64,000 nucleotides of DNA from the NCBI RefSeq assembly GCF_011947195.1, contig NZ_JAATVY010000008.1:124001-188000 (forward strand), read 5' to 3'. Within the stretch, counting starts at the first letter, position 1; every line of letters starts with the position of its first letter. Shown one piece after another: positions 1-64,000 of this stretch. This DNA comes from Planosporangium thailandense. GTDB taxonomy: Bacteria; Actinomycetota; Actinomycetes; Mycobacteriales; Micromonosporaceae. The translations under genes and the position numbers were made by a program. Under the pieces are notes generated by a model. The model made no database searches. It worked only from the letters and a program-made list of their open reading frames with translations, and had not been told where the DNA came from.

Positions 1-683
1 TCCGTCCACCACAGCATCTCCAGGAGGATCTCGTTGACAGCCCGCGGACGGCGTGCCTGCAAGAGTTGCATCAGGTACGGCAGCTCGCGCAGTTCGCGCC
101 AGCGTTCCAGACGACCGAGCATCTCGATAGTCAAAAACCGGAGATTCTCGGCGCTGAGTTGCCCAGTGAGCCGAAGCTCCTCCAGCACTCGGTCGGCTAC
201 ACGACCGTCGCGCTGCAACAAGGCGAGTCGGAAGTCGCGGAGTAGATCCACATGTGACAGCCGAACGGGACGCGGGCGCGCGTCCTTACCCTTGATCGTC
301 GCAATCGCGTCCTCGACTCGATCGAGCAGATCCGCGGACGTGGCATCAGTTCGCCGCACATACGACAGGTGGACGAGTCCGGCTGCATGGAAGTGCCGGT
401 CAGCGTCCTCGGTTTGGGGCACGAGCGTCACCGACTCAATCGTCGCTGTTGCTGGGCCGAGGAATGCCTGCAATACCTCGCGTCCTCGGCGCTGGCCCTC
501 TCTGTCCTCCGACAGGAGATAGAAACCCGCGGGGTGGCGTTGGATCGGCACGACGATCCAACCACTGGCGCCGCTAGCCCAAGTCCGCGCCTGCTCCTCG
601 ATCAGAATCTCCAGCCGGTCGCGGAACGGACCGAACCGACTGGGGTCTCCCACGCCCCACTGCAGAGCTTCCAGGATCGTCAC
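1..683 (-). CDS. dpdD: DpdD-like protein, N-terminal part (runs off window)
   Basis: An open frame begins at a GTG at 683 that overlaps the dpdK stop by four bases (GTGA) and stays open for about 227 codons to the left edge without a stop. The visible part begins MTILEALQWGVGDPSRFG. It is rich in charged helices and shows no motif I recognise. The call DpdD is inference: it is the only restriction-half gene (dpdD-K) not otherwise found here, and it is translationally coupled to dpdK. In the known locus DpdD belongs to the restriction half and has no assigned chemistry. It could instead be another island gene; the missing C-terminus would decide. Confidence 0.6.
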   Translation of the reverse strand, partial: MTILEALQWGVGDPSRFGPFRDRLEILIEEQARTWASGASGWIVVPIQRHPAGFYLLSEDREGQRRGREVLQAFLGPATATIESVTLVPQTEDADRHFHAAGLVHLSYVRRTDATSADLLDRVEDAIATIKGKDARPRPVRLSHVDLLRDFRLALLQRDGRVADRVLEELRLTGQLSAENLRFLTIEMLGRLERWRELRELPYLMQLLQARRPRAVNEILLEMLWWT

Positions 684-1210
684 AGCACGCCCCCGTAGCG
701 GTCAAAGGCGTCCATGCGGGCCTGCGCCACAAAGTCCGGTTCAGTTCTCAGTTCCACGTATTCTTCGCGCAGATGAATGCCGTTGTGCGTGATGTTCATG
801 CTGCCAACCAGTGCGTAGTCGTCCCCTGTCAGCGCCTTGGTGTGCAGACTGCGGGTGGTATCGACAACCACGTTGATTTTTTCGCCGACACGAAGGTCGC
901 CAGCGAGCAACGTGAGGCGTCGGCGGAATGTGTCGTTATGACCGTCGGAGGTCGTCGCCACAACGACACGCGTCCCCTCTGCGGCCAGCGTAACGAGGAT
1001 TTCGGCGAGGCGGATCCGCCTGCGTCCGTGGCGGGTGAGCGCCGGGTATGTGCCAGCACTGTTGTCAATAATGTCGACGTCAGAAATCCACGGTGACACG
1101 AGCCACAGGCACCTGCTCGAACTGACCAATTCCGCGGAGAAGAGCGCGCCGAGTAGATCTAGTACCTCCCCGGCACTCTGTGCGGTGGACTTGCGGATGA
1201 CCCGGTTCAC
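680..1210 (-). CDS. dpdK: DpdK, phospholipase D-like restriction protein
   Basis: A 176-residue protein with one PLD/HKD motif: H123, K125 and D130 (HTKALTGD), followed by GSMN at 136-139. The start is taken at GTG 1210, because it overlaps the dpdJ stop in a GTGA and the residues upstream are low-complexity. In dpd systems DpdK is a PLD-fold protein of the restriction half, and PLD-fold enzymes such as BfiI cut DNA through the histidine of this motif. A single HKD motif implies a dimeric active site. DpdK is therefore the best nuclease candidate in the restriction half; that role is inferred, not shown by the sequence. The next gene starts inside its stop codon. Confidence 0.85.
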   Translation of the reverse strand: MNRVIRKSTAQSAGEVLDLLGALFSAELVSSSRCLWLVSPWISDVDIIDNSAGTYPALTRHGRRRIRLAEILVTLAAEGTRVVVATTSDGHNDTFRRRLTLLAGDLRVGEKINVVVDTTRSLHTKALTGDDYALVGSMNITHNGIHLREEYVELRTEPDFVAQARMDAFDRYGGVL

Positions 1211-4200
1211 GGCGCCTCCCTCAGGTGTACGCGGGCCTCGACTAAGTGGACCGACTGCCGCATCCCGACGACGACCGGGTGGCACAACAGCGCTCCGACC
1301 TCCACCGGCCGGGTTTGCAAGTCCAGGATTGCCGTTCGCAGCATGGCACGATCAGTGTGTCGGGCGCGAAGGATTACCTCGCGCTGCTCGATCAGGGTTT
1401 CATGGACGGTGGCGCGGCGATCGTCGTCCCACGGAACCACATCGAGCGCGGTCGGACGTAGGTCCACATGTTCACGCACGGTCGGGATTGACGCCTGGAG
1501 ATGCGGCGCGTATGGGTTATAAGACAGGGTCGCCTGCGCGGCTTGGCCCCAGGGCCAGAGGACGTTGGCTACGGCCCGGGCACGCCGTTGCGGGGTCGTA
1601 TCCTCCTCGAGGTGAAGTACCTCGTCAACGCGCTTGTCCTCCGCCAAGAGCGCGCCGAGGGTACGGGCACTCACCTCCACCCGAGCGCGGTCGGCCGCCA
1701 TATCACGCAGGTCGAGCCACGATGCCACCTCGGCCAGTAGATTGGGGTGAGCGCCGGGCCCCGCGAGGCGGGTGCTCAACGCCGAGCGTGCCGGGCCGCC
1801 GAGGGCGAGGTCTTGGGCGCGCACGACGTCATCCAGCCGCGCGATGGCTAGGGAAACGACGGTATGGCCGGCACGCCACGCTGCGCGAAGTTCCTCGATC
1901 GCCGAGCGAACATCCCCAGCCTCGGATCGCAACAGCAACGTGAGTTCCTCATCCATGGTCTCTGCTGCGGAGGGGGTCAGGGCGTCGTCTAGGGCACGGG
2001 TAAGCGCCTCTGGATCCTGCGCCAGGACGCGGTGGAACGCTTCGATATGTCCGGTTCCCCCAGGGGACGGTTCCGACAACCAAAACACCGTGTCGTCTCC
2101 GGGAGAGAGGTCGACCACGAGTTCGTCAACGTCGACCCCCGGGCAGAGCGCCGCGAGCGCTGACAGAGTGAGGTGTGCGACCGAGAGCGTGTATCGGCGT
2201 CGCCACCAGGCGGTCCATGCGGGCGACCGTTCCTCACCCGACACTTCCTGTATTGAGTCGCTGACGGCGGAAAGGAGGCGGCCGTCGCTGAGCCAGTGCC
2301 TCCAGCGTTCCTCGTCCTCATCGTTATGGTCCGCCTGGTCCTGATCGCCGATCAGGCCGAGCGTCGCAGCGGCACGTAGCAGCGCCGCTGCCAGTTCGCC
2401 TTCCTCAAGGAGCTCAACCTCGTCGATATTGGCATCGGCGACTGCCAGGAGAACCACTTCAGCAAGCGATTCTCGATCGAAGATTGACATCGTATCCGGA
2501 AGATCAACCTCGGCCTCCAGGCGGTGCCTCAAACGCTGCGTTCGCTCCTGAGGCGAAGGGCTCAACACCCGATTGGGCATCTTGACGATGCCCTCCAGCG
2601 CGTCGCAGTGGACGTCTACGCCGAGCGCCGCCGGTGTCCAGCCGTCTGGGCCGTTGACACCGAAGCAAAGGCCGACTGGCGCAGGCCTGGGGTTCCAGAC
2701 TGTACCGTGGGCCGTCCGGGCGTAGCGCATGGTTCGGACCCCGCCACCCTGGACATGTAGGTGAGCCATCACTGCTTCGAGGAGTCGGTCGGCTCCACCG
2801 GCCAGACGGATGGCGGAACCACTGCCCAGGGCTTCCACTTGGAATTCCCAGTCGGGGCGGACCGCGGACGCATCCTTTACTTCGTCCGGTACAGACTGGA
2901 GGGTCACCGCAACGGGCGCATAGACAGCCACCCGATCGGGGCCGGCACCGACAACGTCCACGGGCGTAGCCCGATAGATCCGCTCCACGTCAACGCGTAC
3001 CTCTAGTTCACCTGGAGCGACTTGCGGCAGCGGAAGCCAATGCCGCTTGTTCGTCGCCCATACTCCGAAATGTCGTGTCACGTTTCCTGGGCAGAATTCG
3101 CGCACCACTCGCAATGCGGGGAGATGTTCAACTTCGATCTGTCCCTGCAAGCCGGGCACTTTGAGTTCGACGTCAGGGACGAGGAGGTCATCAAAGAGGT
3201 TGCCGGGAACGAACTGCCGTAGCGGCGTACGGGTACGCAGCCCGGCGTCGTCTTCGAACGGCTCCTCGCCCCGCCACTGTTCTTCTAGTTGGCGACGCAT
3301 TGTGGGGACGACCGCCAGCAGCAGCGGCCTGGGGGCCTCCCACAACAGGGTGTCCACTACCGACTCGGCAAGCTCTCCGATGCCAAGGCCAAGCGCGCCG
3401 CGCAGGTGCCGGCGGAGGCGTTCTCGTTCCGGCCCGGGCCGTAGCAGCCGACTGAGCAGCGTCGACAGAGCCGCTTGACGAGCGCGTGTTGCAGCCTGCC
3501 GCGTCGCATTGCGGGGGTGCAGGGCCGACGCTGGACCTGCGAGATCTTCCCATGCGGAGTCTGTTCCGGAGTAGCGAAGCTCCATGGCAAGCCAGTCGAG
3601 AAGTGCATAGACCGCCTGGATCCGCAGTACGTACAGATTCTCGAGAGGGAGATTGCGCGGAGGTAGTTCCGGGTCGAATAGTGCGTCGTAGGCCTCCCAT
3701 GCCAGTCGGTCCCGGCCCCAGTCGCTAAGGACGACCACTGTCCAGGGCCGCATGTCAGCGGCACGTCCTGCGCGCCCCTTGCGTTGGAGGAACTGCGCAG
3801 CATCGTGTGGCGCCTTGTGCTGCAGCACAGCGCCGATCCGGTCGTCGTCAAATCCGACCTCAAGCGTGGCAGTTGCTACGACGACCTGGGCGTCGGCGGC
3901 GACGCCTCGGTCCTGGGAACTGGTGCGCCCAAGACGCAATTGCCGGTCAGCCTCAACGCCGTGTCCCAACTGCTCTGGCAGCCACCACCACTGCCCGTCG
4001 GGATCGCGGTCGGCTGCTGGTTGACGGCGGCCGGGCGCAAGGCGTTCCTGCCTGTCTGCACGTAGATGTGCGAGAGTTAGCGGCCGACGAGCGTGTGGAC
4101 GCCCGGGCCACTGCCAGCCCTCGGCATGCAGGAGGTCCCAGTAGAGCCGGTTCGTGCTGTCGAGCTTGTCAGTGAAAGCGAACAGGCGACTGCCGAAGAC

Positions 4201-5631
4201 GCCTCCGGAAGACGGCGGCGGTTCGAATGGATCATCCGCGGTGGAGTCGAGGCAGCGGGCCAACGCCATGCAGGTCTGGATGGTGGTGGACAGCGTGCCT
4301 GCCTGCGAGTGCGGGTCGTGGCGCAGTGCCACGAGATACTCGGCCCCCGATTCCTCTAGTTCTTCGAGGTCGGGCTGGACTAGGTTGACGGCTCCAGTCG
4401 GCAAACCCACCAGCCGGGCGAAGAAGTCGCCCGCGTTACTCAACGTCGCCGATAGTCCGACCCAGACGGGCGAGCGCCCGAGAGCGTGCCGGAGTCGGCG
4501 CAGCAGGATGGCGTTCTGGGCCCCGACAGTGCCCTCGTAGGTGTGGACCTCATCCAGGAGGACGGCGGCGAGGGTCGCCGGGCGGATACCGAACGCGCCG
4601 AGGTTGCCCGGCGCGGCGAGTTGGCGGTTGAGCGACTCGGTGGTGCTCAGCATCAACGTAGCGGGCTGTCGCCGGGCGCTTTCCCGGGTCAGTCTCAAGA
4701 ACCGTCCGTCGACCTCTGCGCCACAGGAGGGCGCGCTGCAGACAAGGCGTTCGCGTTCGCGATCGGGGGTCAGGTCGCTGTTGAGCCATAACAAATCGGC
4801 GTCGCAGTCTAGGCACCGCAGGTACGGGCAGATGTAGCCGGTTCCACGCTTCTCCCAGCCCCGGGCCCAGCCCTCGCGCACGGCGCGGGCGGAGGAGGGT
4901 GTGAGGCCGAACCACGTGGCCAGACTGAGGGTGGTCGCGGACGTCCCTGCGCCTACTCCAAGGCGCGTCACATAGCCGAGGATCGTCCGCAACTGGTCTT
5001 TGAGGAGTTCGTTACGCGGGTAGAGGGCCAAGCCGAGCGTTTCTTGCTGCCGCTCGCGCGCTACCCGGTCTGCCAACCATGAAAGTAGCGGGAGATAGAA
5101 GGCCAACGTCTTGCCCTGGCCCGTGCCCGCGGTGACCATGACGCCCGCGGACTGTCCGCCCCTTAACGCCTGCAGTACCGCGCGCGCACTGCGGCGCTGA
5201 AAGCCGGACAGATCCTTGGGGAGAAGCCGTTGGGCCGCGGTGGTGCCGGCCGGCCCAAGGTAGTCACCCAACTCCGCCAACACATGTTGCGCGGGGACAT
5301 CTCGTTTGGGACTGCGTCGAGGCCGGTGTAGAAACCTGTGATCCAATACCAACGCGCGCCCATCAGTTACCCGAGTTCCGGGAAAGGCCTGCCGAAGCGT
5401 GGCGAGCAGTCGCATTGTCTCGGCGCTTCGTGACCGGTAGCCGCCTGTGGGGGTACGGACGACGAGCGCGGCGTCGAGAAAATTCTCCAGGGTTTCCCGG
5501 GCATTGCCGTGATCCGCCAGCACCGCCAGGAGCTCGTCCTCGGCCCACGCCGCGCCGACGGCGCCCCACGAGAGCAGCTCAGCCTCTCGAAGTTCAACCG
5601 CGGTCAGCGCGTCGCGAAGCGACTCATCCAC
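1207..5631 (-). CDS. dpdJ: DpdJ, large DEAD/DEAH-type helicase
   Basis: A 1474-residue superfamily 2 helicase. Walker A is AGTGQGKT (168-175), Walker B is DEVH (360-363), motif III is SAT (394-396) and motif VI is QRKGRAGR (616-623). Between motifs I and II sits a cysteine group (C268, C273, C276, C298, C303) that looks like a zinc ribbon. About 800 residues follow the helicase core without a motif I can name. The start is GTG 5631, overlapping the dpdI stop by eight bases. In the dpd locus DpdJ is one of three helicases needed to restrict DNA lacking the 7-deazaguanine mark; its substrate is not known. Length, motifs and position all fit the family. Confidence 0.88.
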   Translation of the reverse strand: MDESLRDALTAVELREAELLSWGAVGAAWAEDELLAVLADHGNARETLENFLDAALVVRTPTGGYRSRSAETMRLLATLRQAFPGTRVTDGRALVLDHRFLHRPRRSPKRDVPAQHVLAELGDYLGPAGTTAAQRLLPKDLSGFQRRSARAVLQALRGGQSAGVMVTAGTGQGKTLAFYLPLLSWLADRVARERQQETLGLALYPRNELLKDQLRTILGYVTRLGVGAGTSATTLSLATWFGLTPSSARAVREGWARGWEKRGTGYICPYLRCLDCDADLLWLNSDLTPDRERERLVCSAPSCGAEVDGRFLRLTRESARRQPATLMLSTTESLNRQLAAPGNLGAFGIRPATLAAVLLDEVHTYEGTVGAQNAILLRRLRHALGRSPVWVGLSATLSNAGDFFARLVGLPTGAVNLVQPDLEELEESGAEYLVALRHDPHSQAGTLSTTIQTCMALARCLDSTADDPFEPPPSSGGVFGSRLFAFTDKLDSTNRLYWDLLHAEGWQWPGRPHARRPLTLAHLRADRQERLAPGRRQPAADRDPDGQWWWLPEQLGHGVEADRQLRLGRTSSQDRGVAADAQVVVATATLEVGFDDDRIGAVLQHKAPHDAAQFLQRKGRAGRAADMRPWTVVVLSDWGRDRLAWEAYDALFDPELPPRNLPLENLYVLRIQAVYALLDWLAMELRYSGTDSAWEDLAGPASALHPRNATRQAATRARQAALSTLLSRLLRPGPERERLRRHLRGALGLGIGELAESVVDTLLWEAPRPLLLAVVPTMRRQLEEQWRGEEPFEDDAGLRTRTPLRQFVPGNLFDDLLVPDVELKVPGLQGQIEVEHLPALRVVREFCPGNVTRHFGVWATNKRHWLPLPQVAPGELEVRVDVERIYRATPVDVVGAGPDRVAVYAPVAVTLQSVPDEVKDASAVRPDWEFQVEALGSGSAIRLAGGADRLLEAVMAHLHVQGGGVRTMRYARTAHGTVWNPRPAPVGLCFGVNGPDGWTPAALGVDVHCDALEGIVKMPNRVLSPSPQERTQRLRHRLEAEVDLPDTMSIFDRESLAEVVLLAVADANIDEVELLEEGELAAALLRAAATLGLIGDQDQADHNDEDEERWRHWLSDGRLLSAVSDSIQEVSGEERSPAWTAWWRRRYTLSVAHLTLSALAALCPGVDVDELVVDLSPGDDTVFWLSEPSPGGTGHIEAFHRVLAQDPEALTRALDDALTPSAAETMDEELTLLLRSEAGDVRSAIEELRAAWRAGHTVVSLAIARLDDVVRAQDLALGGPARSALSTRLAGPGAHPNLLAEVASWLDLRDMAADRARVEVSARTLGALLAEDKRVDEVLHLEEDTTPQRRARAVANVLWPWGQAAQATLSYNPYAPHLQASIPTVREHVDLRPTALDVVPWDDDRRATVHETLIEQREVILRARHTDRAMLRTAILDLQTRPVEVGALLCHPVVVGMRQSVHLVEARVHLREAP

Positions 5632-6319
5632 CCGAAACCTCCTGCGGCCGACCGGGAACTATCCGAAAATTGTTGAGAGCCCCGTTGTCTACCAGCCACC
5701 CACGCACGTCGGCGCCGAGCAGGTCGATGGAAGCACCGCCACGTGCGGCTGTGGAGACAAATACCTTCACCGCGGCCGGCAATCGCCGTTCCAAGGCGTC
5801 AAGGAGGTCGACGGCCTCATCCAGTGTCTGGACCGCTTGAGAATCCGGCAGCTTCGTCTGGAGCCGGGCCAACCTGCCCAACGCTTGGTCCAGGCTGCGG
5901 GCGATTTCGGCAAGTCCTTCGACTCCCGACAGCACCTGGATCAGGTCCCGCAGGTCACCTGCATCGCCCGCCCGGGAAGCTACATGAGTGGCCCATCCGG
6001 TCTGGACCGCATCGCGGACCCGACGCCGGAACTCGGCGAGCTTGCGCATGACGAACGCTAACTGACGTTGCCCAAGGTCCTTATGAGCCGAGCGCAATTC
6101 GGTCCAAAGTTCGGCTGGGGCGTCGGAACCGGTCCACCAGATTCCTTGTCCCACAACGGCTGCCGTCTGCACATCCGACAGGTCTCGAATAGCGTTATCG
6201 AGGTCTTCTTCCGCGGTGGCCAGGACCTCCAATTCTGACTGTGCCTGCACCACGTTGCTAGCCCGGTCGACAGCCTCGCGCGTCTCATCAATCCAACTGA
6301 TGCTGTCGCTGTTAGCCAT
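5624..6319 (-). CDS. dpdI: DpdI, restriction protein of unknown activity
   Basis: A 231-residue, largely helical protein with heptad-like stretches and no catalytic motif I can see. ATG 6319 is chosen over an upstream alternative because it has a GGAGG ribosome site just before it and overlaps the dpdH stop by eight bases. The name rests on position between dpdH and dpdJ, which is where DpdI sits in dpd loci. The helical make-up suggests a structural or adaptor role in a DpdH-I-J complex; this is inference. Confidence 0.7.
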   Translation of the reverse strand: MANSDSISWIDETREAVDRASNVVQAQSELEVLATAEEDLDNAIRDLSDVQTAAVVGQGIWWTGSDAPAELWTELRSAHKDLGQRQLAFVMRKLAEFRRRVRDAVQTGWATHVASRAGDAGDLRDLIQVLSGVEGLAEIARSLDQALGRLARLQTKLPDSQAVQTLDEAVDLLDALERRLPAAVKVFVSTAARGGASIDLLGADVRGWLVDNGALNNFRIVPGRPQEVSGG

Positions 6320-9300
6320 GTCGGACCTCCGAGGTACCCAGCGCTTGGAGATGCTCCTCAACCTGTTTCAGCTTCTTTCGGACCTCTCGTCTGCGCTGAT
6401 CCACATCGCCGGCGACGCTATTGCTCCGTACACACTCCTGACGTGTCGCGGCCATACTGTTCCGGACCACCTGCAGTGCTAGGGCACCGGCAATCGCCGA
6501 CCCCGCCCAGTGCTCCACAGCAAGCGCCTCTGCCGCTTCCGACTCTTGTTCGTTCCTGCGCCAATCAAGCGGAAGTCCTGCCGGTAGCGCCTCGAGAGTG
6601 TCCAAAGCCTCGGCGAAGTCGTTCCAACCGTCGGCGGGTCGGAACAGCCCACTGTCGCGCGCGCGCCTTCCGACCTCCCGCGCGGCCTTGGCCACCGCAC
6701 GCGGTTCCGCGTGCTCTAAGCCCTCAGCGAGTGTCTCGACCGCACTCGTCACGTCCCGCAGAAGACTCGGAGCGTCCTGCTCAACGGCGGACAGCAAGTC
6801 CCGAGCTGCGCTAGCTACAACCGGGGCCGAATCATTGAACTCCTCGACCACGCGTCGAAGATGCGCAACTGGCGACCGAAGAACCGTCTGAAGGCCCGCA
6901 GTGAGTTCGGCCGCATCAATAAGTTGCGGGCCGCCCCTATCCCCCTGCCTGACCGCGGCGAACTGCCCAACCCAGCCGACGGCGGACACTTTACGCAACG
7001 CCTCGGCCGCCGCCCGCCAGGCCGAGGCCCACGCTGGGGTTGCGGAGCTCGTTGACGTCGGACTAGATAGCACCCTGTCGAGATCCGATACATCGTGGGG
7101 TGGCATTCCGCTCGCGATCAGTGCGACGGCCCGCGTGCCGACAACGGTCCGGGCCAGGTCACGACCTGCGACCTTGCTCAAAAAGGCCACACGTACCTCG
7201 TTTGCCCACTGCTCCAGGCGGCATTCGAGAGCCAGCATTAGGTCGACCGGATCGTGACCGTCGGGCCAAGGCCACGTGCCACGCTCCGGGTCCCAATGTC
7301 CATGCTCGTCGAACCACCGCGCAGCTACCAGCACCCGCACATCGTCGTCGTTGCGCTGAATCGGGAAGGTAACGGTTCCGGCACCGGGCCGGCGACCCCG
7401 AGCATCCGTTGGGAAGTCGAACGACATCCGATTGAAAAGCCGGGTCAGAATTTCAGCGCCCTCACCGTTCGCGGTGTGGAACAGGTCCTGGTCAAGATCG
7501 AGCCGGGAGTTGACGAGCCGGAGGAGACAAGCTCGATAGAAGTCGACCTGGTCGTCTGCCAGGTGGTCGTCATTTCGCCACTGGAACAGCGGCGGTAGCG
7601 GACTTGGCGAGCTGGTCTTGGTCGCAGCCCTCGGCTCGGTCTGCGGGCCCGACTTGCTGAGCGCCGGCGTCCCCTGGCTCCGTGAAACTCCTACCTCGAG
7701 GGAGAACGCTTCTGCGATGACCGGTGCGAGCTCGGTCTCGTCGCCCCATACCACCAATGCCCGGTATAGGCGTTCTGCCTGCTCACCCGTCCGTCCTCCG
7801 AGCACGACGTCCTTTGCGCGCTGGACTTTGAAGTCAAAGCGTTCACGTACGCGCTCGTGCGGGTAGGTGCCTCGTCCGATGTGCGCGTCCGCCTCGATGA
7901 GCACCTCCGAGACGCAGACGTCCAGAGCGTCCCGGGGCGTGACGCTCGGTCCTCGGGCGTCCAGGGCACGACGCAACGCCAACCCGTTGTAGGGATAAAG
8001 ACCGACTCGTCCAAGGCCGGCCACCTCGACGGCTCCGAAATACTTATGGCATTCGTCCCGGAACTGACAGGGCAACCCATCCTCACGTGTGTCACACGCG
8101 TTTCTGACCCAGTCGCCGGTATCGCTATCCTGAGCTTGCGACCACCTGGTCTCCACCTCGGCACGGCCGACACGGACAAGGTTCAGGTACCGGGCCACGA
8201 AGGCCTCGCGATCCTGCAGCGCCGAGGAATTGACGATGAACCTATGCGAAATACGCGTCTGCACGGTGAGCGGGAGCTTGTCGTACGGTCCATCCGTCAC
8301 GGCGAACAGCACCCGCAGCGGCGCCAGATCCGAGCCAGGCTGAATGGTGAACTGGTCGTACAGCTCACCGTCGATAAGGCCGAACTGGGCCAAGTCCTCG
8401 AAGAGTAGGACTAGTTCCTTTCCTTGGTCTCGCAGCGTTTGGCGGGACCGCCGGAACAACAGGTCCAAGGTCTCCCCGTTGTGCGCCCTCAAGCCCAACG
8501 TCCTGGGCAGCGCCGAACGCAAAGCCTCGTCGAGCAAGTCGAGGGCCGGCCTGGGATCATGGCAGATGATGTCCCAGAGTTCGATTAAGCCACTCTTGCC
8601 AGCCAACGCCCGACGCAGACCGGGTTGGCGCAGCGGCAGGTCGGCGGGAGTGAATGCCTCCTGTTGCTCGTCCCTGCGCGACGTCTCCGAATACAGGGAC
8701 TGCACCAGCCGATAGAGCCGGCCCTCTGGGCGAAGGAGGGCACGGTTGACTTCGGGAAGAGCAAGCAGGTCAGCGAGTCCGTCGCGCCGCTTACCCTGCT
8801 CATCGGGTTCACCCAGTAGGCTGTTTCGCTCCTCGCGGACAGCGCGTTCGGCCGCGGACTCGTCGTCGGTCGCCATCTGAGGCTCGAGCGTCCAGGTTAG
8901 TGCTAGGCGCATCTCCTCAAGCAGGCGATCCTGCAGTTCTGCCGGATTGGTGTTACCAATCGCCGCGTCGATGCGGGTCAGGAGTTCCTTCCCGCCGCCG
9001 TCGGGGAGCCCGACCACCAGTCGTCTCAGCAGTTCCCGGATACTTTGCACCGCGCGCGGCACGTAGAGGACATGGAACCGGGCATCGGACGCGTCGAGGT
9101 GGGCGTTCACCCAGCGGACGATATGGCTCTTGCCCGTACCCGACCCGCCGGTCACGGCGACGATGGTGTTCCTGTCAACATCACCAACGCTGGCCAGAAG
9201 CGCGTCGAGTACCTGGCGTTCACCCGAAGTCGCGCCCGGAAGTTCCTCGCCTCTTGGATGGGCGAGCGTCACCGGCGTGTGTGCGGCGAGGAAGACCGCG

Positions 9301-9395
9301 TCGGCATCGCTGGGCAGAGCACCAATGTCCGAATAGACCGTCTGACGTACTGACCCCGCGTTCCAGCAACGGAAGCCCTTCATCGTGCTGGTCAT
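6312..9395 (-). CDS. dpdH: DpdH, large P-loop ATPase
   Basis: A 1027-residue protein with an N-terminal NTPase: Walker A GGSGTGKS (83-90) and a probable Walker B LLFEDLAQFG (330-339). A cysteine/histidine stretch (CDTREDGLPCQFRDECH) lies near residue 460 and may bind a metal. The start is ATG 9395, which overlaps the dpdG stop in an ATGA. The roughly 80 residues that can be read upstream are arginine-rich, lie inside dpdG and are not credible. DpdH is an ATPase of the restriction half. It could power target search or complex assembly, but the sequence does not say which. Confidence 0.83.
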   Translation of the reverse strand: MTSTMKGFRCWNAGSVRQTVYSDIGALPSDADAVFLAAHTPVTLAHPRGEELPGATSGERQVLDALLASVGDVDRNTIVAVTGGSGTGKSHIVRWVNAHLDASDARFHVLYVPRAVQSIRELLRRLVVGLPDGGGKELLTRIDAAIGNTNPAELQDRLLEEMRLALTWTLEPQMATDDESAAERAVREERNSLLGEPDEQGKRRDGLADLLALPEVNRALLRPEGRLYRLVQSLYSETSRRDEQQEAFTPADLPLRQPGLRRALAGKSGLIELWDIICHDPRPALDLLDEALRSALPRTLGLRAHNGETLDLLFRRSRQTLRDQGKELVLLFEDLAQFGLIDGELYDQFTIQPGSDLAPLRVLFAVTDGPYDKLPLTVQTRISHRFIVNSSALQDREAFVARYLNLVRVGRAEVETRWSQAQDSDTGDWVRNACDTREDGLPCQFRDECHKYFGAVEVAGLGRVGLYPYNGLALRRALDARGPSVTPRDALDVCVSEVLIEADAHIGRGTYPHERVRERFDFKVQRAKDVVLGGRTGEQAERLYRALVVWGDETELAPVIAEAFSLEVGVSRSQGTPALSKSGPQTEPRAATKTSSPSPLPPLFQWRNDDHLADDQVDFYRACLLRLVNSRLDLDQDLFHTANGEGAEILTRLFNRMSFDFPTDARGRRPGAGTVTFPIQRNDDDVRVLVAARWFDEHGHWDPERGTWPWPDGHDPVDLMLALECRLEQWANEVRVAFLSKVAGRDLARTVVGTRAVALIASGMPPHDVSDLDRVLSSPTSTSSATPAWASAWRAAAEALRKVSAVGWVGQFAAVRQGDRGGPQLIDAAELTAGLQTVLRSPVAHLRRVVEEFNDSAPVVASAARDLLSAVEQDAPSLLRDVTSAVETLAEGLEHAEPRAVAKAAREVGRRARDSGLFRPADGWNDFAEALDTLEALPAGLPLDWRRNEQESEAAEALAVEHWAGSAIAGALALQVVRNSMAATRQECVRSNSVAGDVDQRRREVRKKLKQVEEHLQALGTSEVRHG

Positions 9396-10297
9396 GCGAC
9401 CGCCTCCACAACGTGTACCTCGCCGACTTGGCGGACTTGATGACCAAGTCGCAGGACGACCGTGCTGCTCGCGTCGTCGGACTGCAGGAGTCGTAGCCGA
9501 CCGGCTCGCTCCAGTTTGCACACGGCGAGCGCAGTCGCCGCCGGTATCTCGGTGGCGGAACCGCGTGGCCCCGGCAGCGCCGATATCAAGGCGCGGTGGC
9601 CGAGGACAGGCAGAAGCGAGTGCAGTTGCCGGAACCACGTTTCCGCCGGCCCCTGGCGGGGCAGTCGGCCGAGAGTGTCGTCCACCGCTTTGGTGGGGTC
9701 AACGACCAAGTAGGACTTCTGCCGGGCCGCTGTGGCGGTCGCCAGTCCTAGCGAGCGGGCCCACCGCACGAGCGCACGCCATTGCTCGGGGCTACTGACG
9801 GCAAGGTCGAGCCCGGATCGCCGGACCGCCATCTCCGGTCCATCGCTCCACGATGTTGACAAGGGGCTGAGCGGGTCCCCTTGGAGAAGCCAGGTGAGCG
9901 CCAGTGCGACATCCGCCGGACGCTCGCCGGACTCGATGACTTGCATCGCCCGTGCGCCCAGAGACCGCAGGACAAGATTGCGGAATGGGCGGGAATCCGC
10001 AGCAGGGACCGCCGCGACCTCGGCTCGCACGCTCTCGCGTAGCGACCAGACGCGTTCACGTCTGCTCCCCTGCGCGTCGAGTAGTTCGATATCCCTGCCG
10101 ACCTCCAGCGAGGCCGGCAGCACATCTCGTCGTTCATCATCTCGCGGTGCTGGACCCTGGTTGGCAATCATGGCGCGCGGTTGCAGAACGCGCCGCAAGG
10201 CGGCTTCGTCCTCACCGTCCGGCCGGGTAGCTAGGTATCGACAAATCACGAACAGCGCCGGCACGCTGGCGAGATTCTGCTGCTTCAGGTAGTCCAC
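9392..10297 (-). CDS. dpdG: DpdG, restriction protein of unknown activity
   Basis: A 301-residue protein starting at GTG 10297, two bases after the dpdF stop. The first residues read MDYLKQQNLASVPALFVICRY. No catalytic motif is evident; the sequence is rich in leucine, alanine and arginine and looks like a helical repeat or winged-helix protein. The assignment rests on its position between dpdF and dpdH and on its length. Translation is coupled on both sides (2-bp gap upstream, ATGA overlap downstream), so its amount is probably tied to DpdF and DpdH. Confidence 0.72.
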   Translation of the reverse strand: MDYLKQQNLASVPALFVICRYLATRPDGEDEAALRRVLQPRAMIANQGPAPRDDERRDVLPASLEVGRDIELLDAQGSRRERVWSLRESVRAEVAAVPAADSRPFRNLVLRSLGARAMQVIESGERPADVALALTWLLQGDPLSPLSTSWSDGPEMAVRRSGLDLAVSSPEQWRALVRWARSLGLATATAARQKSYLVVDPTKAVDDTLGRLPRQGPAETWFRQLHSLLPVLGHRALISALPGPRGSATEIPAATALAVCKLERAGRLRLLQSDDASSTVVLRLGHQVRQVGEVHVVEAVA

Positions 10298-10299
10298 GG

Positions 10300-12837
10300 T
10301 CAGGCTCCTAAGACGTGCAGAGCAGTGAGTGCGTCGAGCGCCGGAAGATCGCGGCCCGGGTGGCGGTTTCCCACGGTCGCGCCTCGAGCAAGGAGTAGCA
10401 CGTCGAACGCAGGTGGCGCGTGCTCGCGGAGGGCCAGTCGAGCCCGAGGGCTCAACCACAGGCTAGAGACTCGGCTTGTCGGGGGGTATACGACGAAAGA
10501 CGAGCAGGGCGTCAAGTCGGAAGGCCCGATGGGGAGGGGATCGATGAAGAGCCAGTCTTGATGCTGGACAGGGTCTCCGATCGGTCCGGCTAGGTGACGC
10601 ACGCCCCGACGGATCAACGCTTGTGCGAGACGGTGGGCGACCTGGCTGTGGTCGTCAGTCACCAACAGCACCAGCCCATCCTGGGCGCCGGCGGCTTCCG
10701 CAAGGTCGTCTAGCCGAGGGGTGGCATCATCCGGAAGCGGCCAAACCTGCGCTGGTCGCGGCGGCGGATCTTCTGGCGGTACGATGCCGGCCTGTCGGCA
10801 CCCGGGGCACCTGCCGCACGGGGCCAGCGGCTCAACGCCCTCCGCTGCCCGGCCGAAACGTCGGTACGTTTCCGCGTCCGGACGGTAGGACTGTGCGATC
10901 GCCTCGCACGCCGGCACCGACCCGCTGACCAACGAGACGACCATTTTCAGCGCTTGCTTCGACCTCTCCGACTCCGCCTGCTGCCATGGCGTCCAACGCT
11001 CGGACCAAAAGGTCATACTGCGTAGATCAGCCCGGCGTAACTCGATGGACATCCAGTCGCGGTGTTGCCCGCTCTCGTCTGTCAACTCCTGTCGATCTTC
11101 GACATCCGTCGGCTGCCGGCTGAGCGCCTCCAACTCGACCAACCCCTGTACGAGCTGGGCGTTCCAGCGGTGGTTGTACGAACCTCGGGTAACGGAGCCT
11201 CGGCTTCCCTCGAGGTCCACGAAAGCCCTGTCCCCCAGCATCTGACGGTGGTCCCACAGGTCCGACCAACGTTTCAACGCAGTTTTGTCGGTAAGCACCT
11301 TCGTTACGAGCGTTGTCGCTTCTCCGCGGTCTCCGGGTGCCGTCAGCAGGAGCGCGGTCGAGGCATGCCCGTCGCGGCCGCCTCGCCCCAACTCCTGGTA
11401 CCAGCGATCCACGGTTTCTGGCAGGCAGGCGTGCACCACGCTGCGTACGTGCGGGTAGTCGATACCCAGGCCGAATGCAGACGTTGCAACGACCAGGTCG
11501 ACGGAGCTCGCGTTGCTGTCTATCGCGCGTAGCCCGGCCAGAGTGCGCGAACGGTCCTCGTGACTGGTTCGGCTCGTCACCACTGCGAGCCGTCGATAAC
11601 CAGCACGTTGCAACCGCGCGAACCACTCTTCAGCCCTATCCGGCGACGTGACATACAAAACAGCCGGCCGTGGAAGATGGGCGAGCGCCTCCAGCACCCA
11701 CTCCTCGCGCTGCTGTCCGGTGTTCGCTTCTGCCACCCACAGGTCGGGCTCGGCCCGCAGCGCGTTGGCCGCCACCAGCGTGCACGGTCCGGGCTCGCCG
11801 AACAGAGCGTGCAGGTCCCGCAGTTCGTACGGGCCCAGCGTGGCACTAAGTAGCAGCGTCGTCGGTCTGGGGTGCCCAGCGTCGATGGCTTGTTGGAGTA
11901 GCTCGTCACGGAGGTGAGCGAGCGTGCGGAACTCGGGGCGAAAGTCGCGCCCCCATTGGGTGACGAGGTGTGCTTCGTCAATTACCAGGCCGCCAAGACG
12001 TCCCGTCGCGGCGGCGTCCATCAACAACGAACGAAGCGCGCGGCTAACCGACTCTGGCGACGTAATGAGGATGGGCTGCCTGCCATCACGGATCCGGGAC
12101 CGCAACCGGTCCCGCAACTCCTCGCCGGTGCTGGCCGTCCAGGCGAAGTGCAAAGATGCCTTGTCCGCCCGAGGATAACGACGCGCGTAGTGATCCCTAA
12201 ATCGCCGCTCGAAATCATAGGCCAAGGCGACAGTCGGGACGACTATGAGGGTCACTGCGAACCGGTGCTGATCCGCCAAGCACAGCGCGACCTCTGTCTT
12301 ACCGGAACCGGTAGGCAGCATCGCGACGACCGTGCTGCCGCGCGGGGCGGAAACCACCGCTCGGCAGGCCGCCCGCTGCCCCGGCGTACGGTAACTGGCG
12401 TACCCTGTGCTCTGTTCGAAGAACGGATCAGCAGCCAGTTCGCCCCCATGAAACCGTCGGCCCGAGTTGGTGCCCGCCGCCGCCGCGGCGTCTGGCACTC
12501 CCAACGCATCGAGCCATTCGGGCTGCCAGTCAGTTGCGGACCAGGTATTCGAGGGATACTCACGAAGGTCGACCGTTGCGGCGAATCGGCGCAGCCGGAT
12601 GGAAACGGAGGCCGCCGTGACGACCCGGACGCTTCGGCCATCACGCAGTGACCACCTCCGCAGTAGGTGACGGACGAGCACAGCAAGGTCGATATCACTG
12701 CTCTCCGCTTCCCGGCAAACCTGCGCCAGTCGCGCATACAGGTCGTCCTGGAACGGCGGCGCATCAACCTCGGCCGAGCCGCCAAGGATGCCAAGCAAAA
12801 TTTCATCGTGGTCGATCGAGGCCCGTTCCGATGTCAT
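10300..12837 (-). CDS. dpdF: DpdF, RecQ-like helicase
   Basis: An 845-residue superfamily 2 helicase of RecQ type. Walker A GSGKT is at 177-181 and DEAH at 287-290. It is followed by the RecQ-like aromatic-rich loop QWGRDFRPEF (294-303), which couples ATP hydrolysis to DNA binding in RecQ enzymes. The second lobe has the RecQ-like WYQELGRGGRDG. A CGRCPGC cluster near the C-terminus may bind zinc. The start is ATG 12837, in an ATGA overlap with the dpdE stop. RecQ helicases unwind 3'-to-5'; in the dpd system DpdF acts in restriction of unmodified DNA. Confidence 0.87.
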   Translation of the reverse strand: MTSERASIDHDEILLGILGGSAEVDAPPFQDDLYARLAQVCREAESSDIDLAVLVRHLLRRWSLRDGRSVRVVTAASVSIRLRRFAATVDLREYPSNTWSATDWQPEWLDALGVPDAAAAAGTNSGRRFHGGELAADPFFEQSTGYASYRTPGQRAACRAVVSAPRGSTVVAMLPTGSGKTEVALCLADQHRFAVTLIVVPTVALAYDFERRFRDHYARRYPRADKASLHFAWTASTGEELRDRLRSRIRDGRQPILITSPESVSRALRSLLMDAAATGRLGGLVIDEAHLVTQWGRDFRPEFRTLAHLRDELLQQAIDAGHPRPTTLLLSATLGPYELRDLHALFGEPGPCTLVAANALRAEPDLWVAEANTGQQREEWVLEALAHLPRPAVLYVTSPDRAEEWFARLQRAGYRRLAVVTSRTSHEDRSRTLAGLRAIDSNASSVDLVVATSAFGLGIDYPHVRSVVHACLPETVDRWYQELGRGGRDGHASTALLLTAPGDRGEATTLVTKVLTDKTALKRWSDLWDHRQMLGDRAFVDLEGSRGSVTRGSYNHRWNAQLVQGLVELEALSRQPTDVEDRQELTDESGQHRDWMSIELRRADLRSMTFWSERWTPWQQAESERSKQALKMVVSLVSGSVPACEAIAQSYRPDAETYRRFGRAAEGVEPLAPCGRCPGCRQAGIVPPEDPPPRPAQVWPLPDDATPRLDDLAEAAGAQDGLVLLVTDDHSQVAHRLAQALIRRGVRHLAGPIGDPVQHQDWLFIDPLPIGPSDLTPCSSFVVYPPTSRVSSLWLSPRARLALREHAPPAFDVLLLARGATVGNRHPGRDLPALDALTALHVLGA

Positions 12838-15800
12838 GAGGCGGGCCAAAGAACGACGGCGCCACAAGCGATGATCGAAACGGCTGGGCGCAGGGTTCCC
12901 TGCACCAGAGCCTGCCCGAGCAACTCCTCGCGCTTGAGCTCGCGTTCTGCGCTTGCTCGCTCCGATGCAGAGCGTAGCCACTGAGACCTGGCGTGCAGGA
13001 CGGCAAGGCGCGCTGCAGCCTCCTGGGACGCACGTTCGGCCGCCACCATCGGCACGCTGGTGAGGATCGGCATTGCCTGCACCTGATCGAAAGCGGCCTC
13101 GCCGCTTGCCCGGCATAGTTGTCGCCAGTCAGGCAGCGCCGACAACACGTCGTTCCACACCTGTCCCCGTATGACAAGGTCGGAACCTTGATCGAACGGT
13201 AACGCCAACACTTCCCGTTCCAGGATGATCGGCGCTGCGCCAACTGAATCGGTCCAGGTACGAACGATGGTCGGCGGGAGGAGTGCGTCACCGCGACGGC
13301 GGAGACGTCGACGGGCGGCCTTGTCCGCCGCGCCAAGGTAGGCCGGATCGAACTCGATGAGAAAGTCGCACGCCAACCACAATGCTGCTTCGCGCACTCC
13401 TGCGTAACGCCTGAGAACCGCGCGTGCACGGCCTCGTTCATCCGCGTGTAGGTAGTCTGCGAGCCAGTCGACGAGCGGGTCCCCGATCCGAAGGGGCGCC
13501 GCGCCCCCACGGCTTATCGCCACGTCGCGGGCATAGGTGCGCGGGCGCGCAAGCAGCGGCAGCAGTTCCTCTGCGCGATCGTCCGGTACGCCGGAGATTA
13601 CGTCGCCGTGTTCGACACCGAAACGAACGAGGCCTGTGCGCGGGTCCTCCTGCGGGCGCAGACCGATTCCGCCGCGCGCTGAGGTAAGGCGAGCGAAAGA
13701 CGCTCGCAGCCCGGCGACATCTCTCTCAGCGTCGCGAAGTTCCGCAAGACCAGCCTCGTCGAAGTCGGACGCGGCCGTTACAGACTCAAGTTCTTCGAGG
13801 AGGTCGATCTCCACGCGTTCATCCTCGAGGCTGGCTCGAAGGGCCGGCAGATCCACGTCGAACGCACGGCTACCTTCGCACGGCAGTCGGCCGAGCACAT
13901 CTTCAAACAGCTCACCCAGCTTGCGCTGCAGCGTTGCAACCGATTGATCGAACACTCCGATGCCTTCGTCGAGCAACCGCAGGTGCGCGGTAACCCAGTC
14001 GCTGTCGGGCTCGGTGAAGGCGACGATCTCCGCGGGTTGGGTCCGCCGGGCGAACCGGTCCAGGCGTCCGATTCGCTGCTCCAAGCGATTCGGGTCAAGC
14101 GGCAGGTCCAGGTTCACCAGCACCTGCGCATCCTGCAGATTGCGCCCCTCCTCGAGAGTGTGGTCCCCGACCAGCACTCGACCGCCGGGTCCGGTAAGGA
14201 ATGACCAGACGTTTCTCTCCCCCATGTCCCGCTCAACGCCGCTTAGGTGTTCCACGACGAGGCCGTCCCATTGGGTTTTGGCGAATTCTAAAAACTCTCG
14301 GGCAATATCCGACGATGTACCGATGACAACGACTTTGAGGTTGCGGTCCAAACGCTCCTGGACGACCTCGATGGCCAACCGCAGGCGGGTACTGGTATCG
14401 GTCAACTGGAGGCGCGCGACGGTGGCCTCGAGAAGTGCTCGGTCCAGCAAAGGCACTGCCTCCGGACTGTCCGGTTCGGCCGCCAGGCGTCGCTCGAGGT
14501 GATGCATCAACGCGCGCGGGCCACCGAGCCCGTATAGGACCGCCTGGGCAAAGGGCAGGCAGGCGGACCGCCCGACGAGATGATCGCGGTACTGCTCAAG
14601 AAACTCGTCAACAACGGCTCGCGCCGGGTCGGCAATGGCCACCACAGTGGCCTGTCGGCCGGCCACGGGGTACTCCTCCGTGGTAGCGCTGTTCCTCCGG
14701 TGCCGGATCATGCGTCGACTAATGCGATAGGTCTCCCGCACATAATTGATCAGATCCGACCAAGCCGGCGCAGTCAGGTCATCCGTTGATCGGCATTCTT
14801 GTACGAGTGCTGCGACAACGGGGTCGACGCCGTGGCGCACCAACAAACCGTCGAGCACGGCGCCGCGCTGCCGGAGGTTCGCTCGCCGCGAGGCGAGGAC
14901 TTGCAGACTAGTGGCTTCTCTCTCCCGCTGTTCTACCCGCTCACGGAAACCATCGAGGTCGTCGCGCGGGAAGGCAGCGGGATCGACCAGGTTAAGCAAG
15001 TCGAGGAAAGCGGAGATGTGCCCGTGCAACGGGGTCGCCGACAGTAGCAACAGGCCCTTCGTGTGTAACAGGTCCTCCCGGAGCTCTGGTCTGCGCGAGA
15101 AATGAGGAATTAGGCGGTGTGCCTCATCCACGACGACGAGCGAATGCTGGCGTATCCCACTCTCGTCGGCCGTCTCATCATGGGGGACCAACCGTAACCG
15201 GCGTTCCATGGTGGCGTCGTCGAGGAGGAGCCGGTTCCGAAGTTCGCCTTCCCATTGATGGACCAGTTCGACCGGGACGGACACAAGGACGGTCGCTTGG
15301 CTGTCGTCGAGGAGCAACTGGCGCAGGATTAAACCGGCCTCGATAGTCTTACCCAATCCCACCTCGTCGGCCAGCAGGTATCGGAGTACCGGGTCCGACA
15401 GCACCCGAGAGACGGTGTCGAGTTGGTGCTGGTACAACTCGATCGGCGCCGAGAGCACGGCCGAATATCCGCGGGACGCGCTCCGTTGACGCACCAACTG
15501 GTCGACGAAGGGCCGGCGCGCCTCGTAATACTCCGGAGAGTCGCAGAGCCCTTTGGCCACTGCGCTGATCGGATCGGTCAACGGCCGGTCCCAGCGAACC
15601 CGTAGTTGGTCCTCGAGTAACGGCACCTCACGGGACAGACCAGCAACCCGCACTAGGTATCGGCCGCGGCTGAGATGCCCTGCCACCTCACCTGCGAGCC
15701 ACCCAAATATGTTGCTGGGTACCCAAACCCGAGCACCGCGGCGCAGCGTCGCCACACGGACCCGGTCGCTGGGGACGACACGAACCTCCTCAGCGACGCC

Positions 15801-15971
15801 TGGTATGTCGATGTAGAGCAGGTGCGCCTCGCCTCCTTCAACACGCTGGCACCAGGCCAAGCCGTCGTCGGTCCCGAGTTCGCGCACGAATCGTCCCGCC
15901 AGGTGCCCCCGCTCCCGCATGGAAAAGAGCGCAAACTGCCCTGCCGACCGAGCCTTCACCCCGACATCCAA
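12834..15971 (-). CDS. dpdE: DpdE, SNF2/RapA-like helicase
   Basis: A protein of up to 1045 residues with SNF2-family motifs: DEVGLGKT (202-209), DEAH (282-285), SATPLHGH (311-318), and motif VI in the RIGRLDRFARR segment of the second lobe. The first 150 residues resemble the SH3-like front of RapA-type translocases. SNF2 proteins move along duplex DNA without unwinding it, which would suit scanning for the missing modification; that is inference. The start is uncertain: 15971 is the longest choice, and ATG 15920 (MRERGHLAG) is possible. It is the first gene of the restriction half and follows a 600-bp gap, so it may have its own promoter. Confidence 0.86.
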   Translation of the reverse strand: MDVGVKARSAGQFALFSMRERGHLAGRFVRELGTDDGLAWCQRVEGGEAHLLYIDIPGVAEEVRVVPSDRVRVATLRRGARVWVPSNIFGWLAGEVAGHLSRGRYLVRVAGLSREVPLLEDQLRVRWDRPLTDPISAVAKGLCDSPEYYEARRPFVDQLVRQRSASRGYSAVLSAPIELYQHQLDTVSRVLSDPVLRYLLADEVGLGKTIEAGLILRQLLLDDSQATVLVSVPVELVHQWEGELRNRLLLDDATMERRLRLVPHDETADESGIRQHSLVVVDEAHRLIPHFSRRPELREDLLHTKGLLLLSATPLHGHISAFLDLLNLVDPAAFPRDDLDGFRERVEQREREATSLQVLASRRANLRQRGAVLDGLLVRHGVDPVVAALVQECRSTDDLTAPAWSDLINYVRETYRISRRMIRHRRNSATTEEYPVAGRQATVVAIADPARAVVDEFLEQYRDHLVGRSACLPFAQAVLYGLGGPRALMHHLERRLAAEPDSPEAVPLLDRALLEATVARLQLTDTSTRLRLAIEVVQERLDRNLKVVVIGTSSDIAREFLEFAKTQWDGLVVEHLSGVERDMGERNVWSFLTGPGGRVLVGDHTLEEGRNLQDAQVLVNLDLPLDPNRLEQRIGRLDRFARRTQPAEIVAFTEPDSDWVTAHLRLLDEGIGVFDQSVATLQRKLGELFEDVLGRLPCEGSRAFDVDLPALRASLEDERVEIDLLEELESVTAASDFDEAGLAELRDAERDVAGLRASFARLTSARGGIGLRPQEDPRTGLVRFGVEHGDVISGVPDDRAEELLPLLARPRTYARDVAISRGGAAPLRIGDPLVDWLADYLHADERGRARAVLRRYAGVREAALWLACDFLIEFDPAYLGAADKAARRRLRRRGDALLPPTIVRTWTDSVGAAPIILEREVLALPFDQGSDLVIRGQVWNDVLSALPDWRQLCRASGEAAFDQVQAMPILTSVPMVAAERASQEAAARLAVLHARSQWLRSASERASAERELKREELLGQALVQGTLRPAVSIIACGAVVLWPAS

Positions 15972-16570
15972 TCCGATGCGACACCACCATGCGGAGAGAA
16001 GACGATGCTCGGAATACCCTCGTGAGCAGGGAAGACGAAGAGGCGGGCTGGCTGCGTTGGGGTCGACCTTAGAAAGCCGGCGTCAACCTGGCCCACCTAC
16101 TCCTCCGACTTCGCAACTTCGCCACGCCGATCGACCTGCATCGTGCTCCCGAACCCTGACAGCGTCCGACCCCGAGGGCAGCCGGTGACAGATGAGGCGA
16201 TCCCGCCTGGCCGGAGCCCGCCCGCCGCGACCATTCGGCCGAGGACGACGGATTCTGAGCAAACCCGAGGGGGGCCTCCTCGGATCGCGCCATCGGCGAC
16301 TGCCACGAGCGGGCCAGCACCGCGCGCCGAGGTGCCCTTCGCGAACTTGCCGACGGCCGGAATATTCGGGAAAACGCTGCGTGGCACTTACGAAGAGTAT
16401 CGACCTCAAGGCACAATCAAGACCGCCAATCAGCCGATCGAGTAGGCCAAAAGTACTATTTACACCCAAAGGGGCGGCGGCAAAGAGGCAAAACGGTCTC
16501 GCTGCAAGTGCCGCACCGCCCGTCGGTACGCTTCCAACCGGCGTGCGACGCAGGCGACTGGATGTGCCCG
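15972..16570. other. Gap between modification and restriction genes
   Basis: About 600 bp separate the dpdB stop from dpdE. Open frames here are short, arginine/glycine-rich and resemble nothing I know. The stretch around 16,440-16,490 is locally AT-rich (read on the minus strand it contains AAATAGTACTTTTGG) and could hold a promoter for dpdE-K, but I cannot point to a clean -35/-10 pair. Confidence 0.4.
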
Positions 16571-17677
16571 CTAAGAGAGCAGTCGGACGCGCCGCAACAG
16601 GTGATCCGTCAGCAGCCGAATGTCGTTCGGCGTGTTCTGCAGCGAGTTCCACCGCCGTTCGGTTCCGTCATCGAACGTCCAGGTCCCGGAGGTCCAGGCC
16701 GCTTCCGGCCACAGCTCAGCAAGGATTTTCTCGATCTTCTTGACCGGCAGGCGCCCCGCCTTGACGCCGTCGGTCAGCGCGTCCATGACGTAACCCATGG
16801 CTTGGATTCCGACCCCGTGCATCAGCCGGGACTGGCGCGGCAGCAGGCCCCAAGCGTCCGGGAAGCAGGCCTTGACCAGCGTCCAGAAGGTCTTCACGTG
16901 CTTCGCCATAGCGTCGACGTCGCCGGTTCCGGTGGCGGGATCGCGGTACTGGTACAGCGCGCCGTCGGAGAGGCTGTTTTCGAGCATCTTGAGGATGCTG
17001 TTGTCCTTGATCACGCCGTTCGGTGAGGTCGGCGTAGCGATTAGGCCCCAGAAGGGCGAGTCCTCGTCGAGGTTCAGCCGGGCGAGCACCTCGGCGGGAA
17101 GCCGTCGGCGGAGGTAGCGGACCGGTAGTTCGCCCTGGGTCGCCGGGAGTAGTTCGTGGATGAGGCCGGCCGGGAGCGGCTTGGTGGAGTTCACCAGGAT
17201 GAACTGCGACCGCTGTTCGGCATCACTGTCGGCAAGGAAACCGACGACGCAGAGCGGGAACTCGTCGATAGCGGCGTCGCGTACCGCCGCGGTGCGCTGC
17301 TGCCCGTCGACCAACCAGGCAGGCTTCTCGGCGTCGTCCCATGACTCATCGACGGGTACGATCAACTCGCCCAATTGCGCATACGAAACAGCGGCGCTGC
17401 CGGAGGCCGGTTCGAACCGGACCCGGTCGTCGAAGGCCACGACAAGCGCATTGGGCAGCATGGCGCCGGGTGATTCGAGGTAGCGGCGGATGGCCCGGAT
17501 ATGGCTGGTGACCTCTGGCCGCTGGTAGCCCTTCAGCGCGTGCTGCTGGTCCCGCCGTACCCGTGACACGGCCGTGAAGTCGGACAGCTTCTTGCCGTCA
17601 ACCGCGAAGGAGTAGATCCGGCGTTCACCTTGCCGAACTTCAAGAGCGGGCAGCACGAGTTCGTATCGGTCAGCCAC
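16571..17677 (-). CDS. dpdB: DpdB, DGQQR-motif protein (copy next to dpdA)
   Basis: A 368-residue protein of the DGQHR/ParB-like class, with VDGQQR centred on 124-128 and a downstream RSQFILVNSTKPLP segment. In the known dpd system DpdB works with DpdA and ATP to exchange guanine for preQ0 in DNA. GTG 17677 is chosen because GAGGAG lies nine bases upstream, it overlaps the dpdA stop by eight bases, and the residues readable upstream are low-complexity. Its C-terminal part (SRLMHGxGIxAMG, then a WTxGTW segment) matches the second copy at 18,921-20,069, so the two are full-length paralogues. Confidence 0.85.
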   Translation of the reverse strand: MADRYELVLPALEVRQGERRIYSFAVDGKKLSDFTAVSRVRRDQQHALKGYQRPEVTSHIRAIRRYLESPGAMLPNALVVAFDDRVRFEPASGSAAVSYAQLGELIVPVDESWDDAEKPAWLVDGQQRTAAVRDAAIDEFPLCVVGFLADSDAEQRSQFILVNSTKPLPAGLIHELLPATQGELPVRYLRRRLPAEVLARLNLDEDSPFWGLIATPTSPNGVIKDNSILKMLENSLSDGALYQYRDPATGTGDVDAMAKHVKTFWTLVKACFPDAWGLLPRQSRLMHGVGIQAMGYVMDALTDGVKAGRLPVKKIEKILAELWPEAAWTSGTWTFDDGTERRWNSLQNTPNDIRLLTDHLLRRVRLLS

Positions 17678-18911
17678 GGCTGCTCCTCGAGGTGACGGCG
17701 GACAGTCCGAGCTGGTGGACGCGTTCCGCGAAGACGGCAAGATTGTGGAAGCCGCGGCGCTTGTTGCGTTCTGTGCCACGGAAGATGACCAGTTCAACGC
17801 CGTGCTCAGCACACAGCGAGCATGGGCAGGCCGCCCAGGGCCGGTCGCCGAGGGTCCGAGCATAGTCGCCTAGGTACGACTTCTTGACCCCGAGGACCTC
17901 TTCGTAGTCGCCGAGCGCGCCCAGCACGGTGTCGAGGTCCGCGTCGCCTCGGTCGTAGGAGCGCAGCAACTTCAGGCACTGTTGTTCCGCAGCGATGGCC
18001 TCGCGTTGCGCAACGTGGCCGGCCAATACTCGACGCTTGAGGGCAACGTTGGCGTCAACCTGCGGCACTCGGACAGCCACGTAGGTGGTGTCAGCGGTCT
18101 GGTAGTTATCGCGGTCATCCATGAACGCCTGGCGGAACGGCGCGGTGCTGTCGAAGCTGGTGACACCGAGTTCAGCGAATCGGGCCATGTCTCGAACACG
18201 GGTGATGCCCAGCAGGTGCAGTTGCGGTCTGTCGATGTCCAGGGCCGCGATGGCCTCGAGGCAGGCAATGATGTCGGGGCTCTTCAGGGGCACCATGCCA
18301 CCCAGGGCGATCCGCTCGTATCCCATCTGATGCAGTTGGAGCACGCTGTCGGCATAGCTTTCCGGGCTCCAGCCCTGAGCGGCTCCAACAGGCTGGACAC
18401 GGCTCCCCCGCCGCTTGCCGGCCCGCAGAAAGTCCTCGGCGTAGCGCAGGGACACCTGCCGGCGCCGGACCCAATCCGGGTCGGCGGTGGCCTCGGTGCG
18501 GGCCGCGTCGTACTGGAAGACGACGTGGTCGACGCTCACACCGGCGTCGAACCCGCAACGCTCGTAGAAGTCGAGCACCTCGTCAACGGTGTAGGGCGGT
18601 TCATATTCATCGGCGTAGTTGAAGGCACCGCAGTCGCCGAGCGTGGCGACGCCGTCAGGGAGGCGGAAGAAGGTCCGAACCCCCAGCCGGTATAGCCGCT
18701 CGCGCTGTGCCGCCGTGTATTTGCCCGCGCCGCGCACGGAGCCGTCGACGATGGCCTTGCTGACCAGTATGCCGTCGTAGGGCCGTGGGGTTAACGCCTC
18801 GTGAGCGTACTGATCGTCACGCTGACGGACTCGGTACGGCGAGTACTCGTCGTGGACGAAGTCGTACGTTGGGCTGATCATGTCCTGGCTGTCAGGAAAG
18901 TAGAACTTCAT
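17670..18911 (-). CDS. dpdA: DpdA, DNA guanine transglycosylase (TGT-like)
   Basis: A 413-residue homologue of tRNA-guanine transglycosylase. DCGAFNY (93-99) and SVDH (126-129) carry the expected acidic residues. GGMVPLKS (204-211) and SFDSTAPF (252-259) fit the base pocket and second aspartate region. A C-terminal zinc site is seen at C362, C364, C367 and H389. In dpd systems DpdA swaps a guanine in DNA for preQ0, instead of acting on tRNA as TGT does. The start MKFYFPDSQD is the only plausible one, nine bases after the upstream dpdB paralogue. It is flanked on both sides by DGQQR proteins, which is unusual. Confidence 0.93.
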   Translation of the reverse strand: MKFYFPDSQDMISPTYDFVHDEYSPYRVRQRDDQYAHEALTPRPYDGILVSKAIVDGSVRGAGKYTAAQRERLYRLGVRTFFRLPDGVATLGDCGAFNYADEYEPPYTVDEVLDFYERCGFDAGVSVDHVVFQYDAARTEATADPDWVRRRQVSLRYAEDFLRAGKRRGSRVQPVGAAQGWSPESYADSVLQLHQMGYERIALGGMVPLKSPDIIACLEAIAALDIDRPQLHLLGITRVRDMARFAELGVTSFDSTAPFRQAFMDDRDNYQTADTTYVAVRVPQVDANVALKRRVLAGHVAQREAIAAEQQCLKLLRSYDRGDADLDTVLGALGDYEEVLGVKKSYLGDYARTLGDRPWAACPCSLCAEHGVELVIFRGTERNKRRGFHNLAVFAERVHQLGLSAVTSRSSRG

Positions 18912-18920
18912 GTCTGGCCT

Positions 18921-20069
18921 CTATGAGGTGCGCTGCGCCGCGGAGCGGGCCTGGATATGCGTACGGATGAGGAAGTTGGACAGTTCGTTGAGATGGCGGG
19001 GAACGTTTTCAAGATCGTTCCACCGCATTCCGAGCGCTTCCCAGGTTCCCTCGGTCCAGCGACAGTACGGAGCAATGAGTGCCAACTCCTCTCGCACTCG
19101 GCGCGGCGCGTCGGCACTTTGAGGATCAACGGTGGCCATGATGCGGTCCATGAGCCGGCCCATGGCGCGGATGCCAGTGCCATGCATGAGCCGACTCTGA
19201 GTGGGAGCCTTGCCCCACGCGCCTGGGAAGGTGTCGCGTACGGCGCTCCAGTACTGCACCAGGCAGGCCCACACGCCGCCGAAGTCGGTCTCCCCGCTGG
19301 TGAGGTTGCGGTATGGGAAGAGGCAGCCGGCGGAAGACTTGAGGCTCTCCTCGAGCATGTTGATGATGCTCGTGTCGGTGATGACTGCAGATCGCCGCTC
19401 CTCGGCGCCCGTCGACGGTCGCTTGATCAAGCCTTCGAATGGAGAGTCGTTGGCTTGGTTGAGTAGCTCACACAGCGCGGATGGGGTCTGTCGTAGCGAC
19501 AAGCGTGGCGGCAGCGGGGTGTCGATGGCCGGCAGCAGTTCGGTAACCAGCCCACGTGGTAGCGGTTTGCTGTTGTTGACCCGAACGAACTGGTCCCGTT
19601 GCAGGTCGACGGAGTCGGCCACGAAGGCATTCACTGGAACGGGAAAGTCATCTCGCTTGCAACGCGCCAAGGCAAGGGCACGCTGCTGGCCGTCGACGAT
19701 CCAGCCCGGCTTTGGCTCGTTCGGCTGGGGCAGCGGAATCTCTATGCTGCCCGCCACCGCCACCCCATCTGACACGTGCAGACCACGACTGCTGACGAAC
19801 TTCACCGACGACGGCAACGCGATGATGATCGAGTTCGGAAACAGAACGTCGTCGCCATCGAGATAGTCGACAATCTCCTGGACGTGCTGGCGGACCTCTC
19901 GACGCTGGTAGCCAATGAGCTTGCCGCCCTTGTCACGGCTGACCCGCGAGATGTCAGCGACCTCGAGGATCTCCCGGGCGGTCAAACTGAACAGGTAAAG
20001 CGGCGATCGCTGACTCTGCGTGATCCTCACCGCTCGGCGGCTCAGTACCGCGCTAGCGCGCGTGCCCAT
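18921..20069 (-). CDS. dpdB: Second DpdB-like DGQQR protein
   Basis: A 382-residue protein with VDGQQR (DGQQR at 126-130), RDQFVRVNNSKPLP, SRLMHGTGIRAMG and RWTEGTWEALG, all shared with the copy at 16,571-17,677. The two are clearly related but diverged, so this is not a recent tandem duplication. ATG 20069 has a GGGAGG site six bases upstream and overlaps the dpdC stop by 17 bp. Both copies keep the motif and full length, so neither looks dead. They may form a heterodimer around DpdA or set different sequence preferences; both ideas are inference. Which copy is orthologous to the characterised DpdB cannot be settled by eye. Confidence 0.82.
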   Translation of the reverse strand: MGTRASAVLSRRAVRITQSQRSPLYLFSLTAREILEVADISRVSRDKGGKLIGYQRREVRQHVQEIVDYLDGDDVLFPNSIIIALPSSVKFVSSRGLHVSDGVAVAGSIEIPLPQPNEPKPGWIVDGQQRALALARCKRDDFPVPVNAFVADSVDLQRDQFVRVNNSKPLPRGLVTELLPAIDTPLPPRLSLRQTPSALCELLNQANDSPFEGLIKRPSTGAEERRSAVITDTSIINMLEESLKSSAGCLFPYRNLTSGETDFGGVWACLVQYWSAVRDTFPGAWGKAPTQSRLMHGTGIRAMGRLMDRIMATVDPQSADAPRRVREELALIAPYCRWTEGTWEALGMRWNDLENVPRHLNELSNFLIRTHIQARSAAQRTS

Positions 20070-21021
20070 GGGCCCCTCCCACCAGGTCGCGGTAGAGCCG
20101 GTGGAAGCGATGCTGCTCGCACGCCAACTGGGAGTCACGAAGCGTCCGCAGGAGCCGGGTGGCTGACGCCTTGGGGTCAGCGGCCAAGCTCTGACTGATG
20201 TAGGCGGTGACCTCTGCGTCCGACAGCGGTTGCCGCGAAAACACGACGGGAGCAGGTTGCGTGCGGGCGAGCTCCGTCAGCGCCGCGGACGCGGCCGAGC
20301 GAGCGAGCGCACCTGCCTTGATCATATGGGCAGCCACCCGCACATTGATGCTCAGCTTCGATCCACCGAAGAGTCCTTGGAGGCGGCCGTCGGCTCGCAC
20401 GAGCAGATCGGCGATCGGTCCTGAACGCTCCGCACCGACAGAGACGACCATTAGCCGTTCGCTGTCATTGATCTTCTCGGCGGCTGTCAGTATGTCCTGT
20501 CGGCACGCACGCAGGTACGGCGGCGACAGCACCAGCAGAAAGGTGGCGTCCGGATCGGTTGCCGCGAGAGCGGCAATTGTACGGCTCGCACCGGGCATCG
20601 GGCCCGGCCACGTCGACAACTCTTGCCACCACTCGTCAGCAGTGATGGACGGCCCTATCACGGAGTCGGCATGGCCGGCAGCGAACGTCGCGGAGTACGG
20701 CATGATCGGCGCTTCGGCGGGGATCAGGCCGTAGCCTGCCGAGGCAACCCATAGCCGCGCCCCTCCTGGACCGGCGTGCAGGTCGGGAAGCGTTGTCGCG
20801 ATGGACCAGTGTTCGCCCGCATAGGTGTCCCGGGCCGCTTGGGCTGGCAGGTGGGGGATCGACAGACGACCAGTCCACCACTGGCGGCGTGCAGTCGGTG
20901 TCGAACCGGGCACCACGCCGAGGTGAAGTTGCGGCGGTACTTTCCGGGTCTTGCGGTTTGAGCAGGTCACCACGATATGGAGCCGCCCGCTGGCAGTACG
21001 TGCGGTTAACGGCTGTCCCAT
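20053..21021 (-). CDS. dpdC: DpdC, converts preQ0 in DNA to the amide (dADG)
   Basis: A 322-residue protein with an N-terminal VTCSNRKT (18-25) and SAGYGLIP (94-101), the signature pair of the YaaA/DUF6884-like fold. In the studied dpd system DpdC is needed to turn deoxy-preQ0 in DNA into 2'-deoxy-7-amido-7-deazaguanosine. Its presence predicts dADG as the main modified base in this organism. The start ATG 21021 overlaps the folE2 stop by one base (TAATG). The name rests on fold signature plus position between the preQ0 genes and dpdA/B. Confidence 0.8.
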   Translation of the reverse strand: MGQPLTARTASGRLHIVVTCSNRKTRKVPPQLHLGVVPGSTPTARRQWWTGRLSIPHLPAQAARDTYAGEHWSIATTLPDLHAGPGGARLWVASAGYGLIPAEAPIMPYSATFAAGHADSVIGPSITADEWWQELSTWPGPMPGASRTIAALAATDPDATFLLVLSPPYLRACRQDILTAAEKINDSERLMVVSVGAERSGPIADLLVRADGRLQGLFGGSKLSINVRVAAHMIKAGALARSAASAALTELARTQPAPVVFSRQPLSDAEVTAYISQSLAADPKASATRLLRTLRDSQLACEQHRFHRLYRDLVGGAHGHAR

Positions 21022-21851
21022 TACCCACGCCCAGACTTCGGAGCGGATGCGCCGACTGCGGTGGAGTAGATGCGTGCGTACGCCTCGTGGTTGTGGATAC
21101 TTTCGTCGTTGACCGCCTCCACGGAGAACCAGCCGATGCGGTCGTCCTTCCGCAGCGCGTCAGCTGCGTTGCGGACCATGTCTTCGACGAAAACGGGGTT
21201 GTCGAATGCGGCCATGGTGAGGTGACGCTCGTCGGGCCGTTTGACCAGCGGCCGCACGGGTGCCGACCCGCAGGCCTCACCGAGGTCGATGAGGTCGTCG
21301 ATCCAAACGGTTGCGGCTTGGCCTGCCGTAGCCGGTTTCACGGTCAAGGTGAGATGGCCGCGCTGGTTGTGGGCGCCGTAGTCGCTGATCGCTTTACTGC
21401 AAGGGCAGACACTGGTGACGGGAACGCGTACGGCCAGGCGCCACGTGACCTCGTCGCCCTGACTCTGTGCCACCAGGGTGCACTGGTAATCCATCAGTGC
21501 CCCTGCCCCGGTCACGGGCGCCGGTCGGTGTGAGAAGAACGGAAACGTGATCTCGATTCGCGCCCGGCCGGCGCGCTGGCGTTCCCGAATCTTGACGACC
21601 AGTTCAGCCACTGAAGACGGCCCCAGGGGGCTTCCCGCGGCATAGTCGCGAAGGTCTTCGACGAACCGGCTCAGGTGTGCGCCCTTGGTACTCGCCTCAA
21701 GGTCTACAGACAGCGAGAACTCTGCAATAGTCGACTGCTGCCCCTCGTCACGGTCCCAGACAGTGATCGGGTAACGGAGACCTGAGATGCCGACCTCGTC
21801 GATGGGGAGCCGGCGGTGATCCTGCCGCTGCTGCACGTCCTCGAGGTTCAT
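21021..21851 (-). CDS. folE2: GTP cyclohydrolase IB (FolE2)
   Basis: A 276-residue FolE2/COG1469 enzyme. It contains [20 protein letters not shown], the metal-binding cysteine and surrounding signature that separate type IB from the zinc-dependent FolE. It converts GTP to 7,8-dihydroneopterin triphosphate, the first step to preQ0. ATG 21851 is chosen over an upstream alternative because it overlaps the queD stop in an ATGA. A dedicated copy inside the island means base supply need not draw on the folate pathway enzyme. FolE2 tolerates metals other than zinc, a known family property. Confidence 0.92.
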
Positions 21852-22210
21852 GCCGCGGGCCCCCGGTAGATGCAGCCCGACGTGCACGTCTCACGGACAA
21901 CGATCTTCGACAGGGGCAACGCCGCAGCGAGCCGATCCCAGATCCACGCCGCCAGGTTTTCGCTGGTCGGGTTTTCCAGTCCTGGGACCTCGTTGAGGTA
22001 GTAATGGTCAAGCTGCTTGTCCAGCGGGGCCCACGCGGCCTTGAGTTCTGCGAAGTCCATCACCCAGCCGGCCGACGGATCCACCTCGCCACTGACGTAG
22101 ACCTCGACCCGATACGAGTGGCCATGCAGTCGCGCGCACTTGTGGCCTTCAGGTACCTGCGGTAGGCGGTGGGCCGCCTCGAAGGTGAACTCGCGGAAGA
22201 TCTCCATCAT
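21848..22210 (-). CDS. queD: 6-carboxytetrahydropterin synthase (QueD)
   Basis: A 120-residue member of the PTPS/QueD family. Zinc ligands are H14 (AAHRL) and H29/H31 (HGH); the catalytic cysteine is C25 in [10 protein letters not shown]. The C-terminal ETCTSGCIY carries the substrate-binding glutamate. It makes 6-carboxy-5,6,7,8-tetrahydropterin from dihydroneopterin triphosphate, step two to preQ0. ATG 22210 overlaps the queE stop; a second ATG follows directly. Short single-domain length is normal for QueD. Confidence 0.93.
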
Positions 22211-22854
22211 CGGATCCCTATGTACTTGTGAGTTTGGAGGCTGAGCTGCCACTGCGGGTGCGCAAGGCAGTACTCGATGGCAGCCTCAGTGTTCGCCGGC
22301 AGATCGGGCCCATCCATCGGCTGCAGTCGCAGGTGCGTGAAGTCCAGCTCGACGAACTGCTCCGGGTCCAAGCCCGGCTGCGGGAACACTAACTTCAGTT
22401 CGTCGCCGCTGGTCAGCACGAGATCAGCACCCGCCTTGGGGCTAACGCAGACCCAGTCGATCCCGGATGGTGCCGGCCGGGTCCCATTGGTCTCGATAGC
22501 AACCTCGAAGCCCTTACGGTGCAGCGCCTCGACGGCTTCGGCGTCGAGCTGCAACAGCGGCTCCCCACCCGTGCACACGACGTACGGTCGGCTGCGGGCA
22601 TGATCCTTGCCCTGCCACGTGCTCGCGATAGCTGAGGCGAGGTCGGCCGGACTGCTGAACCGTCCCCCGCCCGGGCCATCAGTGCCGACAAAGTCGGTGT
22701 CACAGAACTGGCATATCGCTCGATGCCTGTCAGACTCACGGCCAGTCCACAGATTGCAACTGGTGAAGCGGCAAAACACCGCCGGTCGACCGGCATGGCT
22801 GCCCTCACCTTGCAAGGTGTAGAAGATCTCCTTGACCCGGTACCGCGATCTCAC
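22207..22854 (-). CDS. queE: 7-carboxy-7-deazaguanine synthase (QueE)
   Basis: A 215-residue radical SAM enzyme. The iron-sulfur cluster motif is CX14CX2C (starting SCNLW and ending AICQFC), the expanded spacing typical of many QueE proteins. It is followed by TGGEPLLQ and ETNGT. It rearranges carboxytetrahydropterin to 7-carboxy-7-deazaguanine, step three to preQ0. GTG 22854 is preferred because it forms a GTGA overlap with the queC stop and puts the conserved [10 protein letters not shown] at the expected place. The 22 residues readable upstream lie inside queC. Confidence 0.93.
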
Positions 22855-23552
22855 TTCGCCGCTGCCAATGCGGGGTCCGTCAAACCGAGTTCGGCAAAGC
22901 CGCGACCGCGCAGCAGGCACGAGTCACAGGAGCCGCAGGCGCGCCCGTCGACCGGGTCGTAGCAACTGTGGGTCAACGAGTAGTCAACGCCAAGGTCAAG
23001 ACCGCGGCGAATGGTCTCCGCCTTCGTCAACTGGATCAACGGCGTGTGGATCTTCAGCTGTTGGCGGCCTTCGACACCCGCTTTGGTCGCGAGGTTAGCC
23101 ATCAGCTCGTAGGCGGCGATGTACTCCGGACGGCAGTCGGGGTAGCCACTGTAATCGAGTGCGTTCACCCCAATGAAGACGTCCGATGCACCGAGCGTCT
23201 CCGCCCAGGCAAGCGCGAACGACAAGAAGATCGTGTTGCGTGCCGGCACGTACGTAACGGGGATGTCCGAGCCGAGGTCGTCGACGCTGTCGTGATGCGG
23301 TACGGCGAGGTTGTCGTCAGTCAGCGCCGATCCCCCGAACACCCGCAGATCAATGTCGGCGACCACGTGCCGGGCGGCGCTCAGCGCACGCGCCACCCGT
23401 CCGGCAGCATCCAGTTCCACCGTGTGGCGCTGACCATAGCGGAAGCTCAAGGCGTAGGCGTCGAACCCCTCATTAACTGCAATGGCCAGCACGGTCGCGG
23501 AGTCGAGACCTCCACTGAGCAGGACAACTGCCTTGGGCTTCTCCGTCGCCAT
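22851..23552 (-). CDS. queC: 7-cyano-7-deazaguanine (preQ0) synthase (QueC)
   Basis: A 233-residue PP-loop enzyme with SGGLDS at 13-18 and a C-terminal zinc site (HSCYDP, then CGSCDSC). It makes preQ0 from 7-carboxy-7-deazaguanine, ammonia and two ATP. The conserved [11 protein letters not shown] is present. ATG 23552 has a GAGG about eight bases upstream. It is the first gene of the long minus-strand operon. With FolE2, QueD and QueE it gives the full GTP-to-preQ0 route. Confidence 0.95.
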
Positions 23553-23938
23553 CTACAGGCCTCTTCCTCTCCTGGTCGCGGTGAAACTGCGCCAACCCTT
23601 GCCATCAGTGGGCCGCACTTTCTGCCAAGAACGCCACTACGTTATCTACACGAGGGGTACGACGGAAAGGTCCCACGCCGCCAGGTTCGTCGAGATCTGG
23701 TGGTCAGCATGGGCTGCCCACGACCAGCAACGAGCCGACAGGCCGAGCGTCACGACGGGACGCATGTGGGCCACATCTCCCCCAGTAAGTGCAGCGCGGC
23801 GCTTGGAACTGCCGATGCACTTTCGGACTTCCCCATCTCGGCCGACAACGCACCTTACCGGGTCAGCCCTGTCGATGCGGTCGGCCCTGAACCCCGCCCA
23901 CCTTCAGGGTCGCCCGACCGGGCGGACCACCAGGCGAC
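23553..23938. promoter_or_regulatory. Divergent control region between queC and the XRE-ImmA pair
   Basis: About 390 bp with genes reading away on both sides, so it should hold the promoter of the dpd/que operon and that of the regulator pair. I see no consensus -35/-10 pair I would defend. AT-rich patches occur around 23,640-23,660 (GTTATCTACA on the plus strand). The best guess for ImmA/XRE control is an operator in this gap. Confidence 0.45.
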
Positions 23939-24709
23939 ATGAAGATCACCAGCGTGTCGGACTTGATTTTCCCAACATCAAACTGTGCCCCTGCTAGGTT
24001 TCAGCTCATGGATTTGCTGGGCGAGGCAGTCACGGTTCTCAGCGAGCGCGGTGTGCTAGGCCGGCTGGCGGAGTTGATCCAACAGGTCTACCGGCGGACC
24101 GCCGATCGGCACGAGCCCGACCTCGGCGACGACGCAATGAGCTTCGGCACCACCGTGTGGCGCAACCTGGTCAACCTCGGCGCCGCAGCCTTCCAGGACC
24201 TCCCGTGCGTGGAGACGCGCATCGAGGACAACTCGCTCGCGATCCTCTCTGCTGGGTACGTGCTGAGGCTGTATTCACTGCAAGGCGGCTTGGACAGCAA
24301 CGTGCAGTCCATCCGATGGGAGGGCAGTGAGGCCCGGCTCGGTGGGGCCGTGGAGAACAGCCAGGCCGAGCAGCTCGCCCTTGATGACGACGGGCAGTTC
24401 GGTCCCGCGTTCGTCGGCGTTGTTCCGCGCAAGCGGCACCTGCGAGTGGCGCACGCCGGCGACATCGCCACTGGCGAGGCAGTAGCCTACATCGGGCTAC
24501 CGCGCGACAACCGCGACGGTGGCTCGCCTTGGTTCGACGTACGACTGTGGTTCGGCGAGCCGACCCGCACCTCCGCCGCCTCATCTGAAAGCAGCGCGGA
24601 GGGTGAGATCCCGCGTCAGCGTCACGACGAGTTGCCCATCCCCGAACTCGAGATGCAGCTACGTCTCCGCCGAGGCGCCACTCGCACCGGCACCATCGTC
24701 AGTTCATGA
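23939..24709 (+). CDS. Unknown protein coupled to an XRE-ImmA regulator
   Basis: A protein of 256 residues if it starts at ATG 23939, or 233 from ATG 24008 (MDLLGEAVTVLSERGVLG). The shorter start is plausible, with helical sequence from the first residue, but neither start has a strong ribosome site. No motif is recognised; the C-terminal third is charged and likely flexible. Its stop overlaps the start of the XRE-ImmA gene (ATGA), so the two are made together. Such a pairing suggests the ImmA target, an antitoxin-like partner or a sensor. The function is unknown. Confidence 0.7.
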   Translation: MKITSVSDLIFPTSNCAPARFQLMDLLGEAVTVLSERGVLGRLAELIQQVYRRTADRHEPDLGDDAMSFGTTVWRNLVNLGAAAFQDLPCVETRIEDNSLAILSAGYVLRLYSLQGGLDSNVQSIRWEGSEARLGGAVENSQAEQLALDDDGQFGPAFVGVVPRKRHLRVAHAGDIATGEAVAYIGLPRDNRDGGSPWFDVRLWFGEPTRTSAASSESSAEGEIPRQRHDELPIPELEMQLRLRRGATRTGTIVSS

Positions 24710-25818
24710 CAGGTGGCGCACGGGGACCGGTGTCACCCACGGTGGCCGCGGCAGCGTTCCAGCCGCGGGCACTGTCACTAGCGCGGCGGTGGCGGCGGAT
24801 GCGCAAAAACGAACTCGCCCGGCAGGTCGGAGTGACGGCGGCAGCAATCAGCCAGTACGAACTCGGCCAGGTCCGCCCCTCGGCGGCAGTACTGGCCAGG
24901 CTGGCGCTGGCGTTGTCCATGCCTGTGGAGTTCTTCGCTGCGGCCTTCCCTGCGCCGGCGATGGCGGGGCAGGCCCACTTCCGCAGTTTGCGAGCTACTA
25001 GTCAGGCCGAGCGCGACCAGGCCGAGGCGTTCGGCGAGATCGCCCGCCGAGTCGTCGAGGTTATCGAGAGCCATATCCGGCTCCCCGAACTCCGACTGCC
25101 CCACCTCGACCTGCCCGACGCCTCCACTTCAGCCGACCTGCAAACCGTGGCCGCCTCAGCCCGAGACGCATTCAGCGTCGGTGCCGGTCCAGTCGGGCAC
25201 ATGGTCCGACTGCTTGAGGCCCACGGTGTGATCGTGCTGACCCTGCCTGAGGTTTCCGATCGGGTCGACGCCTTCTCGCACTGGTATGGCCAACGCCCGT
25301 ATGTGTTCGCCAGCCCGAGCAAGAACGACAAGGCACGCTCACGGATGGACGCCGCTCACGAACTAGCGCACCTGTTGCTGCACCACGACGCCGAACCCGG
25401 CAGCCAGATCCTGGAGCGGCAGGCCACTGCGTTCGCCTCCGAGTTCCTCGCCCCCACCAACGTGTTAGGCGACGAACTACCGACTCGGCTCGATTTCGAC
25501 CGACTGCACGAACTTAAGCGTCGCTGGGGCATCTCCCTTAAGGCGCTGATCTACCGCGGTCACGCCATAGGTGTCTACCGCGAGCACAGCTACCGCCGTG
25601 GCATGAACCTACTCGCCGAGTGGGGCGACCCCGAACCCGGCGACATCGGACCGCGCGAGACGCCATCGCTACTAGGCAAAGCTGTGGACCTGCTCGCCGG
25701 GCAACAGTTCAGCGTTCACGACGTAGCGGCGCAGACCACACTGCCGACCACACTGGTCCAAGCCGTTATCGAAGCCGGCAGCGACCCCCGACCGCGGTTG
25801 ACAATCACGGCCCTCTGA
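24706..25818 (+). CDS. XRE-family regulator with ImmA/IrrE metallopeptidase domain
   Basis: A 370-residue fusion. An N-terminal XRE helix-turn-helix (about 24-75, ELARQVGVTAAAISQYELGQ) is followed by an ImmA/IrrE-type zinc peptidase with HELAH at 218-222 and further acidic residues downstream. In ICEBs1 ImmA cleaves the repressor ImmR to switch the element on, and IrrE/PprI acts in DNA-damage responses. Position next to and divergent from the dpd operon suggests control of the island, perhaps on DNA damage or phage entry; this is inference. It could equally belong to the mobile element backbone. Confidence 0.85.
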   Translation: MTGGARGPVSPTVAAAAFQPRALSLARRWRRMRKNELARQVGVTAAAISQYELGQVRPSAAVLARLALALSMPVEFFAAAFPAPAMAGQAHFRSLRATSQAERDQAEAFGEIARRVVEVIESHIRLPELRLPHLDLPDASTSADLQTVAASARDAFSVGAGPVGHMVRLLEAHGVIVLTLPEVSDRVDAFSHWYGQRPYVFASPSKNDKARSRMDAAHELAHLLLHHDAEPGSQILERQATAFASEFLAPTNVLGDELPTRLDFDRLHELKRRWGISLKALIYRGHAIGVYREHSYRRGMNLLAEWGDPEPGDIGPRETPSLLGKAVDLLAGQQFSVHDVAAQTTLPTTLVQAVIEAGSDPRPRLTITAL

Positions 25819-25995
25819 ATGCAAATGGGACAACCCAGATGGGGTCTACCGGCAGGGAGTGCCTCGGCCCTTCCGGCTAGTCGAGAACTATGCTCGCGCA
25901 ACCGCGGCCGGCAACGACCGACACCGGGTAATGGTCGCGTGACCGCCCCGCCAACCGCTGCCGCACACCAGTCTGCTATCGAAGGAGTTCGCCGC

Positions 25996-26517
25996 TTGAA
26001 CACCCGCACCACGCTCGGAGCGGCCATCCTCGCCGCCTACATCGCCACGATCGGTGCCGCCAACTGGGCCGTCGCCCACCACGGGCCCATCCCCGTAGGC
26101 TTCGGCCAAGTCGCCCCCGCCGGCGTTGCCTTCGCCGGGCTCGCACTCACCCTGCGCAACGCAGCTCAAGACCTCGCCGGCCGCATTCCCACCGTCGCAG
26201 CGATGGCCGCCGGCACCGTACTCGCCTACGCCATCGCTACACCGACACTCGCCATCGCCTCGGCCGCCGCGTTCGGGTTTAGCGAACTGGCCGACTTCAC
26301 CGTCTACACCTGGCTACGGCGACGTCGCATGCTCGTTGCCTACAGCCTCGCCGCGACCGCCGGCCTTGTCGTGGACTCGGTGCTGTTTGTCGTCGTCGCC
26401 TTCCACACCTGGCGCTACGTGCCCGGTCAGATAATCGGCAAGGCCGAGATGACCGCCATCGCCCTCGCCGTCATCGCCGCCGTTCGCGGCGTCCGAACAC
26501 GGAAGGCGGCGGCCTGA
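25996..26517 (+). CDS. VUT/YhhQ-family membrane transporter (queuosine-precursor type)
   Basis: A 173-residue membrane protein with about six hydrophobic segments. The pattern AANWA...PVGFGQVAPAGVAFAGLALTLR, then SELADFTVYTWLRRR and VDSVLF, is that of the VUT (Vut_1) family. E. coli YhhQ of this family imports preQ0/preQ1. TTG 25996 is chosen: GAAGGAG lies eight bases upstream and the protein then starts at the first membrane segment. A GTG at 25939 lacks such a site. Similar genes occur in actinophages and conjugative elements without dpd genes, so a link to preQ0 is likely but not proven. It follows the XRE-ImmA gene by 177 bp. Confidence 0.78.
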   Translation: MNTRTTLGAAILAAYIATIGAANWAVAHHGPIPVGFGQVAPAGVAFAGLALTLRNAAQDLAGRIPTVAAMAAGTVLAYAIATPTLAIASAAAFGFSELADFTVYTWLRRRRMLVAYSLAATAGLVVDSVLFVVVAFHTWRYVPGQIIGKAEMTAIALAVIAAVRGVRTRKAAA

Positions 26518-26624
26518 AGACCTCCGTCCCGAGACGGCGGAACAGGCCGGAGATGAAGCGCGCTCGGCGTCAATTGGCTCTAGGACATTGCTCATCGGCC
26601 CCGTTCACTCACAGGTCCGGTCCC

Positions 26625-27027
26625 CGGTTCGGTTTCGTCGTTGGCGCCTCGATGATCGTGAACTCGGCTGCGGCCGTGCTTGTCTTCGGCGGCGCCAAGG
26701 ACGCGTCCGACCTTGCCATGTTCGGTCAGCTCGCCGGCGAGCGTGACGAGGTGACCGTGGTACGCGACGCCGACGGCAACGTCACGTCGACCAGCATGCG
26801 CCGGGTACCCGGTCATCGCCGCCTCGCACCTGGCCAGTTTGAAGAACCACCACGCCCTGCTCATCCGGCGCGGCATGCCGGTCGCGCTCGCCCGCACCCC
26901 AATCGCTTGGAAGCGTCGCGACGTGCGCCGGGCTGCGGCCGCCGACCGGAAGGCAGTTCGTGCCGCAGAGCGGGTGTCAGTGACTGACCCGCGCCCGGCC
27001 GACGCAGACGCGGAGGTGCCGGCATGA
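26625..27027 (+). pseudogene. C-terminal remnant of a conjugative coupling protein, frameshifted
   Basis: Two frames together read like the C-terminal TraM-recognition end of an actinomycete conjugative DNA-transfer ATPase. One frame gives VLVFGGAKDASDLAMFGQLA and then SMRRVP. About base 26,810 the frame must shift by one to continue VIAASHLASLKNHHALL and then IAWKRRDVR. The ATPase core is absent, so this is a truncated, frameshifted relic. Its stop overlaps the start of the next gene (ATGA), as expected for the original operon. Family identity is from memory of such sequences. Confidence 0.6.
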
Positions 27028-27602
27028 ACCGGCCAACGCCGGATCCGGCAGTCGTCGCGCTGGCTCGTGATGTCGAGCAGCTGCGCCGAGAGGTGGACCA
27101 GCACCGGGCCGAGATCGACCGCGCCCAGGAGACCGGCGACACCGCGCACCGGGTTATTGCTGACCTCGTGGACCGCGTGGCCGCGGTTGCCGACAACCGC
27201 CCGGTTGGCGCTGGCAATACCGAGGACGGCCGGCGTGTCGGCGTGGAGTCCTGGCTGGCCGCATCTCGACCCGCAGTTCTGGATGAACTCGTCGGGTGGA
27301 TGGACCAGGTACTCATCCACTACCCCGGCACCGCCGACGCGCTCGGTCAGTGCTGGTCCTTCCACCCCTGGATCGTCGAGGAGTTGTTAGCGCTCCGCGC
27401 CGCTTGGTCCGAGGCATACCAGAGCGACCGAGCGAGCGGATCCAGGGCAGTCGACTGGCACAAGCGCCATCGACCAGGCGTCATGACTCGAGTCGCCCAG
27501 GGCACGGCCGGGTGTTCGATCGAGGCCCACGAGCCCGGCGGCCGCCTCGACGTGCCAACCCCGCGCATTTCAGACGCTAATCGCCCCGCTCGTCGCACGT
27601 AG
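27024..27602 (+). CDS. Conjugation-associated hypothetical protein (DUF4913-like)
   Basis: A 192-residue protein with a short coiled coil at its N-terminus (about 10-45), then LDELVGWMDQVLIHY, CWSFHPWIVEELLALRAAW and VDWHKRHRPGV. Proteins of this pattern follow coupling-protein genes in actinomycete integrative conjugative elements, and I believe they match DUF4913; that label is recollection, not a search result. The start overlaps the stop of the coupling-protein relic. The gene itself looks intact and is the last plus-strand gene of the conjugation remnant. Confidence 0.65.
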   Translation: MNRPTPDPAVVALARDVEQLRREVDQHRAEIDRAQETGDTAHRVIADLVDRVAAVADNRPVGAGNTEDGRRVGVESWLAASRPAVLDELVGWMDQVLIHYPGTADALGQCWSFHPWIVEELLALRAAWSEAYQSDRASGSRAVDWHKRHRPGVMTRVAQGTAGCSIEAHEPGGRLDVPTPRISDANRPARRT

Positions 27603-27643
27603 GAAGACCCGCCAGTGAGCGCCAACCCAAAATGCCATCACGG

Positions 27644-28555
27644 TCATGGGATCGGACACGACCAGTCAACGACGTCACCCGAGTTCGTCGCCAGCACCAG
27701 CTCACCAGTCAATCGCGCCCTTCCAGCAGCGAGCTGCATCGCCTCTTCCAAAGAATTGTGCCGCTTGGCCGCCCGCTTTACTCCCGGAGCGTACTCGGGC
27801 CACTTCCCTCCATCGCGCACAATTCGGCGTATCTTTATGCTCAGCGCCTGACTTCTGACACCCCCAGAGCTTTGGACATACATTATATTCCGAAGTTTAA
27901 ATGAGGCGAGAATATCGACACACAGGCACACGATTTTAACATTCCGAGAAATCGTAGTAAGATTAGGTATTGGGATATTCGGATTTGCTGAGTGTGCGGC
28001 GATATGGCGCAACTCCGCAACCTCCTCGAACACGCGCTTCAGACTACTGTTTCCCGGAAACTGTTGATCAACCAACTGCCAGATTCGCGTCAAATCTGAC
28101 CACACTTTATTTCTTTCCACGCCAACAAGTGACGCAATTGACTCAATATCCGAAGACTGAACGTTGTATCCCGACCAGCTGAACGCAAGGGCATGCGGGA
28201 CAAAGATGCCGGTCGAGAGCGATGTGAGAGACTTTCCAACCTCGTCAAGGAGCGCCGACCGTTGCACAACATCTTGGTCGCGCAAACTCCTCGGCAGTAC
28301 TTCGATCAGTCGATCCTCGTACTGCTTGGTCCCACCCGGCAAACGCGACGGCGGCACTCTGGCGCCAGCTAGCGCAGATACCCACTCTCGCATTCGCGTA
28401 CGCAAGAAGGATTCAACACAGACGAGGCCATTGACCGCTATTCCTCGAATGAGGTGGTCCTGAATCTCCTGCTCGTTGAACGCTGGCTCACTAAGAGCGT
28501 CAATGGCCCGGTCAATTGCTCGAAGGCGCTGCAAGAGGTCGTCAACCGCGGCCAT
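27644..28555 (-). CDS. HEPN-domain RNase-like protein (DUF262 partner)
   Basis: A 303-residue protein with RHIAAH at 183-188, the Rx4H active-site pattern of HEPN RNases, in a helical context (VFEEVAELRHIAAHSAN). HEPN proteins often act as RNA-cutting effectors in abortive infection and toxin systems. It resembles the MAE_28990/MAE_18760-type HEPN group that is often paired with DUF262 genes; this is family recollection. It starts three bases after the DUF262 stop. Base composition is clearly more AT-rich than the dpd genes on its left or the chromosome on its right, which suggests separate acquisition. Confidence 0.75.
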   Translation of the reverse strand: MAAVDDLLQRLRAIDRAIDALSEPAFNEQEIQDHLIRGIAVNGLVCVESFLRTRMREWVSALAGARVPPSRLPGGTKQYEDRLIEVLPRSLRDQDVVQRSALLDEVGKSLTSLSTGIFVPHALAFSWSGYNVQSSDIESIASLVGVERNKVWSDLTRIWQLVDQQFPGNSSLKRVFEEVAELRHIAAHSANPNIPIPNLTTISRNVKIVCLCVDILASFKLRNIMYVQSSGGVRSQALSIKIRRIVRDGGKWPEYAPGVKRAAKRHNSLEEAMQLAAGRARLTGELVLATNSGDVVDWSCPIP

Positions 28556-28558
28556 GGT

Positions 28559-29611
28559 TCACTCCGCCGCGACAACAGTCAGCAGATCGCGAACGAATTC
28601 AATCCGTAGCCGAACACGTGACGGTGTGTTCGTTCCAATTCGCACAGCTGCGTCGAAATCGGGATCACCGAAGAGGTCAACCATTGCATCAGTTGCTCTT
28701 TTCTTACGCCTCTTCACAATTTCAAGCGTGTCATCAGAGACCAGGGCGCAAGCAACCATTTGTGCGTCATAAACGCCACCTATCATCTGGTCGCGCCAAT
28801 AACCGGAATCGTAGCGCTTGAATGCCAACGATCCCCAGATGTCCCTGCATGCCGATATCGCCCGAGTAAATCGTTCCCCATACCTTTCGACGTCACGCGG
28901 TAGCGCCTCGTAATTCTTCAACATGAAATCGTCTAGGGTAGAACGCAAACTTCCGCTGAAGCTTTGCCAATTGCTCGACAACGCCAGGAAGCGGAGAACA
29001 TACTCAACGTCCAGCATGGCAGCATATGCGGGCGAAGCCGACGACCGAATTTTCAGCTGCTGGCGGAGAAACTTGTCATTCGCCAGTTCGATGATCATAT
29101 CATTTAGGGGCCCCGCAAAGGCCACATTACGAACCTCTTGGGCATTGAGCGGCTGCCCGCCAGTGTTAAGTCGAATAAAGACTTCGTACTTCATCCATTC
29201 GGGCGTCTGCCGCATCACCGTAACGGCACGCAGGGGACGCATATTAAGGGTGCTCTGCAGAGCGGGCGACAACTCTTCAAAGGACAAGCCATCCAAGTCG
29301 GGCAGGAAGACGAGCGACGTAAGCCGGATCTCATTATTCAAGAATTTCGCGATAGCTGTCAGACGCTGTTTGCCATCGATTACTGAGAACTTGCCGCGTC
29401 GCTCCTCCGCCAAATACACAGGCGGCACTGGAACGTTCAAAATGAAGGACTCGATTAGGCGGCTCTGCCTGTCCCGTTCCCATCGGTTGCGCCTCTGGAA
29501 CCGTGGACTCAGATCGAGGGCGCCAGAGCTCGCCAACGCCGAAACGTTCATGAGCGCCATGTCGCTCGATTGAACGACGAGGTCGCCCATATTCCACTCT
29601 GCCTCGGCCAC
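28559..29611 (-). CDS. DUF262-domain protein (ParB/Srx-fold)
   Basis: A 350-residue protein with PRFQRRNRW (36-44), the typical DUF262 front, and VIDGKQRL around 77-84, equivalent to the DGQQR motif of ParB-fold nucleases/NTPases. In GmrSD-type enzymes the DUF262 domain senses or cuts modified DNA with NTP use. GTG 29611 is preceded by AAGGGG at a good distance. It is the first gene of a two-gene operon with the HEPN protein downstream, which makes this a candidate sensor-effector defence pair. A DNA-modification-sensing role next to a DNA-modification island would be notable but is inference. Confidence 0.8.
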   Translation of the reverse strand: MAEAEWNMGDLVVQSSDMALMNVSALASSGALDLSPRFQRRNRWERDRQSRLIESFILNVPVPPVYLAEERRGKFSVIDGKQRLTAIAKFLNNEIRLTSLVFLPDLDGLSFEELSPALQSTLNMRPLRAVTVMRQTPEWMKYEVFIRLNTGGQPLNAQEVRNVAFAGPLNDMIIELANDKFLRQQLKIRSSASPAYAAMLDVEYVLRFLALSSNWQSFSGSLRSTLDDFMLKNYEALPRDVERYGERFTRAISACRDIWGSLAFKRYDSGYWRDQMIGGVYDAQMVACALVSDDTLEIVKRRKKRATDAMVDLFGDPDFDAAVRIGTNTPSRVRLRIEFVRDLLTVVAAE

Positions 29612-29652
29612 CGTGTCCCCTTCATGATCTTGCCCGTAGGTCGTGGAGGGAG

Positions 29653-29681
29653 CGTATCGCGTATCGACCTTTGCTAGTCAA
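29653..29681 (-). promoter_or_regulatory. Candidate promoter of the DUF262-HEPN operon
   Basis: On the minus strand TTGACT (29,681-29,676) and GATACG (29,658-29,653) are separated by 17 bp. The -35 matches five of six consensus bases and the -10 matches three. It lies 42 bp upstream of the GTG at 29,611. Confidence 0.5.
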
Positions 29682-29997
29682 GCAAACGACAACTTCGCCA
29701 GCGCTCAACATCGCCGACTCACGAATAGGAGAGCAACTTGGCCGGCAAACTATGGGCCACGGAGACAGTTGGTCGACAGGGAACCAGGATGCCGCCGAGA
29801 GCCTGTCCGCCCACAGTTTCGCTGGCCGATCAAGCCGACCATGACGGAGCGCTCGTTCAGCACTGTGAGTAGTTTGGCGTCCTCGACGCATCTAGTCTTG
29901 GGGCAACACTTAACCCCACGCCTCGCCGGCGAGGCAGGCTCCGGGAGCAGCAAGATCCGTCCGAACGCCGCGGCCGTAGGTTGGATCGGGTCGTGCC

Positions 29998-30168
29998 ATC
30001 CCCTCCCCTGCCCTAAGGGGATGCCCGACAACCTGCCGGACCGCAAGGGACAGGCCGCTCCGCGGTCGGGCTTCGCCCGATCCCTTGCGCCCCGGCAGAA
30101 CGCCGGGCATGTCGATGACCAGGCGACGGGACGGCACCCCAGCCCGTACTGTGCGGGGAGGTCCGCAC
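29998..30168. other. Cluster of inverted repeats near the island end
   Basis: Four stem pairs occur within 170 bp: ATCCCC/GGGGAT (29,998/30,017); GCAAGGGA/TCCCTTGC (30,043/30,081) enclosing CGGGC/GCCCG (30,067/30,075); CCCGGC/GCCGGG (30,091/30,102); and GTGCGG/CCGCAC (30,151/30,163). A competing pair GACCGC/GCGGTC (30,039/30,062) could rearrange the second stem. No gene is evident between 29,700 and 30,350. This density suggests an oriT, a replication origin or a structured RNA of the mobile element; which one cannot be told from sequence alone. Confidence 0.5.
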
Positions 30169-30242
30169 ACCCACCCACGCAACTCTCGGTGACTGGCAGC
30201 CGGCTCCCCTGCAGGCCGCCAGCGGCCCTCAGGAAACCAGGA

Positions 30243-30301
30243 CCGTGGAGCTATTCGTGGAGCGAACTACAGCCCACCCGCGTCGCCAGAGTCCGTGGAG
30301 C
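30243..30301 (+). repeat. Three CGTGGAGC direct repeats beside the att site
   Basis: CGTGGAGC occurs at 30,244, 30,256 and 30,294, all in the same orientation and within 120 bp of the tRNA-derived attachment site. Short direct repeats next to a core site are typical integrase arm-binding sites. Confidence 0.4.
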
Positions 30302-30358
30302 CAACCCGACCGCCGCTAAAGTTCAAGGTAGAAGCCACGGTCAATCCGGAGGACCTCA

Positions 30359-30400
30359 CTTCTAATCCTAAGGTCGCAGGTTCGAATCCTGCCGGGCGCA
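30359..30400 (+). mobile_element. Attachment site: 3' part of tRNA-Arg(TCT)
   Basis: These 42 bases match the 3' half of a tRNA-Arg with a TCT anticodon loop. They give CTTCTAA (30,359-30,365), a T-arm of GCAGG/TTCGAAT/CCTGC (30,376-30,392), then the acceptor strand CGGGCGC and discriminator A. The 5' half is missing: the sequence before the loop does not pair with TCCTA, and no GCGCCCG acceptor strand is found at the right distance. It is therefore a duplicated 3' end left by site-specific integration (attR), not a functional tRNA. With this orientation the element lies to the left and the intact tRNA beyond the left edge. Confidence 0.75.
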
Positions 30401-30456
30401 CGCATACCGCCAGGTCAGTCGCCGGGCCGCTGACGGACGGTTCCGCCACACTGCCT

Positions 30457-30478
30457 GTACAGCCATTCGTACAGCCAT
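30457..30478 (+). repeat. GTACAGCCAT direct repeat right of the att site
   Basis: GTACAGCCAT occurs at 30,457-30,466 and again at 30,469-30,478 (12-bp period), between the tRNA-derived core and the integrase relic. It may be an integrase arm site of the element on the right. Confidence 0.35.
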
Positions 30479-30563
30479 CAGCCGAACAGATGCTCTGTCA
30501 CGGCGTCGGCCGAAGCCCGCTCGATCTCGGGGGAGCACGTGCACGTACATGCTGACCTTGGCT
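30478..30563 (-). pseudogene. C-terminal relic of a tyrosine integrase
   Basis: On the minus strand one frame reads AKVSMYVHVLP; after a one-base shift in a run of five C it continues PEIERASADAVTEHLFG and stop. This is the usual end of actinomycete phage/element integrases (the catalytic tyrosine of TYxHVLPE is the Y here). The rest of the gene is not recognisable in the 200 bp upstream. The extra C and the lost N-terminus make it non-functional. It sits about 80 bp right of the att core. Confidence 0.55.
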
Positions 30564-30772
30564 CGGAGCGCGTGCCAACTTCGGTCAAGGCACCCCGAAA
30601 GCGCGGCGGTTGAAACCAACATGCCTTCGGCGGCCCTCCCCTCTGCCATCGACCAGGCGAAACGGAGCAGACCGTCACCCGGGGCCGCCAGCGTCCGTAA
30701 GCCGCTCCCCAGTCCGCGCATCGTGGCGGCCCCGGAGCTGGCCCGCTCCCCGAAGGGCTAGGTTCTGACGCC

Positions 30773-31336
30773 ATGGCGGACAGGGAGCTGGCGGCTCGCA
30801 AGCGTCGGGTTCCGAGACCAGTGTGGTGGGCTGCGCTGACACTCGGTGTGCCGTTGGCGTTGCTGGGCGTGCTGTACTCCATGCTGGTAGACACGCGACC
30901 AATGGACCCTCGTGAGTATCCCCAACCGAGCAACGTCGTCCGCCTGGCCGACCGCGACTTGGAGAAGAACATCCTGCCGCAATACGGCATCCGGCTGTCG
31001 TGCGGCGTCGAGCGCCTGCGGTACGCCGAGGACACGTCGCTGGTCGGGTCCGGAGGCGAGTTGTACCTCCGGTTCACCACCTCCGCGAGCTGCCTCGACA
31101 CCCTCGTACACAGCCTCGGCATGACCGACGATTCAGCCAGCGAGCCACACGCCGTCATGGGCGACCAGCTTGACTACCACTTCCGGGACGTGCCGGAGAG
31201 TTATGGCTGGACCTTCAACCCGACGGCCACCTACTCCGCCTACGACCAAGCCATCGGGGAGCGAAAGCGCATCTACCTGGTAGTCGACCCAAACGGCAAG
31301 GACAAGGACATCTACCTGATCGCCGAGACCGACTGA
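30773..31336 (+). CDS. Hypothetical protein with one N-terminal membrane segment
   Basis: A 187-residue protein. A basic N-terminus is followed by one hydrophobic segment (about 18-40, VWWAALTLGVPLALLGVLYS) and an extracytoplasmic domain of about 145 residues with two cysteines (SCGVERL and SASCLDT) that could form a disulfide. The domain is not recognised. ATG 30773 is the natural start, although no ribosome site is close. It may be expressed from a leaderless transcript. Actinomycetes carry many such single-pass proteins of unknown role. Confidence 0.65.
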   Translation: MADRELAARKRRVPRPVWWAALTLGVPLALLGVLYSMLVDTRPMDPREYPQPSNVVRLADRDLEKNILPQYGIRLSCGVERLRYAEDTSLVGSGGELYLRFTTSASCLDTLVHSLGMTDDSASEPHAVMGDQLDYHFRDVPESYGWTFNPTATYSAYDQAIGERKRIYLVVDPNGKDKDIYLIAETD

Positions 31337-31407
31337 TGATCCGGCGCGCCGCGCCACGGAGCCGCGCTGACCGCCGATCTTCAGGGTCGTTTGTGGGCCG
31401 TAACTGA

Positions 31408-31608
31408 GCCGTCAAACAGGTCGCCGACCTGGTCGACGTGGACACGAACACTGCCCGCCGGTACGCCGACGCCGGCCGTTTCAACGCCCCGGTGCCGATG
31501 CGCCGGCTCCTGGCACGCGGGGACAGGTGCATCCATCCCGCCAGCGTTGAGCGCGCCCTCGTCGACCTCCAGAGCCCGGACAGCGGCGAGGACGCCAGCA
31601 CCAACTGA
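31408..31608 (+). pseudogene. Headless fragment of a small DNA-binding-type protein
   Basis: An open stretch of 66 codons after an in-frame TGA reads KQVADLVDVDTNTARRYADA, then PVPMRRLLARGDRCIHPASVERAL. The first part resembles a helix-turn-helix (QVADLVDVDTNTARRYADAG). No start codon with a ribosome site precedes it, so the front is missing. It may be an excisionase or regulator remnant of the right-hand element. Confidence 0.35.
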
Positions 31609-31617
31609 CTCCCCTGC

Positions 31618-31803
31618 TCACCCGTCGCACTCGCGCTCCACATACGGCCGCACGATCCCCGGCTCCTCAGGTCTGAACGCCGGCAGGACCTGGATCTGTT
31701 CGGTCGGCCACATCGGCCACTCGGGCGGCTTCCCCGCCGGCATGGCGGACTCGTCCGGCCGCCTTCGTCGCAGTCTCAACCACCGTGGCCATCGCACTGG
31801 CAT
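31618..31803 (-). CDS. Small conserved-type protein of unknown function
   Basis: A 61-residue protein: a basic front (MPVRWPRWLRLRRRRP) is followed by GKPPEWPMWPTEQIQVLP and RPEEPGIVRPYV. The ordered proline/tryptophan pattern looks like real coding sequence, and I recall similar short proteins in actinomycetes, often near XRE regulators. GGGAGG lies immediately before ATG 31803, closer than ideal. It is on the same strand as, and 160 bp downstream of, the XRE-TPR gene. Confidence 0.45.
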   Translation of the reverse strand: MPVRWPRWLRLRRRRPDESAMPAGKPPEWPMWPTEQIQVLPAFRPEEPGIVRPYVERECDG

Positions 31804-31966
31804 CGCCTCCCTTGAGTGGACAGGGGACGCGGCGCCCGCGACATGCAGGGAGGGAGGGTCTACGAGCGCCGCGCCTAATCCCAAGGTCATGCGTGCGGCG
31901 GTCGGATCACAGGATGTCGCTGGTCGCGAACACACCAGCGAACGAGCGAACGAGCGAACGAGCGAA

Positions 31967-33100
31967 CTAAATCGCGTCGCGGAGCTGACGCTCCAGGTCG
32001 ACCACTCGGTACAGCACGCGTCGCGACTCGGTCGCCTCGGCGACCTGGCGGGCCCCGGCGAGCACCTCGCGGGCGGTGTGCGGGGCATCGGCCTTCACAT
32101 AGGCGTTGGCGAGGTGGACCCGGTATTCAGCGGCCCAGTCCGAGGCGTGCATCTGCTCGGGCATCCCGTGGTACCCGGTGCACAGGTGCGCCACCGCGCG
32201 TTCGGCGTGCCCGCGCTCCCAGCGGTTGAGGTACAGGTGGACCAGGCCGCGCTCCAGCTCCCAGAGCCACGGCTCGCGGTAGTACTGCCAGGGAGGAGTC
32301 TCACCGTCCCAGACGTCGACCTGGTCGATGATCCGGTCGGCGGCTTCGAGGAGGCGCTCGGCCTCGATGATGTCGCCGCTGTAGGCGTAGCCGCGGGCGG
32401 CCTGGAGGGCGTCGTAGGCGCGCTGGCCGGGGTACACCCTCTCGTCGCGCAGAGCCGCCCGGGCGAGTCCGATGGTGGTTCCGACGTGCAGGTTCAGCCA
32501 GGCGACGTGTGCCTGGTACGACAGGACCGTCGCGGTGAGGTCCGGGTCGGCGATCTCGACAGCCCACTCCAGGGCGCGACCGTTCCACACGCGGGCTTCG
32601 TCCCACTCTCCCAGGCTCGTGTACAGCCAACCGGCGTACTGGGCCCACTGGCCGGCGACGTACAGAGCCCGGGTTCGGATCGTTCCGCGGGCACTGCGGG
32701 CCATGGCGAGGATCGTGTCGAGCTGTGGCAGGACCGGGCCGATGACGGCTGCCGCGCCGACGCTGTCCTCGAGGTAGCGCTGGGCGTTGAGGATGCGGGA
32801 GAGCGCATCGAGGGTGGTGTCGCTGATGCGGTGCGGGAACACGGCCGCGTCCGCGAGGTGGTCGCGGTCGCCGGCGAGAGTGGCGACACCGACGAGGTTG
32901 GCGAGCTGGCCACCGGCGTTGAGGGCCTGGTCGATCTTCCGGGCCATGTCTTCGCTCGGCATCTTGCGGCCGTTGATGATCTCGCTCAGGTATGAACGCT
33001 GCATCGGCACCTTGGCTGCGAGAGTCTTCGCGCTGATGTCGGCGCCCTTCATCAGCGTGACGAGCCGGTCACGGAACCGGGGGTCGATGACGTGCGGCAT
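31967..33100 (-). CDS. XRE helix-turn-helix regulator with TPR-like C-terminus
   Basis: A 377-residue regulator. The XRE-type DNA-binding domain spans about residues 8-65 (SAKTLAAKVPMQRSYLSEIINGR). A long helical region of TPR-like units follows (e.g. YVAGQWAQYAGWLYTSLGEWDEARVWN around 165-195). The build is typical of actinomycete regulators of small-peptide or developmental type. Four tandem copies of GCGAAC-type octamers (31,938-31,968) abut its stop codon. The gene lies in the accessory zone right of the att site. Target genes are unknown. Confidence 0.8.
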   Translation of the reverse strand: MPHVIDPRFRDRLVTLMKGADISAKTLAAKVPMQRSYLSEIINGRKMPSEDMARKIDQALNAGGQLANLVGVATLAGDRDHLADAAVFPHRISDTTLDALSRILNAQRYLEDSVGAAAVIGPVLPQLDTILAMARSARGTIRTRALYVAGQWAQYAGWLYTSLGEWDEARVWNGRALEWAVEIADPDLTATVLSYQAHVAWLNLHVGTTIGLARAALRDERVYPGQRAYDALQAARGYAYSGDIIEAERLLEAADRIIDQVDVWDGETPPWQYYREPWLWELERGLVHLYLNRWERGHAERAVAHLCTGYHGMPEQMHASDWAAEYRVHLANAYVKADAPHTAREVLAGARQVAEATESRRVLYRVVDLERQLRDAI

Positions 33101-33364
33101 CCATGCCTCCCAGGGGCAACTGGGCGGGCCACGCTACCCCCGCGGCCCCGGTGTCAGGGTACGCTGACAGGCGAATGATCCACAGTGGAACAGCCGACGG
33201 TGACAGACCATAGGAATCGCCTCACCGGCGCTGTGACCACAAACGTCGGCCAGGTTTTGTCGGACCGGTGTGATGAGGTGTGGTCCATGCCTCGGCGTCG
33301 AGATCCGGCTGCGGGTCGGGTGGTGTATCGCACCGCCGGGATCGGGCTGCGGGTCACGCCGTGG

Positions 33365-33560
33365 CGCAGCACCTGCACGACCTCGCGCGACTGCGCCGCG
33401 TCCGCGACCGGCCCGACCGGGAGTACGCGCAGCCGCTGGACGTCGAGGTGCCCGCGTGCGGCGCGTACATGTCAGCCGGCCGCTTCAGCCGCAACTCCGG
33501 CGCGCCTACGACGAGTCGCCGTACGGCTACCTCATGACACGGCGCATCGAGCGCGCGACG
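33365..33560 (+). pseudogene. Decayed AraC-type regulator
   Basis: One frame reads AQHLHDLARLRRVRDRPDRE, YAQPLDVE and MSAGRFSR. Another continues YDESPYGYLMTRRIERA. Together these are the DNA-binding part of an AraC regulator of the type that sits beside VOC-family genes. At least one frameshift and the loss of the second helix-turn-helix show it is broken. Confidence 0.55.
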
Positions 33561-33652
33561 GCGGGGATCCCGTCGTCCGTCGCGAAACAGCTGACCGGAC
33601 CGATCAGGATTCGAGAAGCGCTGACTCCCGAGCCGCAGCTAGCGTGATCGTC

Positions 33653-33730
33653 ATGGACATCGCCGTTCACGCGAGCTTCCTCTCGCACGACGACCAGGAC
33701 GGGTCTCTGGCCTTCCATCGCGGCCACCCG
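33653..33730 (+). pseudogene. N-terminal fragment of a VOC (glyoxalase-fold) gene
   Basis: From ATG 33653 the sequence reads MDIAVHASFLSHDDQDGSLAFHR, the usual start of VOC proteins paired with AraC regulators, then loses similarity after about 25 residues. With the AraC relic just upstream it marks the decay of a regulator-plus-VOC pair. Confidence 0.5.
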
Positions 33731-33906
33731 GAGGCGATCTTCTCTCCCGCGCTGGGCCCGGTTGAGACGAACGGCCAACTGCCCGGTGAACACGAACGGC
33801 CAACGGCGAAATCCCCATCCGGGACGATCGGGCTGTCGATTTCCGAACTTCCCATTTGTCTCCGAGCCAGACAATCCCGACCAGACCCACGACTTCAGGA
33901 GTGACC

Positions 33907-34263
33907 ATGACCGACTCTTCCACCCAGGGAATCAAGACCGTGCTGCATCCCGTTTCCGACCTGGAGACGGCCAAGAAGGTGTACACCGCCCTGCTCGGCG
34001 TACCGCCGCAGCACGACGATTCCTACTATGTCGGCTTCGAGGCCGCGGGCCAGCACATCGGGCTGGTGCCGGGCGGTGGACCGCAGGGCATGACCGCACC
34101 GGTGGCCTACTGGCACGTGCCGGACATCGAGGCGAAGCTGGCCGAGGTGACCGCCGCGGGTGCCACCGTGAAGGACCCCGTCCGCGACGTCGGTGGCGGC
34201 CGTTTGGTGGCCAGCATCACCGACCCCGATGGCAACGTCCTCGGGCTGCTTCAGGACCGGTGA
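33907..34263 (+). CDS. VOC-family protein (glyoxalase/bleomycin-resistance fold)
   Basis: A 118-residue protein with two beta-alpha-beta modules of the VOC superfamily: TVLHPVSDLETAKKVYTALL and the closing ITDPDGNVLGLLQ. The metal-ligand pattern is partial: H at LHPV and E at the FEAAG strand are plausible ligands. VOC proteins range from lyases to antibiotic-binding proteins; nothing here picks one. ATG 33907 is preceded by AGGAG. It lies just right of the broken AraC/VOC pair. Confidence 0.82.
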   Translation: MTDSSTQGIKTVLHPVSDLETAKKVYTALLGVPPQHDDSYYVGFEAAGQHIGLVPGGGPQGMTAPVAYWHVPDIEAKLAEVTAAGATVKDPVRDVGGGRLVASITDPDGNVLGLLQDR

Positions 34264-34698
34264 GTGCGACCCCGGCCCCCGCGCCCAGCGGCGGCTGGTC
34301 TGCGGCTCGGCGTGGCGTCAGGCACGCCGAGCCGTTCGGCTGGGCTGGGCCGCACCCGCGACGTGTCCACGATCGAGGCTTCGACCCGCGTGCGCTGGCA
34401 ACCCCGGACCGCTGGTTCCGGATCTCCCCGCGCCGCACCCGGGCCGGGCGCGAGGTGAACGAACGGCCCGATCGTGAGCTGATGCGCGACGGCCACTGGT
34501 CGGTCTGACGCCTCGGCGGGCACGCCGCGTGGCCGGGGCCAGCCGCTCGACAAACCGAAGCGAGAAGAACCGGCCGAAGCGAAGAAGAACAGGCCGAAGC
34601 TAAGAAGAACCAAATGTACCGCTCGAAGCTGGTCAGATCGAGCCAGGCGACGCCGATGGGGACCGCGAAGGCGGCCCCGTCCAACAGATGGAGACACG
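34264..34698. other. Non-coding stretch upstream of the UvrA paralogue
   Basis: About 430 bp without a credible gene. An imperfect 20-bp repeat (GGCCGAAGCGAAGAAGAACA and variants) occurs two to three times between about 34,553 and 34,610. No promoter is clear. Confidence 0.4.
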
Positions 34699-37092
<2,394 letters not shown>

Positions 37093-37102
37093 CCGCCACG
37101 GT

Positions 37103-37174
37103 CCCGTAGTACGTCACGACCGCGTAGGACGTCACGACCGCGTAGGACGTCACGACCGCGTAGGACGTCACGAC
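37103..37174 (+). repeat. Four tandem 18-bp repeats
   Basis: Four units of CGCGTAGGACGTCACGAC (first unit CCCGTAGTACGTCACGAC) run head to tail right after the UvrA-like stop. Each contains the palindrome GACGTC or its variant TACGTC. The array leads directly into a hairpin. Confidence 0.85.
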
Positions 37175-37205
37175 GTTGCCGGCCGCCGCGCTGCGGCCGG
37201 CAACG
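37174..37205 (+). terminator. Terminator hairpin after the UvrA-like gene
   Basis: A perfect 13-bp stem CGTTGCCGGCCGC/GCGGCCGGCAACG with a six-base loop is followed by TTTG. It lies between convergent genes and could stop transcription from either side. Confidence 0.7.
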
Positions 37206-37323
37206 TTTGTGGGGCGCGTTCACCACCCGTCCACCGGCGACCGCCGCACGGTACCGGCGACCGCCGCAGGGCACCGGCGTCCGCCGCGTATCAGGCGCCG
37301 TCCCGGCCGAGCGCCTGTCCCAC

Positions 37324-38085
37324 TCAGCTTTCGCTGGCCGCCGCCATCGGTTGGGCCGCGTGTCCCGGAGTCTTCCGCTGCGGCGGTACGGACACCGTCG
37401 GCCCCTCCGAGGCCTGCTGCTCCGGCGGCGCCGGCTCGTCCGAGGCCTCGGCGTCAGGCTCGTCGAGTTCGCCGGTCACCTGCGGCTGGTCGACCCACAG
37501 CGCACGCAACTGACCCTGCATGAAGGTTGTCAGCCGCGCCCGGTACTCACGGTCGAACCGTTCCAGAGCTTCGATCTGCTCCTGCAGCGCCTCACGCCGG
37601 GTGGCCAGGCTGCCCACCACGTCGTCGTAGCGCCGCTGGGCCTGCTGCTTCAGCTCCTCGGCGTTCCGCTCGGCGTGGGCCACGATCGTCTCCTCTTGCG
37701 TCCGCGCCTTCGCCACGATGACGTCGGCGTTCCGCCGCGCCTCCTCCACGCGCGCCTGGGCCTCCCGCGCCGCGCGTTCGGCCGCCGCCCGCGCCTCGGC
37801 GAGCACCTTGTCCGCCTCGCGCCGCATGTTCTCGGCGTGCGCTGCGGCGTCGCGGGCGATCTGCTCCGCGGCCGCCATCGCATCCGAGCGGATCTTGTCC
37901 GCTTGCCGGTGCGCGTTCCGGACATGCTCGTCGGCCGTACGCTGAGCCATCGTCAGCACCTGCAGAGCCTGGCTCGGCAGGCCGGGCTCCGGCGCGGCCA
38001 GTGGAGGCTCGGCACCGGCGATGTCCGGGGTCGGCATCCCGTTGAGCATCACTTTGACCCGCTCCGTCATCCGGTTGTCAGTCAC
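37324..38085 (-). CDS. DivIVA-like coiled-coil protein
   Basis: A 253-residue protein. A front segment MTDNRMTERVKVMLNGMPTP is followed by a long coiled coil (about 50-205) rich in Ala, Glu, Arg and Gln, and an acidic, proline-rich tail. The build matches actinomycete DivIVA/Scy-type or 'cellulose-binding' coiled-coil proteins linked to cell poles and growth, but the classic DivIVA membrane-binding front is not clear. GTG 38085 has GGAGG seven bases upstream. The role is inferred only from its build. Confidence 0.72.
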   Translation of the reverse strand: MTDNRMTERVKVMLNGMPTPDIAGAEPPLAAPEPGLPSQALQVLTMAQRTADEHVRNAHRQADKIRSDAMAAAEQIARDAAAHAENMRREADKVLAEARAAAERAAREAQARVEEARRNADVIVAKARTQEETIVAHAERNAEELKQQAQRRYDDVVGSLATRREALQEQIEALERFDREYRARLTTFMQGQLRALWVDQPQVTGELDEPDAEASDEPAPPEQQASEGPTVSVPPQRKTPGHAAQPMAAASES

Positions 38086-38236
38086 GGAAGGCCTCCGTAG
38101 GTTCGAGCTCACACGCGCGGCTTCATGTCGATGGGACGTCGGTCGATCGAGCCGACGTCCGGTGTTTCGTCGTCAGCCCCGCGTCGCAGCGGGGACACCG
38201 GCCAGGATTGGCGGCATGTTACCAAGCTGACCAGGA

Positions 38237-38256
38237 GAAACTCGATATCGAATTTC
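38237..38256. promoter_or_regulatory. Near-perfect 20-bp palindrome (candidate operator)
   Basis: GAAACTCGATATCGAATTTC matches its own reverse complement at 18 of 20 positions and lies in a short AT-rich patch 150 bp upstream of the coiled-coil gene. This is a plausible regulator-binding site; the regulator is unknown. Confidence 0.45.
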
Positions 38257-38381
38257 GGTGATGAAACGACTACAGTGTCCCGACCGCTCGCCGGGAAGCG
38301 CCGCCAACGCCACCAGCGCCGCCACCGCCGACGGAACCGGCGAAAACAACGAAGCCGACGAAGCCGACGACACTGACGAAC

Positions 38382-39089
38382 TCAGCGCCCGAACCCCGGC
38401 AGCACCAGGACCGCTTCCTCGTCCCCGGAGCGGAGCAGCCCCAGGATCGCCGCCGCGACCTCCTCCGCGCTCTGGGCGGGCGGCCGGCCCGAGCCGTTCG
38501 CCAACCGGCCGGCGCGCAGGACGTCGTGGAACTCCGTCGCCGTGATGAACGGATAGACGGTCGACACGACGATGCCGTCGTCGGCGAGCTCCTGACGGGC
38601 GACCGCGGAGAGCATGTTGAGCCCGGCTTTCGTCGCCGCGTAGGCGCCGACGCCGGGCAGTACCCCGCGGGTGGTCCCCGAACTCACGTTGACGATGCTG
38701 CCGCCGCCCTCCGCCCGCATCACCGGGATCACCGCCTGCATGACGACGAGCGGGGCGACCACATTGAGCTCGATGATCGCGCGGAAGTCGTCGGCCGCCA
38801 CCTGCTCCAACGGCAGGTGCAGGCCCTGGCCGGCGTTGTTGACCAGGACATCGATCCGGCCGTACGCGTCGAGGCCGGCCCGTACGGCGCGGCGTACCTG
38901 GTCGGGGTCGGTCACGTCGGTCGTCACGGCGACGGCGTCGGGCAGTTCCTTCGCGAGCGCCTCGATCCGGTCGGTGCGGCGGGCGGCGAGCACCAGCCGG
39001 GCGCCCGCCTCGGCGGCCAGCCGGGCCGTGGCCGCGCCGATGCCGGAGGAGGCTCCGGTGACCAGGACGACCTTGCCGGCGATCTCCAT
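38382..39089 (-). CDS. Short-chain dehydrogenase/reductase
   Basis: A 235-residue classical SDR. The Rossmann motif TGASSGIG is near residue 12, NNAG near 80, and the catalytic Ser-Tyr-Lys triad is seen as VSSG ... YAATK. It binds NAD(P) and oxidises or reduces an alcohol/ketone; the substrate is unknown. Two adjacent ATGs are possible; 39089 sits at the better distance from GGGAG. A single gene without an obvious partner. Confidence 0.88.
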   Translation of the reverse strand: MEIAGKVVLVTGASSGIGAATARLAAEAGARLVLAARRTDRIEALAKELPDAVAVTTDVTDPDQVRRAVRAGLDAYGRIDVLVNNAGQGLHLPLEQVAADDFRAIIELNVVAPLVVMQAVIPVMRAEGGGSIVNVSSGTTRGVLPGVGAYAATKAGLNMLSAVARQELADDGIVVSTVYPFITATEFHDVLRAGRLANGSGRPPAQSAEEVAAAILGLLRSGDEEAVLVLPGFGR

Positions 39090-39207
39090 CATGGCTCCCT
39101 TCCGCGCCTCCCAGTATTGGTCACCCACCGGGACCGTGAACCACCGGCGGCCGGTTCACGTACTTGTCAGGTTGTGACTCGGTGCCCCCTGGGGAGGAGC
39201 TGTGGAC

Positions 39208-39528
39208 ATGCCGATCGCTGGAGGCCCGTCCGACCGTACGCGGATGTTGCGGCGCTGGGTGGCGCGCGGCGTCATCCTCGTCTACTTCTTCCTGTTGGTC
39301 TCGGTCGGGTTGATCGTGACGGGCAAGGAACGGTACTTCCTCACACACGGCACGTTGGGCGTCGTGATCGCGGTCGCGTTCGTGCCGTTGACCGCAGGGT
39401 TCGTGGCGGCGGCGAAGGTGCTGGGCGCGGGTGACCGGGGACGATCGGGGCACCTGACCGTCTCGGCGACGGCGCTGCTGCTGCTCGGCGTACTGATCAT
39501 CGCCGCAGACGTTGTCATGGGCGGCTAG
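39208..39528 (+). CDS. Small membrane protein, three hydrophobic segments
   Basis: A 106-residue protein with three predicted membrane helices (about 18-38, 47-67 and 85-104) and no known motif. ATG 39208 is preferred to GTG 39202 because AGGAG lies eight bases before it. Divergent from the SDR gene on its left and convergent with the diguanylate cyclase on its right. Function unknown. Confidence 0.65.
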   Translation: MPIAGGPSDRTRMLRRWVARGVILVYFFLLVSVGLIVTGKERYFLTHGTLGVVIAVAFVPLTAGFVAAAKVLGAGDRGRSGHLTVSATALLLLGVLIIAADVVMGG

Positions 39529-39558
39529 AGCGGCTAGACGAGCGGTCGGACAACCGGA

Positions 39559-41589
39559 TCAGTTCTCGACCGGGGCCGAAGCGTAGGGGCGCTGCGCCTT
39601 CTCGGCGTACAGTCTGGCGTCCGCGCGGGCGTACAAGGTGTCGAAGTCGTGGCCGTCGCGCCACAGGGTGGCGGCACCGATGCTGACGGACGCCCGTACG
39701 TTCAGCGCGGCGCGCAGCCGCGCGGTGACGGTATCGGCATCGCCTCCGACGACCAGGACGACGAACTCGTCGCCGCCGAGTCGGCCGACGACGTCGTCGT
39801 CGGGGCGGACGCCGTCGCGTAGAGTCCGCCCGACCCAGCGGAGCAGTTCGTCGCCGGCCGCATGGCCCCCGGAGTCATTGGTCTGTTTGAACCCGTCGAG
39901 GTCGAGGATGAGCAGGGTGACGTGGCGACCGGAGCTGCGGGCGGCCGTGAGCTCGGCGGTGAACCGCTCCTCGAAGCCCCGCCGGTTGAGGCAGCCGGTC
40001 AGCGGGTCGATCCGGGAGAGCTGGTCGACCAACGCGCGTTGGCGGGCTGCCGACCATCCCTGCAGCGCGCAGGCGAGGGAGGCGGCGACCGCACCGGCGA
40101 GGTGGGTAGCCGCGTACCAGCCGCTGGAGGTCCCCGCGAAGACCGCGATGCCGAGGTACAGCAGCGACGCGGCGGTCAGCGCCGGCAGGACCGCGCGGGC
40201 CCGCGTACCGAGGGCGAGCAGCGGCATCGCCATGAGCAGCCCGACACCGGTCGGCGCGCTCACCCCGCCGTCCAGAATGGCGACGCTGGCCATGATGGCG
40301 AAGAGGACCACCGCGGCCAGGTTGATCACCATGCGGGCGGCCGGGGACCGGCTGAGCCAGCCGGTCATCGCGATGATCCCCAGCCCGACCATGCCGCCGA
40401 ACACGCTGAGCAGCGCCATGCCGAGCCGGTGCGGGTGGTGAGTGGCGAAGAACGCCACGTACTGCAGGCCGATGACGCCCATCATGACCGCCATCCGGCC
40501 GGTGTCGGCGATGGAGTGCCGGCGCCGTTCCCCGGGTGCGACGGGCGCCGGGACGCGGCGCTCCACCGGTACGCGGGCGGCCGCCACCTGGTCGGCCGAC
40601 GGGGCGCGTCGGTCGGGCCGGGCCTTGTCCGCGTAGAGCCGCTCGTCGGCGATCCGCTTGACCTCCTCCATCGTGTACGCGTCGGCGGGGAAGCTGGCGT
40701 GGCCGAAGCTGGCCGTGGCGGCTACCTGCATCGCGTCACGCAGCCGCTCGACGACGGCGGCCGCGGCGTCCGGTCCGGTGTCGCCGACGATGACGGCGAA
40801 CTCGTCGCCGCCCAGCCGGCCGACCGCGCCCGGCGCGCGCAGCGCGTCGGTCAGGGTACGACCGGCCCAGGACAGCAGCCGGTCGCCGGTCCGGTGGCCG
40901 TACGTGTCGTTGACGTCTTTGAACCGGTCCAGGTCCACCAGCACCAGGGTCATGGGGGTGCCCGCGGCGAGCTTCCGTTCCAGCCGCTGGTCGAAGCCGC
41001 GACGGTTGAGGCAGCCGGTCAGCGGGTCGATCCGGGACAGCTCGACGAGGCGGCGCCGTAGCCGCGCGACGAGGCCGGCGTGCCAAAGGCACAGGTACCC
41101 GGTGCCGAGGAAGCCGAGCACGTGGGCGACGGCGTATCCGGCGGGCGCCGGATCGCCGAACTGTACGACGCTCCAGTAGGCCGCCAGGCTCAGTGCCGCC
41201 ACCCCGGCGTAGAGCCGAGGCGGTACCAGGATCGCGAAGAACACCAGCGAGAACGGGATCAGGTCGCCGAGCGGGCTGGCGATTCCGCCGTCGAGCAGCC
41301 CGAGCAGGGCGGAGCTGGCAAGGTTGGCTACGACGCCGGACAGCTGGATCGGCACTCTCAACCGGGACCGGGCGATCGTCTTCGCCTGCCACCAGCCGAG
41401 CGCAGCGACGGCCAGCATGGCGGCGAGCACGGCGAGCATCGTCGGCCGGTGCGGCTGCCCTAGGGTTCCCAGGACGTACCCGAGCGCGATGACAGGGCCG
41501 ACTGCCGAGTAGACGTTGCTGACACGGATCGCCCGCACCTGCCGCGACAGCGGGTCAGGCGGGGTGACGGTCGGGTCAGCAGGGGTCAT
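39559..41589 (-). CDS. Duplicated membrane diguanylate cyclase (two TM-GGDEF modules)
   Basis: A 676-residue protein built of two modules. Each has about six membrane helices and a GGDEF domain: GGDEF at 260-264 and again at 605-609. The sequence LSRIDPLTGCLNRRGF occurs identically at 184-199 and 524-539, exactly 340 residues apart, so the protein is an internal tandem duplication. Both active sites keep GGDEF and the metal-binding aspartate (LVDLDRFK and ILDLDGFK). GGDEF domains work as dimers, so this protein may make c-di-GMP with its own two domains. Probable ATG start at 41589. Confidence 0.9.
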   Translation of the reverse strand: MTPADPTVTPPDPLSRQVRAIRVSNVYSAVGPVIALGYVLGTLGQPHRPTMLAVLAAMLAVAALGWWQAKTIARSRLRVPIQLSGVVANLASSALLGLLDGGIASPLGDLIPFSLVFFAILVPPRLYAGVAALSLAAYWSVVQFGDPAPAGYAVAHVLGFLGTGYLCLWHAGLVARLRRRLVELSRIDPLTGCLNRRGFDQRLERKLAAGTPMTLVLVDLDRFKDVNDTYGHRTGDRLLSWAGRTLTDALRAPGAVGRLGGDEFAVIVGDTGPDAAAAVVERLRDAMQVAATASFGHASFPADAYTMEEVKRIADERLYADKARPDRRAPSADQVAAARVPVERRVPAPVAPGERRRHSIADTGRMAVMMGVIGLQYVAFFATHHPHRLGMALLSVFGGMVGLGIIAMTGWLSRSPAARMVINLAAVVLFAIMASVAILDGGVSAPTGVGLLMAMPLLALGTRARAVLPALTAASLLYLGIAVFAGTSSGWYAATHLAGAVAASLACALQGWSAARQRALVDQLSRIDPLTGCLNRRGFEERFTAELTAARSSGRHVTLLILDLDGFKQTNDSGGHAAGDELLRWVGRTLRDGVRPDDDVVGRLGGDEFVVLVVGGDADTVTARLRAALNVRASVSIGAATLWRDGHDFDTLYARADARLYAEKAQRPYASAPVEN

Positions 41590-41728
41590 GGCGTTCGCTC
41601 GGAGGTCCTCTCACGCGGATGGCGGTCAGCCGTCGCTTCCCCCATCGACCGGGACCGCCGAATTCTGAGGGATGCATACGGTGGTAAGCCAGGGTCGGAC
41701 TCCCTGTGCAAGCACTAAGAGCAACGTC

Positions 41729-41757
41729 TTGACTACACAGAGTAGACGGAATATATT
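41729..41757 (+). promoter_or_regulatory. Consensus-like promoter for the GH25 gene
   Basis: TTGACT (41,729-41,734), a 17-bp spacer and TATATT (41,752-41,757) in an unusually AT-rich patch. Both boxes match five of six consensus bases. Transcription would run right, through the CACACCACAGGGCC repeats into the lysozyme-like gene. Confidence 0.65.
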
Positions 41758-41861
41758 TTCAACCTCCGCTTCGTCACCGTGGGTGACGGTATCGGCGATA
41801 CGGCCTCAGACGGCACGCGGCCACATAGGTCACGCACGGCCGCACACGCGGCACACGGCCG

Positions 41862-41957
41862 CACACCACACAGGGCCGCACACCACACAGGGCCGCACAC
41901 CACAGGGCCACACACCACAGGGCCACACACCACACAGGGCCGCACACCACAGGGCCA
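41862..41957 (+). repeat. Six tandem 15/17-bp repeats in a leader region
   Basis: Units CACACCACACAGGGCCG (17 bp) and CACACCACAGGGCCA (15 bp) run in the order 17-17-15-15-17-15. They lie between the promoter at 41,729 and the lysozyme-like gene, so they would be transcribed as leader RNA. Confidence 0.85.
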
Positions 41958-42010
41958 CACCGGCGACAGACGGCCTATCTGCCAACGACACCCCGCACTC
42001 GAGGGCGGTG

Positions 42011-43030
42011 ATGCCACCATGTCGATCTTCGGCTGGGATTGACGCATCCGACTACGACTGGGACCGCGGCCCGATGGACGTCGACGCCGCGGTCCGGGAC
42101 GGGATCACGTTCTTCACCCACAAGGCCACCGAGGGCACCACGATCCGGCACGTCCACTACGGCGAGGCGCTCAACCGGGCGCGCGCCGCCGGAATGCCGC
42201 TGATGGGCGCGTACATGGTCGTGCGCACGCCCGGCAACAACGGCCACGGCGCCGTGCCGGCGCAGGTCGACTACGCCCTCGCGTACCTGGACTCACAGAC
42301 CCCGTGGTGGCGTACCACCCCCGAATTCTTCATCCAGGTCGACACGGAGCACTGGGGATACGACGACGTCGCGCCACAGTACGGCGTCACCGCCTGCTCC
42401 CTCCTGCGCGCCCGGACCGGCAAGTGGGTGGTCCTCTACGCCCCGCGCTGGGCCTACGGCGACGGCATTCCCGGTAACGATCCACTGTGGGCGTCGTCCT
42501 ACGGCGCCAATCCGGCAGTGCCGTACCGGCAGGCGTATCCGGGTGACGGCTCGTCCGGCTGGGCGTCCTACAGCGGCCGCACACCCACGATCCTGCAGTA
42601 CGGCAGCCGGCTCACGATCGGAACGCAGCCGTACTGCGACGCCGACGCGTTCCGCGGCACCGTCGCCCAGATGCGCGCACTCATCACGGGAGTAGACATG
42701 GACGCAGTGCAGAACTACCGCCTCAAGCTCCTGTTCGAAAACTGGGACCCCACCAGGGACCAGTGGGTCGCGGCGGGTGGAGACCCCGCGGTGTGGGATG
42801 CGGCCAACGCCGCCGGCGGCGCCCGTAACGGCGTCAAGCAGACGTTCAACTCCTTCAACGACTCGTTCGACACGCTGAACGGGAAGGTCGACGCGCTCGA
42901 CAGCGCCGTTCACGCGATCGGCGCACCCACCCAGGACCAGGTGAACACGGCCGTCCTCAACGCGATGCTCGATCCGCGGGTACAGCAGGGAATCGGCGAC
43001 GCCATCGCGTCGCATCTGCACGTGAGCTGA
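42011..43030 (+). CDS. GH25-type lysozyme-like protein, possible frameshift at the start
   Basis: About 339 residues. The first 220 fit the GH25 muramidase fold: DASDYDWDRG, THKATEGT, YMVVRTPG, FIQVDTEHW (the D/E pair of the active site) and a late CDADAFRG. A helical tail of about 110 residues follows. Family members usually begin SIFGWDASDYDW. Here ATG 42019 starts MSIFGWD and then stops, while DASDYDW continues in the next frame, as if four bases (TTGA) were inserted. ATG 42011 gives an open frame with an odd front (MPPCRSSAGIDAS). No signal peptide is seen. Its 3' end overlaps the EamA gene. Confidence 0.7.
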   Translation: MPPCRSSAGIDASDYDWDRGPMDVDAAVRDGITFFTHKATEGTTIRHVHYGEALNRARAAGMPLMGAYMVVRTPGNNGHGAVPAQVDYALAYLDSQTPWWRTTPEFFIQVDTEHWGYDDVAPQYGVTACSLLRARTGKWVVLYAPRWAYGDGIPGNDPLWASSYGANPAVPYRQAYPGDGSSGWASYSGRTPTILQYGSRLTIGTQPYCDADAFRGTVAQMRALITGVDMDAVQNYRLKLLFENWDPTRDQWVAAGGDPAVWDAANAAGGARNGVKQTFNSFNDSFDTLNGKVDALDSAVHAIGAPTQDQVNTAVLNAMLDPRVQQGIGDAIASHLHVS

Positions 43031-43922
43031 CCGTACGGGCCCGTTGGGTCAGCACGACACAGACCAGAACGAGCAGTGCGATCCCGACGGACCCGGCTGA
43101 GATCCGTTCCCGCAGCAGCAGGGCGGACCAGCCGAGAGTCAACACCGGCTGGGCGAGCTGCAGTTGGCCGACGCGGGCGACCCCGCCACGGGCCAGCCCG
43201 GCGTACCACGCGAAGAATCCGAGGAACATCGACACGACGGTCACGTACCCGAAACCGAGCCATCCGGTGGCGTCGGCGTGCGGGCGGTGCGCGAGGACGG
43301 AGACGACGGTCACCGGCACGGTCGCGGGCAGCGACGCGACCAGCGCCCAGCAGATGGTACGGGCGCCGCCCAGGTCGCGGGCCAGCGCGCCGCCCTCGGC
43401 GTACCCGAGGCCGCAGAGCGCGACGGCGGCGAGCAGGAACACGTCGGCCAGTGAGACGGCGCCGGACACGCCGCCGCTGAGCGCGAGGAACGCGAGCACC
43501 GCCAGCAGGCCGGCGATGCTGGTGGCCCAGAACGTACGGGGTGGACGCTCGCCGCCGCGGACCACGGCGAACACGGCGGTGACCGCGGGTAGCACGCTGA
43601 TGACGACGGCCCCGTGTGCGGCGGTCCGGGTGAGCAGGGCCAGCGACGTGAACAGCGGGAACCCGACCACCACTCCGGCGGCGACGCCGGCGATCCGCCG
43701 CCACTGCGCCGCGGTCGGGCGCGGGGCCCGGGTCAGGCGCAGGTAGCCCCAGGCCAGCAGGCCGGCGCCGGCCGCCCGGCCGAAGGCGACGAACCACGGG
43801 TCGAGCCCGGCGACGGCGGCCCGGGTGGCTGGCAGCGACAGGCTGAAGGCGAGGACCCCGATGGCGCCGAACGCGATACCCGTTACCCGACCCGGCTCGG
43901 TAGCGTTACTGTGCTCTCTCAT
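42957..43922 (-). CDS. EamA/DMT-family exporter
   Basis: A 321-residue inner-membrane protein with about ten hydrophobic segments and two EamA halves (e.g. ARGGVARVGQLQLAQPVLTLGW in the second). DMT exporters move amino acids and other metabolites. It overlaps the end of the lysozyme-like gene by 74 bp on the opposite strand. Its ATG at 43922 shares the bases CATG with the start of the divergent MocR gene. A later GTG at 43886 is possible. The pairing with a MocR regulator suggests control by a PLP- or amino-acid-related signal. Confidence 0.85.
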   Translation of the reverse strand: MREHSNATEPGRVTGIAFGAIGVLAFSLSLPATRAAVAGLDPWFVAFGRAAGAGLLAWGYLRLTRAPRPTAAQWRRIAGVAAGVVVGFPLFTSLALLTRTAAHGAVVISVLPAVTAVFAVVRGGERPPRTFWATSIAGLLAVLAFLALSGGVSGAVSLADVFLLAAVALCGLGYAEGGALARDLGGARTICWALVASLPATVPVTVVSVLAHRPHADATGWLGFGYVTVVSMFLGFFAWYAGLARGGVARVGQLQLAQPVLTLGWSALLLRERISAGSVGIALLVLVCVVLTQRARTVSSRADATRWRRRFPAVPADRASR

Positions 43923-45318
43923 GGATCACGATAACGCATCCGCTCGCGTTATCCGAGAACTCCGGGTGCTCGCGGCCGCGGCGGAGCCGGGCGCGCGGCT
44001 GCCCTCGGTACGCGAGCTGACCGCCCGGCACCACGCGTCGCCGGTCACCGTGGCCCGGGCGATCCGCACCCTGGCCGCCCAAGGGCTGCTCGAGGCGCGC
44101 CCGGGCCTGGGCACGTTCGTCGCCCGCCGCTCGGCAGACCGGCCGGACGCCGACCTGTCGTGGCAGGCGGTGGCCCTGCGCCCCAGGCCGGCCGGGGAGG
44201 AGGCGATGCAGGCGCTGCTGGCGGTGCCCCGGCCCGGCGCGATCCCGCTGTCCGGCGGCTATCTCGACGAGGACCTGCAGCCGGCGGCGGCGCTCGGCGC
44301 GGCCCTCGCCCGCGCCGCCCGGCACCCCACCGCGTGGCAGCGCGGCCCCGTCGAGGGCCGCGCGGACCTGCGCGCGTGGTTCGCCCGCGAGGCCGGTGGC
44401 GGGCTGCGGGCCGAGGACATGGTGATCTGCCCCGGCGGCCAGGCCGCCCTTGCCACCGCGTTCCGCGCGCTCGCCGCGCCGGGCGACACGGTGCTGGTCG
44501 AGTCCCCGACCTACCTCGGTGCTCTGGCGGCCGCCCGCGCGGCCGGGCTCACCGTCGTCGGCGTGCCCGCCGACGCCGACGGCGTACGGCCGGACCTGCT
44601 CGCGACCGCGCTCCGCAACACCGGCGCCCGCCTGTTCTACTGCCAGCCGCTGTACGCCAACCCGCACGGCGCCGTGCTCGCCGCCGACCGTCGCGCGGCG
44701 GTGGCCGACGCCGTCCACGCCGCAGGAGCGTTCCTGCTGGAAGACGACTACGCCCGTGACCTCGCGATCGACGGCGACCCGCCGGCCCCGCTGGCCGCCG
44801 ACGACCCGTACGGCCACGTCGTGTACCTGCGGTCGCTGACCAAGTCGGCCGCGCCGGGGCTGCGGGTCGCGGCGATCGGCGCGCGCGGGGCGGCCGGCGC
44901 GCGACTGCGCGCGGCCCGCGTACTCGACGATTTTTTCGTAGCCGGCCCCCTGCAGCAGGCGGCGCTGGACTTCGTGACCGCACCCGCCTGGTCCCGGCAC
45001 CGGCGGGCGCTCCGCGCGGCCCTGCGCCAGCGGCGGGACGCGCTGCTCGCCGCTCTGCACCGGCACCTGCCGGCCCTCGTGCCGGCCGCCGCGCCGCGCG
45101 GCGGGCTGCACCTGTGGGTCCGCCTGCCCGATGGCCTCGACGACGTCGAACTGACCGTGGCGGCGGCGGGCGAGCGGGTGGTCGTGTTCCCGGGCCGCCC
45201 GTGGTTCGCCGCCGAGCCCCCGGCGCCGCACCTGCGCCTGACGTTCGCCGCCGCACCGCCCGAGATCCTCGACGAGGGCGTCCGCCGGCTCGCCCGGGCG
45301 GTCGAAGCGCTCAGCTGA
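43921..45318 (+). CDS. MocR/PdxR-family regulator (GntR HTH + aminotransferase fold)
   Basis: A 465-residue fusion. A winged-helix GntR domain (about 1-70, LPSVRELTARHHASPVTVARAIRTL) is followed by a class I/II aminotransferase-like domain. The PLP lysine is likely in LRSLTKSAAPGLR, with FLLEDDYARD nearby. MocR proteins sense PLP or amino compounds and control neighbouring genes, here probably the divergent exporter. The start ATG 43921 shares its bases with the exporter start, so no upstream ribosome site exists in the usual sense. The gene may be leaderless. Its end overlaps the esterase gene by eight bases on the opposite strand. Confidence 0.88.
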   Translation: MDHDNASARVIRELRVLAAAAEPGARLPSVRELTARHHASPVTVARAIRTLAAQGLLEARPGLGTFVARRSADRPDADLSWQAVALRPRPAGEEAMQALLAVPRPGAIPLSGGYLDEDLQPAAALGAALARAARHPTAWQRGPVEGRADLRAWFAREAGGGLRAEDMVICPGGQAALATAFRALAAPGDTVLVESPTYLGALAAARAAGLTVVGVPADADGVRPDLLATALRNTGARLFYCQPLYANPHGAVLAADRRAAVADAVHAAGAFLLEDDYARDLAIDGDPPAPLAADDPYGHVVYLRSLTKSAAPGLRVAAIGARGAAGARLRAARVLDDFFVAGPLQQAALDFVTAPAWSRHRRALRAALRQRRDALLAALHRHLPALVPAAAPRGGLHLWVRLPDGLDDVELTVAAAGERVVVFPGRPWFAAEPPAPHLRLTFAAAPPEILDEGVRRLARAVEALS

Positions 45319-46342
45319 CAGCCGCCACGATCCAGTCGGCGGTGTCGGGCAGCCAGGCCCAGCGCGCATTCCCGACCAGGTGTTCGCCCTCCTCGACGAG
45401 CAGGTACTCGCCGCGTGGGGCCTCGCGGGCGATCCGCGCGCCGCCCGCGACCCCCGGGATGACGTCGCGGCCGCCGTCGACGACGCGCAGGGGCTGCCGG
45501 ATCCGCGCGGCCACCCCGTCCAGCCGGACCCGGTCGGCGAACGCGCGGGCGGCGTCGCGACTGCCGGTACGCAGGGCGAGGGTCTCGGTCACGAACGGCG
45601 GCAGGTCGTCGAAGGACAGCGCGTACGGGCAGCTGACGATGACACCCGCCCGGACGCGCGGGAGGTGGGCCAGCGTGACGGCGCCGTAGAAGCCGCCGAG
45701 ACTGAGCGCGATCGCGCCGAGTCGGCTCAGGTCGAGGTCGGCGCGCCCGTCGAGCGCGTCGATCGCGGCGGCGGCGACCTCGTGGAAGTCCGGTTCCGGC
45801 GCGCAGGCCACGGCGAGCTCACCCTGGCCGGGGCCGTCCAGCGCGTAGGTCGCCATACCACGCCGGAGCAGGGCCTCGGCGATGGAGTGGAACTCGACCT
45901 TGCTGGAGTCCATTCCGGCGATCACGAGGACGACCGGCGGGCGTTCGACGCCGGCCGGGCGCCGCAGGACGGCGCGGAAGCGGGCTCCACCGATGTGCTC
46001 GGCCGCCGGGTCGAGCAGGCCGAGGGCCCGGCACATCGCGCCGGCGGCCCGTTCGTGCGCCCGTGCCACGGCGGTGGGCAGGATCGTGGCGAAGTGGAAC
46101 CACAGCGCCGCGTCGCGGTACGCCTCGCCGGCCGTGACGAGCCGGCCGGCGGCCTCGGCGCGCTCGCCGCGCGCCAGGTGCCCGGCCGCGGTCGCCGCGA
46201 ACGCTTCGGGCCACTCCCGCAGCGAGGCCAGGCGGGACGTCACGGCGTCGTACTGCGCCGGGTCGACGCCGGCCGAGACCACCCTGGACCGGGCGCCGGC
46301 GATCTGAGCCGGCAGGATGCCCGGAGTGTCGAAGAAGGACAT
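45311..46342 (-). CDS. Alpha/beta-hydrolase (FrsA/DUF1100-like esterase)
   Basis: A 343-residue protein. The helical first third is followed by an alpha/beta-hydrolase domain with VLVIAGMDSSK (oxyanion region), the nucleophile elbow ALSLGGFYG, an acid in VVDGGRD and the histidine in EEGEHLVGNA. The build resembles FrsA-type esterases and dienelactone-hydrolase-like proteins. Substrate unknown. Convergent with the MocR gene; divergent from the P450 gene across about 86 bp. Confidence 0.85.
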   Translation of the reverse strand: MSFFDTPGILPAQIAGARSRVVSAGVDPAQYDAVTSRLASLREWPEAFAATAAGHLARGERAEAAGRLVTAGEAYRDAALWFHFATILPTAVARAHERAAGAMCRALGLLDPAAEHIGGARFRAVLRRPAGVERPPVVLVIAGMDSSKVEFHSIAEALLRRGMATYALDGPGQGELAVACAPEPDFHEVAAAAIDALDGRADLDLSRLGAIALSLGGFYGAVTLAHLPRVRAGVIVSCPYALSFDDLPPFVTETLALRTGSRDAARAFADRVRLDGVAARIRQPLRVVDGGRDVIPGVAGGARIAREAPRGEYLLVEEGEHLVGNARWAWLPDTADWIVAAVS

Positions 46343-46428
46343 CAGCTCTCCTCTATTTTTGGCTGGTCCTACTATCTCGAAACCGGCAAGGGTTCCGGCG
46401 GGGGCATCGGGCGCGGGAGCCTGGAGGT

Positions 46429-47637
46429 ATGTCCACGCCGACGGTTGACCTCCGCCTCCTCGCCGACCCCGCCCTGCGCGCCGACCCGTACCCGCTGCTG
46501 CGCCAGCTCCGCGCGGCCTCCCCGCTGTCGCTGATGGACGGGATGCTCGTGGTGGCCGCCCGGCACCGCGACTGCGCGGCCCTCCTCCGCCACCCCAACG
46601 CCAGCTCCGAGCGGGCCCGTTCGGAGCTCGTCCCGGCCGGCCTGCCCAGAGGCGCGCTGTCGTTCCTGTCGCTGGACCCGCCCGATCACACGCGGCTGCG
46701 CCGGCTGGTGTCCTCGGCGTTCACCCCACGGGTCGTCGCGGGGCTGCGGCCGCGGATCACCGAGGTGGTGGACGCGCTGTTCGCCCGGATCGCCGAGCAG
46801 GGGCGCGCGGACATCGTCGCCGACCTGGCGTACCCGCTGCCGGTGCAGATCATCAGCGAGCTGCTCGGCGTACCCGCCGACGACCACGAGCAGTTCCGCG
46901 TCTGGTCGGCGCGGCTCGCCCGCTCGCTCGACCCGCAGTTCGCCGACCCCGACCAGCAGCGCCTGGACGCGGCCGCGCAGGCGCGCGAGGAGTTCGAGCG
47001 ATACTTCGGCCGCCTGATCGCGCAGCGCCGGGCGCACCCGGCCGACGACCTGCTGTCGCTGCTGGTGCACGCCGAGTCCGAAGGCGACCAGCTCACCGAG
47101 GAGGAACTGCTGGCCACGTGCGTGCTGCTGCTGGTCGCCGGGCACGAGACGACGGCCAACCTGATCGCCAACGCGGTACTGGCGCTGCTGCGCCAACCCG
47201 ACCAGCTCGCCGCCCTGCGGGCCCGCCCGGCGCTCGTCGAGCCCTGCGTCGAGGAGACGCTGCGCTTCGACCCGCCGGTACAGCTGACCACCCGCATCGC
47301 GCGCGGCCCGCTGCCGGTCGGCGACACCGAGGTACCCGACGGCGGGATCGCCGTGCTGCTCATCGCGGCGGCCAACCGGGACCCGGAGGTGTTCGACGAC
47401 CCGGACCGCTTCGACATCACCCGCGGCGGGACGGGCCACCTCGCCTTCGCCGCCGGCATCCACTTCTGCCTGGGCGCGGGGCTCGCCCGGCTGGAGTCGG
47501 CGGTCGCGCTGGACGCGTTCGCGCAGCGGGTCGTGGCGCCCCGGCTGGCGACGCCGACGGTGGCGTACAAGGAGAACTTCAACCTGCGCGGACCGGCCCG
47601 GCTGGAGGTCGAGTTCGACGCCGTCACAGCTGCCTAG
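46429..47637 (+). CDS. Cytochrome P450
   Basis: A 402-residue soluble bacterial P450. The I-helix AGHETT is at 237-242 and the K-helix ExxR at E276-R279. The heme-binding loop is FAAGIHFCLGAG with ligand C347, although the usual F-G-x-G-x-H front is FAAGIHF here. The length is typical of CYP105/107-like enzymes. It needs a ferredoxin partner, and none is encoded next to it. The start is ATG 46429, with GGGAG and GGAGG sites just upstream. Confidence 0.93.
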   Translation: MSTPTVDLRLLADPALRADPYPLLRQLRAASPLSLMDGMLVVAARHRDCAALLRHPNASSERARSELVPAGLPRGALSFLSLDPPDHTRLRRLVSSAFTPRVVAGLRPRITEVVDALFARIAEQGRADIVADLAYPLPVQIISELLGVPADDHEQFRVWSARLARSLDPQFADPDQQRLDAAAQAREEFERYFGRLIAQRRAHPADDLLSLLVHAESEGDQLTEEELLATCVLLLVAGHETTANLIANAVLALLRQPDQLAALRARPALVEPCVEETLRFDPPVQLTTRIARGPLPVGDTEVPDGGIAVLLIAAANRDPEVFDDPDRFDITRGGTGHLAFAAGIHFCLGAGLARLESAVALDAFAQRVVAPRLATPTVAYKENFNLRGPARLEVEFDAVTAA

Positions 47638-47700
47638 GTTTACCGACGTCGAGGGGGCGGGCACACATAGACCGCCCCCTCAACGATGGAGACCGACAGC

Positions 47701-49347
47701 ATGAGCGAGCACTGGTACAAGGAGGCGGTCATCTACTGTCTCGATGTCGAGACGTTCGCCGACTCCGACGGCGACGGCGTGGGTGACCTCCGTGGCCTGA
47801 TCGGCCGGCTGGACTACCTGGCGCGCCTCGGCGTCACATGCCTGTGGCTCAACCCGATCCACCCCTCCCCCGGCCGCGACGACGGGTACGACATCACCGA
47901 CTTCTACACCGTCAATCCCCGGATCGGCAGCCTCGGCGACTTCGCCGAGCTGCTGCACCAGGCGTCCAACCGGGGCATCCGGGTCATGATCGACCTGGTC
48001 GTCAACCACACCTCCGACGAGCACCCGTGGTTCCAGTCGGCCCGGTCGTCGCCGGACTCGCCGTACCGCGACTGGTACGTGTGGTCGCCGACCGAGCCGC
48101 CGGACCGGTTCCAGGGCCTGGTCTTCCCGGGCGAGCAGCGCGAGACGTGGTCGTACGACGAGACCGCGAAGGCCTGGTACTACCACCGCTTCTACGACTT
48201 CCCGCCCGACCTCAACTACCGCAACCCGCAGGTGCGCGACGAGATCAAAAAGATCATGGGGTTCTGGCTGCAGCTCGGCGTCGCCGGTTTCCGCATGGAC
48301 GCCGTGCCGTTCATCATCGAGCTGACCGAGCCGGGCAAGGAACCCTGCCCGATGGACTTCGAGTTCGTCACCGAGCTTCGCCAGCACGCCCAGTGGCGCC
48401 GCGGCGACGCCGTACTGCTCGCCGAAGCCAACGTGGAGCCCGACCAGCTCGTCAACTACTTCGCCGACGCCGGCGGCTCCAACAACCGGCTGCACATGCT
48501 GTTCGACTTCATGCTCAACGGCCGCCTCATGCTGGCGCTGGCCCGCCGGGATCCCGAGCCCATCATCGAGGCGCTGCGGGAAACCCCCAAGCTGCCGTTC
48601 GGCGGGCAGTGGGCGACGTTCCTGCGCAACCACGACGAGATCGACCTGTCCCGGCTGACCGCCGAACAACGCGCGGACGTTTTCGCCGCGTTCGGCCCGG
48701 ACGAGAACATGCGACTGTACGACCGGGGTATCCGCCGCCGCCTGGCCCCGATGCTCGGCAACGACCGGCGCCGGCTGGAGCTCGCCTACTCGCTGCAGTT
48801 CACCCTGCGCGGCACCCCGGTGCTGCGCTACGGCGAGGAGATCGGCATGGGTGACGACCTGTCGCTGCCGGGCCGCGACTCGATCCGTACGCCGATGCAG
48901 TGGTCACCGTCGGCCGGCGGCGGGTTCTCCGGCGCCGAGAAGCCGATCCGCCCCGTGATCGCAGACGGTGAATTCGGGTACGAGAAGGTCAACGTCACCG
49001 CTCAACGCCACGACCCGGACTCGCTGCTCGCCTGGTTCGAGCGCATGATCCGCACACTCCGGGAAAGTCCCGAGGTCAGCGCCGGATCGTGCACCCACAT
49101 CGACCGCAAGCTGCCGCCGGGGGTGCTGGCGCACCGGGCCGACGGGAGCACCGGCACCATGCTGTTCCTGCACAACCTCGGCACCGAGGACGCCCGGGTC
49201 GACCTCGGCGACCTGTACGCCGAGGCCGACGACCCCAACCAGGTCTTCGGCGACCGCGACTACGGTCCGGTGGGCCGGCTGGACGCGCTGGACCTCGCCG
49301 GCAACGGCTACCGGTGGATCCGCCTGTGCCGCAATCCCGGCGCGTGA
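47701..49347 (+). CDS. GH13 alpha-amylase-family enzyme (trehalose-synthase-like)
   Basis: A 548-residue GH13 protein with a complete catalytic set: nucleophile D200 in GFRMD, acid/base E242 in LLAEAN, and D312 in NHDE. The front SEHWYKEAVIYCLDVETFADSDGDGVGD and the DGYDITDFYTVNP loop resemble trehalose synthases (TreS, maltose to trehalose), but the rest is too little to separate TreS from related glucosidases. The carbohydrate-binding C-terminal strand domain is present and no signal peptide is seen, so it is probably cytoplasmic. ATG 47701 follows GGAG. Confidence 0.88.
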   Translation: MSEHWYKEAVIYCLDVETFADSDGDGVGDLRGLIGRLDYLARLGVTCLWLNPIHPSPGRDDGYDITDFYTVNPRIGSLGDFAELLHQASNRGIRVMIDLVVNHTSDEHPWFQSARSSPDSPYRDWYVWSPTEPPDRFQGLVFPGEQRETWSYDETAKAWYYHRFYDFPPDLNYRNPQVRDEIKKIMGFWLQLGVAGFRMDAVPFIIELTEPGKEPCPMDFEFVTELRQHAQWRRGDAVLLAEANVEPDQLVNYFADAGGSNNRLHMLFDFMLNGRLMLALARRDPEPIIEALRETPKLPFGGQWATFLRNHDEIDLSRLTAEQRADVFAAFGPDENMRLYDRGIRRRLAPMLGNDRRRLELAYSLQFTLRGTPVLRYGEEIGMGDDLSLPGRDSIRTPMQWSPSAGGGFSGAEKPIRPVIADGEFGYEKVNVTAQRHDPDSLLAWFERMIRTLRESPEVSAGSCTHIDRKLPPGVLAHRADGSTGTMLFLHNLGTEDARVDLGDLYAEADDPNQVFGDRDYGPVGRLDALDLAGNGYRWIRLCRNPGA

Positions 49348-49390
49348 GCATCGCAAAAATGGAGCGGCACAGAAGCAGCGTCGCAAAAGG

Positions 49391-49423
49391 ACGGAGGATG
49401 CCCCTCGACGAGGCACCCTCCGT
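49391..49423. terminator. Hairpin between convergent GH13 and protease genes
   Basis: ACGGAGG-AT-GCC pairs with GGC-AC-CCTCCGT around a nine-base loop, with one two-base internal loop. It sits between two converging stop codons and probably serves both. Confidence 0.65.
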
Positions 49424-49434
49424 TCGGTTCGGAC

Positions 49435-50484
49435 CTAGTAGACGCTGACTCCGTACGCGCTGAGCGCCGCGGTCACGGGCTGGAAGAACGTGGTGCCGCC
49501 GGAGGTGCAGTTGCCGCTGCCGCCGGAGGTGAGCCCGAGCGCCGTGCTGCCGGCGTAGAGCGATCCACCGCTGTCGCCGCCCTCGGCGCAGACCGTCGTC
49601 TGGATCAGTCCGTAGACGGTGCCCTCGGCATAGTTGACGGTGGCGTTCAGCGCGGTCACCCGGCCGCTGCGGATCCCGGTCGTGCTGCCGCGGCGGGTCA
49701 CCGTCTCGCCGACGTACGCGTTGCCGGCCGCCGTGATGTCCACCGAGCCGACGGTGCCGGACTTGGTGATGGAGCTGTTGGTGTACCGCACGATGGCGTA
49801 GTCGTTGCCGGGGAAGCGGCTGCCCGCGGTGTTGCCGAGCAAGGTGCTGTGGCTGCCGTCGGCGTACCAGGTCGAGGCGATGTTGCCGCAGTGCCCGGCG
49901 GTCAGGAAGTAGTAGGTGCTGCCACTTCGGACGTTGAAGCCGAGCGAGCAGCGGTACTGGCCGCCGTAGATGGCGTCACCGCCGGAGATCCGGGTGCTTA
50001 TCGGGCCGGGAGTGGTCACGACGCGGACGGCGTCGCCGAGGCGGGCGACCGCGGCGTTGAGCTGGTCGAGCCGAGCGCCGGTGACGGTGCTGTCGACGGT
50101 GACGACGACCTGGTTGCCGACCGGGTCGGTAGCCCAGGCGGTACCGGGGATCTTCGCCGTCCGGTCGAGTTCGGTGACGGCGTTCGCAAGCTGTGCGGCG
50201 TTGTGGGTCACGCGTCTGGGGGTGGCGCCGGCGGCGCGGACGGTCCGCTCGGCGGCGGCGTCCGTGACGGTGACGACCATTCGGCCGGCGGAGTCGAGGT
50301 AGGTGCCGGCCGACCGGTCGCCCAGCCGGGCCGCGAGGCCCTGGGCGGCGTCGGCGTCGGCCGCGGTCATGGGGTGGGCCGTGGCGGCCTGGGCGAGGGA
50401 CGGTGCGAGCAGGGTGCCGGCCACGAGCGCGGTCGCCGCGCCGGTCACGGCGGCGCGTCGCAAGGACGACCTTGTGAGTCTCAC
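49435..50484 (-). CDS. Secreted streptogrisin-type serine protease
   Basis: A 349-residue S1E-family preproenzyme. A Tat/Sec-type signal peptide (RR near residue 9, hydrophobic stretch, AQA-ATA cleavage region about 33) is followed by a pro-region of about 130 residues and the mature domain from about [10 protein letters not shown]. The catalytic triad is H198 (TAGHC), D228 (NDYAIV) and S305 (GGDSGG). Cysteine pairs fit the usual disulfides. GTG 50484 is chosen because GGAGG lies five bases before it; a GTG eight codons earlier lacks a site. Secreted and self-processed in this family. Confidence 0.92.
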
Positions 50485-50701
50485 GCGAACCTCCGGGGAT
50501 GAGTTCACGCGGGGCGTTCGGGGTTGAACGGTTGCCGCGTACGGCGATGCTGGCCCCTCGCCGAGATATATACAAGGATCAATCTAAATTATGGGGGTGT
50601 GTCCGAGGGAAATCATTCTTGCCCGCTTCATGTTTCTGCGCGGCGCACGCGTCGGCGCGGGTGACCGGGTGACTCCGCCCGCAGCGCGTCAGCGGACCGC
50701 G

Positions 50702-50757
50702 GCGGGCCGAACTGCTTCCGGCGGGCCGAATCGCTTCCGGCGGGCCGAATGCTTCCG
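50702..50757 (+). repeat. Three tandem 18/19-bp repeats
   Basis: GCGGGCCGAA(C/T)(T/C)GCTTCCG occurs three times (19, 19 and 18 bp) in the 320-bp gap upstream of the protease gene. The rest of that gap (50,485-50,805) shows only an AT-rich patch around 50,565-50,595 where the protease promoter may lie. Confidence 0.8.
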
Positions 50758-50805
50758 GGGGGCCGGTGACACCGACCCCCCGGACGTACCCTCCGCCGCG
50801 CCGCC

Positions 50806-51270
50806 TCAGCGACGCTCGGCGACCTGCTTGCAGGTGACGCAGAGCGTCGCGGACGGGTAGACCGCCAGCCGGGCCGGTGGAATGGGCTCGGCGCAGCCCT
50901 CACACCACCCGTAGCCGCCCTGCGCCAGCCGCTCCAGCGCCCGCTCCACCTGGTCGATCCGTTCCCGCACCGCGTTGGCGAGCGAGATCTCCTGCTCCCG
51001 GTTGAACGCCTTGGTGCCGATGTCCACGACGTCGTCACCGGCGTCAGGTACCAGCAGACCCCGCTCCTCTGTGGTCATGTCGGCGATGAGCGAGCTGTAC
51101 TCGAGGCGCAGTTCGGCGAGGCGCTCTTCGAGAGCCGCGCGGACATTCGCGGTCTGCACCTCGACGCTCGTCTGCGCGACCGGCTCGGGCTTTACGACCT
51201 CGACCGGGCTCGGTGGGGCCGACAAAGCCGTCGGTTGGGCAAGGGCGGTGGCGTCAGCTTCCATCAACAT
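50806..51270 (-). CDS. TraR/DksA-type zinc-finger protein
   Basis: A 154-residue protein. A proline-rich front is followed by a coiled coil (about 40-110) and a C4 zinc finger (CEGC ... CVTC) that define the DksA/TraR family. DksA binds the RNA polymerase secondary channel and in some bacteria works with ppGpp; many actinomycete members are uncharacterised. ATG 51270 is placed five bases after GGGAG. A TTG four codons upstream is less likely. Confidence 0.87.
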   Translation of the reverse strand: MLMEADATALAQPTALSAPPSPVEVVKPEPVAQTSVEVQTANVRAALEERLAELRLEYSSLIADMTTEERGLLVPDAGDDVVDIGTKAFNREQEISLANAVRERIDQVERALERLAQGGYGWCEGCAEPIPPARLAVYPSATLCVTCKQVAERR

Positions 51271-51462
51271 CGGCGCTCCCAATCAACGGCCCGCCGGTCC
51301 GCCGGTCGGGCGTAGCAATCCCTGGTCTGCTCGACGGTCACCGCGCGGTGAGACGGGCACCGCGACGATCCTGTCGATGCCGGCCCCGGTACCCAGGCCG
51401 GGCCCAACCGAAACCAGGACAGGAAGCCTCCAATTAGCCGCAAAGCTTCCGATGGTCACCGC

Positions 51463-52866
51463 GTGACCCCATCAACCCGCCAACCGACGGACCGCAACGA
51501 GCGACTGCACGCCCTCGTCGCCGTGGCGACGGCGACGCTGGACACTGTCGCGGACGAGCCTCGGCTGGCCGCGCTGGTCGTCGACGCGCTCGGGCGGGCG
51601 CTGGACGCGCACACGACAGTGTGGACGTTCTCCGGTGGCGGCGCGATGGACCTGCTGGCGAGCAGCCACCCGGAGGCGCTGCGGGTACGCCTGGAAGCCG
51701 GGCTGGGCGACCGGATCACCCGGCCGGGTGACCTCACGAGCGCCCGGTTCGACGGCGCGGCACTGGTACCCGTGCGGGCGCGGGGACGGGTGTCCGGCGC
51801 GGTGGCGGTGTCCCGCCCGGGTGGCGAGCCGTTCACCGACGACGAACTGGAGTTCGTCCACGCGCTCGCCGATGTGGCGGGCGCGACCGCCCAGTACGCC
51901 CGGAGCCTGGCGGACTCGGCCGAGGTGGTGGAGGACCTGCGCCAGCAGTGCGAACTGATGGAGCGCATCTCCGACGCGCTGATCGGCTGCGATGCCGAGG
52001 GGCGGATCGTGAGCTGGAACGCCGGAGCTGAGCGGGTCTACGGGTACCCGCGCGGTGAAGTGCTGGGCTGTGACGTCTTCACCCTGCTGGCGACGCGCTT
52101 CTTCGACATGAACGGTTCGGCCGTGCCGATGGAGGAGGTCCTCGACACCGTCGCCGCGACCGGCCAGTGGCACGGCGAACTGCACGAGCGCCGGTCGGAC
52201 GGCGCGCCGCTGACCGTGCTGTGCGCGCTGACCGCCAGGGGCGGACCGGCTGGCGCGGACACGGGTACCGTACTGGTCAACCGGGACATCACCGGCCTGC
52301 GCGACGAGCAGCGCACGATGCACGACCCCTTGACGGGCCTGCCCACCCGCCGACTGCTGACCAAGCGCCTGTTCCACGCGCTGGCCCGGCGACACCGGAC
52401 CGGATCAGCGCTCGCCGTGCTCTTCGTGGACCTGGATATGTTCAGACCCCTCAACGAGACGTACGGCCGGGAGGCCGGCGACACGGTCCTGGTCGAGACG
52501 TCGCGTCGCCTCGCCGACGCGGTCCGCCAGAGCGACACCGTGTGGCGCCTGGGCGGGGACCAGTTCGTGGTCGTCCTGGAAGAAGCCGGCACGCTGGACA
52601 ACATCCGGCGCGTCACGGAGCGGGTGATGGAGACGCTGTCCCGGCCGGTCACGGCGGGCAGGCACAGCATCGAGGTACTGGTGAGCATCGGCGGCGCCGT
52701 CGTGGACGCCGCCGAGCCGGGCGGCGAGATCGCGCCGGAGACCCTCATCGACGTCGCCGACGAGGCGATGCGCACGGCCAAGCACAGCCGGTCCGGGATG
52801 CGGTTCACGTACTGCGCCGGCCTGCCGGAGCGGGACGAGACCACCAGAAACGGTAAATGCAATTAA
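51463..52866 (+). CDS. GAF-PAS-GGDEF signalling protein with GGDQF site
   Basis: A 467-residue protein with three parts: a GAF-like domain (about 15-150), a PAS domain (about 165-285, CDAEGRIVSWNAGAERVYGY) and a GGDEF domain (about 295-455). The signature reads RLGGDQF in place of GGDEF/GGEEF. The other metal and GTP contacts (FVDLDMF, NETYGREAGD) are kept. Loss of the acidic fourth residue often abolishes cyclase activity, so it may be a GTP or c-di-GMP binding regulator. The start is GTG at 51463, in the context CACCGCGTGACC. It begins a c-di-GMP/two-component cluster. Confidence 0.85.
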   Translation: MTPSTRQPTDRNERLHALVAVATATLDTVADEPRLAALVVDALGRALDAHTTVWTFSGGGAMDLLASSHPEALRVRLEAGLGDRITRPGDLTSARFDGAALVPVRARGRVSGAVAVSRPGGEPFTDDELEFVHALADVAGATAQYARSLADSAEVVEDLRQQCELMERISDALIGCDAEGRIVSWNAGAERVYGYPRGEVLGCDVFTLLATRFFDMNGSAVPMEEVLDTVAATGQWHGELHERRSDGAPLTVLCALTARGGPAGADTGTVLVNRDITGLRDEQRTMHDPLTGLPTRRLLTKRLFHALARRHRTGSALAVLFVDLDMFRPLNETYGREAGDTVLVETSRRLADAVRQSDTVWRLGGDQFVVVLEEAGTLDNIRRVTERVMETLSRPVTAGRHSIEVLVSIGGAVVDAAEPGGEIAPETLIDVADEAMRTAKHSRSGMRFTYCAGLPERDETTRNGKCN

Positions 52867-53015
52867 TACCGGCGAGCCGTGTCAAATACCCGCGAATTAC
52901 TGTTCTACTGTGCGAACCGGCGCGCCGGGCCATCCGAAGCGACCGCGTGACCAACGGCAGAAAAATGACCTGACAGGCGACATGAGTAATCGGGGTCATA
53001 CGTAGAGTGACTGGC

Positions 53016-53495
53016 ATGGCGAATGCAGGGAGCACCCGGATCGCCGGGCAGACGATCCTCGCCGTCGACGACGAAGCCGACCTGCTCGAGGCGGTCCGAC
53101 GGGTACTGAGCCGGTTCGGGCACACCGTACTCACGGCCACCGGGCCGGCCGAGGCGCTCGACGTGTGCCGCCACTACGTCGGCCGGATCGACCTTCTCCT
53201 CACCGACGTCAGGATGCCCGGCGGCAGCGGCGCCGAACTGGCCGACCAGGCCGTCGAGCTGCGACCGGAGCTGGCCGTGCTGTACATGTCCGGGCTCTAC
53301 GACGCGGCGGACGACAGGCCGGGCGCGCGGCGCACGGTGGTGGCGAAACCGTTCACCCCGACGAGCCTGATCGAAGCGGTCGACAGCGTGATGTCCACTC
53401 GATCCGACTACCGGCCGGCCCACGCCGATCACCGACCGGAGCCCGAGTACCGGCCGGCGCGCGCCGACTACCGGCCGGCCCACGCCGCCCACTGA
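53016..53495 (+). CDS. Single-domain response regulator with repeat tail
   Basis: A 159-residue CheY-like receiver: acidic pair D18/D19, phospho-acceptor D64 (LLLTDVRMPG) and K111 (VVAKPF). After about residue 122 comes a tail of near-repeats (DYRPAHAD, EYRPARAD, DYRPAHAA) with no known domain. Without an output domain it probably acts by protein contact, perhaps with the hybrid kinase encoded convergently next to it, whose receiver is similar. An alternative start is GTG 53007. Confidence 0.87.
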   Translation: MANAGSTRIAGQTILAVDDEADLLEAVRRVLSRFGHTVLTATGPAEALDVCRHYVGRIDLLLTDVRMPGGSGAELADQAVELRPELAVLYMSGLYDAADDRPGARRTVVAKPFTPTSLIEAVDSVMSTRSDYRPAHADHRPEPEYRPARADYRPAHAAH

Positions 53496-53552
53496 GCGGC
53501 CCACGCCCACTGACCGGCCCACCCGTACCGGCGACCGCGACGGCCGCGCGGC

Positions 53553-55157
53553 CTACGCCGCGTCGAGCACCCGGCGCACCGCCTCGAGCAGCCCCGACTC
53601 CGAGAACGGCTTCTCCAGCAGCGCCGCACCGGGCTCCAGCGTGCCGTTGCTGGCGAGGATCGGCGGTGCGTACCCCGTGATGTACAGGACCCGCACGCCG
53701 GGCCGCAGCGCGCGCAGCCGCTCGGCGACGTCCTTGCCGAGCATCCTGGGCATCACCACGTCGGTGATCAGCAGATGGATCTCGCCCTCGTGGCGCCCGG
53801 CCAGCTCCAGCGCGTCCAGGGGTGAGCCGGCCATCAGCACGTCGTACCCGTGACGGCGCAGGATGCGCTCCGCCACCTCGCGGATCGCCGGCTCGTCCTC
53901 GACGACCAGGACGGTCTCGCCGCCGCCCGACGGCGCGTCCCCGACGACCGGCGCATCGACGTCGACCGGCCCCTCGTCGGTGGCCGGCAGCAGCACGGTG
54001 AACGTCGTGCCGACGCCCGGCTCGGAGGCGATGAGCACGTCGCCGCCCGACTGCCGGACGATCCCGTACACCGTCGCGAGACCGAGCCCGGTCCCCTCGC
54101 CCTTCGCCTTGGTCGTGAAGAACGGCTCGAAGGCGCGCGCGATGACCTCGCGCGGCATGCCGGCGCCGGTGTCCTCGACCTGCATCCGCACGTACCGGCC
54201 GGCAGGCACCCCGGACTCCTTGCCCACCACCATGTTGTCGGTGCGGATCGTCAGCGCGCCGCCCCCGGGCATCGCGTCGCGGGCGTTGACCGCCAGGTTG
54301 ACCAGGACCTGCTCGAGCTGTCCCGGGTCGGCCTTCACCGGCCACAGCCCCCGCGTCAGCTCGGTGGCGAGCTGGACGTGTTCGCCGATCGACCGGTTCA
54401 GCAGCTCCTTGACGTCGGCGATGACGGCGTTGAGCGACAGGACGCGCGGGCGCACCACCTCCCGCCGGGCGAACGCGAGAAGCTGATGGGTGAGCGAGAT
54501 GCCGCGCTCCGTGGCGCGCTGGATCTGCTGCATGTCGCGGGCGACCGAGTGCCAGCGGTCCGGGTCGGCAGTGGCGGCGGTCTCGAGCTCTTCGGAGACG
54601 AACGCCGCATAGTTGACGATCACCGCGAGCAGGTTGTTGAAGTCGTGCGCGACCCCGCCGGCGAGGTGCCCGAGGCTCTCCAGCCGCTGCGCCTGCTGCA
54701 GGCGGTTCTCCAGCTGCTGTCGCTGGGCCAGCTCTTCAAGGCGCACCCGTTCGCCCAGCTCCCGGCAGATCATGGCGACGCCCACCACCGCGCCGGTCGG
54801 GTCGGTGATCGGTGACGACGTGGTGACCACCTCGACGCACGTACCGTCGCGGCGCAGTCGCTGGACGCGGCGGGACTCGACGCGCTCGCCACGGCGTAGC
54901 CGGGCGATGACCTCTTCCTCCTCGGCCCGCTGCTCCGGCGCCCACAGCCGGCCGGCGTGCTGGCCGATCATCTCGGCCGCCGGGTAGCCGAACAGGTGCT
55001 CGGCCGCCGCGTTCCAGGTGGTGACGACGCCATCGAGGGTCAGGCCGGCGATCGCGTCGTGCGACGAACGGACGATCGCCGCGAGGCGCGAGTCCTCGTC
55101 CGCGACGCCGTCCGTACCGGGAAGTTCACACGACGGTCCATTCAAGCGCTGACCCAT
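53553..55157 (-). CDS. Hybrid histidine kinase (PAS-HisKA-HATPase-REC)
   Basis: A 534-residue cytoplasmic hybrid kinase. The PAS domain covers about 20-140 (DGVVTTWNAAAEHLFGY); HisKA has the phospho-histidine H171 in AGGVAHDFNNLL. The HATPase_c domain has N-box VNLAVNARDAM and G-boxes DTGAGM and GEGTGLGL. A C-terminal receiver ends the protein (LLITDVVMPR, then LLEKPF). No membrane segment is present, so it senses an internal signal through the PAS. It faces the response regulator on its 3' side and is divergent from the EAL gene. ATG 55157 or the adjacent 55160 is the start. Confidence 0.9.
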   Translation of the reverse strand: MGQRLNGPSCELPGTDGVADEDSRLAAIVRSSHDAIAGLTLDGVVTTWNAAAEHLFGYPAAEMIGQHAGRLWAPEQRAEEEEVIARLRRGERVESRRVQRLRRDGTCVEVVTTSSPITDPTGAVVGVAMICRELGERVRLEELAQRQQLENRLQQAQRLESLGHLAGGVAHDFNNLLAVIVNYAAFVSEELETAATADPDRWHSVARDMQQIQRATERGISLTHQLLAFARREVVRPRVLSLNAVIADVKELLNRSIGEHVQLATELTRGLWPVKADPGQLEQVLVNLAVNARDAMPGGGALTIRTDNMVVGKESGVPAGRYVRMQVEDTGAGMPREVIARAFEPFFTTKAKGEGTGLGLATVYGIVRQSGGDVLIASEPGVGTTFTVLLPATDEGPVDVDAPVVGDAPSGGGETVLVVEDEPAIREVAERILRRHGYDVLMAGSPLDALELAGRHEGEIHLLITDVVMPRMLGKDVAERLRALRPGVRVLYITGYAPPILASNGTLEPGAALLEKPFSESGLLEAVRRVLDAA

Positions 55158-55220
55158 CATCCCCCACCAAACACGTACTATCGACACCGTACATTCTATT
55201 TGTGGCTAAAGCGGGGTGAA

Positions 55221-56516
55221 TTGACCAGATCGGCGGACCTGCGGCACCTCGACACCAGAATCAGGTTCCGCGACATCGGTCAGGTCCTCGACGAACGGGC
55301 GGTCACCACGGTCTTCCAGCCGCTCGTACGCCTGGACAGCTACGAGGTCGTCGGCTACGAGGCGCTCAGCCGCGGCCCGGTCGGCTCCCCGTGGTACGCC
55401 CCGTCCGCCCTCTTCCCCGCGGCGCAGGCGGCCGGCCGACTGGCCGAACTGGACTGGATGTGCCGGGTGCTGGCATACCAGCAGGCGCTGCGCGGGGGCC
55501 TCGACCAGTCGGTCGCCCTGTTCGTCAACACCGAACCGCTCGCCCTGCGCACCGAGTGCCCACCCGACCTGGCGCGGTGGCTCGAGCCCGCCCGCCGGCA
55601 CCTTCGCGTGGTGACCGAGATGACCGAGCGCGCGGTGGCCGCCGACCCGTCGGCGCTGCTCACCGCCGCGGCCACCGCCCGGTCGAGCGGCTGGGGGGTG
55701 GCCTTCGACGACGTCGGCGCCAACCCGTCCTCCCTCGCCCTGATGCCGTTCGTACATCCGGACGTGGTGAAGCTGGACATGCACCTGGTGCACCACCCGC
55801 ACCGCCCTGAGGTCGCCCGCGTGATCAACGCGATCGTGGCATACGCCGAACGAAGCGGCGCCACGATCCTCGCCGAGGGCATCGAGACGTCGGCGCACCT
55901 GGACACGGCGCGCAGCATGGGCGCGCAGCTGGGCCAGGGATGGTTCTTCGGCCGCGCCCAGCGGCTGCGCCAGCCGCCCCAGGCGCCGGGCGAGCCCCTG
56001 GCGTTCGTCCCCGCGCCGGAGACGGCGCCACCGGCCGTCCGGGCCGAGGCCCCCACGCCGTTCGACATCGTCTCCGCGCAGCGCCCGACGAGCCTGTCGA
56101 CCAAGCGGATGCTGCTGCCGCTCAGCCAGTACCTGGAGGCGAAGGCCACCGACCGCACCGAGCCACCGGTGCTGCTGACCTGCTGTCAACAGCCCCGCCA
56201 CCTCACCCCGGCCACGGTACGCCGGTACGCCGACATCGCCGACACGGCCGCGCTCGTCGCCGTGCTGGCCGCGGGGCTGGGCGAGGAGCCGATTCCCGGC
56301 GTACGGGGCGCCGCGCTGAGGGCCGACGATCCGCTCTGTGGAGAGTGGAACGTCATCGTGGTCGGCCCGCACTTCGCCGGCGCGCTCGTGGCCCGCGACC
56401 TCGGTGACGCCGGCCCCGAGATGGACCGGCGGTTCGCGTACGCGCTCACCTACGACCGGGGCCTGGTACTGGCGGCCGCGCGGTCGCTGCTGCACCGGGT
56501 GGTGCGGGTCGGCTGA
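55221..56516 (+). CDS. EAL-domain protein with C-terminal DICT-like sensor
   Basis: About 431 residues. The EAL domain covers roughly the first 240 (YEALSRGP with EAL intact, FVNTEP, TEMTERA, FDDVGANPSS, VKLDMHL, AEGIETS), so c-di-GMP phosphodiesterase activity is plausible. The C-terminal 180 residues resemble a DICT-type sensory domain, often found beside GGDEF/EAL domains; this part is less certain. The start is unclear: TTG 55221 has GGGGTGA almost touching it, and TTG 55200 is an alternative. Divergent from the hybrid kinase, with which it shares a promoter region of about 60-65 bp. Confidence 0.83.
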   Translation: MTRSADLRHLDTRIRFRDIGQVLDERAVTTVFQPLVRLDSYEVVGYEALSRGPVGSPWYAPSALFPAAQAAGRLAELDWMCRVLAYQQALRGGLDQSVALFVNTEPLALRTECPPDLARWLEPARRHLRVVTEMTERAVAADPSALLTAAATARSSGWGVAFDDVGANPSSLALMPFVHPDVVKLDMHLVHHPHRPEVARVINAIVAYAERSGATILAEGIETSAHLDTARSMGAQLGQGWFFGRAQRLRQPPQAPGEPLAFVPAPETAPPAVRAEAPTPFDIVSAQRPTSLSTKRMLLPLSQYLEAKATDRTEPPVLLTCCQQPRHLTPATVRRYADIADTAALVAVLAAGLGEEPIPGVRGAALRADDPLCGEWNVIVVGPHFAGALVARDLGDAGPEMDRRFAYALTYDRGLVLAAARSLLHRVVRVG

Positions 56517-56858
56517 CCCGCCCCCGCCGGATATCAATTCGATACAGCTCCTTGTGTTGATTGTCTCTTTCATCTAAATTCGCGCACCTCGACCCACCGT
56601 CGCCACCCACGTCACCCGCACCACGCCGCTTTGACCAGCGGAAAAGCGTAGCCGGCGTCCCCATTGGAGGGTCCGGAGCCGATGCGAATATGACCGACGG
56701 CCACTCCTCGAACACCAGACGTAATCAGGATGTTGGTGACTTCGAGTGACTTAAGGTACAAACAAGGCACGGTGGACTTCCGGTATCGCCAAGATCACGT
56801 TAGGTTGGTCTAGCCTGCTCGGTAGGCCGCCACCCAACCCGGGTGGCGACGAGCCGGC

Positions 56859-57022
56859 ATCGCCGAATCACAACAGCTCGCAAGACGTCGATCGGCTTGC
56901 GGGAGTGAACCGGGGACCCAGCCGACGGTCGACAACAGACCGTCACGGGGTGAATCCGCGCCGCGGCGCGGTAGGGCCACCTTCTTCCGGCCCGAACCCG
57001 TCAGCTAACTCGGTAGGCGGTC
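56859..57022 (+). ncRNA. ydaO-type c-di-AMP riboswitch
   Basis: The leader of the NlpC/P60 gene carries the conserved blocks of the ydaO/yuaA class in order: ATCGCCGAATC, GGGAGTGAACCGGGGACCCA, CGGGGTGAATCC, then GTAGGGCCACC, CCCGAACCCGTCAGCTAAC and GGTAGGCGG. In actinomycetes this riboswitch commonly controls cell-wall hydrolases such as this one; c-di-AMP binding lowers expression. The helix P1 partners are near 56,860 and 57,020. It ends about 18 bases before the start codon. Confidence 0.9.
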
Positions 57023-57039
57023 AGGAAGAAGGGTGCTTC

Positions 57040-57999
57040 GTGCCTGTAGTGCCACGACTGCTGCGCATCGTCCTCCTGGGCGCCGCGGCGGTAGCCGTCA
57101 TCGCGCCCGCGACGTCGGCTAACGCGACGCCTTCCCCGAGCGACCTGCAGCAGCAGATCAACCAGTCCTCCGCTGCCCTCGAGAAGATCGTCGAGCAGTA
57201 CAACGGAATCGGCGAGCAGCTGAAAGCCACCCAGACGTCGATCGCCGCGCTCGACGCGAAGATGGCGCCGCTGCAGTCGCAGGTCGACTCGGCGTACGCC
57301 AACGTCAGTGAGATCGCCGCCCAGGCGTACAAGGGCGGCAACCCGTCATCGATGGCGCTGCTGCTGTCGGACGGCACCTCCGGCGACCTGCTGAGCAACC
57401 TCACCACGCTCAACCACATCGCCAGCGCGCAGCAGCAGCAGATCCAGGGCTACTCCCAGATGAAGTCGCAGTACGACACGGAGAAGACCCGGCTCAACAC
57501 GCTGCTCAGCCAGCAGCAGGCCGACCAGAAGAACCTGGCCGACCAGAAGACCAAGATCGAAGGTGACCTCGCCAACCTGATGGCGATGCGCAAGCAGGCG
57601 TACGGGTCGGCGACCGCAGCCAAGCCGGCGCCCGTCGCGGCGCCCAACATCGCCGGCAGCGCCGGGGTCGCCGTGCGCTACGCCTACAACGCCATCGGCA
57701 AGCCGTACGTCTACGCCGCCGCCGGCCCCAGCTCGTACGACTGCTCGGGGTTGACCATGGCCGCGTGGGCCGCCGCCGGCAAGTCGCTGCCGCACAACGC
57801 CGCGATGCAGTGGAACCAGGTGGCGCACATCTCCCGCAGTCAGCTGCAGGCCGGAGACCTCGTTTTCTACTCGAACCTCGGCCATGTGGCGATCTACGTC
57901 GGCAACAACCAGGTGATCCACGCTCCGCAGCCCGGTGAGTACGTGAAGCTCTCCAGCGTCGACATGATGTCGCCGTACGGGTACGGCCGCGTCCGCTGA
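57040..57999 (+). CDS. Secreted NlpC/P60 peptidoglycan hydrolase
   Basis: A 319-residue RipA/Rpf-type protein. A signal peptide (MPVVPRLLRIVLLGAAAVAV, cleavage near SANA) is followed by a long coiled coil (about 30-190) and a C-terminal NlpC/P60 domain. The catalytic cysteine is in SSYDCSGLT and the histidine in LGHVAIYVG, with a polar third residue in HAPQPG. It cuts stem peptides of peptidoglycan; the coiled coil may restrain the enzyme. GTG 57040 follows GGAAGAAGG. Expression is governed by the upstream c-di-AMP riboswitch. Confidence 0.93.
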   Translation: MPVVPRLLRIVLLGAAAVAVIAPATSANATPSPSDLQQQINQSSAALEKIVEQYNGIGEQLKATQTSIAALDAKMAPLQSQVDSAYANVSEIAAQAYKGGNPSSMALLLSDGTSGDLLSNLTTLNHIASAQQQQIQGYSQMKSQYDTEKTRLNTLLSQQQADQKNLADQKTKIEGDLANLMAMRKQAYGSATAAKPAPVAAPNIAGSAGVAVRYAYNAIGKPYVYAAAGPSSYDCSGLTMAAWAAAGKSLPHNAAMQWNQVAHISRSQLQAGDLVFYSNLGHVAIYVGNNQVIHAPQPGEYVKLSSVDMMSPYGYGRVR

Positions 58000-58006
58000 A
58001 CCAGAT

Positions 58007-58054
58007 CATGATCGCGGGGGACTGGACGAACCGGTCCCCCGCGATCATGCTTTT
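58007..58054 (+). terminator. Strong terminator between NlpC/P60 and Tam genes
   Basis: A 16-bp perfect stem (CATGATCGCGGGGGAC/GTCCCCCGCGATCATG) with an 11-base loop, followed by CTTTT. The next start codon is only three bases after the T-run. Confidence 0.88.
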
Positions 58055-58057
58055 CCG

Positions 58058-58858
58058 GTGAGCTGGGACCCGGAGCAGTACGCCCGCTTCGCCGCAGAGC
58101 GGGCCCGCCCGTTCCACGATCTCATCGCCCAGATCCCGACGACCGCGCCGGAAACCGTCGTCGACCTCGGCTGCGGCCCCGGCACGGTCACGGTCTCCCT
58201 CGCCGACCGGTGGCCCGACGCCCGCGTGTACGGCCTCGACTCCTCGCCGGACATGATCGCCGCCGCGGCCCGGCTGGCCCGGCCCGGACGGCTCGAGTTC
58301 GGCCTCGGCGACATCGCCGGGTGGCGGCCCGCCCCCGACTCCGTGGACGTGATCGTCTCCAACGCGGCCCTGCAGTGGGTCCCCGGACATCTGGACGCGC
58401 TGCCGGGCTGGGCGGCGGCGCTGCGCCCGGGCGGCACCCTGGCCCTGCAGGTGCCGCTGCCGCGCGGGGTCGCCGCCACCGACGTGTTCCGCTCGGTCGC
58501 GACCTCGTCGCGCTGGGCCGCCCGGCTGGGCCCGGTGGCGAGCGGCACGGGGCCGCGCGGCGTCAGCCCGGTGCAGCCGGCCACGGCGTACCTCGACGTG
58601 CTCGCCGGACACAGGCTGGCCGTCGACGCCTGGGAGACGACCTACCTGCACGTACTGCCCGGCCCGGATCCGGTCTACGAATGGTTCGCCGGCACCGGCC
58701 TGCGGCCGTACCTGGACGCGCTGGCCGACGACCCACCGGCGCTCGAACGCTTCCGCGCCGAGGTGGCGCAGCGGCTGCGGGAGGAGTACCCGCAGCGCGG
58801 CTACGGGACCGTCCTGCCGTTCCCGCGCCTGTTCGTCGTGGCCAGCCGCAACCCGTAG
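58058..58858 (+). CDS. tam: Trans-aconitate 2-methyltransferase-like enzyme
   Basis: A 266-residue class I SAM methyltransferase. The front MSWDPEQYARFAAERARPF is the hallmark of Tam, the SAM site is VVDLGCGPG (34-42) and VSNAALQWV follows. Tam methylates trans-aconitate, an inhibitor of the citric-acid cycle formed from cis-aconitate. GTG 58058 comes three bases after the terminator T-run, with no ribosome site in between, so the mRNA may be leaderless or made by readthrough. The stop codon TAG lies inside the first unit of a 17-bp repeat array. Confidence 0.87.
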   Translation: MSWDPEQYARFAAERARPFHDLIAQIPTTAPETVVDLGCGPGTVTVSLADRWPDARVYGLDSSPDMIAAAARLARPGRLEFGLGDIAGWRPAPDSVDVIVSNAALQWVPGHLDALPGWAAALRPGGTLALQVPLPRGVAATDVFRSVATSSRWAARLGPVASGTGPRGVSPVQPATAYLDVLAGHRLAVDAWETTYLHVLPGPDPVYEWFAGTGLRPYLDALADDPPALERFRAEVAQRLREEYPQRGYGTVLPFPRLFVVASRNP

Positions 58859-59007
58859 ACGGCCGCAGTCCGTAGACAGCCGCAATCCGTAGACAGCCGC
58901 AATCCGTAGACACCCGCAATCCGTAGACACCCGCAATCCGTAGACACCCGCAATCCGTAGACACCCGCAATCCGTAGACACCCGCAACCCGTAGACACCC
59001 GCAACCC
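58855..59007 (+). repeat. Nine tandem 17-bp repeats
   Basis: The unit GTAGACACCCGCAATCC and close variants repeats nine times without gaps. Early units have AGCCGC or GGCCGC, late ones CAACCC, so there is a gradient of variants. The last 17 bases of the tam coding region (GTGGCCAGCCGCAACCC) look like a diverged tenth copy. Confidence 0.92.
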
Positions 59008-59010
59008 ACA

Positions 59011-59057
59011 GACACGAAGGAGCCGGACCCCTGCCGGGTCCGGCTCCTTCGGGTGTC
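59011..59057. terminator. Long hairpin between tam and the sigma gene
   Basis: GACACGAAGGAGCCGGACCC pairs with GGGTCCGGCTCCTTCGGGTGTC around the loop CTGCC, with a small bulge. It lies between converging genes and follows the 17-bp repeat array. Confidence 0.8.
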
Positions 59058-59065
59058 TCGTCGGG

Positions 59066-59998
<933 letters not shown>

Positions 59999-60341
59999 GT
60001 TCTCCACTTCGGGCCCTCCCCCGTCGTCTTTATCGCGTTCCCGCACTGCCCGTTCTCAAACCGGACACCCCCCGGGTCCTGTACCCTTCACAACAGGAAA
60101 GGTCTCCGTCTGATTCCAATTCACCCGTCGATCCGCGTACCGACCGATGAGATCTGCACCACTTACCCAAACGCATGGGGAGCTGCACGGGTTCAGTTGG
60201 ATCGCAAGATCGGGTCGTGACCGGGAGGCCGGTTGTCCTGGTACAGGCGTCATTTCGTCCGCACCAGCGGCGCTCTGAGGACAAACGCTCAAGACAGTTC
60301 AACAATTCCCCGGAGAGATGGCCAAAACCGACGCTCGGAGA
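59999..60341. other. Upstream region of the sigma factor gene
   Basis: About 340 bp without a credible gene, somewhat richer in A and T. On the minus strand GGAATC and GTTGTG occur about 17 bp apart near 60,085-60,115, a spacing reminiscent of ECF-type promoters, but this is weak. The epimerase gene ends at the right side. Confidence 0.35.
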
Positions 60342-61346
60342 TCAAGAAGTACGGTTATGCCACTTTTCCAGCAGGGCTACTTCCTCCTCAGGAGTGATCC
60401 CGGCGCCGGTCGGCGGGGATGCCGAGCCGCGCAGCCAGCCGAGCGTGTCGCGGGCCGTTTCGGCAACCTCCCGCGTGCGCAGGCCGGCATCGAACGAGGC
60501 GGACACGTCCCGGCTGAGAAAGCCGGCGTACTCCGGTAGCGGCAACCACAGCGGAAGTGATCGCTCACCCATCCACGGCTGCACCTCAGCCGACAGCAGA
60601 AACTCCTGGTCGACCCAGGTGAACCGGGGGCGGGCGGCGACCCCGGCCGCGACCCGGTTCAGGAAGTGCTCGCGGGTGGTCGGCACGCCGGTCCCGTCGT
60701 ACACGCCCGCCCTACGGACCTGCGCCGCCCGCACCAGCCAGTCGGCCAGGTCGCGGACATCGACGTACTGCACGAGGTCGTCCGGCGCGCCCGGGGCCAG
60801 GATCTCGCCACCGGCGTCCACGCGGGCCACCCAGTATCCGAAGCGGTTGGTCTCGTCCTCCGGCCCGATGATCAGCCCGGCCCGGCAGACGAAGACACGG
60901 TCGGCGCCGAAGCCGTCCACGAAGGCCCGCTCACATGCGACCTTGCAGGCGCCGTAGGTCTCGGCGTCGGTCGGGACGTCGCCCTCCGGCGGCGCCGGGT
61001 CGAGCACCGGCGCGTCGGTGGCCCGCTGACCCGGCGTGCCGTTGTCGGCGTAGACCGAGACGGTGGAGACGTAGACCGCGTGGCCGACGCGGTCGGCCAG
61101 CGCCGCCACCGCGCGGCGCGCCTGGCTGGGGCGCCGTGACACGTCGACGAGCGCGTCGAACTCCAGCCCCCGCAGGACGGCCAGGCCGTCGGGGTCGTCG
61201 CGGTCGACACGGAAGAACGTCGCGCCGGGCGCCGGGGGGCCGGACACGCCCCGCGCGGCACACGTCACGTCGTGGCCGGCCGCCAGGGCGGCGCGGACGA
61301 CGGCACGGCCGAGGAAGGCGGTGCCGCCGAGTACGAGTAGTCGCAT
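60342..61346 (-). CDS. NAD-dependent epimerase/dehydratase-like protein
   Basis: A 334-residue extended-SDR protein. The N-terminal Rossmann motif LVLGGTAFLGRAV (GxxxxLG type) is followed by VYVSTVSVYAD and YGACKVACE (YxxxK). It resembles atypical SDRs related to mRNA-binding or isoflavone-reductase-like proteins common in actinomycetes. The substrate cannot be told. ATG 61346 is the natural start. It is followed upstream by a small membrane-protein gene on the same strand, 60 bp apart. Confidence 0.83.
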   Translation of the reverse strand: MRLLVLGGTAFLGRAVVRAALAAGHDVTCAARGVSGPPAPGATFFRVDRDDPDGLAVLRGLEFDALVDVSRRPSQARRAVAALADRVGHAVYVSTVSVYADNGTPGQRATDAPVLDPAPPEGDVPTDAETYGACKVACERAFVDGFGADRVFVCRAGLIIGPEDETNRFGYWVARVDAGGEILAPGAPDDLVQYVDVRDLADWLVRAAQVRRAGVYDGTGVPTTREHFLNRVAAGVAARPRFTWVDQEFLLSAEVQPWMGERSLPLWLPLPEYAGFLSRDVSASFDAGLRTREVAETARDTLGWLRGSASPPTGAGITPEEEVALLEKWHNRTS

Positions 61347-61406
61347 GCCTGCCGAGCCTGCCCGACAGCGACCGGCTCGGACAGGAGTGTTCGCCAGGGG
61401 CGGACG

Positions 61407-61736
61407 CTACTGCCGCCATACATACATCAGCACCCGGTTGACCGCGTACAGCGCCGCGAGCACGACGGCGAGGAACGGGCGGCCGGCGTGGATCAGCGCC
61501 GCGGCCGCCGCGCCGAACCACACGATCTCGAAGCCGAGCCGCGCCGCACCGGGCAGCCGGACGGGCGCCTTGGGCGCGGCGAGCACGCCCCACAGCGCAG
61601 CGGCGACGAGCGGGGCGCCGAGGCCGAGCAGCACCGCCAGCGGCCGCCCCGTCGGCGTCACGAAGCCCCAGTACCCGAACGCCACGAGGCCGGCGAGCTC
61701 GAGCGCGAACCGCAGGGCGAGGTTGGCGGGCCGCAT
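61407..61736 (-). CDS. YrdB-like DUF2568 membrane protein
   Basis: A 109-residue protein with four hydrophobic segments. ANLALRFALELAGLVAFGYWG at the start and FEIVWFGAAAAAL in the second half match the DUF2568/YrdB pattern. Function unknown. Same strand as the epimerase 60 bp downstream, so the two may be co-transcribed. The 207 bp on its right hold the start region of the nucleotidase gene and no further gene. Confidence 0.75.
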   Translation of the reverse strand: MRPANLALRFALELAGLVAFGYWGFVTPTGRPLAVLLGLGAPLVAAALWGVLAAPKAPVRLPGAARLGFEIVWFGAAAAALIHAGRPFLAVVLAALYAVNRVLMYVWRQ

Positions 61737-61944
61737 CAGGCGATGCCCACGGTCATGCCCGGCAAAATAAGATCAACAACTTCCGGGGTCAAGCCGCCGC
61801 TCCGCCACCCGACCGCATCCGATCCGCAGCCCCCTTTACCTGCCCCGCCGTCTGTCCCCCGGCTCCCGCGGCGCCCTCGCGCCCCGCCCGGCGGGAGACA
61901 AAGATGTCGATCGACGAATTCCTCGTCGCCGACAAGGAGAGAGC

Positions 61945-63798
61945 ATGGTCGAGTCCCGTCCCCGGCGGCTGGCGCGGGCCCTGCGGCTGTCGGCCGTCCC
62001 GGCCCTCGCCGCCACGGTGGTCGCGCTGCTGCCCGTCGGGTCCACAAGACCGGCGCAGGCGTCACCCTGGACGCCGCTGTCACCCGTGAGCGTCACGTTC
62101 AGCCGCGTCGATCACCACGCGGCCGCCAACGGCCACCTCATCGCGTTCAACGACTTCCACGGCAACATCGACCCGCCCACCGGCAGCACCGGGCTGGTCA
62201 ACGGCAACCCGGCCGGCGGGGTCGAGTACCTGGCCACGTACGTCAAGAAGCTACGCGCGCAGGACCGGCGGGAGACCCGCAACGTGTACACGGTCGCGGC
62301 CGGCGACCTGATCGGCGCGTCACCGCTGGTGAGCGCGGCGTTCCACGACGAGCCGGCGATCGAGGAGATGAACGCTCTCGGCCTCGACCTCACCTCGGTC
62401 GGAAACCACGAGTTCGACGAGGGCACCGACGAGCTCAAGCGGATGCAGAACGGCGGCTGCCACCCGGTCGACGGGTGCGCCGACGGCGACGGCTTCGCCG
62501 GCGCGCGCTTCACGTACCTCGCCGCGAACGTCATCGAGAAGAAGACCGGGCGGCCGCTGTTCCTGCCGTTCGACGTCAGGATGGTCGACGGGGTCCCCGT
62601 CGGCTTCGTCGGCATGACGCTGGAGGCGACCCCGACCATCGTCAACCCGGCCGGCGTCCAGTCGGTCACCTTCCGCAATGAGGTCGAGACGGCCAACCGG
62701 TACGCCGACCTGCTCGGCCGCTACTTCGGCGTCCACGCTCTGGTGCTGCTCATCCACCAGGGCGGCAGCCAGCAGACCACGCCACCGGCGATCCCCGACG
62801 TGTCGGGCTGCGACCACTTCGCCGGGGACATCACCGGCATCGTCAAGGGCCTGCGCCCCGAGTACGGCATCGTGGTGTCCGGGCATACGCACCGGTTCTA
62901 CAGTTGCGCGCTGCCCAACTCCTCGGGCGCGACGTCCGTGGTCACCAGCGCCGGCTCCACGGGGGTCCTCGTCACCGACCTCTCGTTCACCCTCGACCGC
63001 AGGACCCGGCGGTTCGCGTCGGCGAGCGCGCACAACGAGATCGTCCTCAACGGCGTGCGCAACCCCGACGGCAGCTGGGCCAGGGACGCCGCGGGCAACT
63101 TCATCCACGACCCCACGCTCGTCGACCCCGCGGCGAAGACGATCGCCGACAAGTACCGGACAGCGGTCGCGCCGCTGGCCAACAAGGTCGTCGGCGGCAT
63201 CACCGCCGACATCACCGCCGCCGCCAACGGCGCCGGCGAGAGCCCCCTCGGCGACGTGATCGCCGACGGGATGCTCAGGTACACGCGGCCGGCGGGCGCG
63301 CAGCTCGCGCTGATGAACCCCGGAGGCATCCGCACCTCGCTCAGCTACGCCAACTCGCCCGGCGGCGAGGCGCCCGGCCAGGTCACGTACGGCGAATGCT
63401 TCGCCGTGCAGCCGTTCAACAACCTGGTGGTGACCCAGACGTACACCGGCGCGCAGCTCAAGGAGGTGCTGGAGGAGCAGTTCGCCGGGTACGCCGGTCA
63501 GACGGTCACGAAGCTCCTGCAGGTCTCGGCCGGCCTCACGTACGCGTACGACACGACCAGACCGCTGGGGCAGCGGGTGAGCAACCTGGCGCTGGACGGC
63601 GTCGCGATCGACCCGGCCGCCTCGTACCGGGTGGCGATGAACGACTTCCTCGCGGGCGGCGGTGACGGCTTCGCCGGGCTGACGGCGGGCACGGACCGGG
63701 CCACCGCGCCCGGATTCGACGTGGACGCGCTGGTCGCCTACCTCGGGACCGGACCGATCGCCCCCGGCCCGCAGGACCGCATCACCCGGCTGGCCTGA
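61945..63798 (+). CDS. Secreted 5'-nucleotidase/metallophosphatase
   Basis: A 617-residue two-domain protein. A signal peptide (about 1-39, ALAATVVALLPVGS, then AQA) leads to a metallophosphatase domain with FNDFHGN, AAGDLIG, GNHEFDEG and SGHTHRFY. A 5'-nucleotidase C-terminal domain follows (NPGGIRTSL, GECFAVQPFNN). It removes phosphate from extracellular nucleotides, supplying phosphate and nucleosides. ATG 61945 follows GGAGAG. A short GC-rich hairpin follows its stop. Confidence 0.92.
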   Translation: MVESRPRRLARALRLSAVPALAATVVALLPVGSTRPAQASPWTPLSPVSVTFSRVDHHAAANGHLIAFNDFHGNIDPPTGSTGLVNGNPAGGVEYLATYVKKLRAQDRRETRNVYTVAAGDLIGASPLVSAAFHDEPAIEEMNALGLDLTSVGNHEFDEGTDELKRMQNGGCHPVDGCADGDGFAGARFTYLAANVIEKKTGRPLFLPFDVRMVDGVPVGFVGMTLEATPTIVNPAGVQSVTFRNEVETANRYADLLGRYFGVHALVLLIHQGGSQQTTPPAIPDVSGCDHFAGDITGIVKGLRPEYGIVVSGHTHRFYSCALPNSSGATSVVTSAGSTGVLVTDLSFTLDRRTRRFASASAHNEIVLNGVRNPDGSWARDAAGNFIHDPTLVDPAAKTIADKYRTAVAPLANKVVGGITADITAAANGAGESPLGDVIADGMLRYTRPAGAQLALMNPGGIRTSLSYANSPGGEAPGQVTYGECFAVQPFNNLVVTQTYTGAQLKEVLEEQFAGYAGQTVTKLLQVSAGLTYAYDTTRPLGQRVSNLALDGVAIDPAASYRVAMNDFLAGGGDGFAGLTAGTDRATAPGFDVDALVAYLGTGPIAPGPQDRITRLA

Positions 63799-63811
63799 CC
63801 GAGCCCGAAAG

Positions 63812-63837
63812 GGGGTGGCCGCTCCGGCGGCCACCCC
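63812..63837 (+). terminator. Hairpin after the nucleotidase gene
   Basis: GGGGTGGCCGC/GCGGCCACCCC, 11-bp perfect stem with loop TCCG. There is no T-run, so it may be a factor-assisted or weak terminator. Confidence 0.6.
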
Positions 63838-63929
63838 GGCGCTCGACGGGCGACTTCATCGATCCGGACCGCTATGCTCGCCACAGCGCGTCGAAACGGC
63901 GGTGCGTTGGGTGACGAGAGGGGACCGGC

Positions 63930-64000
63930 GTGGAGCGTCCGACCTGGGCTCCGGACGACGTGAACGCCCAGCGGCCGAGCGTGGCTCGGGTGTACGACTA
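63930..64000 (+). CDS. DUF574-type SAM-dependent methyltransferase, first 23 codons
   Basis: From GTG 63930 (AGGGG eight bases before) the frame reads MERPTWAPDD, then RPSVARVYDY, and runs off the right edge. The segment R-P-S-x-A-R-V-Y-D-Y near the start is the hallmark of the actinomycete SAM-dependent methyltransferase family PF04672 (DUF574). Only the front is visible; the rest is outside the window. Confidence 0.65.
   Translation, partial: MERPTWAPDDVNAQRPSVARVYD

What the first reader, a model, noticed from the sequence alone, without database searches (positions are those of the whole stretch)
30359..30400. tRNA-Arg(TCT) 3'-end duplicate marks the right end of the island
A 42-nt tRNA 3' half without a 5' half is the usual right attachment site of an integrative element. 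Its orientation puts the element, and hence the dpd genes, on the left. It predicts an intact tRNA-Arg(TCT) ending in the same 42 bases left of this window, with an integrase nearby. This explains how the dpd system reached this chromosome.
Basis: partly seen in the sequence, partly recalled or inferred. Interest (0 to 1): 0.6.

Follow-up and report, generated by a model that had tools for sequence, protein, structure and literature searches.

The report
Right end of a tRNA-borne defence island
A broken half of a tRNA gene marks the far end of a 54,000-base inserted DNA element that holds a whole DNA-modifying phage-defence system in an actinobacterial chromosome; its other end, with the intact tRNA gene and an integrase gene, was found where it was predicted.

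Summary
The same contig carries one other copy, 54.4 kb to the left (24 kb outside the window). It is an intact tRNA-Arg(TCT), with a 494-aa tyrosine integrase starting 79 bases past its end and pointing into the island. The dpd cluster lies between the copies, beside a MOBF relaxase and a coupling protein. New evidence ties both ends to this integrase: paired arm repeats with 12-bp phase lie just inside each end, the right pair 93-94 bp from the core, here and in five other elements with related integrases. In same-genus G001 the chromosomal flanks lie about 2 kb apart. Same-genus G002 holds a decayed relative with pieces of the integrase and of the right end.

Two corrections. The DNA right of the repeat is not native chromosome but begins with the relic of a pSAM2-like element; shared chromosome resumes at about 37.4 kb. 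And that dpd arrived with the element, rather than being gained later, is likely but not shown: related elements are 12-16 kb and carry no dpd. A new member of a known kind.

The parts
30358..30401 (+). attR core: copy of the tRNA-Arg(TCT) 3' half; 42 nt identical (30358-30399), from the 5' edge of the anticodon loop to the acceptor end
   Evidence: no tRNA here by ARAGORN
30244..30263 (+). right-arm pair of candidate integrase-binding repeats (CGTGGAGC twice, 12 bp apart), 94 bp before the core; a third CGTGGAGC at 30294-30301
   Evidence: right pair 93-94 bp from the core in 6 of 6 related elements
29921..30096 (+). element right-end segment, 86% identical to a piece in the decayed relative of the element in same-genus genome G002
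   Evidence: of 61 genomes only G000 and G002 have it; two further matches of 29-30 bp are trivial
1..30399 (.). right 30.4 kb of the 54.4-kb element. The rest lies outside the window on contig C93: tRNA-Arg(TCT)/attL 99915-99991, integrase 100070-101554, HTH_17 ORF 112730-113032, TrwC relaxase 115515-119870, TraG/D coupling protein 119846-121963. The window is C93:124001-188000
1..683 (-). DpdD (ORF starts in the window and ends outside it, C93:122530-124683)
   Evidence: NF041061, 442 bits over cut-off 300
680..1285 (-). DpdK
   Evidence: NF041068 over cut-off
1207..5631 (-). DpdJ
   Evidence: NF041067 over cut-off
5624..6361 (-). DpdI-like
   Evidence: NF041066, E 4e-10, 40 bits, cut-off 150
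6312..9638 (-). DpdH-like
   Evidence: NF041065, 390 bits, cut-off 450
9392..10459 (-). DpdG-like
   Evidence: NF041064, 75.5 bits, cut-off 80
10300..13116 (-). DpdF
   Evidence: NF041063 over cut-off
12834..15971 (-). DpdE
   Evidence: NF041062 over cut-off
16571..17863 (-). DpdB, first copy
   Evidence: NF041060 over cut-off
17670..18911 (-). DpdA, 7-deazaguanine transglycosylase
   Evidence: NF041059 over cut-off
18921..20138 (-). DpdB, second copy
   Evidence: NF041060 over cut-off
20053..21021 (-). DpdC
   Evidence: PADLOC DpdC, E 2e-73; no Pfam or NCBIfam match
21021..23552 (-). preQ0 synthesis block: FolE2, QueD, QueE, QueC
   Evidence: Pfam and NCBIfam
23939..25818 (+). RmrT / RmrA-like pair (RmrA with M78 peptidase and HTH domains)
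   Evidence: PADLOC, Pfam
28559..29611 (-). GmrSD_N-domain protein (NsnA / PD-T4-2_A-like)
   Evidence: Pfam, PADLOC
30402..30616 (-). relic of the left end of a pSAM2-like AICE next to attR: last 19 residues of its integrase at 30481-30537, a doubtful further piece at 30548-30616; 30358-30547 is 86% identical to G002 DNA that begins in its tRNA
   Evidence: first piece E 2e-4, second only E 0.2

Best explanation
Window 30358-30401 is the attR of a 54.4-kb integrative element inserted in the 3' half of tRNA-Arg(TCT). The tyrosine integrase next to the intact tRNA (attL) recombined a circular form of the element with the tRNA gene. The exchange took place within the 42-bp identity between the anticodon loop and the 3' end. 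The element supplied the new tRNA 3' half at attL, and the displaced old 3' half became the repeat seen here. Paired arm repeats just inside both ends are the likely integrase-binding sites. The element holds a dpd modification/restriction system, further defence-like genes, a MOBF relaxase and a coupling protein, so it is probably mobilizable, using another element's transfer channel. It went in beside a pSAM2-like element, whose decayed left end now follows attR. Shown: both ends, intact tRNA, integrase, arm repeats, gene content, insertion relative to relatives. Inferred: the recombination itself, integrase binding to the arms, present mobility, and arrival of dpd together with the element.
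For: Two core copies at up to 3 mismatches in the assembly, on one 242-kb contig. Intact tRNA at the left copy, none at the right. The integrase (PF00589, 71 bits, over cut-off) starts 79 bases past the tRNA on the same strand. Arm pairs GTGGNNC-N5-GTGGNNC occur on the element's strand only at its two ends, the right pair 94 bp from the core; five other elements with related integrases show the same plan (one with another repeat word), the right pair at 93-94 bp, and no such pair was found in the flanks examined, 7.6-45.6 kb each. The right-arm pattern occurs in 5 of 299 genomes, once each, always at such an end (the pattern was derived from these five). Second core copies were found in 6 of 9 integrase-family regions examined. 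The integrase family sits next to tRNAs: 200 bp or less in 25 of 30 unnamed-genome loci and 22 of 28 named loci; the nearest upstream tRNA is on the same strand in all 52 loci that have one. Left and right flanks overlap by 44 bp in G002; in G001 the tRNA and the shared right chromosome are 2.1 kb apart. G002 also holds, past a second core copy, an integrase piece (3 stops) and the right-end segment, in the same order. In G037 a related integrase and a TraD relative (49%) lie within 6 kb.
Against: Related elements with both ends found are 12.4-16.4 kb. In the G122, G159, G113, G009 and G038 (C226) regions none of the other 38 element proteins searched matched at over 60 bits, except one 29% GmrSD match in G038, so this element is 3-4 times larger with cargo of other origin. 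Third-position GC is 0.86-0.89 for relaxase and coupling protein but 0.69-0.80 for the 13 dpd-block genes that the caller picked. Pseudonocardia dioxanivorans CB1190 has a related integrase beside tRNA-Arg(TCT) but no second core copy within 2 mismatches. Three further regions (G072, G037, G045) show no second copy before the contig ends. The G002 relic keeps no right-hand core copy of 14 nt or more. No VirB4-like gene was found among the ORFs scanned.
Confidence: 0.9

Rival explanations
1. The boundaries are right, but the dpd block was not part of the element that integrated. A 12-16 kb element came first and dpd with its neighbours was gained later in place, by nested insertion, recombination or accretion with loss of an inner att site.
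For: Related elements are 12-16 kb without dpd; composition is mosaic; an rve/IS481-like transposase lies near the left end; of 299 relatives only G000, G072 and G038 have both an integrase match and DpdA, in the latter two on different contigs.
Against: No inner core copy at up to 3 mismatches, no second PF00589 match on this contig, no inner arm pair on the element strand; relaxase, coupling protein and one small gene sit directly beside the dpd genes.
Confidence: 0.25
2. The right repeat is the end of a different, unrelated element at the same tRNA (tandem accretion), so the integrase at the left end and this repeat are not partners.
For: Two elements in tandem do occur at this tRNA: an AICE relic follows the repeat, and G002 has a full AICE here.
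Against: The arm pair before the repeat has the sequence and the 93-94 bp spacing seen with this integrase family in other elements; G002's relic has the same integrase piece and the same right-end piece in the same order.
Confidence: 0.05
3. The repeat is a chance match or a local tRNA duplication without any element.
For: Many tRNAs share the T-arm motif.
Against: 42-nt identity to one tRNA only, 0 of 100 shuffles for its 30-nt end, and the element evidence.
Confidence: 0.01

Closest known systems
dpd island of Salmonella enterica Montevideo (7-deazaguanine DNA modification)
   Same: dpd cluster on a genomic island next to a tRNA gene; it 'integrates near tRNA-Leu' (PMC6159554, passages read)
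   Different: Other host phylum, other tRNA, an integrase family of Actinobacteria; here both att sites, arm repeats and a relaxase are seen
Actinomycete integrative and conjugative elements (AICEs, pSAM2 type)
   Same: Tyrosine integrase, tRNA 3'-end att site; tandem insertion in a tRNA-Arg gene is known (Sav3708/Sav3728; PMC3218068, passages read); one such AICE sits at the same tRNA in G002
   Different: No RepSA or FtsK/SpoIIIE match in the ORFs scanned of this element; it has TrwC and a VirD4-like protein instead
T4SS-type ICEs of Actinobacteria with a MOBF (TrwC) relaxase
   Same: TrwC relaxase plus VirD4-like protein in an element with tyrosine integrase; the type is treated in PMC3218068 (passages)
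   Different: No VirB4-like match among the ORFs scanned, so probably mobilizable rather than self-transmissible

Membership tests
tRNA-targeting integrative element (tyrosine integrase) | direct repeat of the tRNA 3' end at both ends | tested here: met
tRNA-targeting integrative element (tyrosine integrase) | intact tRNA at one end, integrase beside it | tested here: met
tRNA-targeting integrative element (tyrosine integrase) | site without the element in relatives | tested here: met
   G002 joins the two flanks at the tRNA (its right flank is the end of an AICE); G001 has tRNA and shared chromosome 2.1 kb apart. No wholly empty site was seen in the three same-genus genomes searched (G003 is too fragmented to tell)
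tRNA-targeting integrative element (tyrosine integrase) | arm-type repeats at both ends, shared with relatives | tested here: met
   binding itself not tested
tRNA-targeting integrative element (tyrosine integrase) | excision to a circle | not testable with these tools
   no reads or bench
AICE (pSAM2 type) | RepSA-like or Prim-Pol replication protein and FtsK/SpoIIIE translocase | tested here: not met
   none in the ORFs chosen from C93:100-154 kb; small or miscalled ORFs may be missed
T4SS-type ICE (MOBF) | TrwC relaxase and VirD4-like coupling protein | tested here: met
   PF08751 140 bits, NF041492 over cut-off; PF12696 65 bits
T4SS-type ICE (MOBF) | VirB4-like ATPase and transfer channel | tested here: not met
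   no such match in the ORFs scanned
dpd system | DpdA, DpdB, preQ0 synthesis genes, and the other dpd genes C-K | tested here: met
   DpdG, H and I match below the NCBIfam cut-offs, DpdC by PADLOC only

The most novel reading that the evidence does not exclude
A family of actinobacterial tyrosine integrases, many with a GntR winged helix fused to the C-terminus, shares a fixed attachment architecture: core from the anticodon loop to the tRNA 3' end, and 12-bp-phased arm pairs at both ends with the right pair 93-94 bp from the core. It uses many different tRNA genes and carries cargo from 12 to 54 kb. The fused GntR domain is a built-in regulator of integration or of transfer genes, and one such element moves a whole dpd system between hosts.
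Probability: 0.3. Interest if true: 0.5.

Novelty: new member of a known kind. Interest (0 to 1): 0.4.

Why it matters
It turns a dpd cluster of unknown origin into the content of a delimited element with known ends, integrase and relaxase, so that transfer of a DNA-modification defence system becomes testable. The shared end architecture gives a handle for finding further elements of this integrase family in Actinobacteria.

Tried and rejected
Considered and rejected: chance match; tRNA duplication; right repeat belonging to another integrase; element as a pSAM2-type AICE (no RepSA/FtsK in the ORFs scanned); integrase of a known phage or plasmid (tblastn: 349 phage and 59 plasmid records match, all under 60% identity, none over 80% of the query, the rows listed 24-32%).

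Led nowhere: CB1190 has no second core copy within 2 mismatches. The arm pattern found no further element beyond those it was made from. The DNA alignment of right ends was mis-oriented for at least three of its five rows and was not used. Whether other dpd clusters in relatives lie in such elements could not be settled. For the 11 other DpdA genomes the fetched stretches (17-40 kb each) show no close member of this integrase family beside dpd, only a 25%-identical integrase next to QueC in G066. In the five dpd stretches that hold a tRNA, no repeat of it lies downstream. The base at tRNA position 73 was not used to place the crossover, as it varies among relatives.

Full report
OBSERVATION. 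Window 30358-30399 reads ACTTCTAATCC...GGGCGC and is identical over 42 nt to the 3' half of tRNA-Arg(TCT); the finding's coordinates are one base off. ARAGORN finds no tRNA in the window. Its last 30 nt occur once in the window at up to 3 mismatches and in none of 100 shuffles. In the 7.01-Mb assembly, which comes without a name (98.5% complete, 114 contigs), the 42-nt string has two places at up to 3 mismatches: C93:154360-154401 (this one) and C93:99948-99989. The window is C93:124001-188000.

PREDICTION TEST. The left copy is an intact tRNA-Arg(TCT), C93:99915-99991. A 494-aa tyrosine recombinase starts 79 bases past its end on the same strand, C93:100070-101554, with PF00589, an N-terminal SAM-like domain and a GntR winged helix at residues 430-493. 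The residues that I recall as the tyrosine-recombinase active site (R, K, HxxR, H, Y) look present in the translation; the motif is recalled, not tested. The distance between the copies is 54.4 kb and both lie on one contig of 242 kb.

CONTENT. Between the ends lie the integrase, a DUF6308 protein, an rve/IS481-like transposase, HNH, HD, NUDIX and GGDEF proteins, an HTH_17 protein (a domain that I recall as common in excisionases), a TrwC/MobF relaxase of 1451 aa, a TraG/VirD4-like protein of 705 aa, and then the dpd block. That block holds DpdD, K, J, I, H, G, F, E, two DpdB, DpdA, DpdC, and FolE2, QueD, QueE, QueC. DpdG, H and I score below the NCBIfam cut-offs, and DpdC was named by PADLOC only. 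An RmrT/RmrA pair and a GmrSD_N-domain protein lie towards the right end. No RepSA, FtsK/SpoIIIE or VirB4-like match came from the ORFs that I chose; not every small ORF was scanned.

INSERTION. Same-genus G002 carries the left flank up to the tRNA (C7:101600-99623) and, overlapping it by 44 bp, the DNA that follows attR in G000 (C7:99666-99473), so the two flanks are joined there without the element. In G001 the tRNA is 2.1 kb from the chromosome that G000 shows from C93:166004 on. The G000 DNA just after attR is not native chromosome, however. In G002 it is the left end of a pSAM2-like AICE with integrase, RepSA and FtsK proteins, which ends at a further core copy 13.4 kb on. G000 keeps the last 19 residues of that integrase at window 30481-30537 (74% identical, E 2e-4). 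DNA shared with the G002 chromosome resumes at window 37373. Beyond its second core, G002 holds a piece of the G000 integrase with three stops and a piece of the element's right end (window 29921-30096, 86%), in the same order. The relic shows no right-hand core copy. That right-end piece occurs in no other of 61 genomes apart from two trivial matches of 29-30 bp. So two element families share this tRNA, in opposite order in the two genomes. Tandem AICEs at a tRNA-Arg are described for Streptomyces avermitilis (PMC3218068, passages).

BOTH ENDS BELONG TO THIS INTEGRASE. The 8-mer CGTGGAGC occurs five times on the element's strand: twice in the first 130 bp and three times in the last 130 bp; two copies on the other strand lie elsewhere in the element. 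A paired motif with 12-bp phase lies at both ends of G000, G122, G159, G113 and G009 (as an overlapping triplet in G009), and a different pair (TGGGCATG) with the same phase at both ends of G038. The right pair ends 93-94 bp before the core in 6 of 6. Same-strand pairs lie only at the ends. G000 has one opposite-strand match inside, and none was found in the flanks examined, 7.6 to 45.6 kb each. The motif was found by eye in G000 and then looked for in the others, so it is post hoc; its fixed spacing in elements of 12 to 54 kb is the strong point. The 22-position pattern made from five of these matches 5 of 299 genomes, the same five, once each, and its reversed control none of the 299. The G038 integrase match stops before the GntR tail but its element still has arm pairs, so the tail is not needed for such arms.

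FAMILY. 41 of 299 genomes, this one included, have an integrase match at E 1e-30 or better, some of them fragments. Of 30 loci held from that search, 28 have a tRNA upstream, 25 within 200 bp; of 28 named loci (Pseudonocardiaceae and other actinomycetes) 24 have one, 22 within 200 bp; the nearest upstream tRNA is on the same strand in all 52. The two sets may overlap. The tRNAs vary: Arg of four anticodons, Met, Thr, Ser, Ala, Lys, Leu, Glu, Pro, Val. The tblastn match reaches the end of the GntR tail (query residue 485 or more) in 35 of the 58 loci (my count). Second core copies of 42-46 nt starting at the anticodon loop were found in 6 of 9 regions; in the other three the contig ends 8.6-14.7 kb past the tRNA. 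CB1190 has none.

HOW DPD CAME HERE. DpdA occurs in 12 of 299 genomes, this one included. None of the other 11 dpd stretches fetched shows a close relative of this integrase beside dpd. Two of those genomes, G072 and G038, have integrase and DpdA on different contigs. In this sample, then, dpd is seen in such an element only here, and whether it came with the element or was added in place is open. The relaxase and coupling protein close beside the block, and the lack of inner att sites, favour joint arrival. A dpd cluster near tRNA-Leu is known in Salmonella Montevideo (PMC6159554, passages); the original report (Thiaville 2016) is not held and is known to me by recall and by its citation there. 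Searches for dpd islands, for a GntR-fused integrase and for dpd on actinobacterial elements (seen as listings, apart from the passages named) showed no report of this combination, which is weak evidence of absence.

VERDICT. It is a new member of a known kind, with well-defined ends; interest is moderate.

Noticed in passing
C93:100070-101554 (left of the window; L003:12070-13554): The integrase carries a GntR winged helix fused to its C-terminus. Of loci with a tRNA upstream, 24 of 32 whose match reaches the tail sit at tRNA-Arg (1 at Met), against 2 of 20 at Arg and 10 of 20 at Met for those whose match does not (my count, fragments included, relatedness not corrected for).
   Followed up: partly
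window 34699-37092: 797-aa ABC-type ATPase, weakly UvrA-like, between attR and the shared chromosome, with copies 84-89% identical in DNA on other contigs of G001, G002, G018 and G024; it may move on its own.
   Followed up: no
window 27024-27602 and C93:121960-122562: Two small proteins at the two sides of the dpd block match the same places in G037 and G072, so they look like paralogues.
   Followed up: no
window 23939-25818 and 28559-29611: Further defence-like genes (RmrT/RmrA, NsnA/PD-T4-2_A-like) towards the right end make this look like a multi-system defence island.
   Followed up: no
window 56851-57034: c-di-AMP riboswitch (RF00379, 76 bits) in the chromosome right of the island.
   Followed up: no
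L150 (G038:C126), dpd region: In G038 the dpd genes lie close to a tRNA-Arg(CCG), another possible tRNA-bound dpd island; no repeat of it was found downstream in the stretch held.
   Followed up: partly
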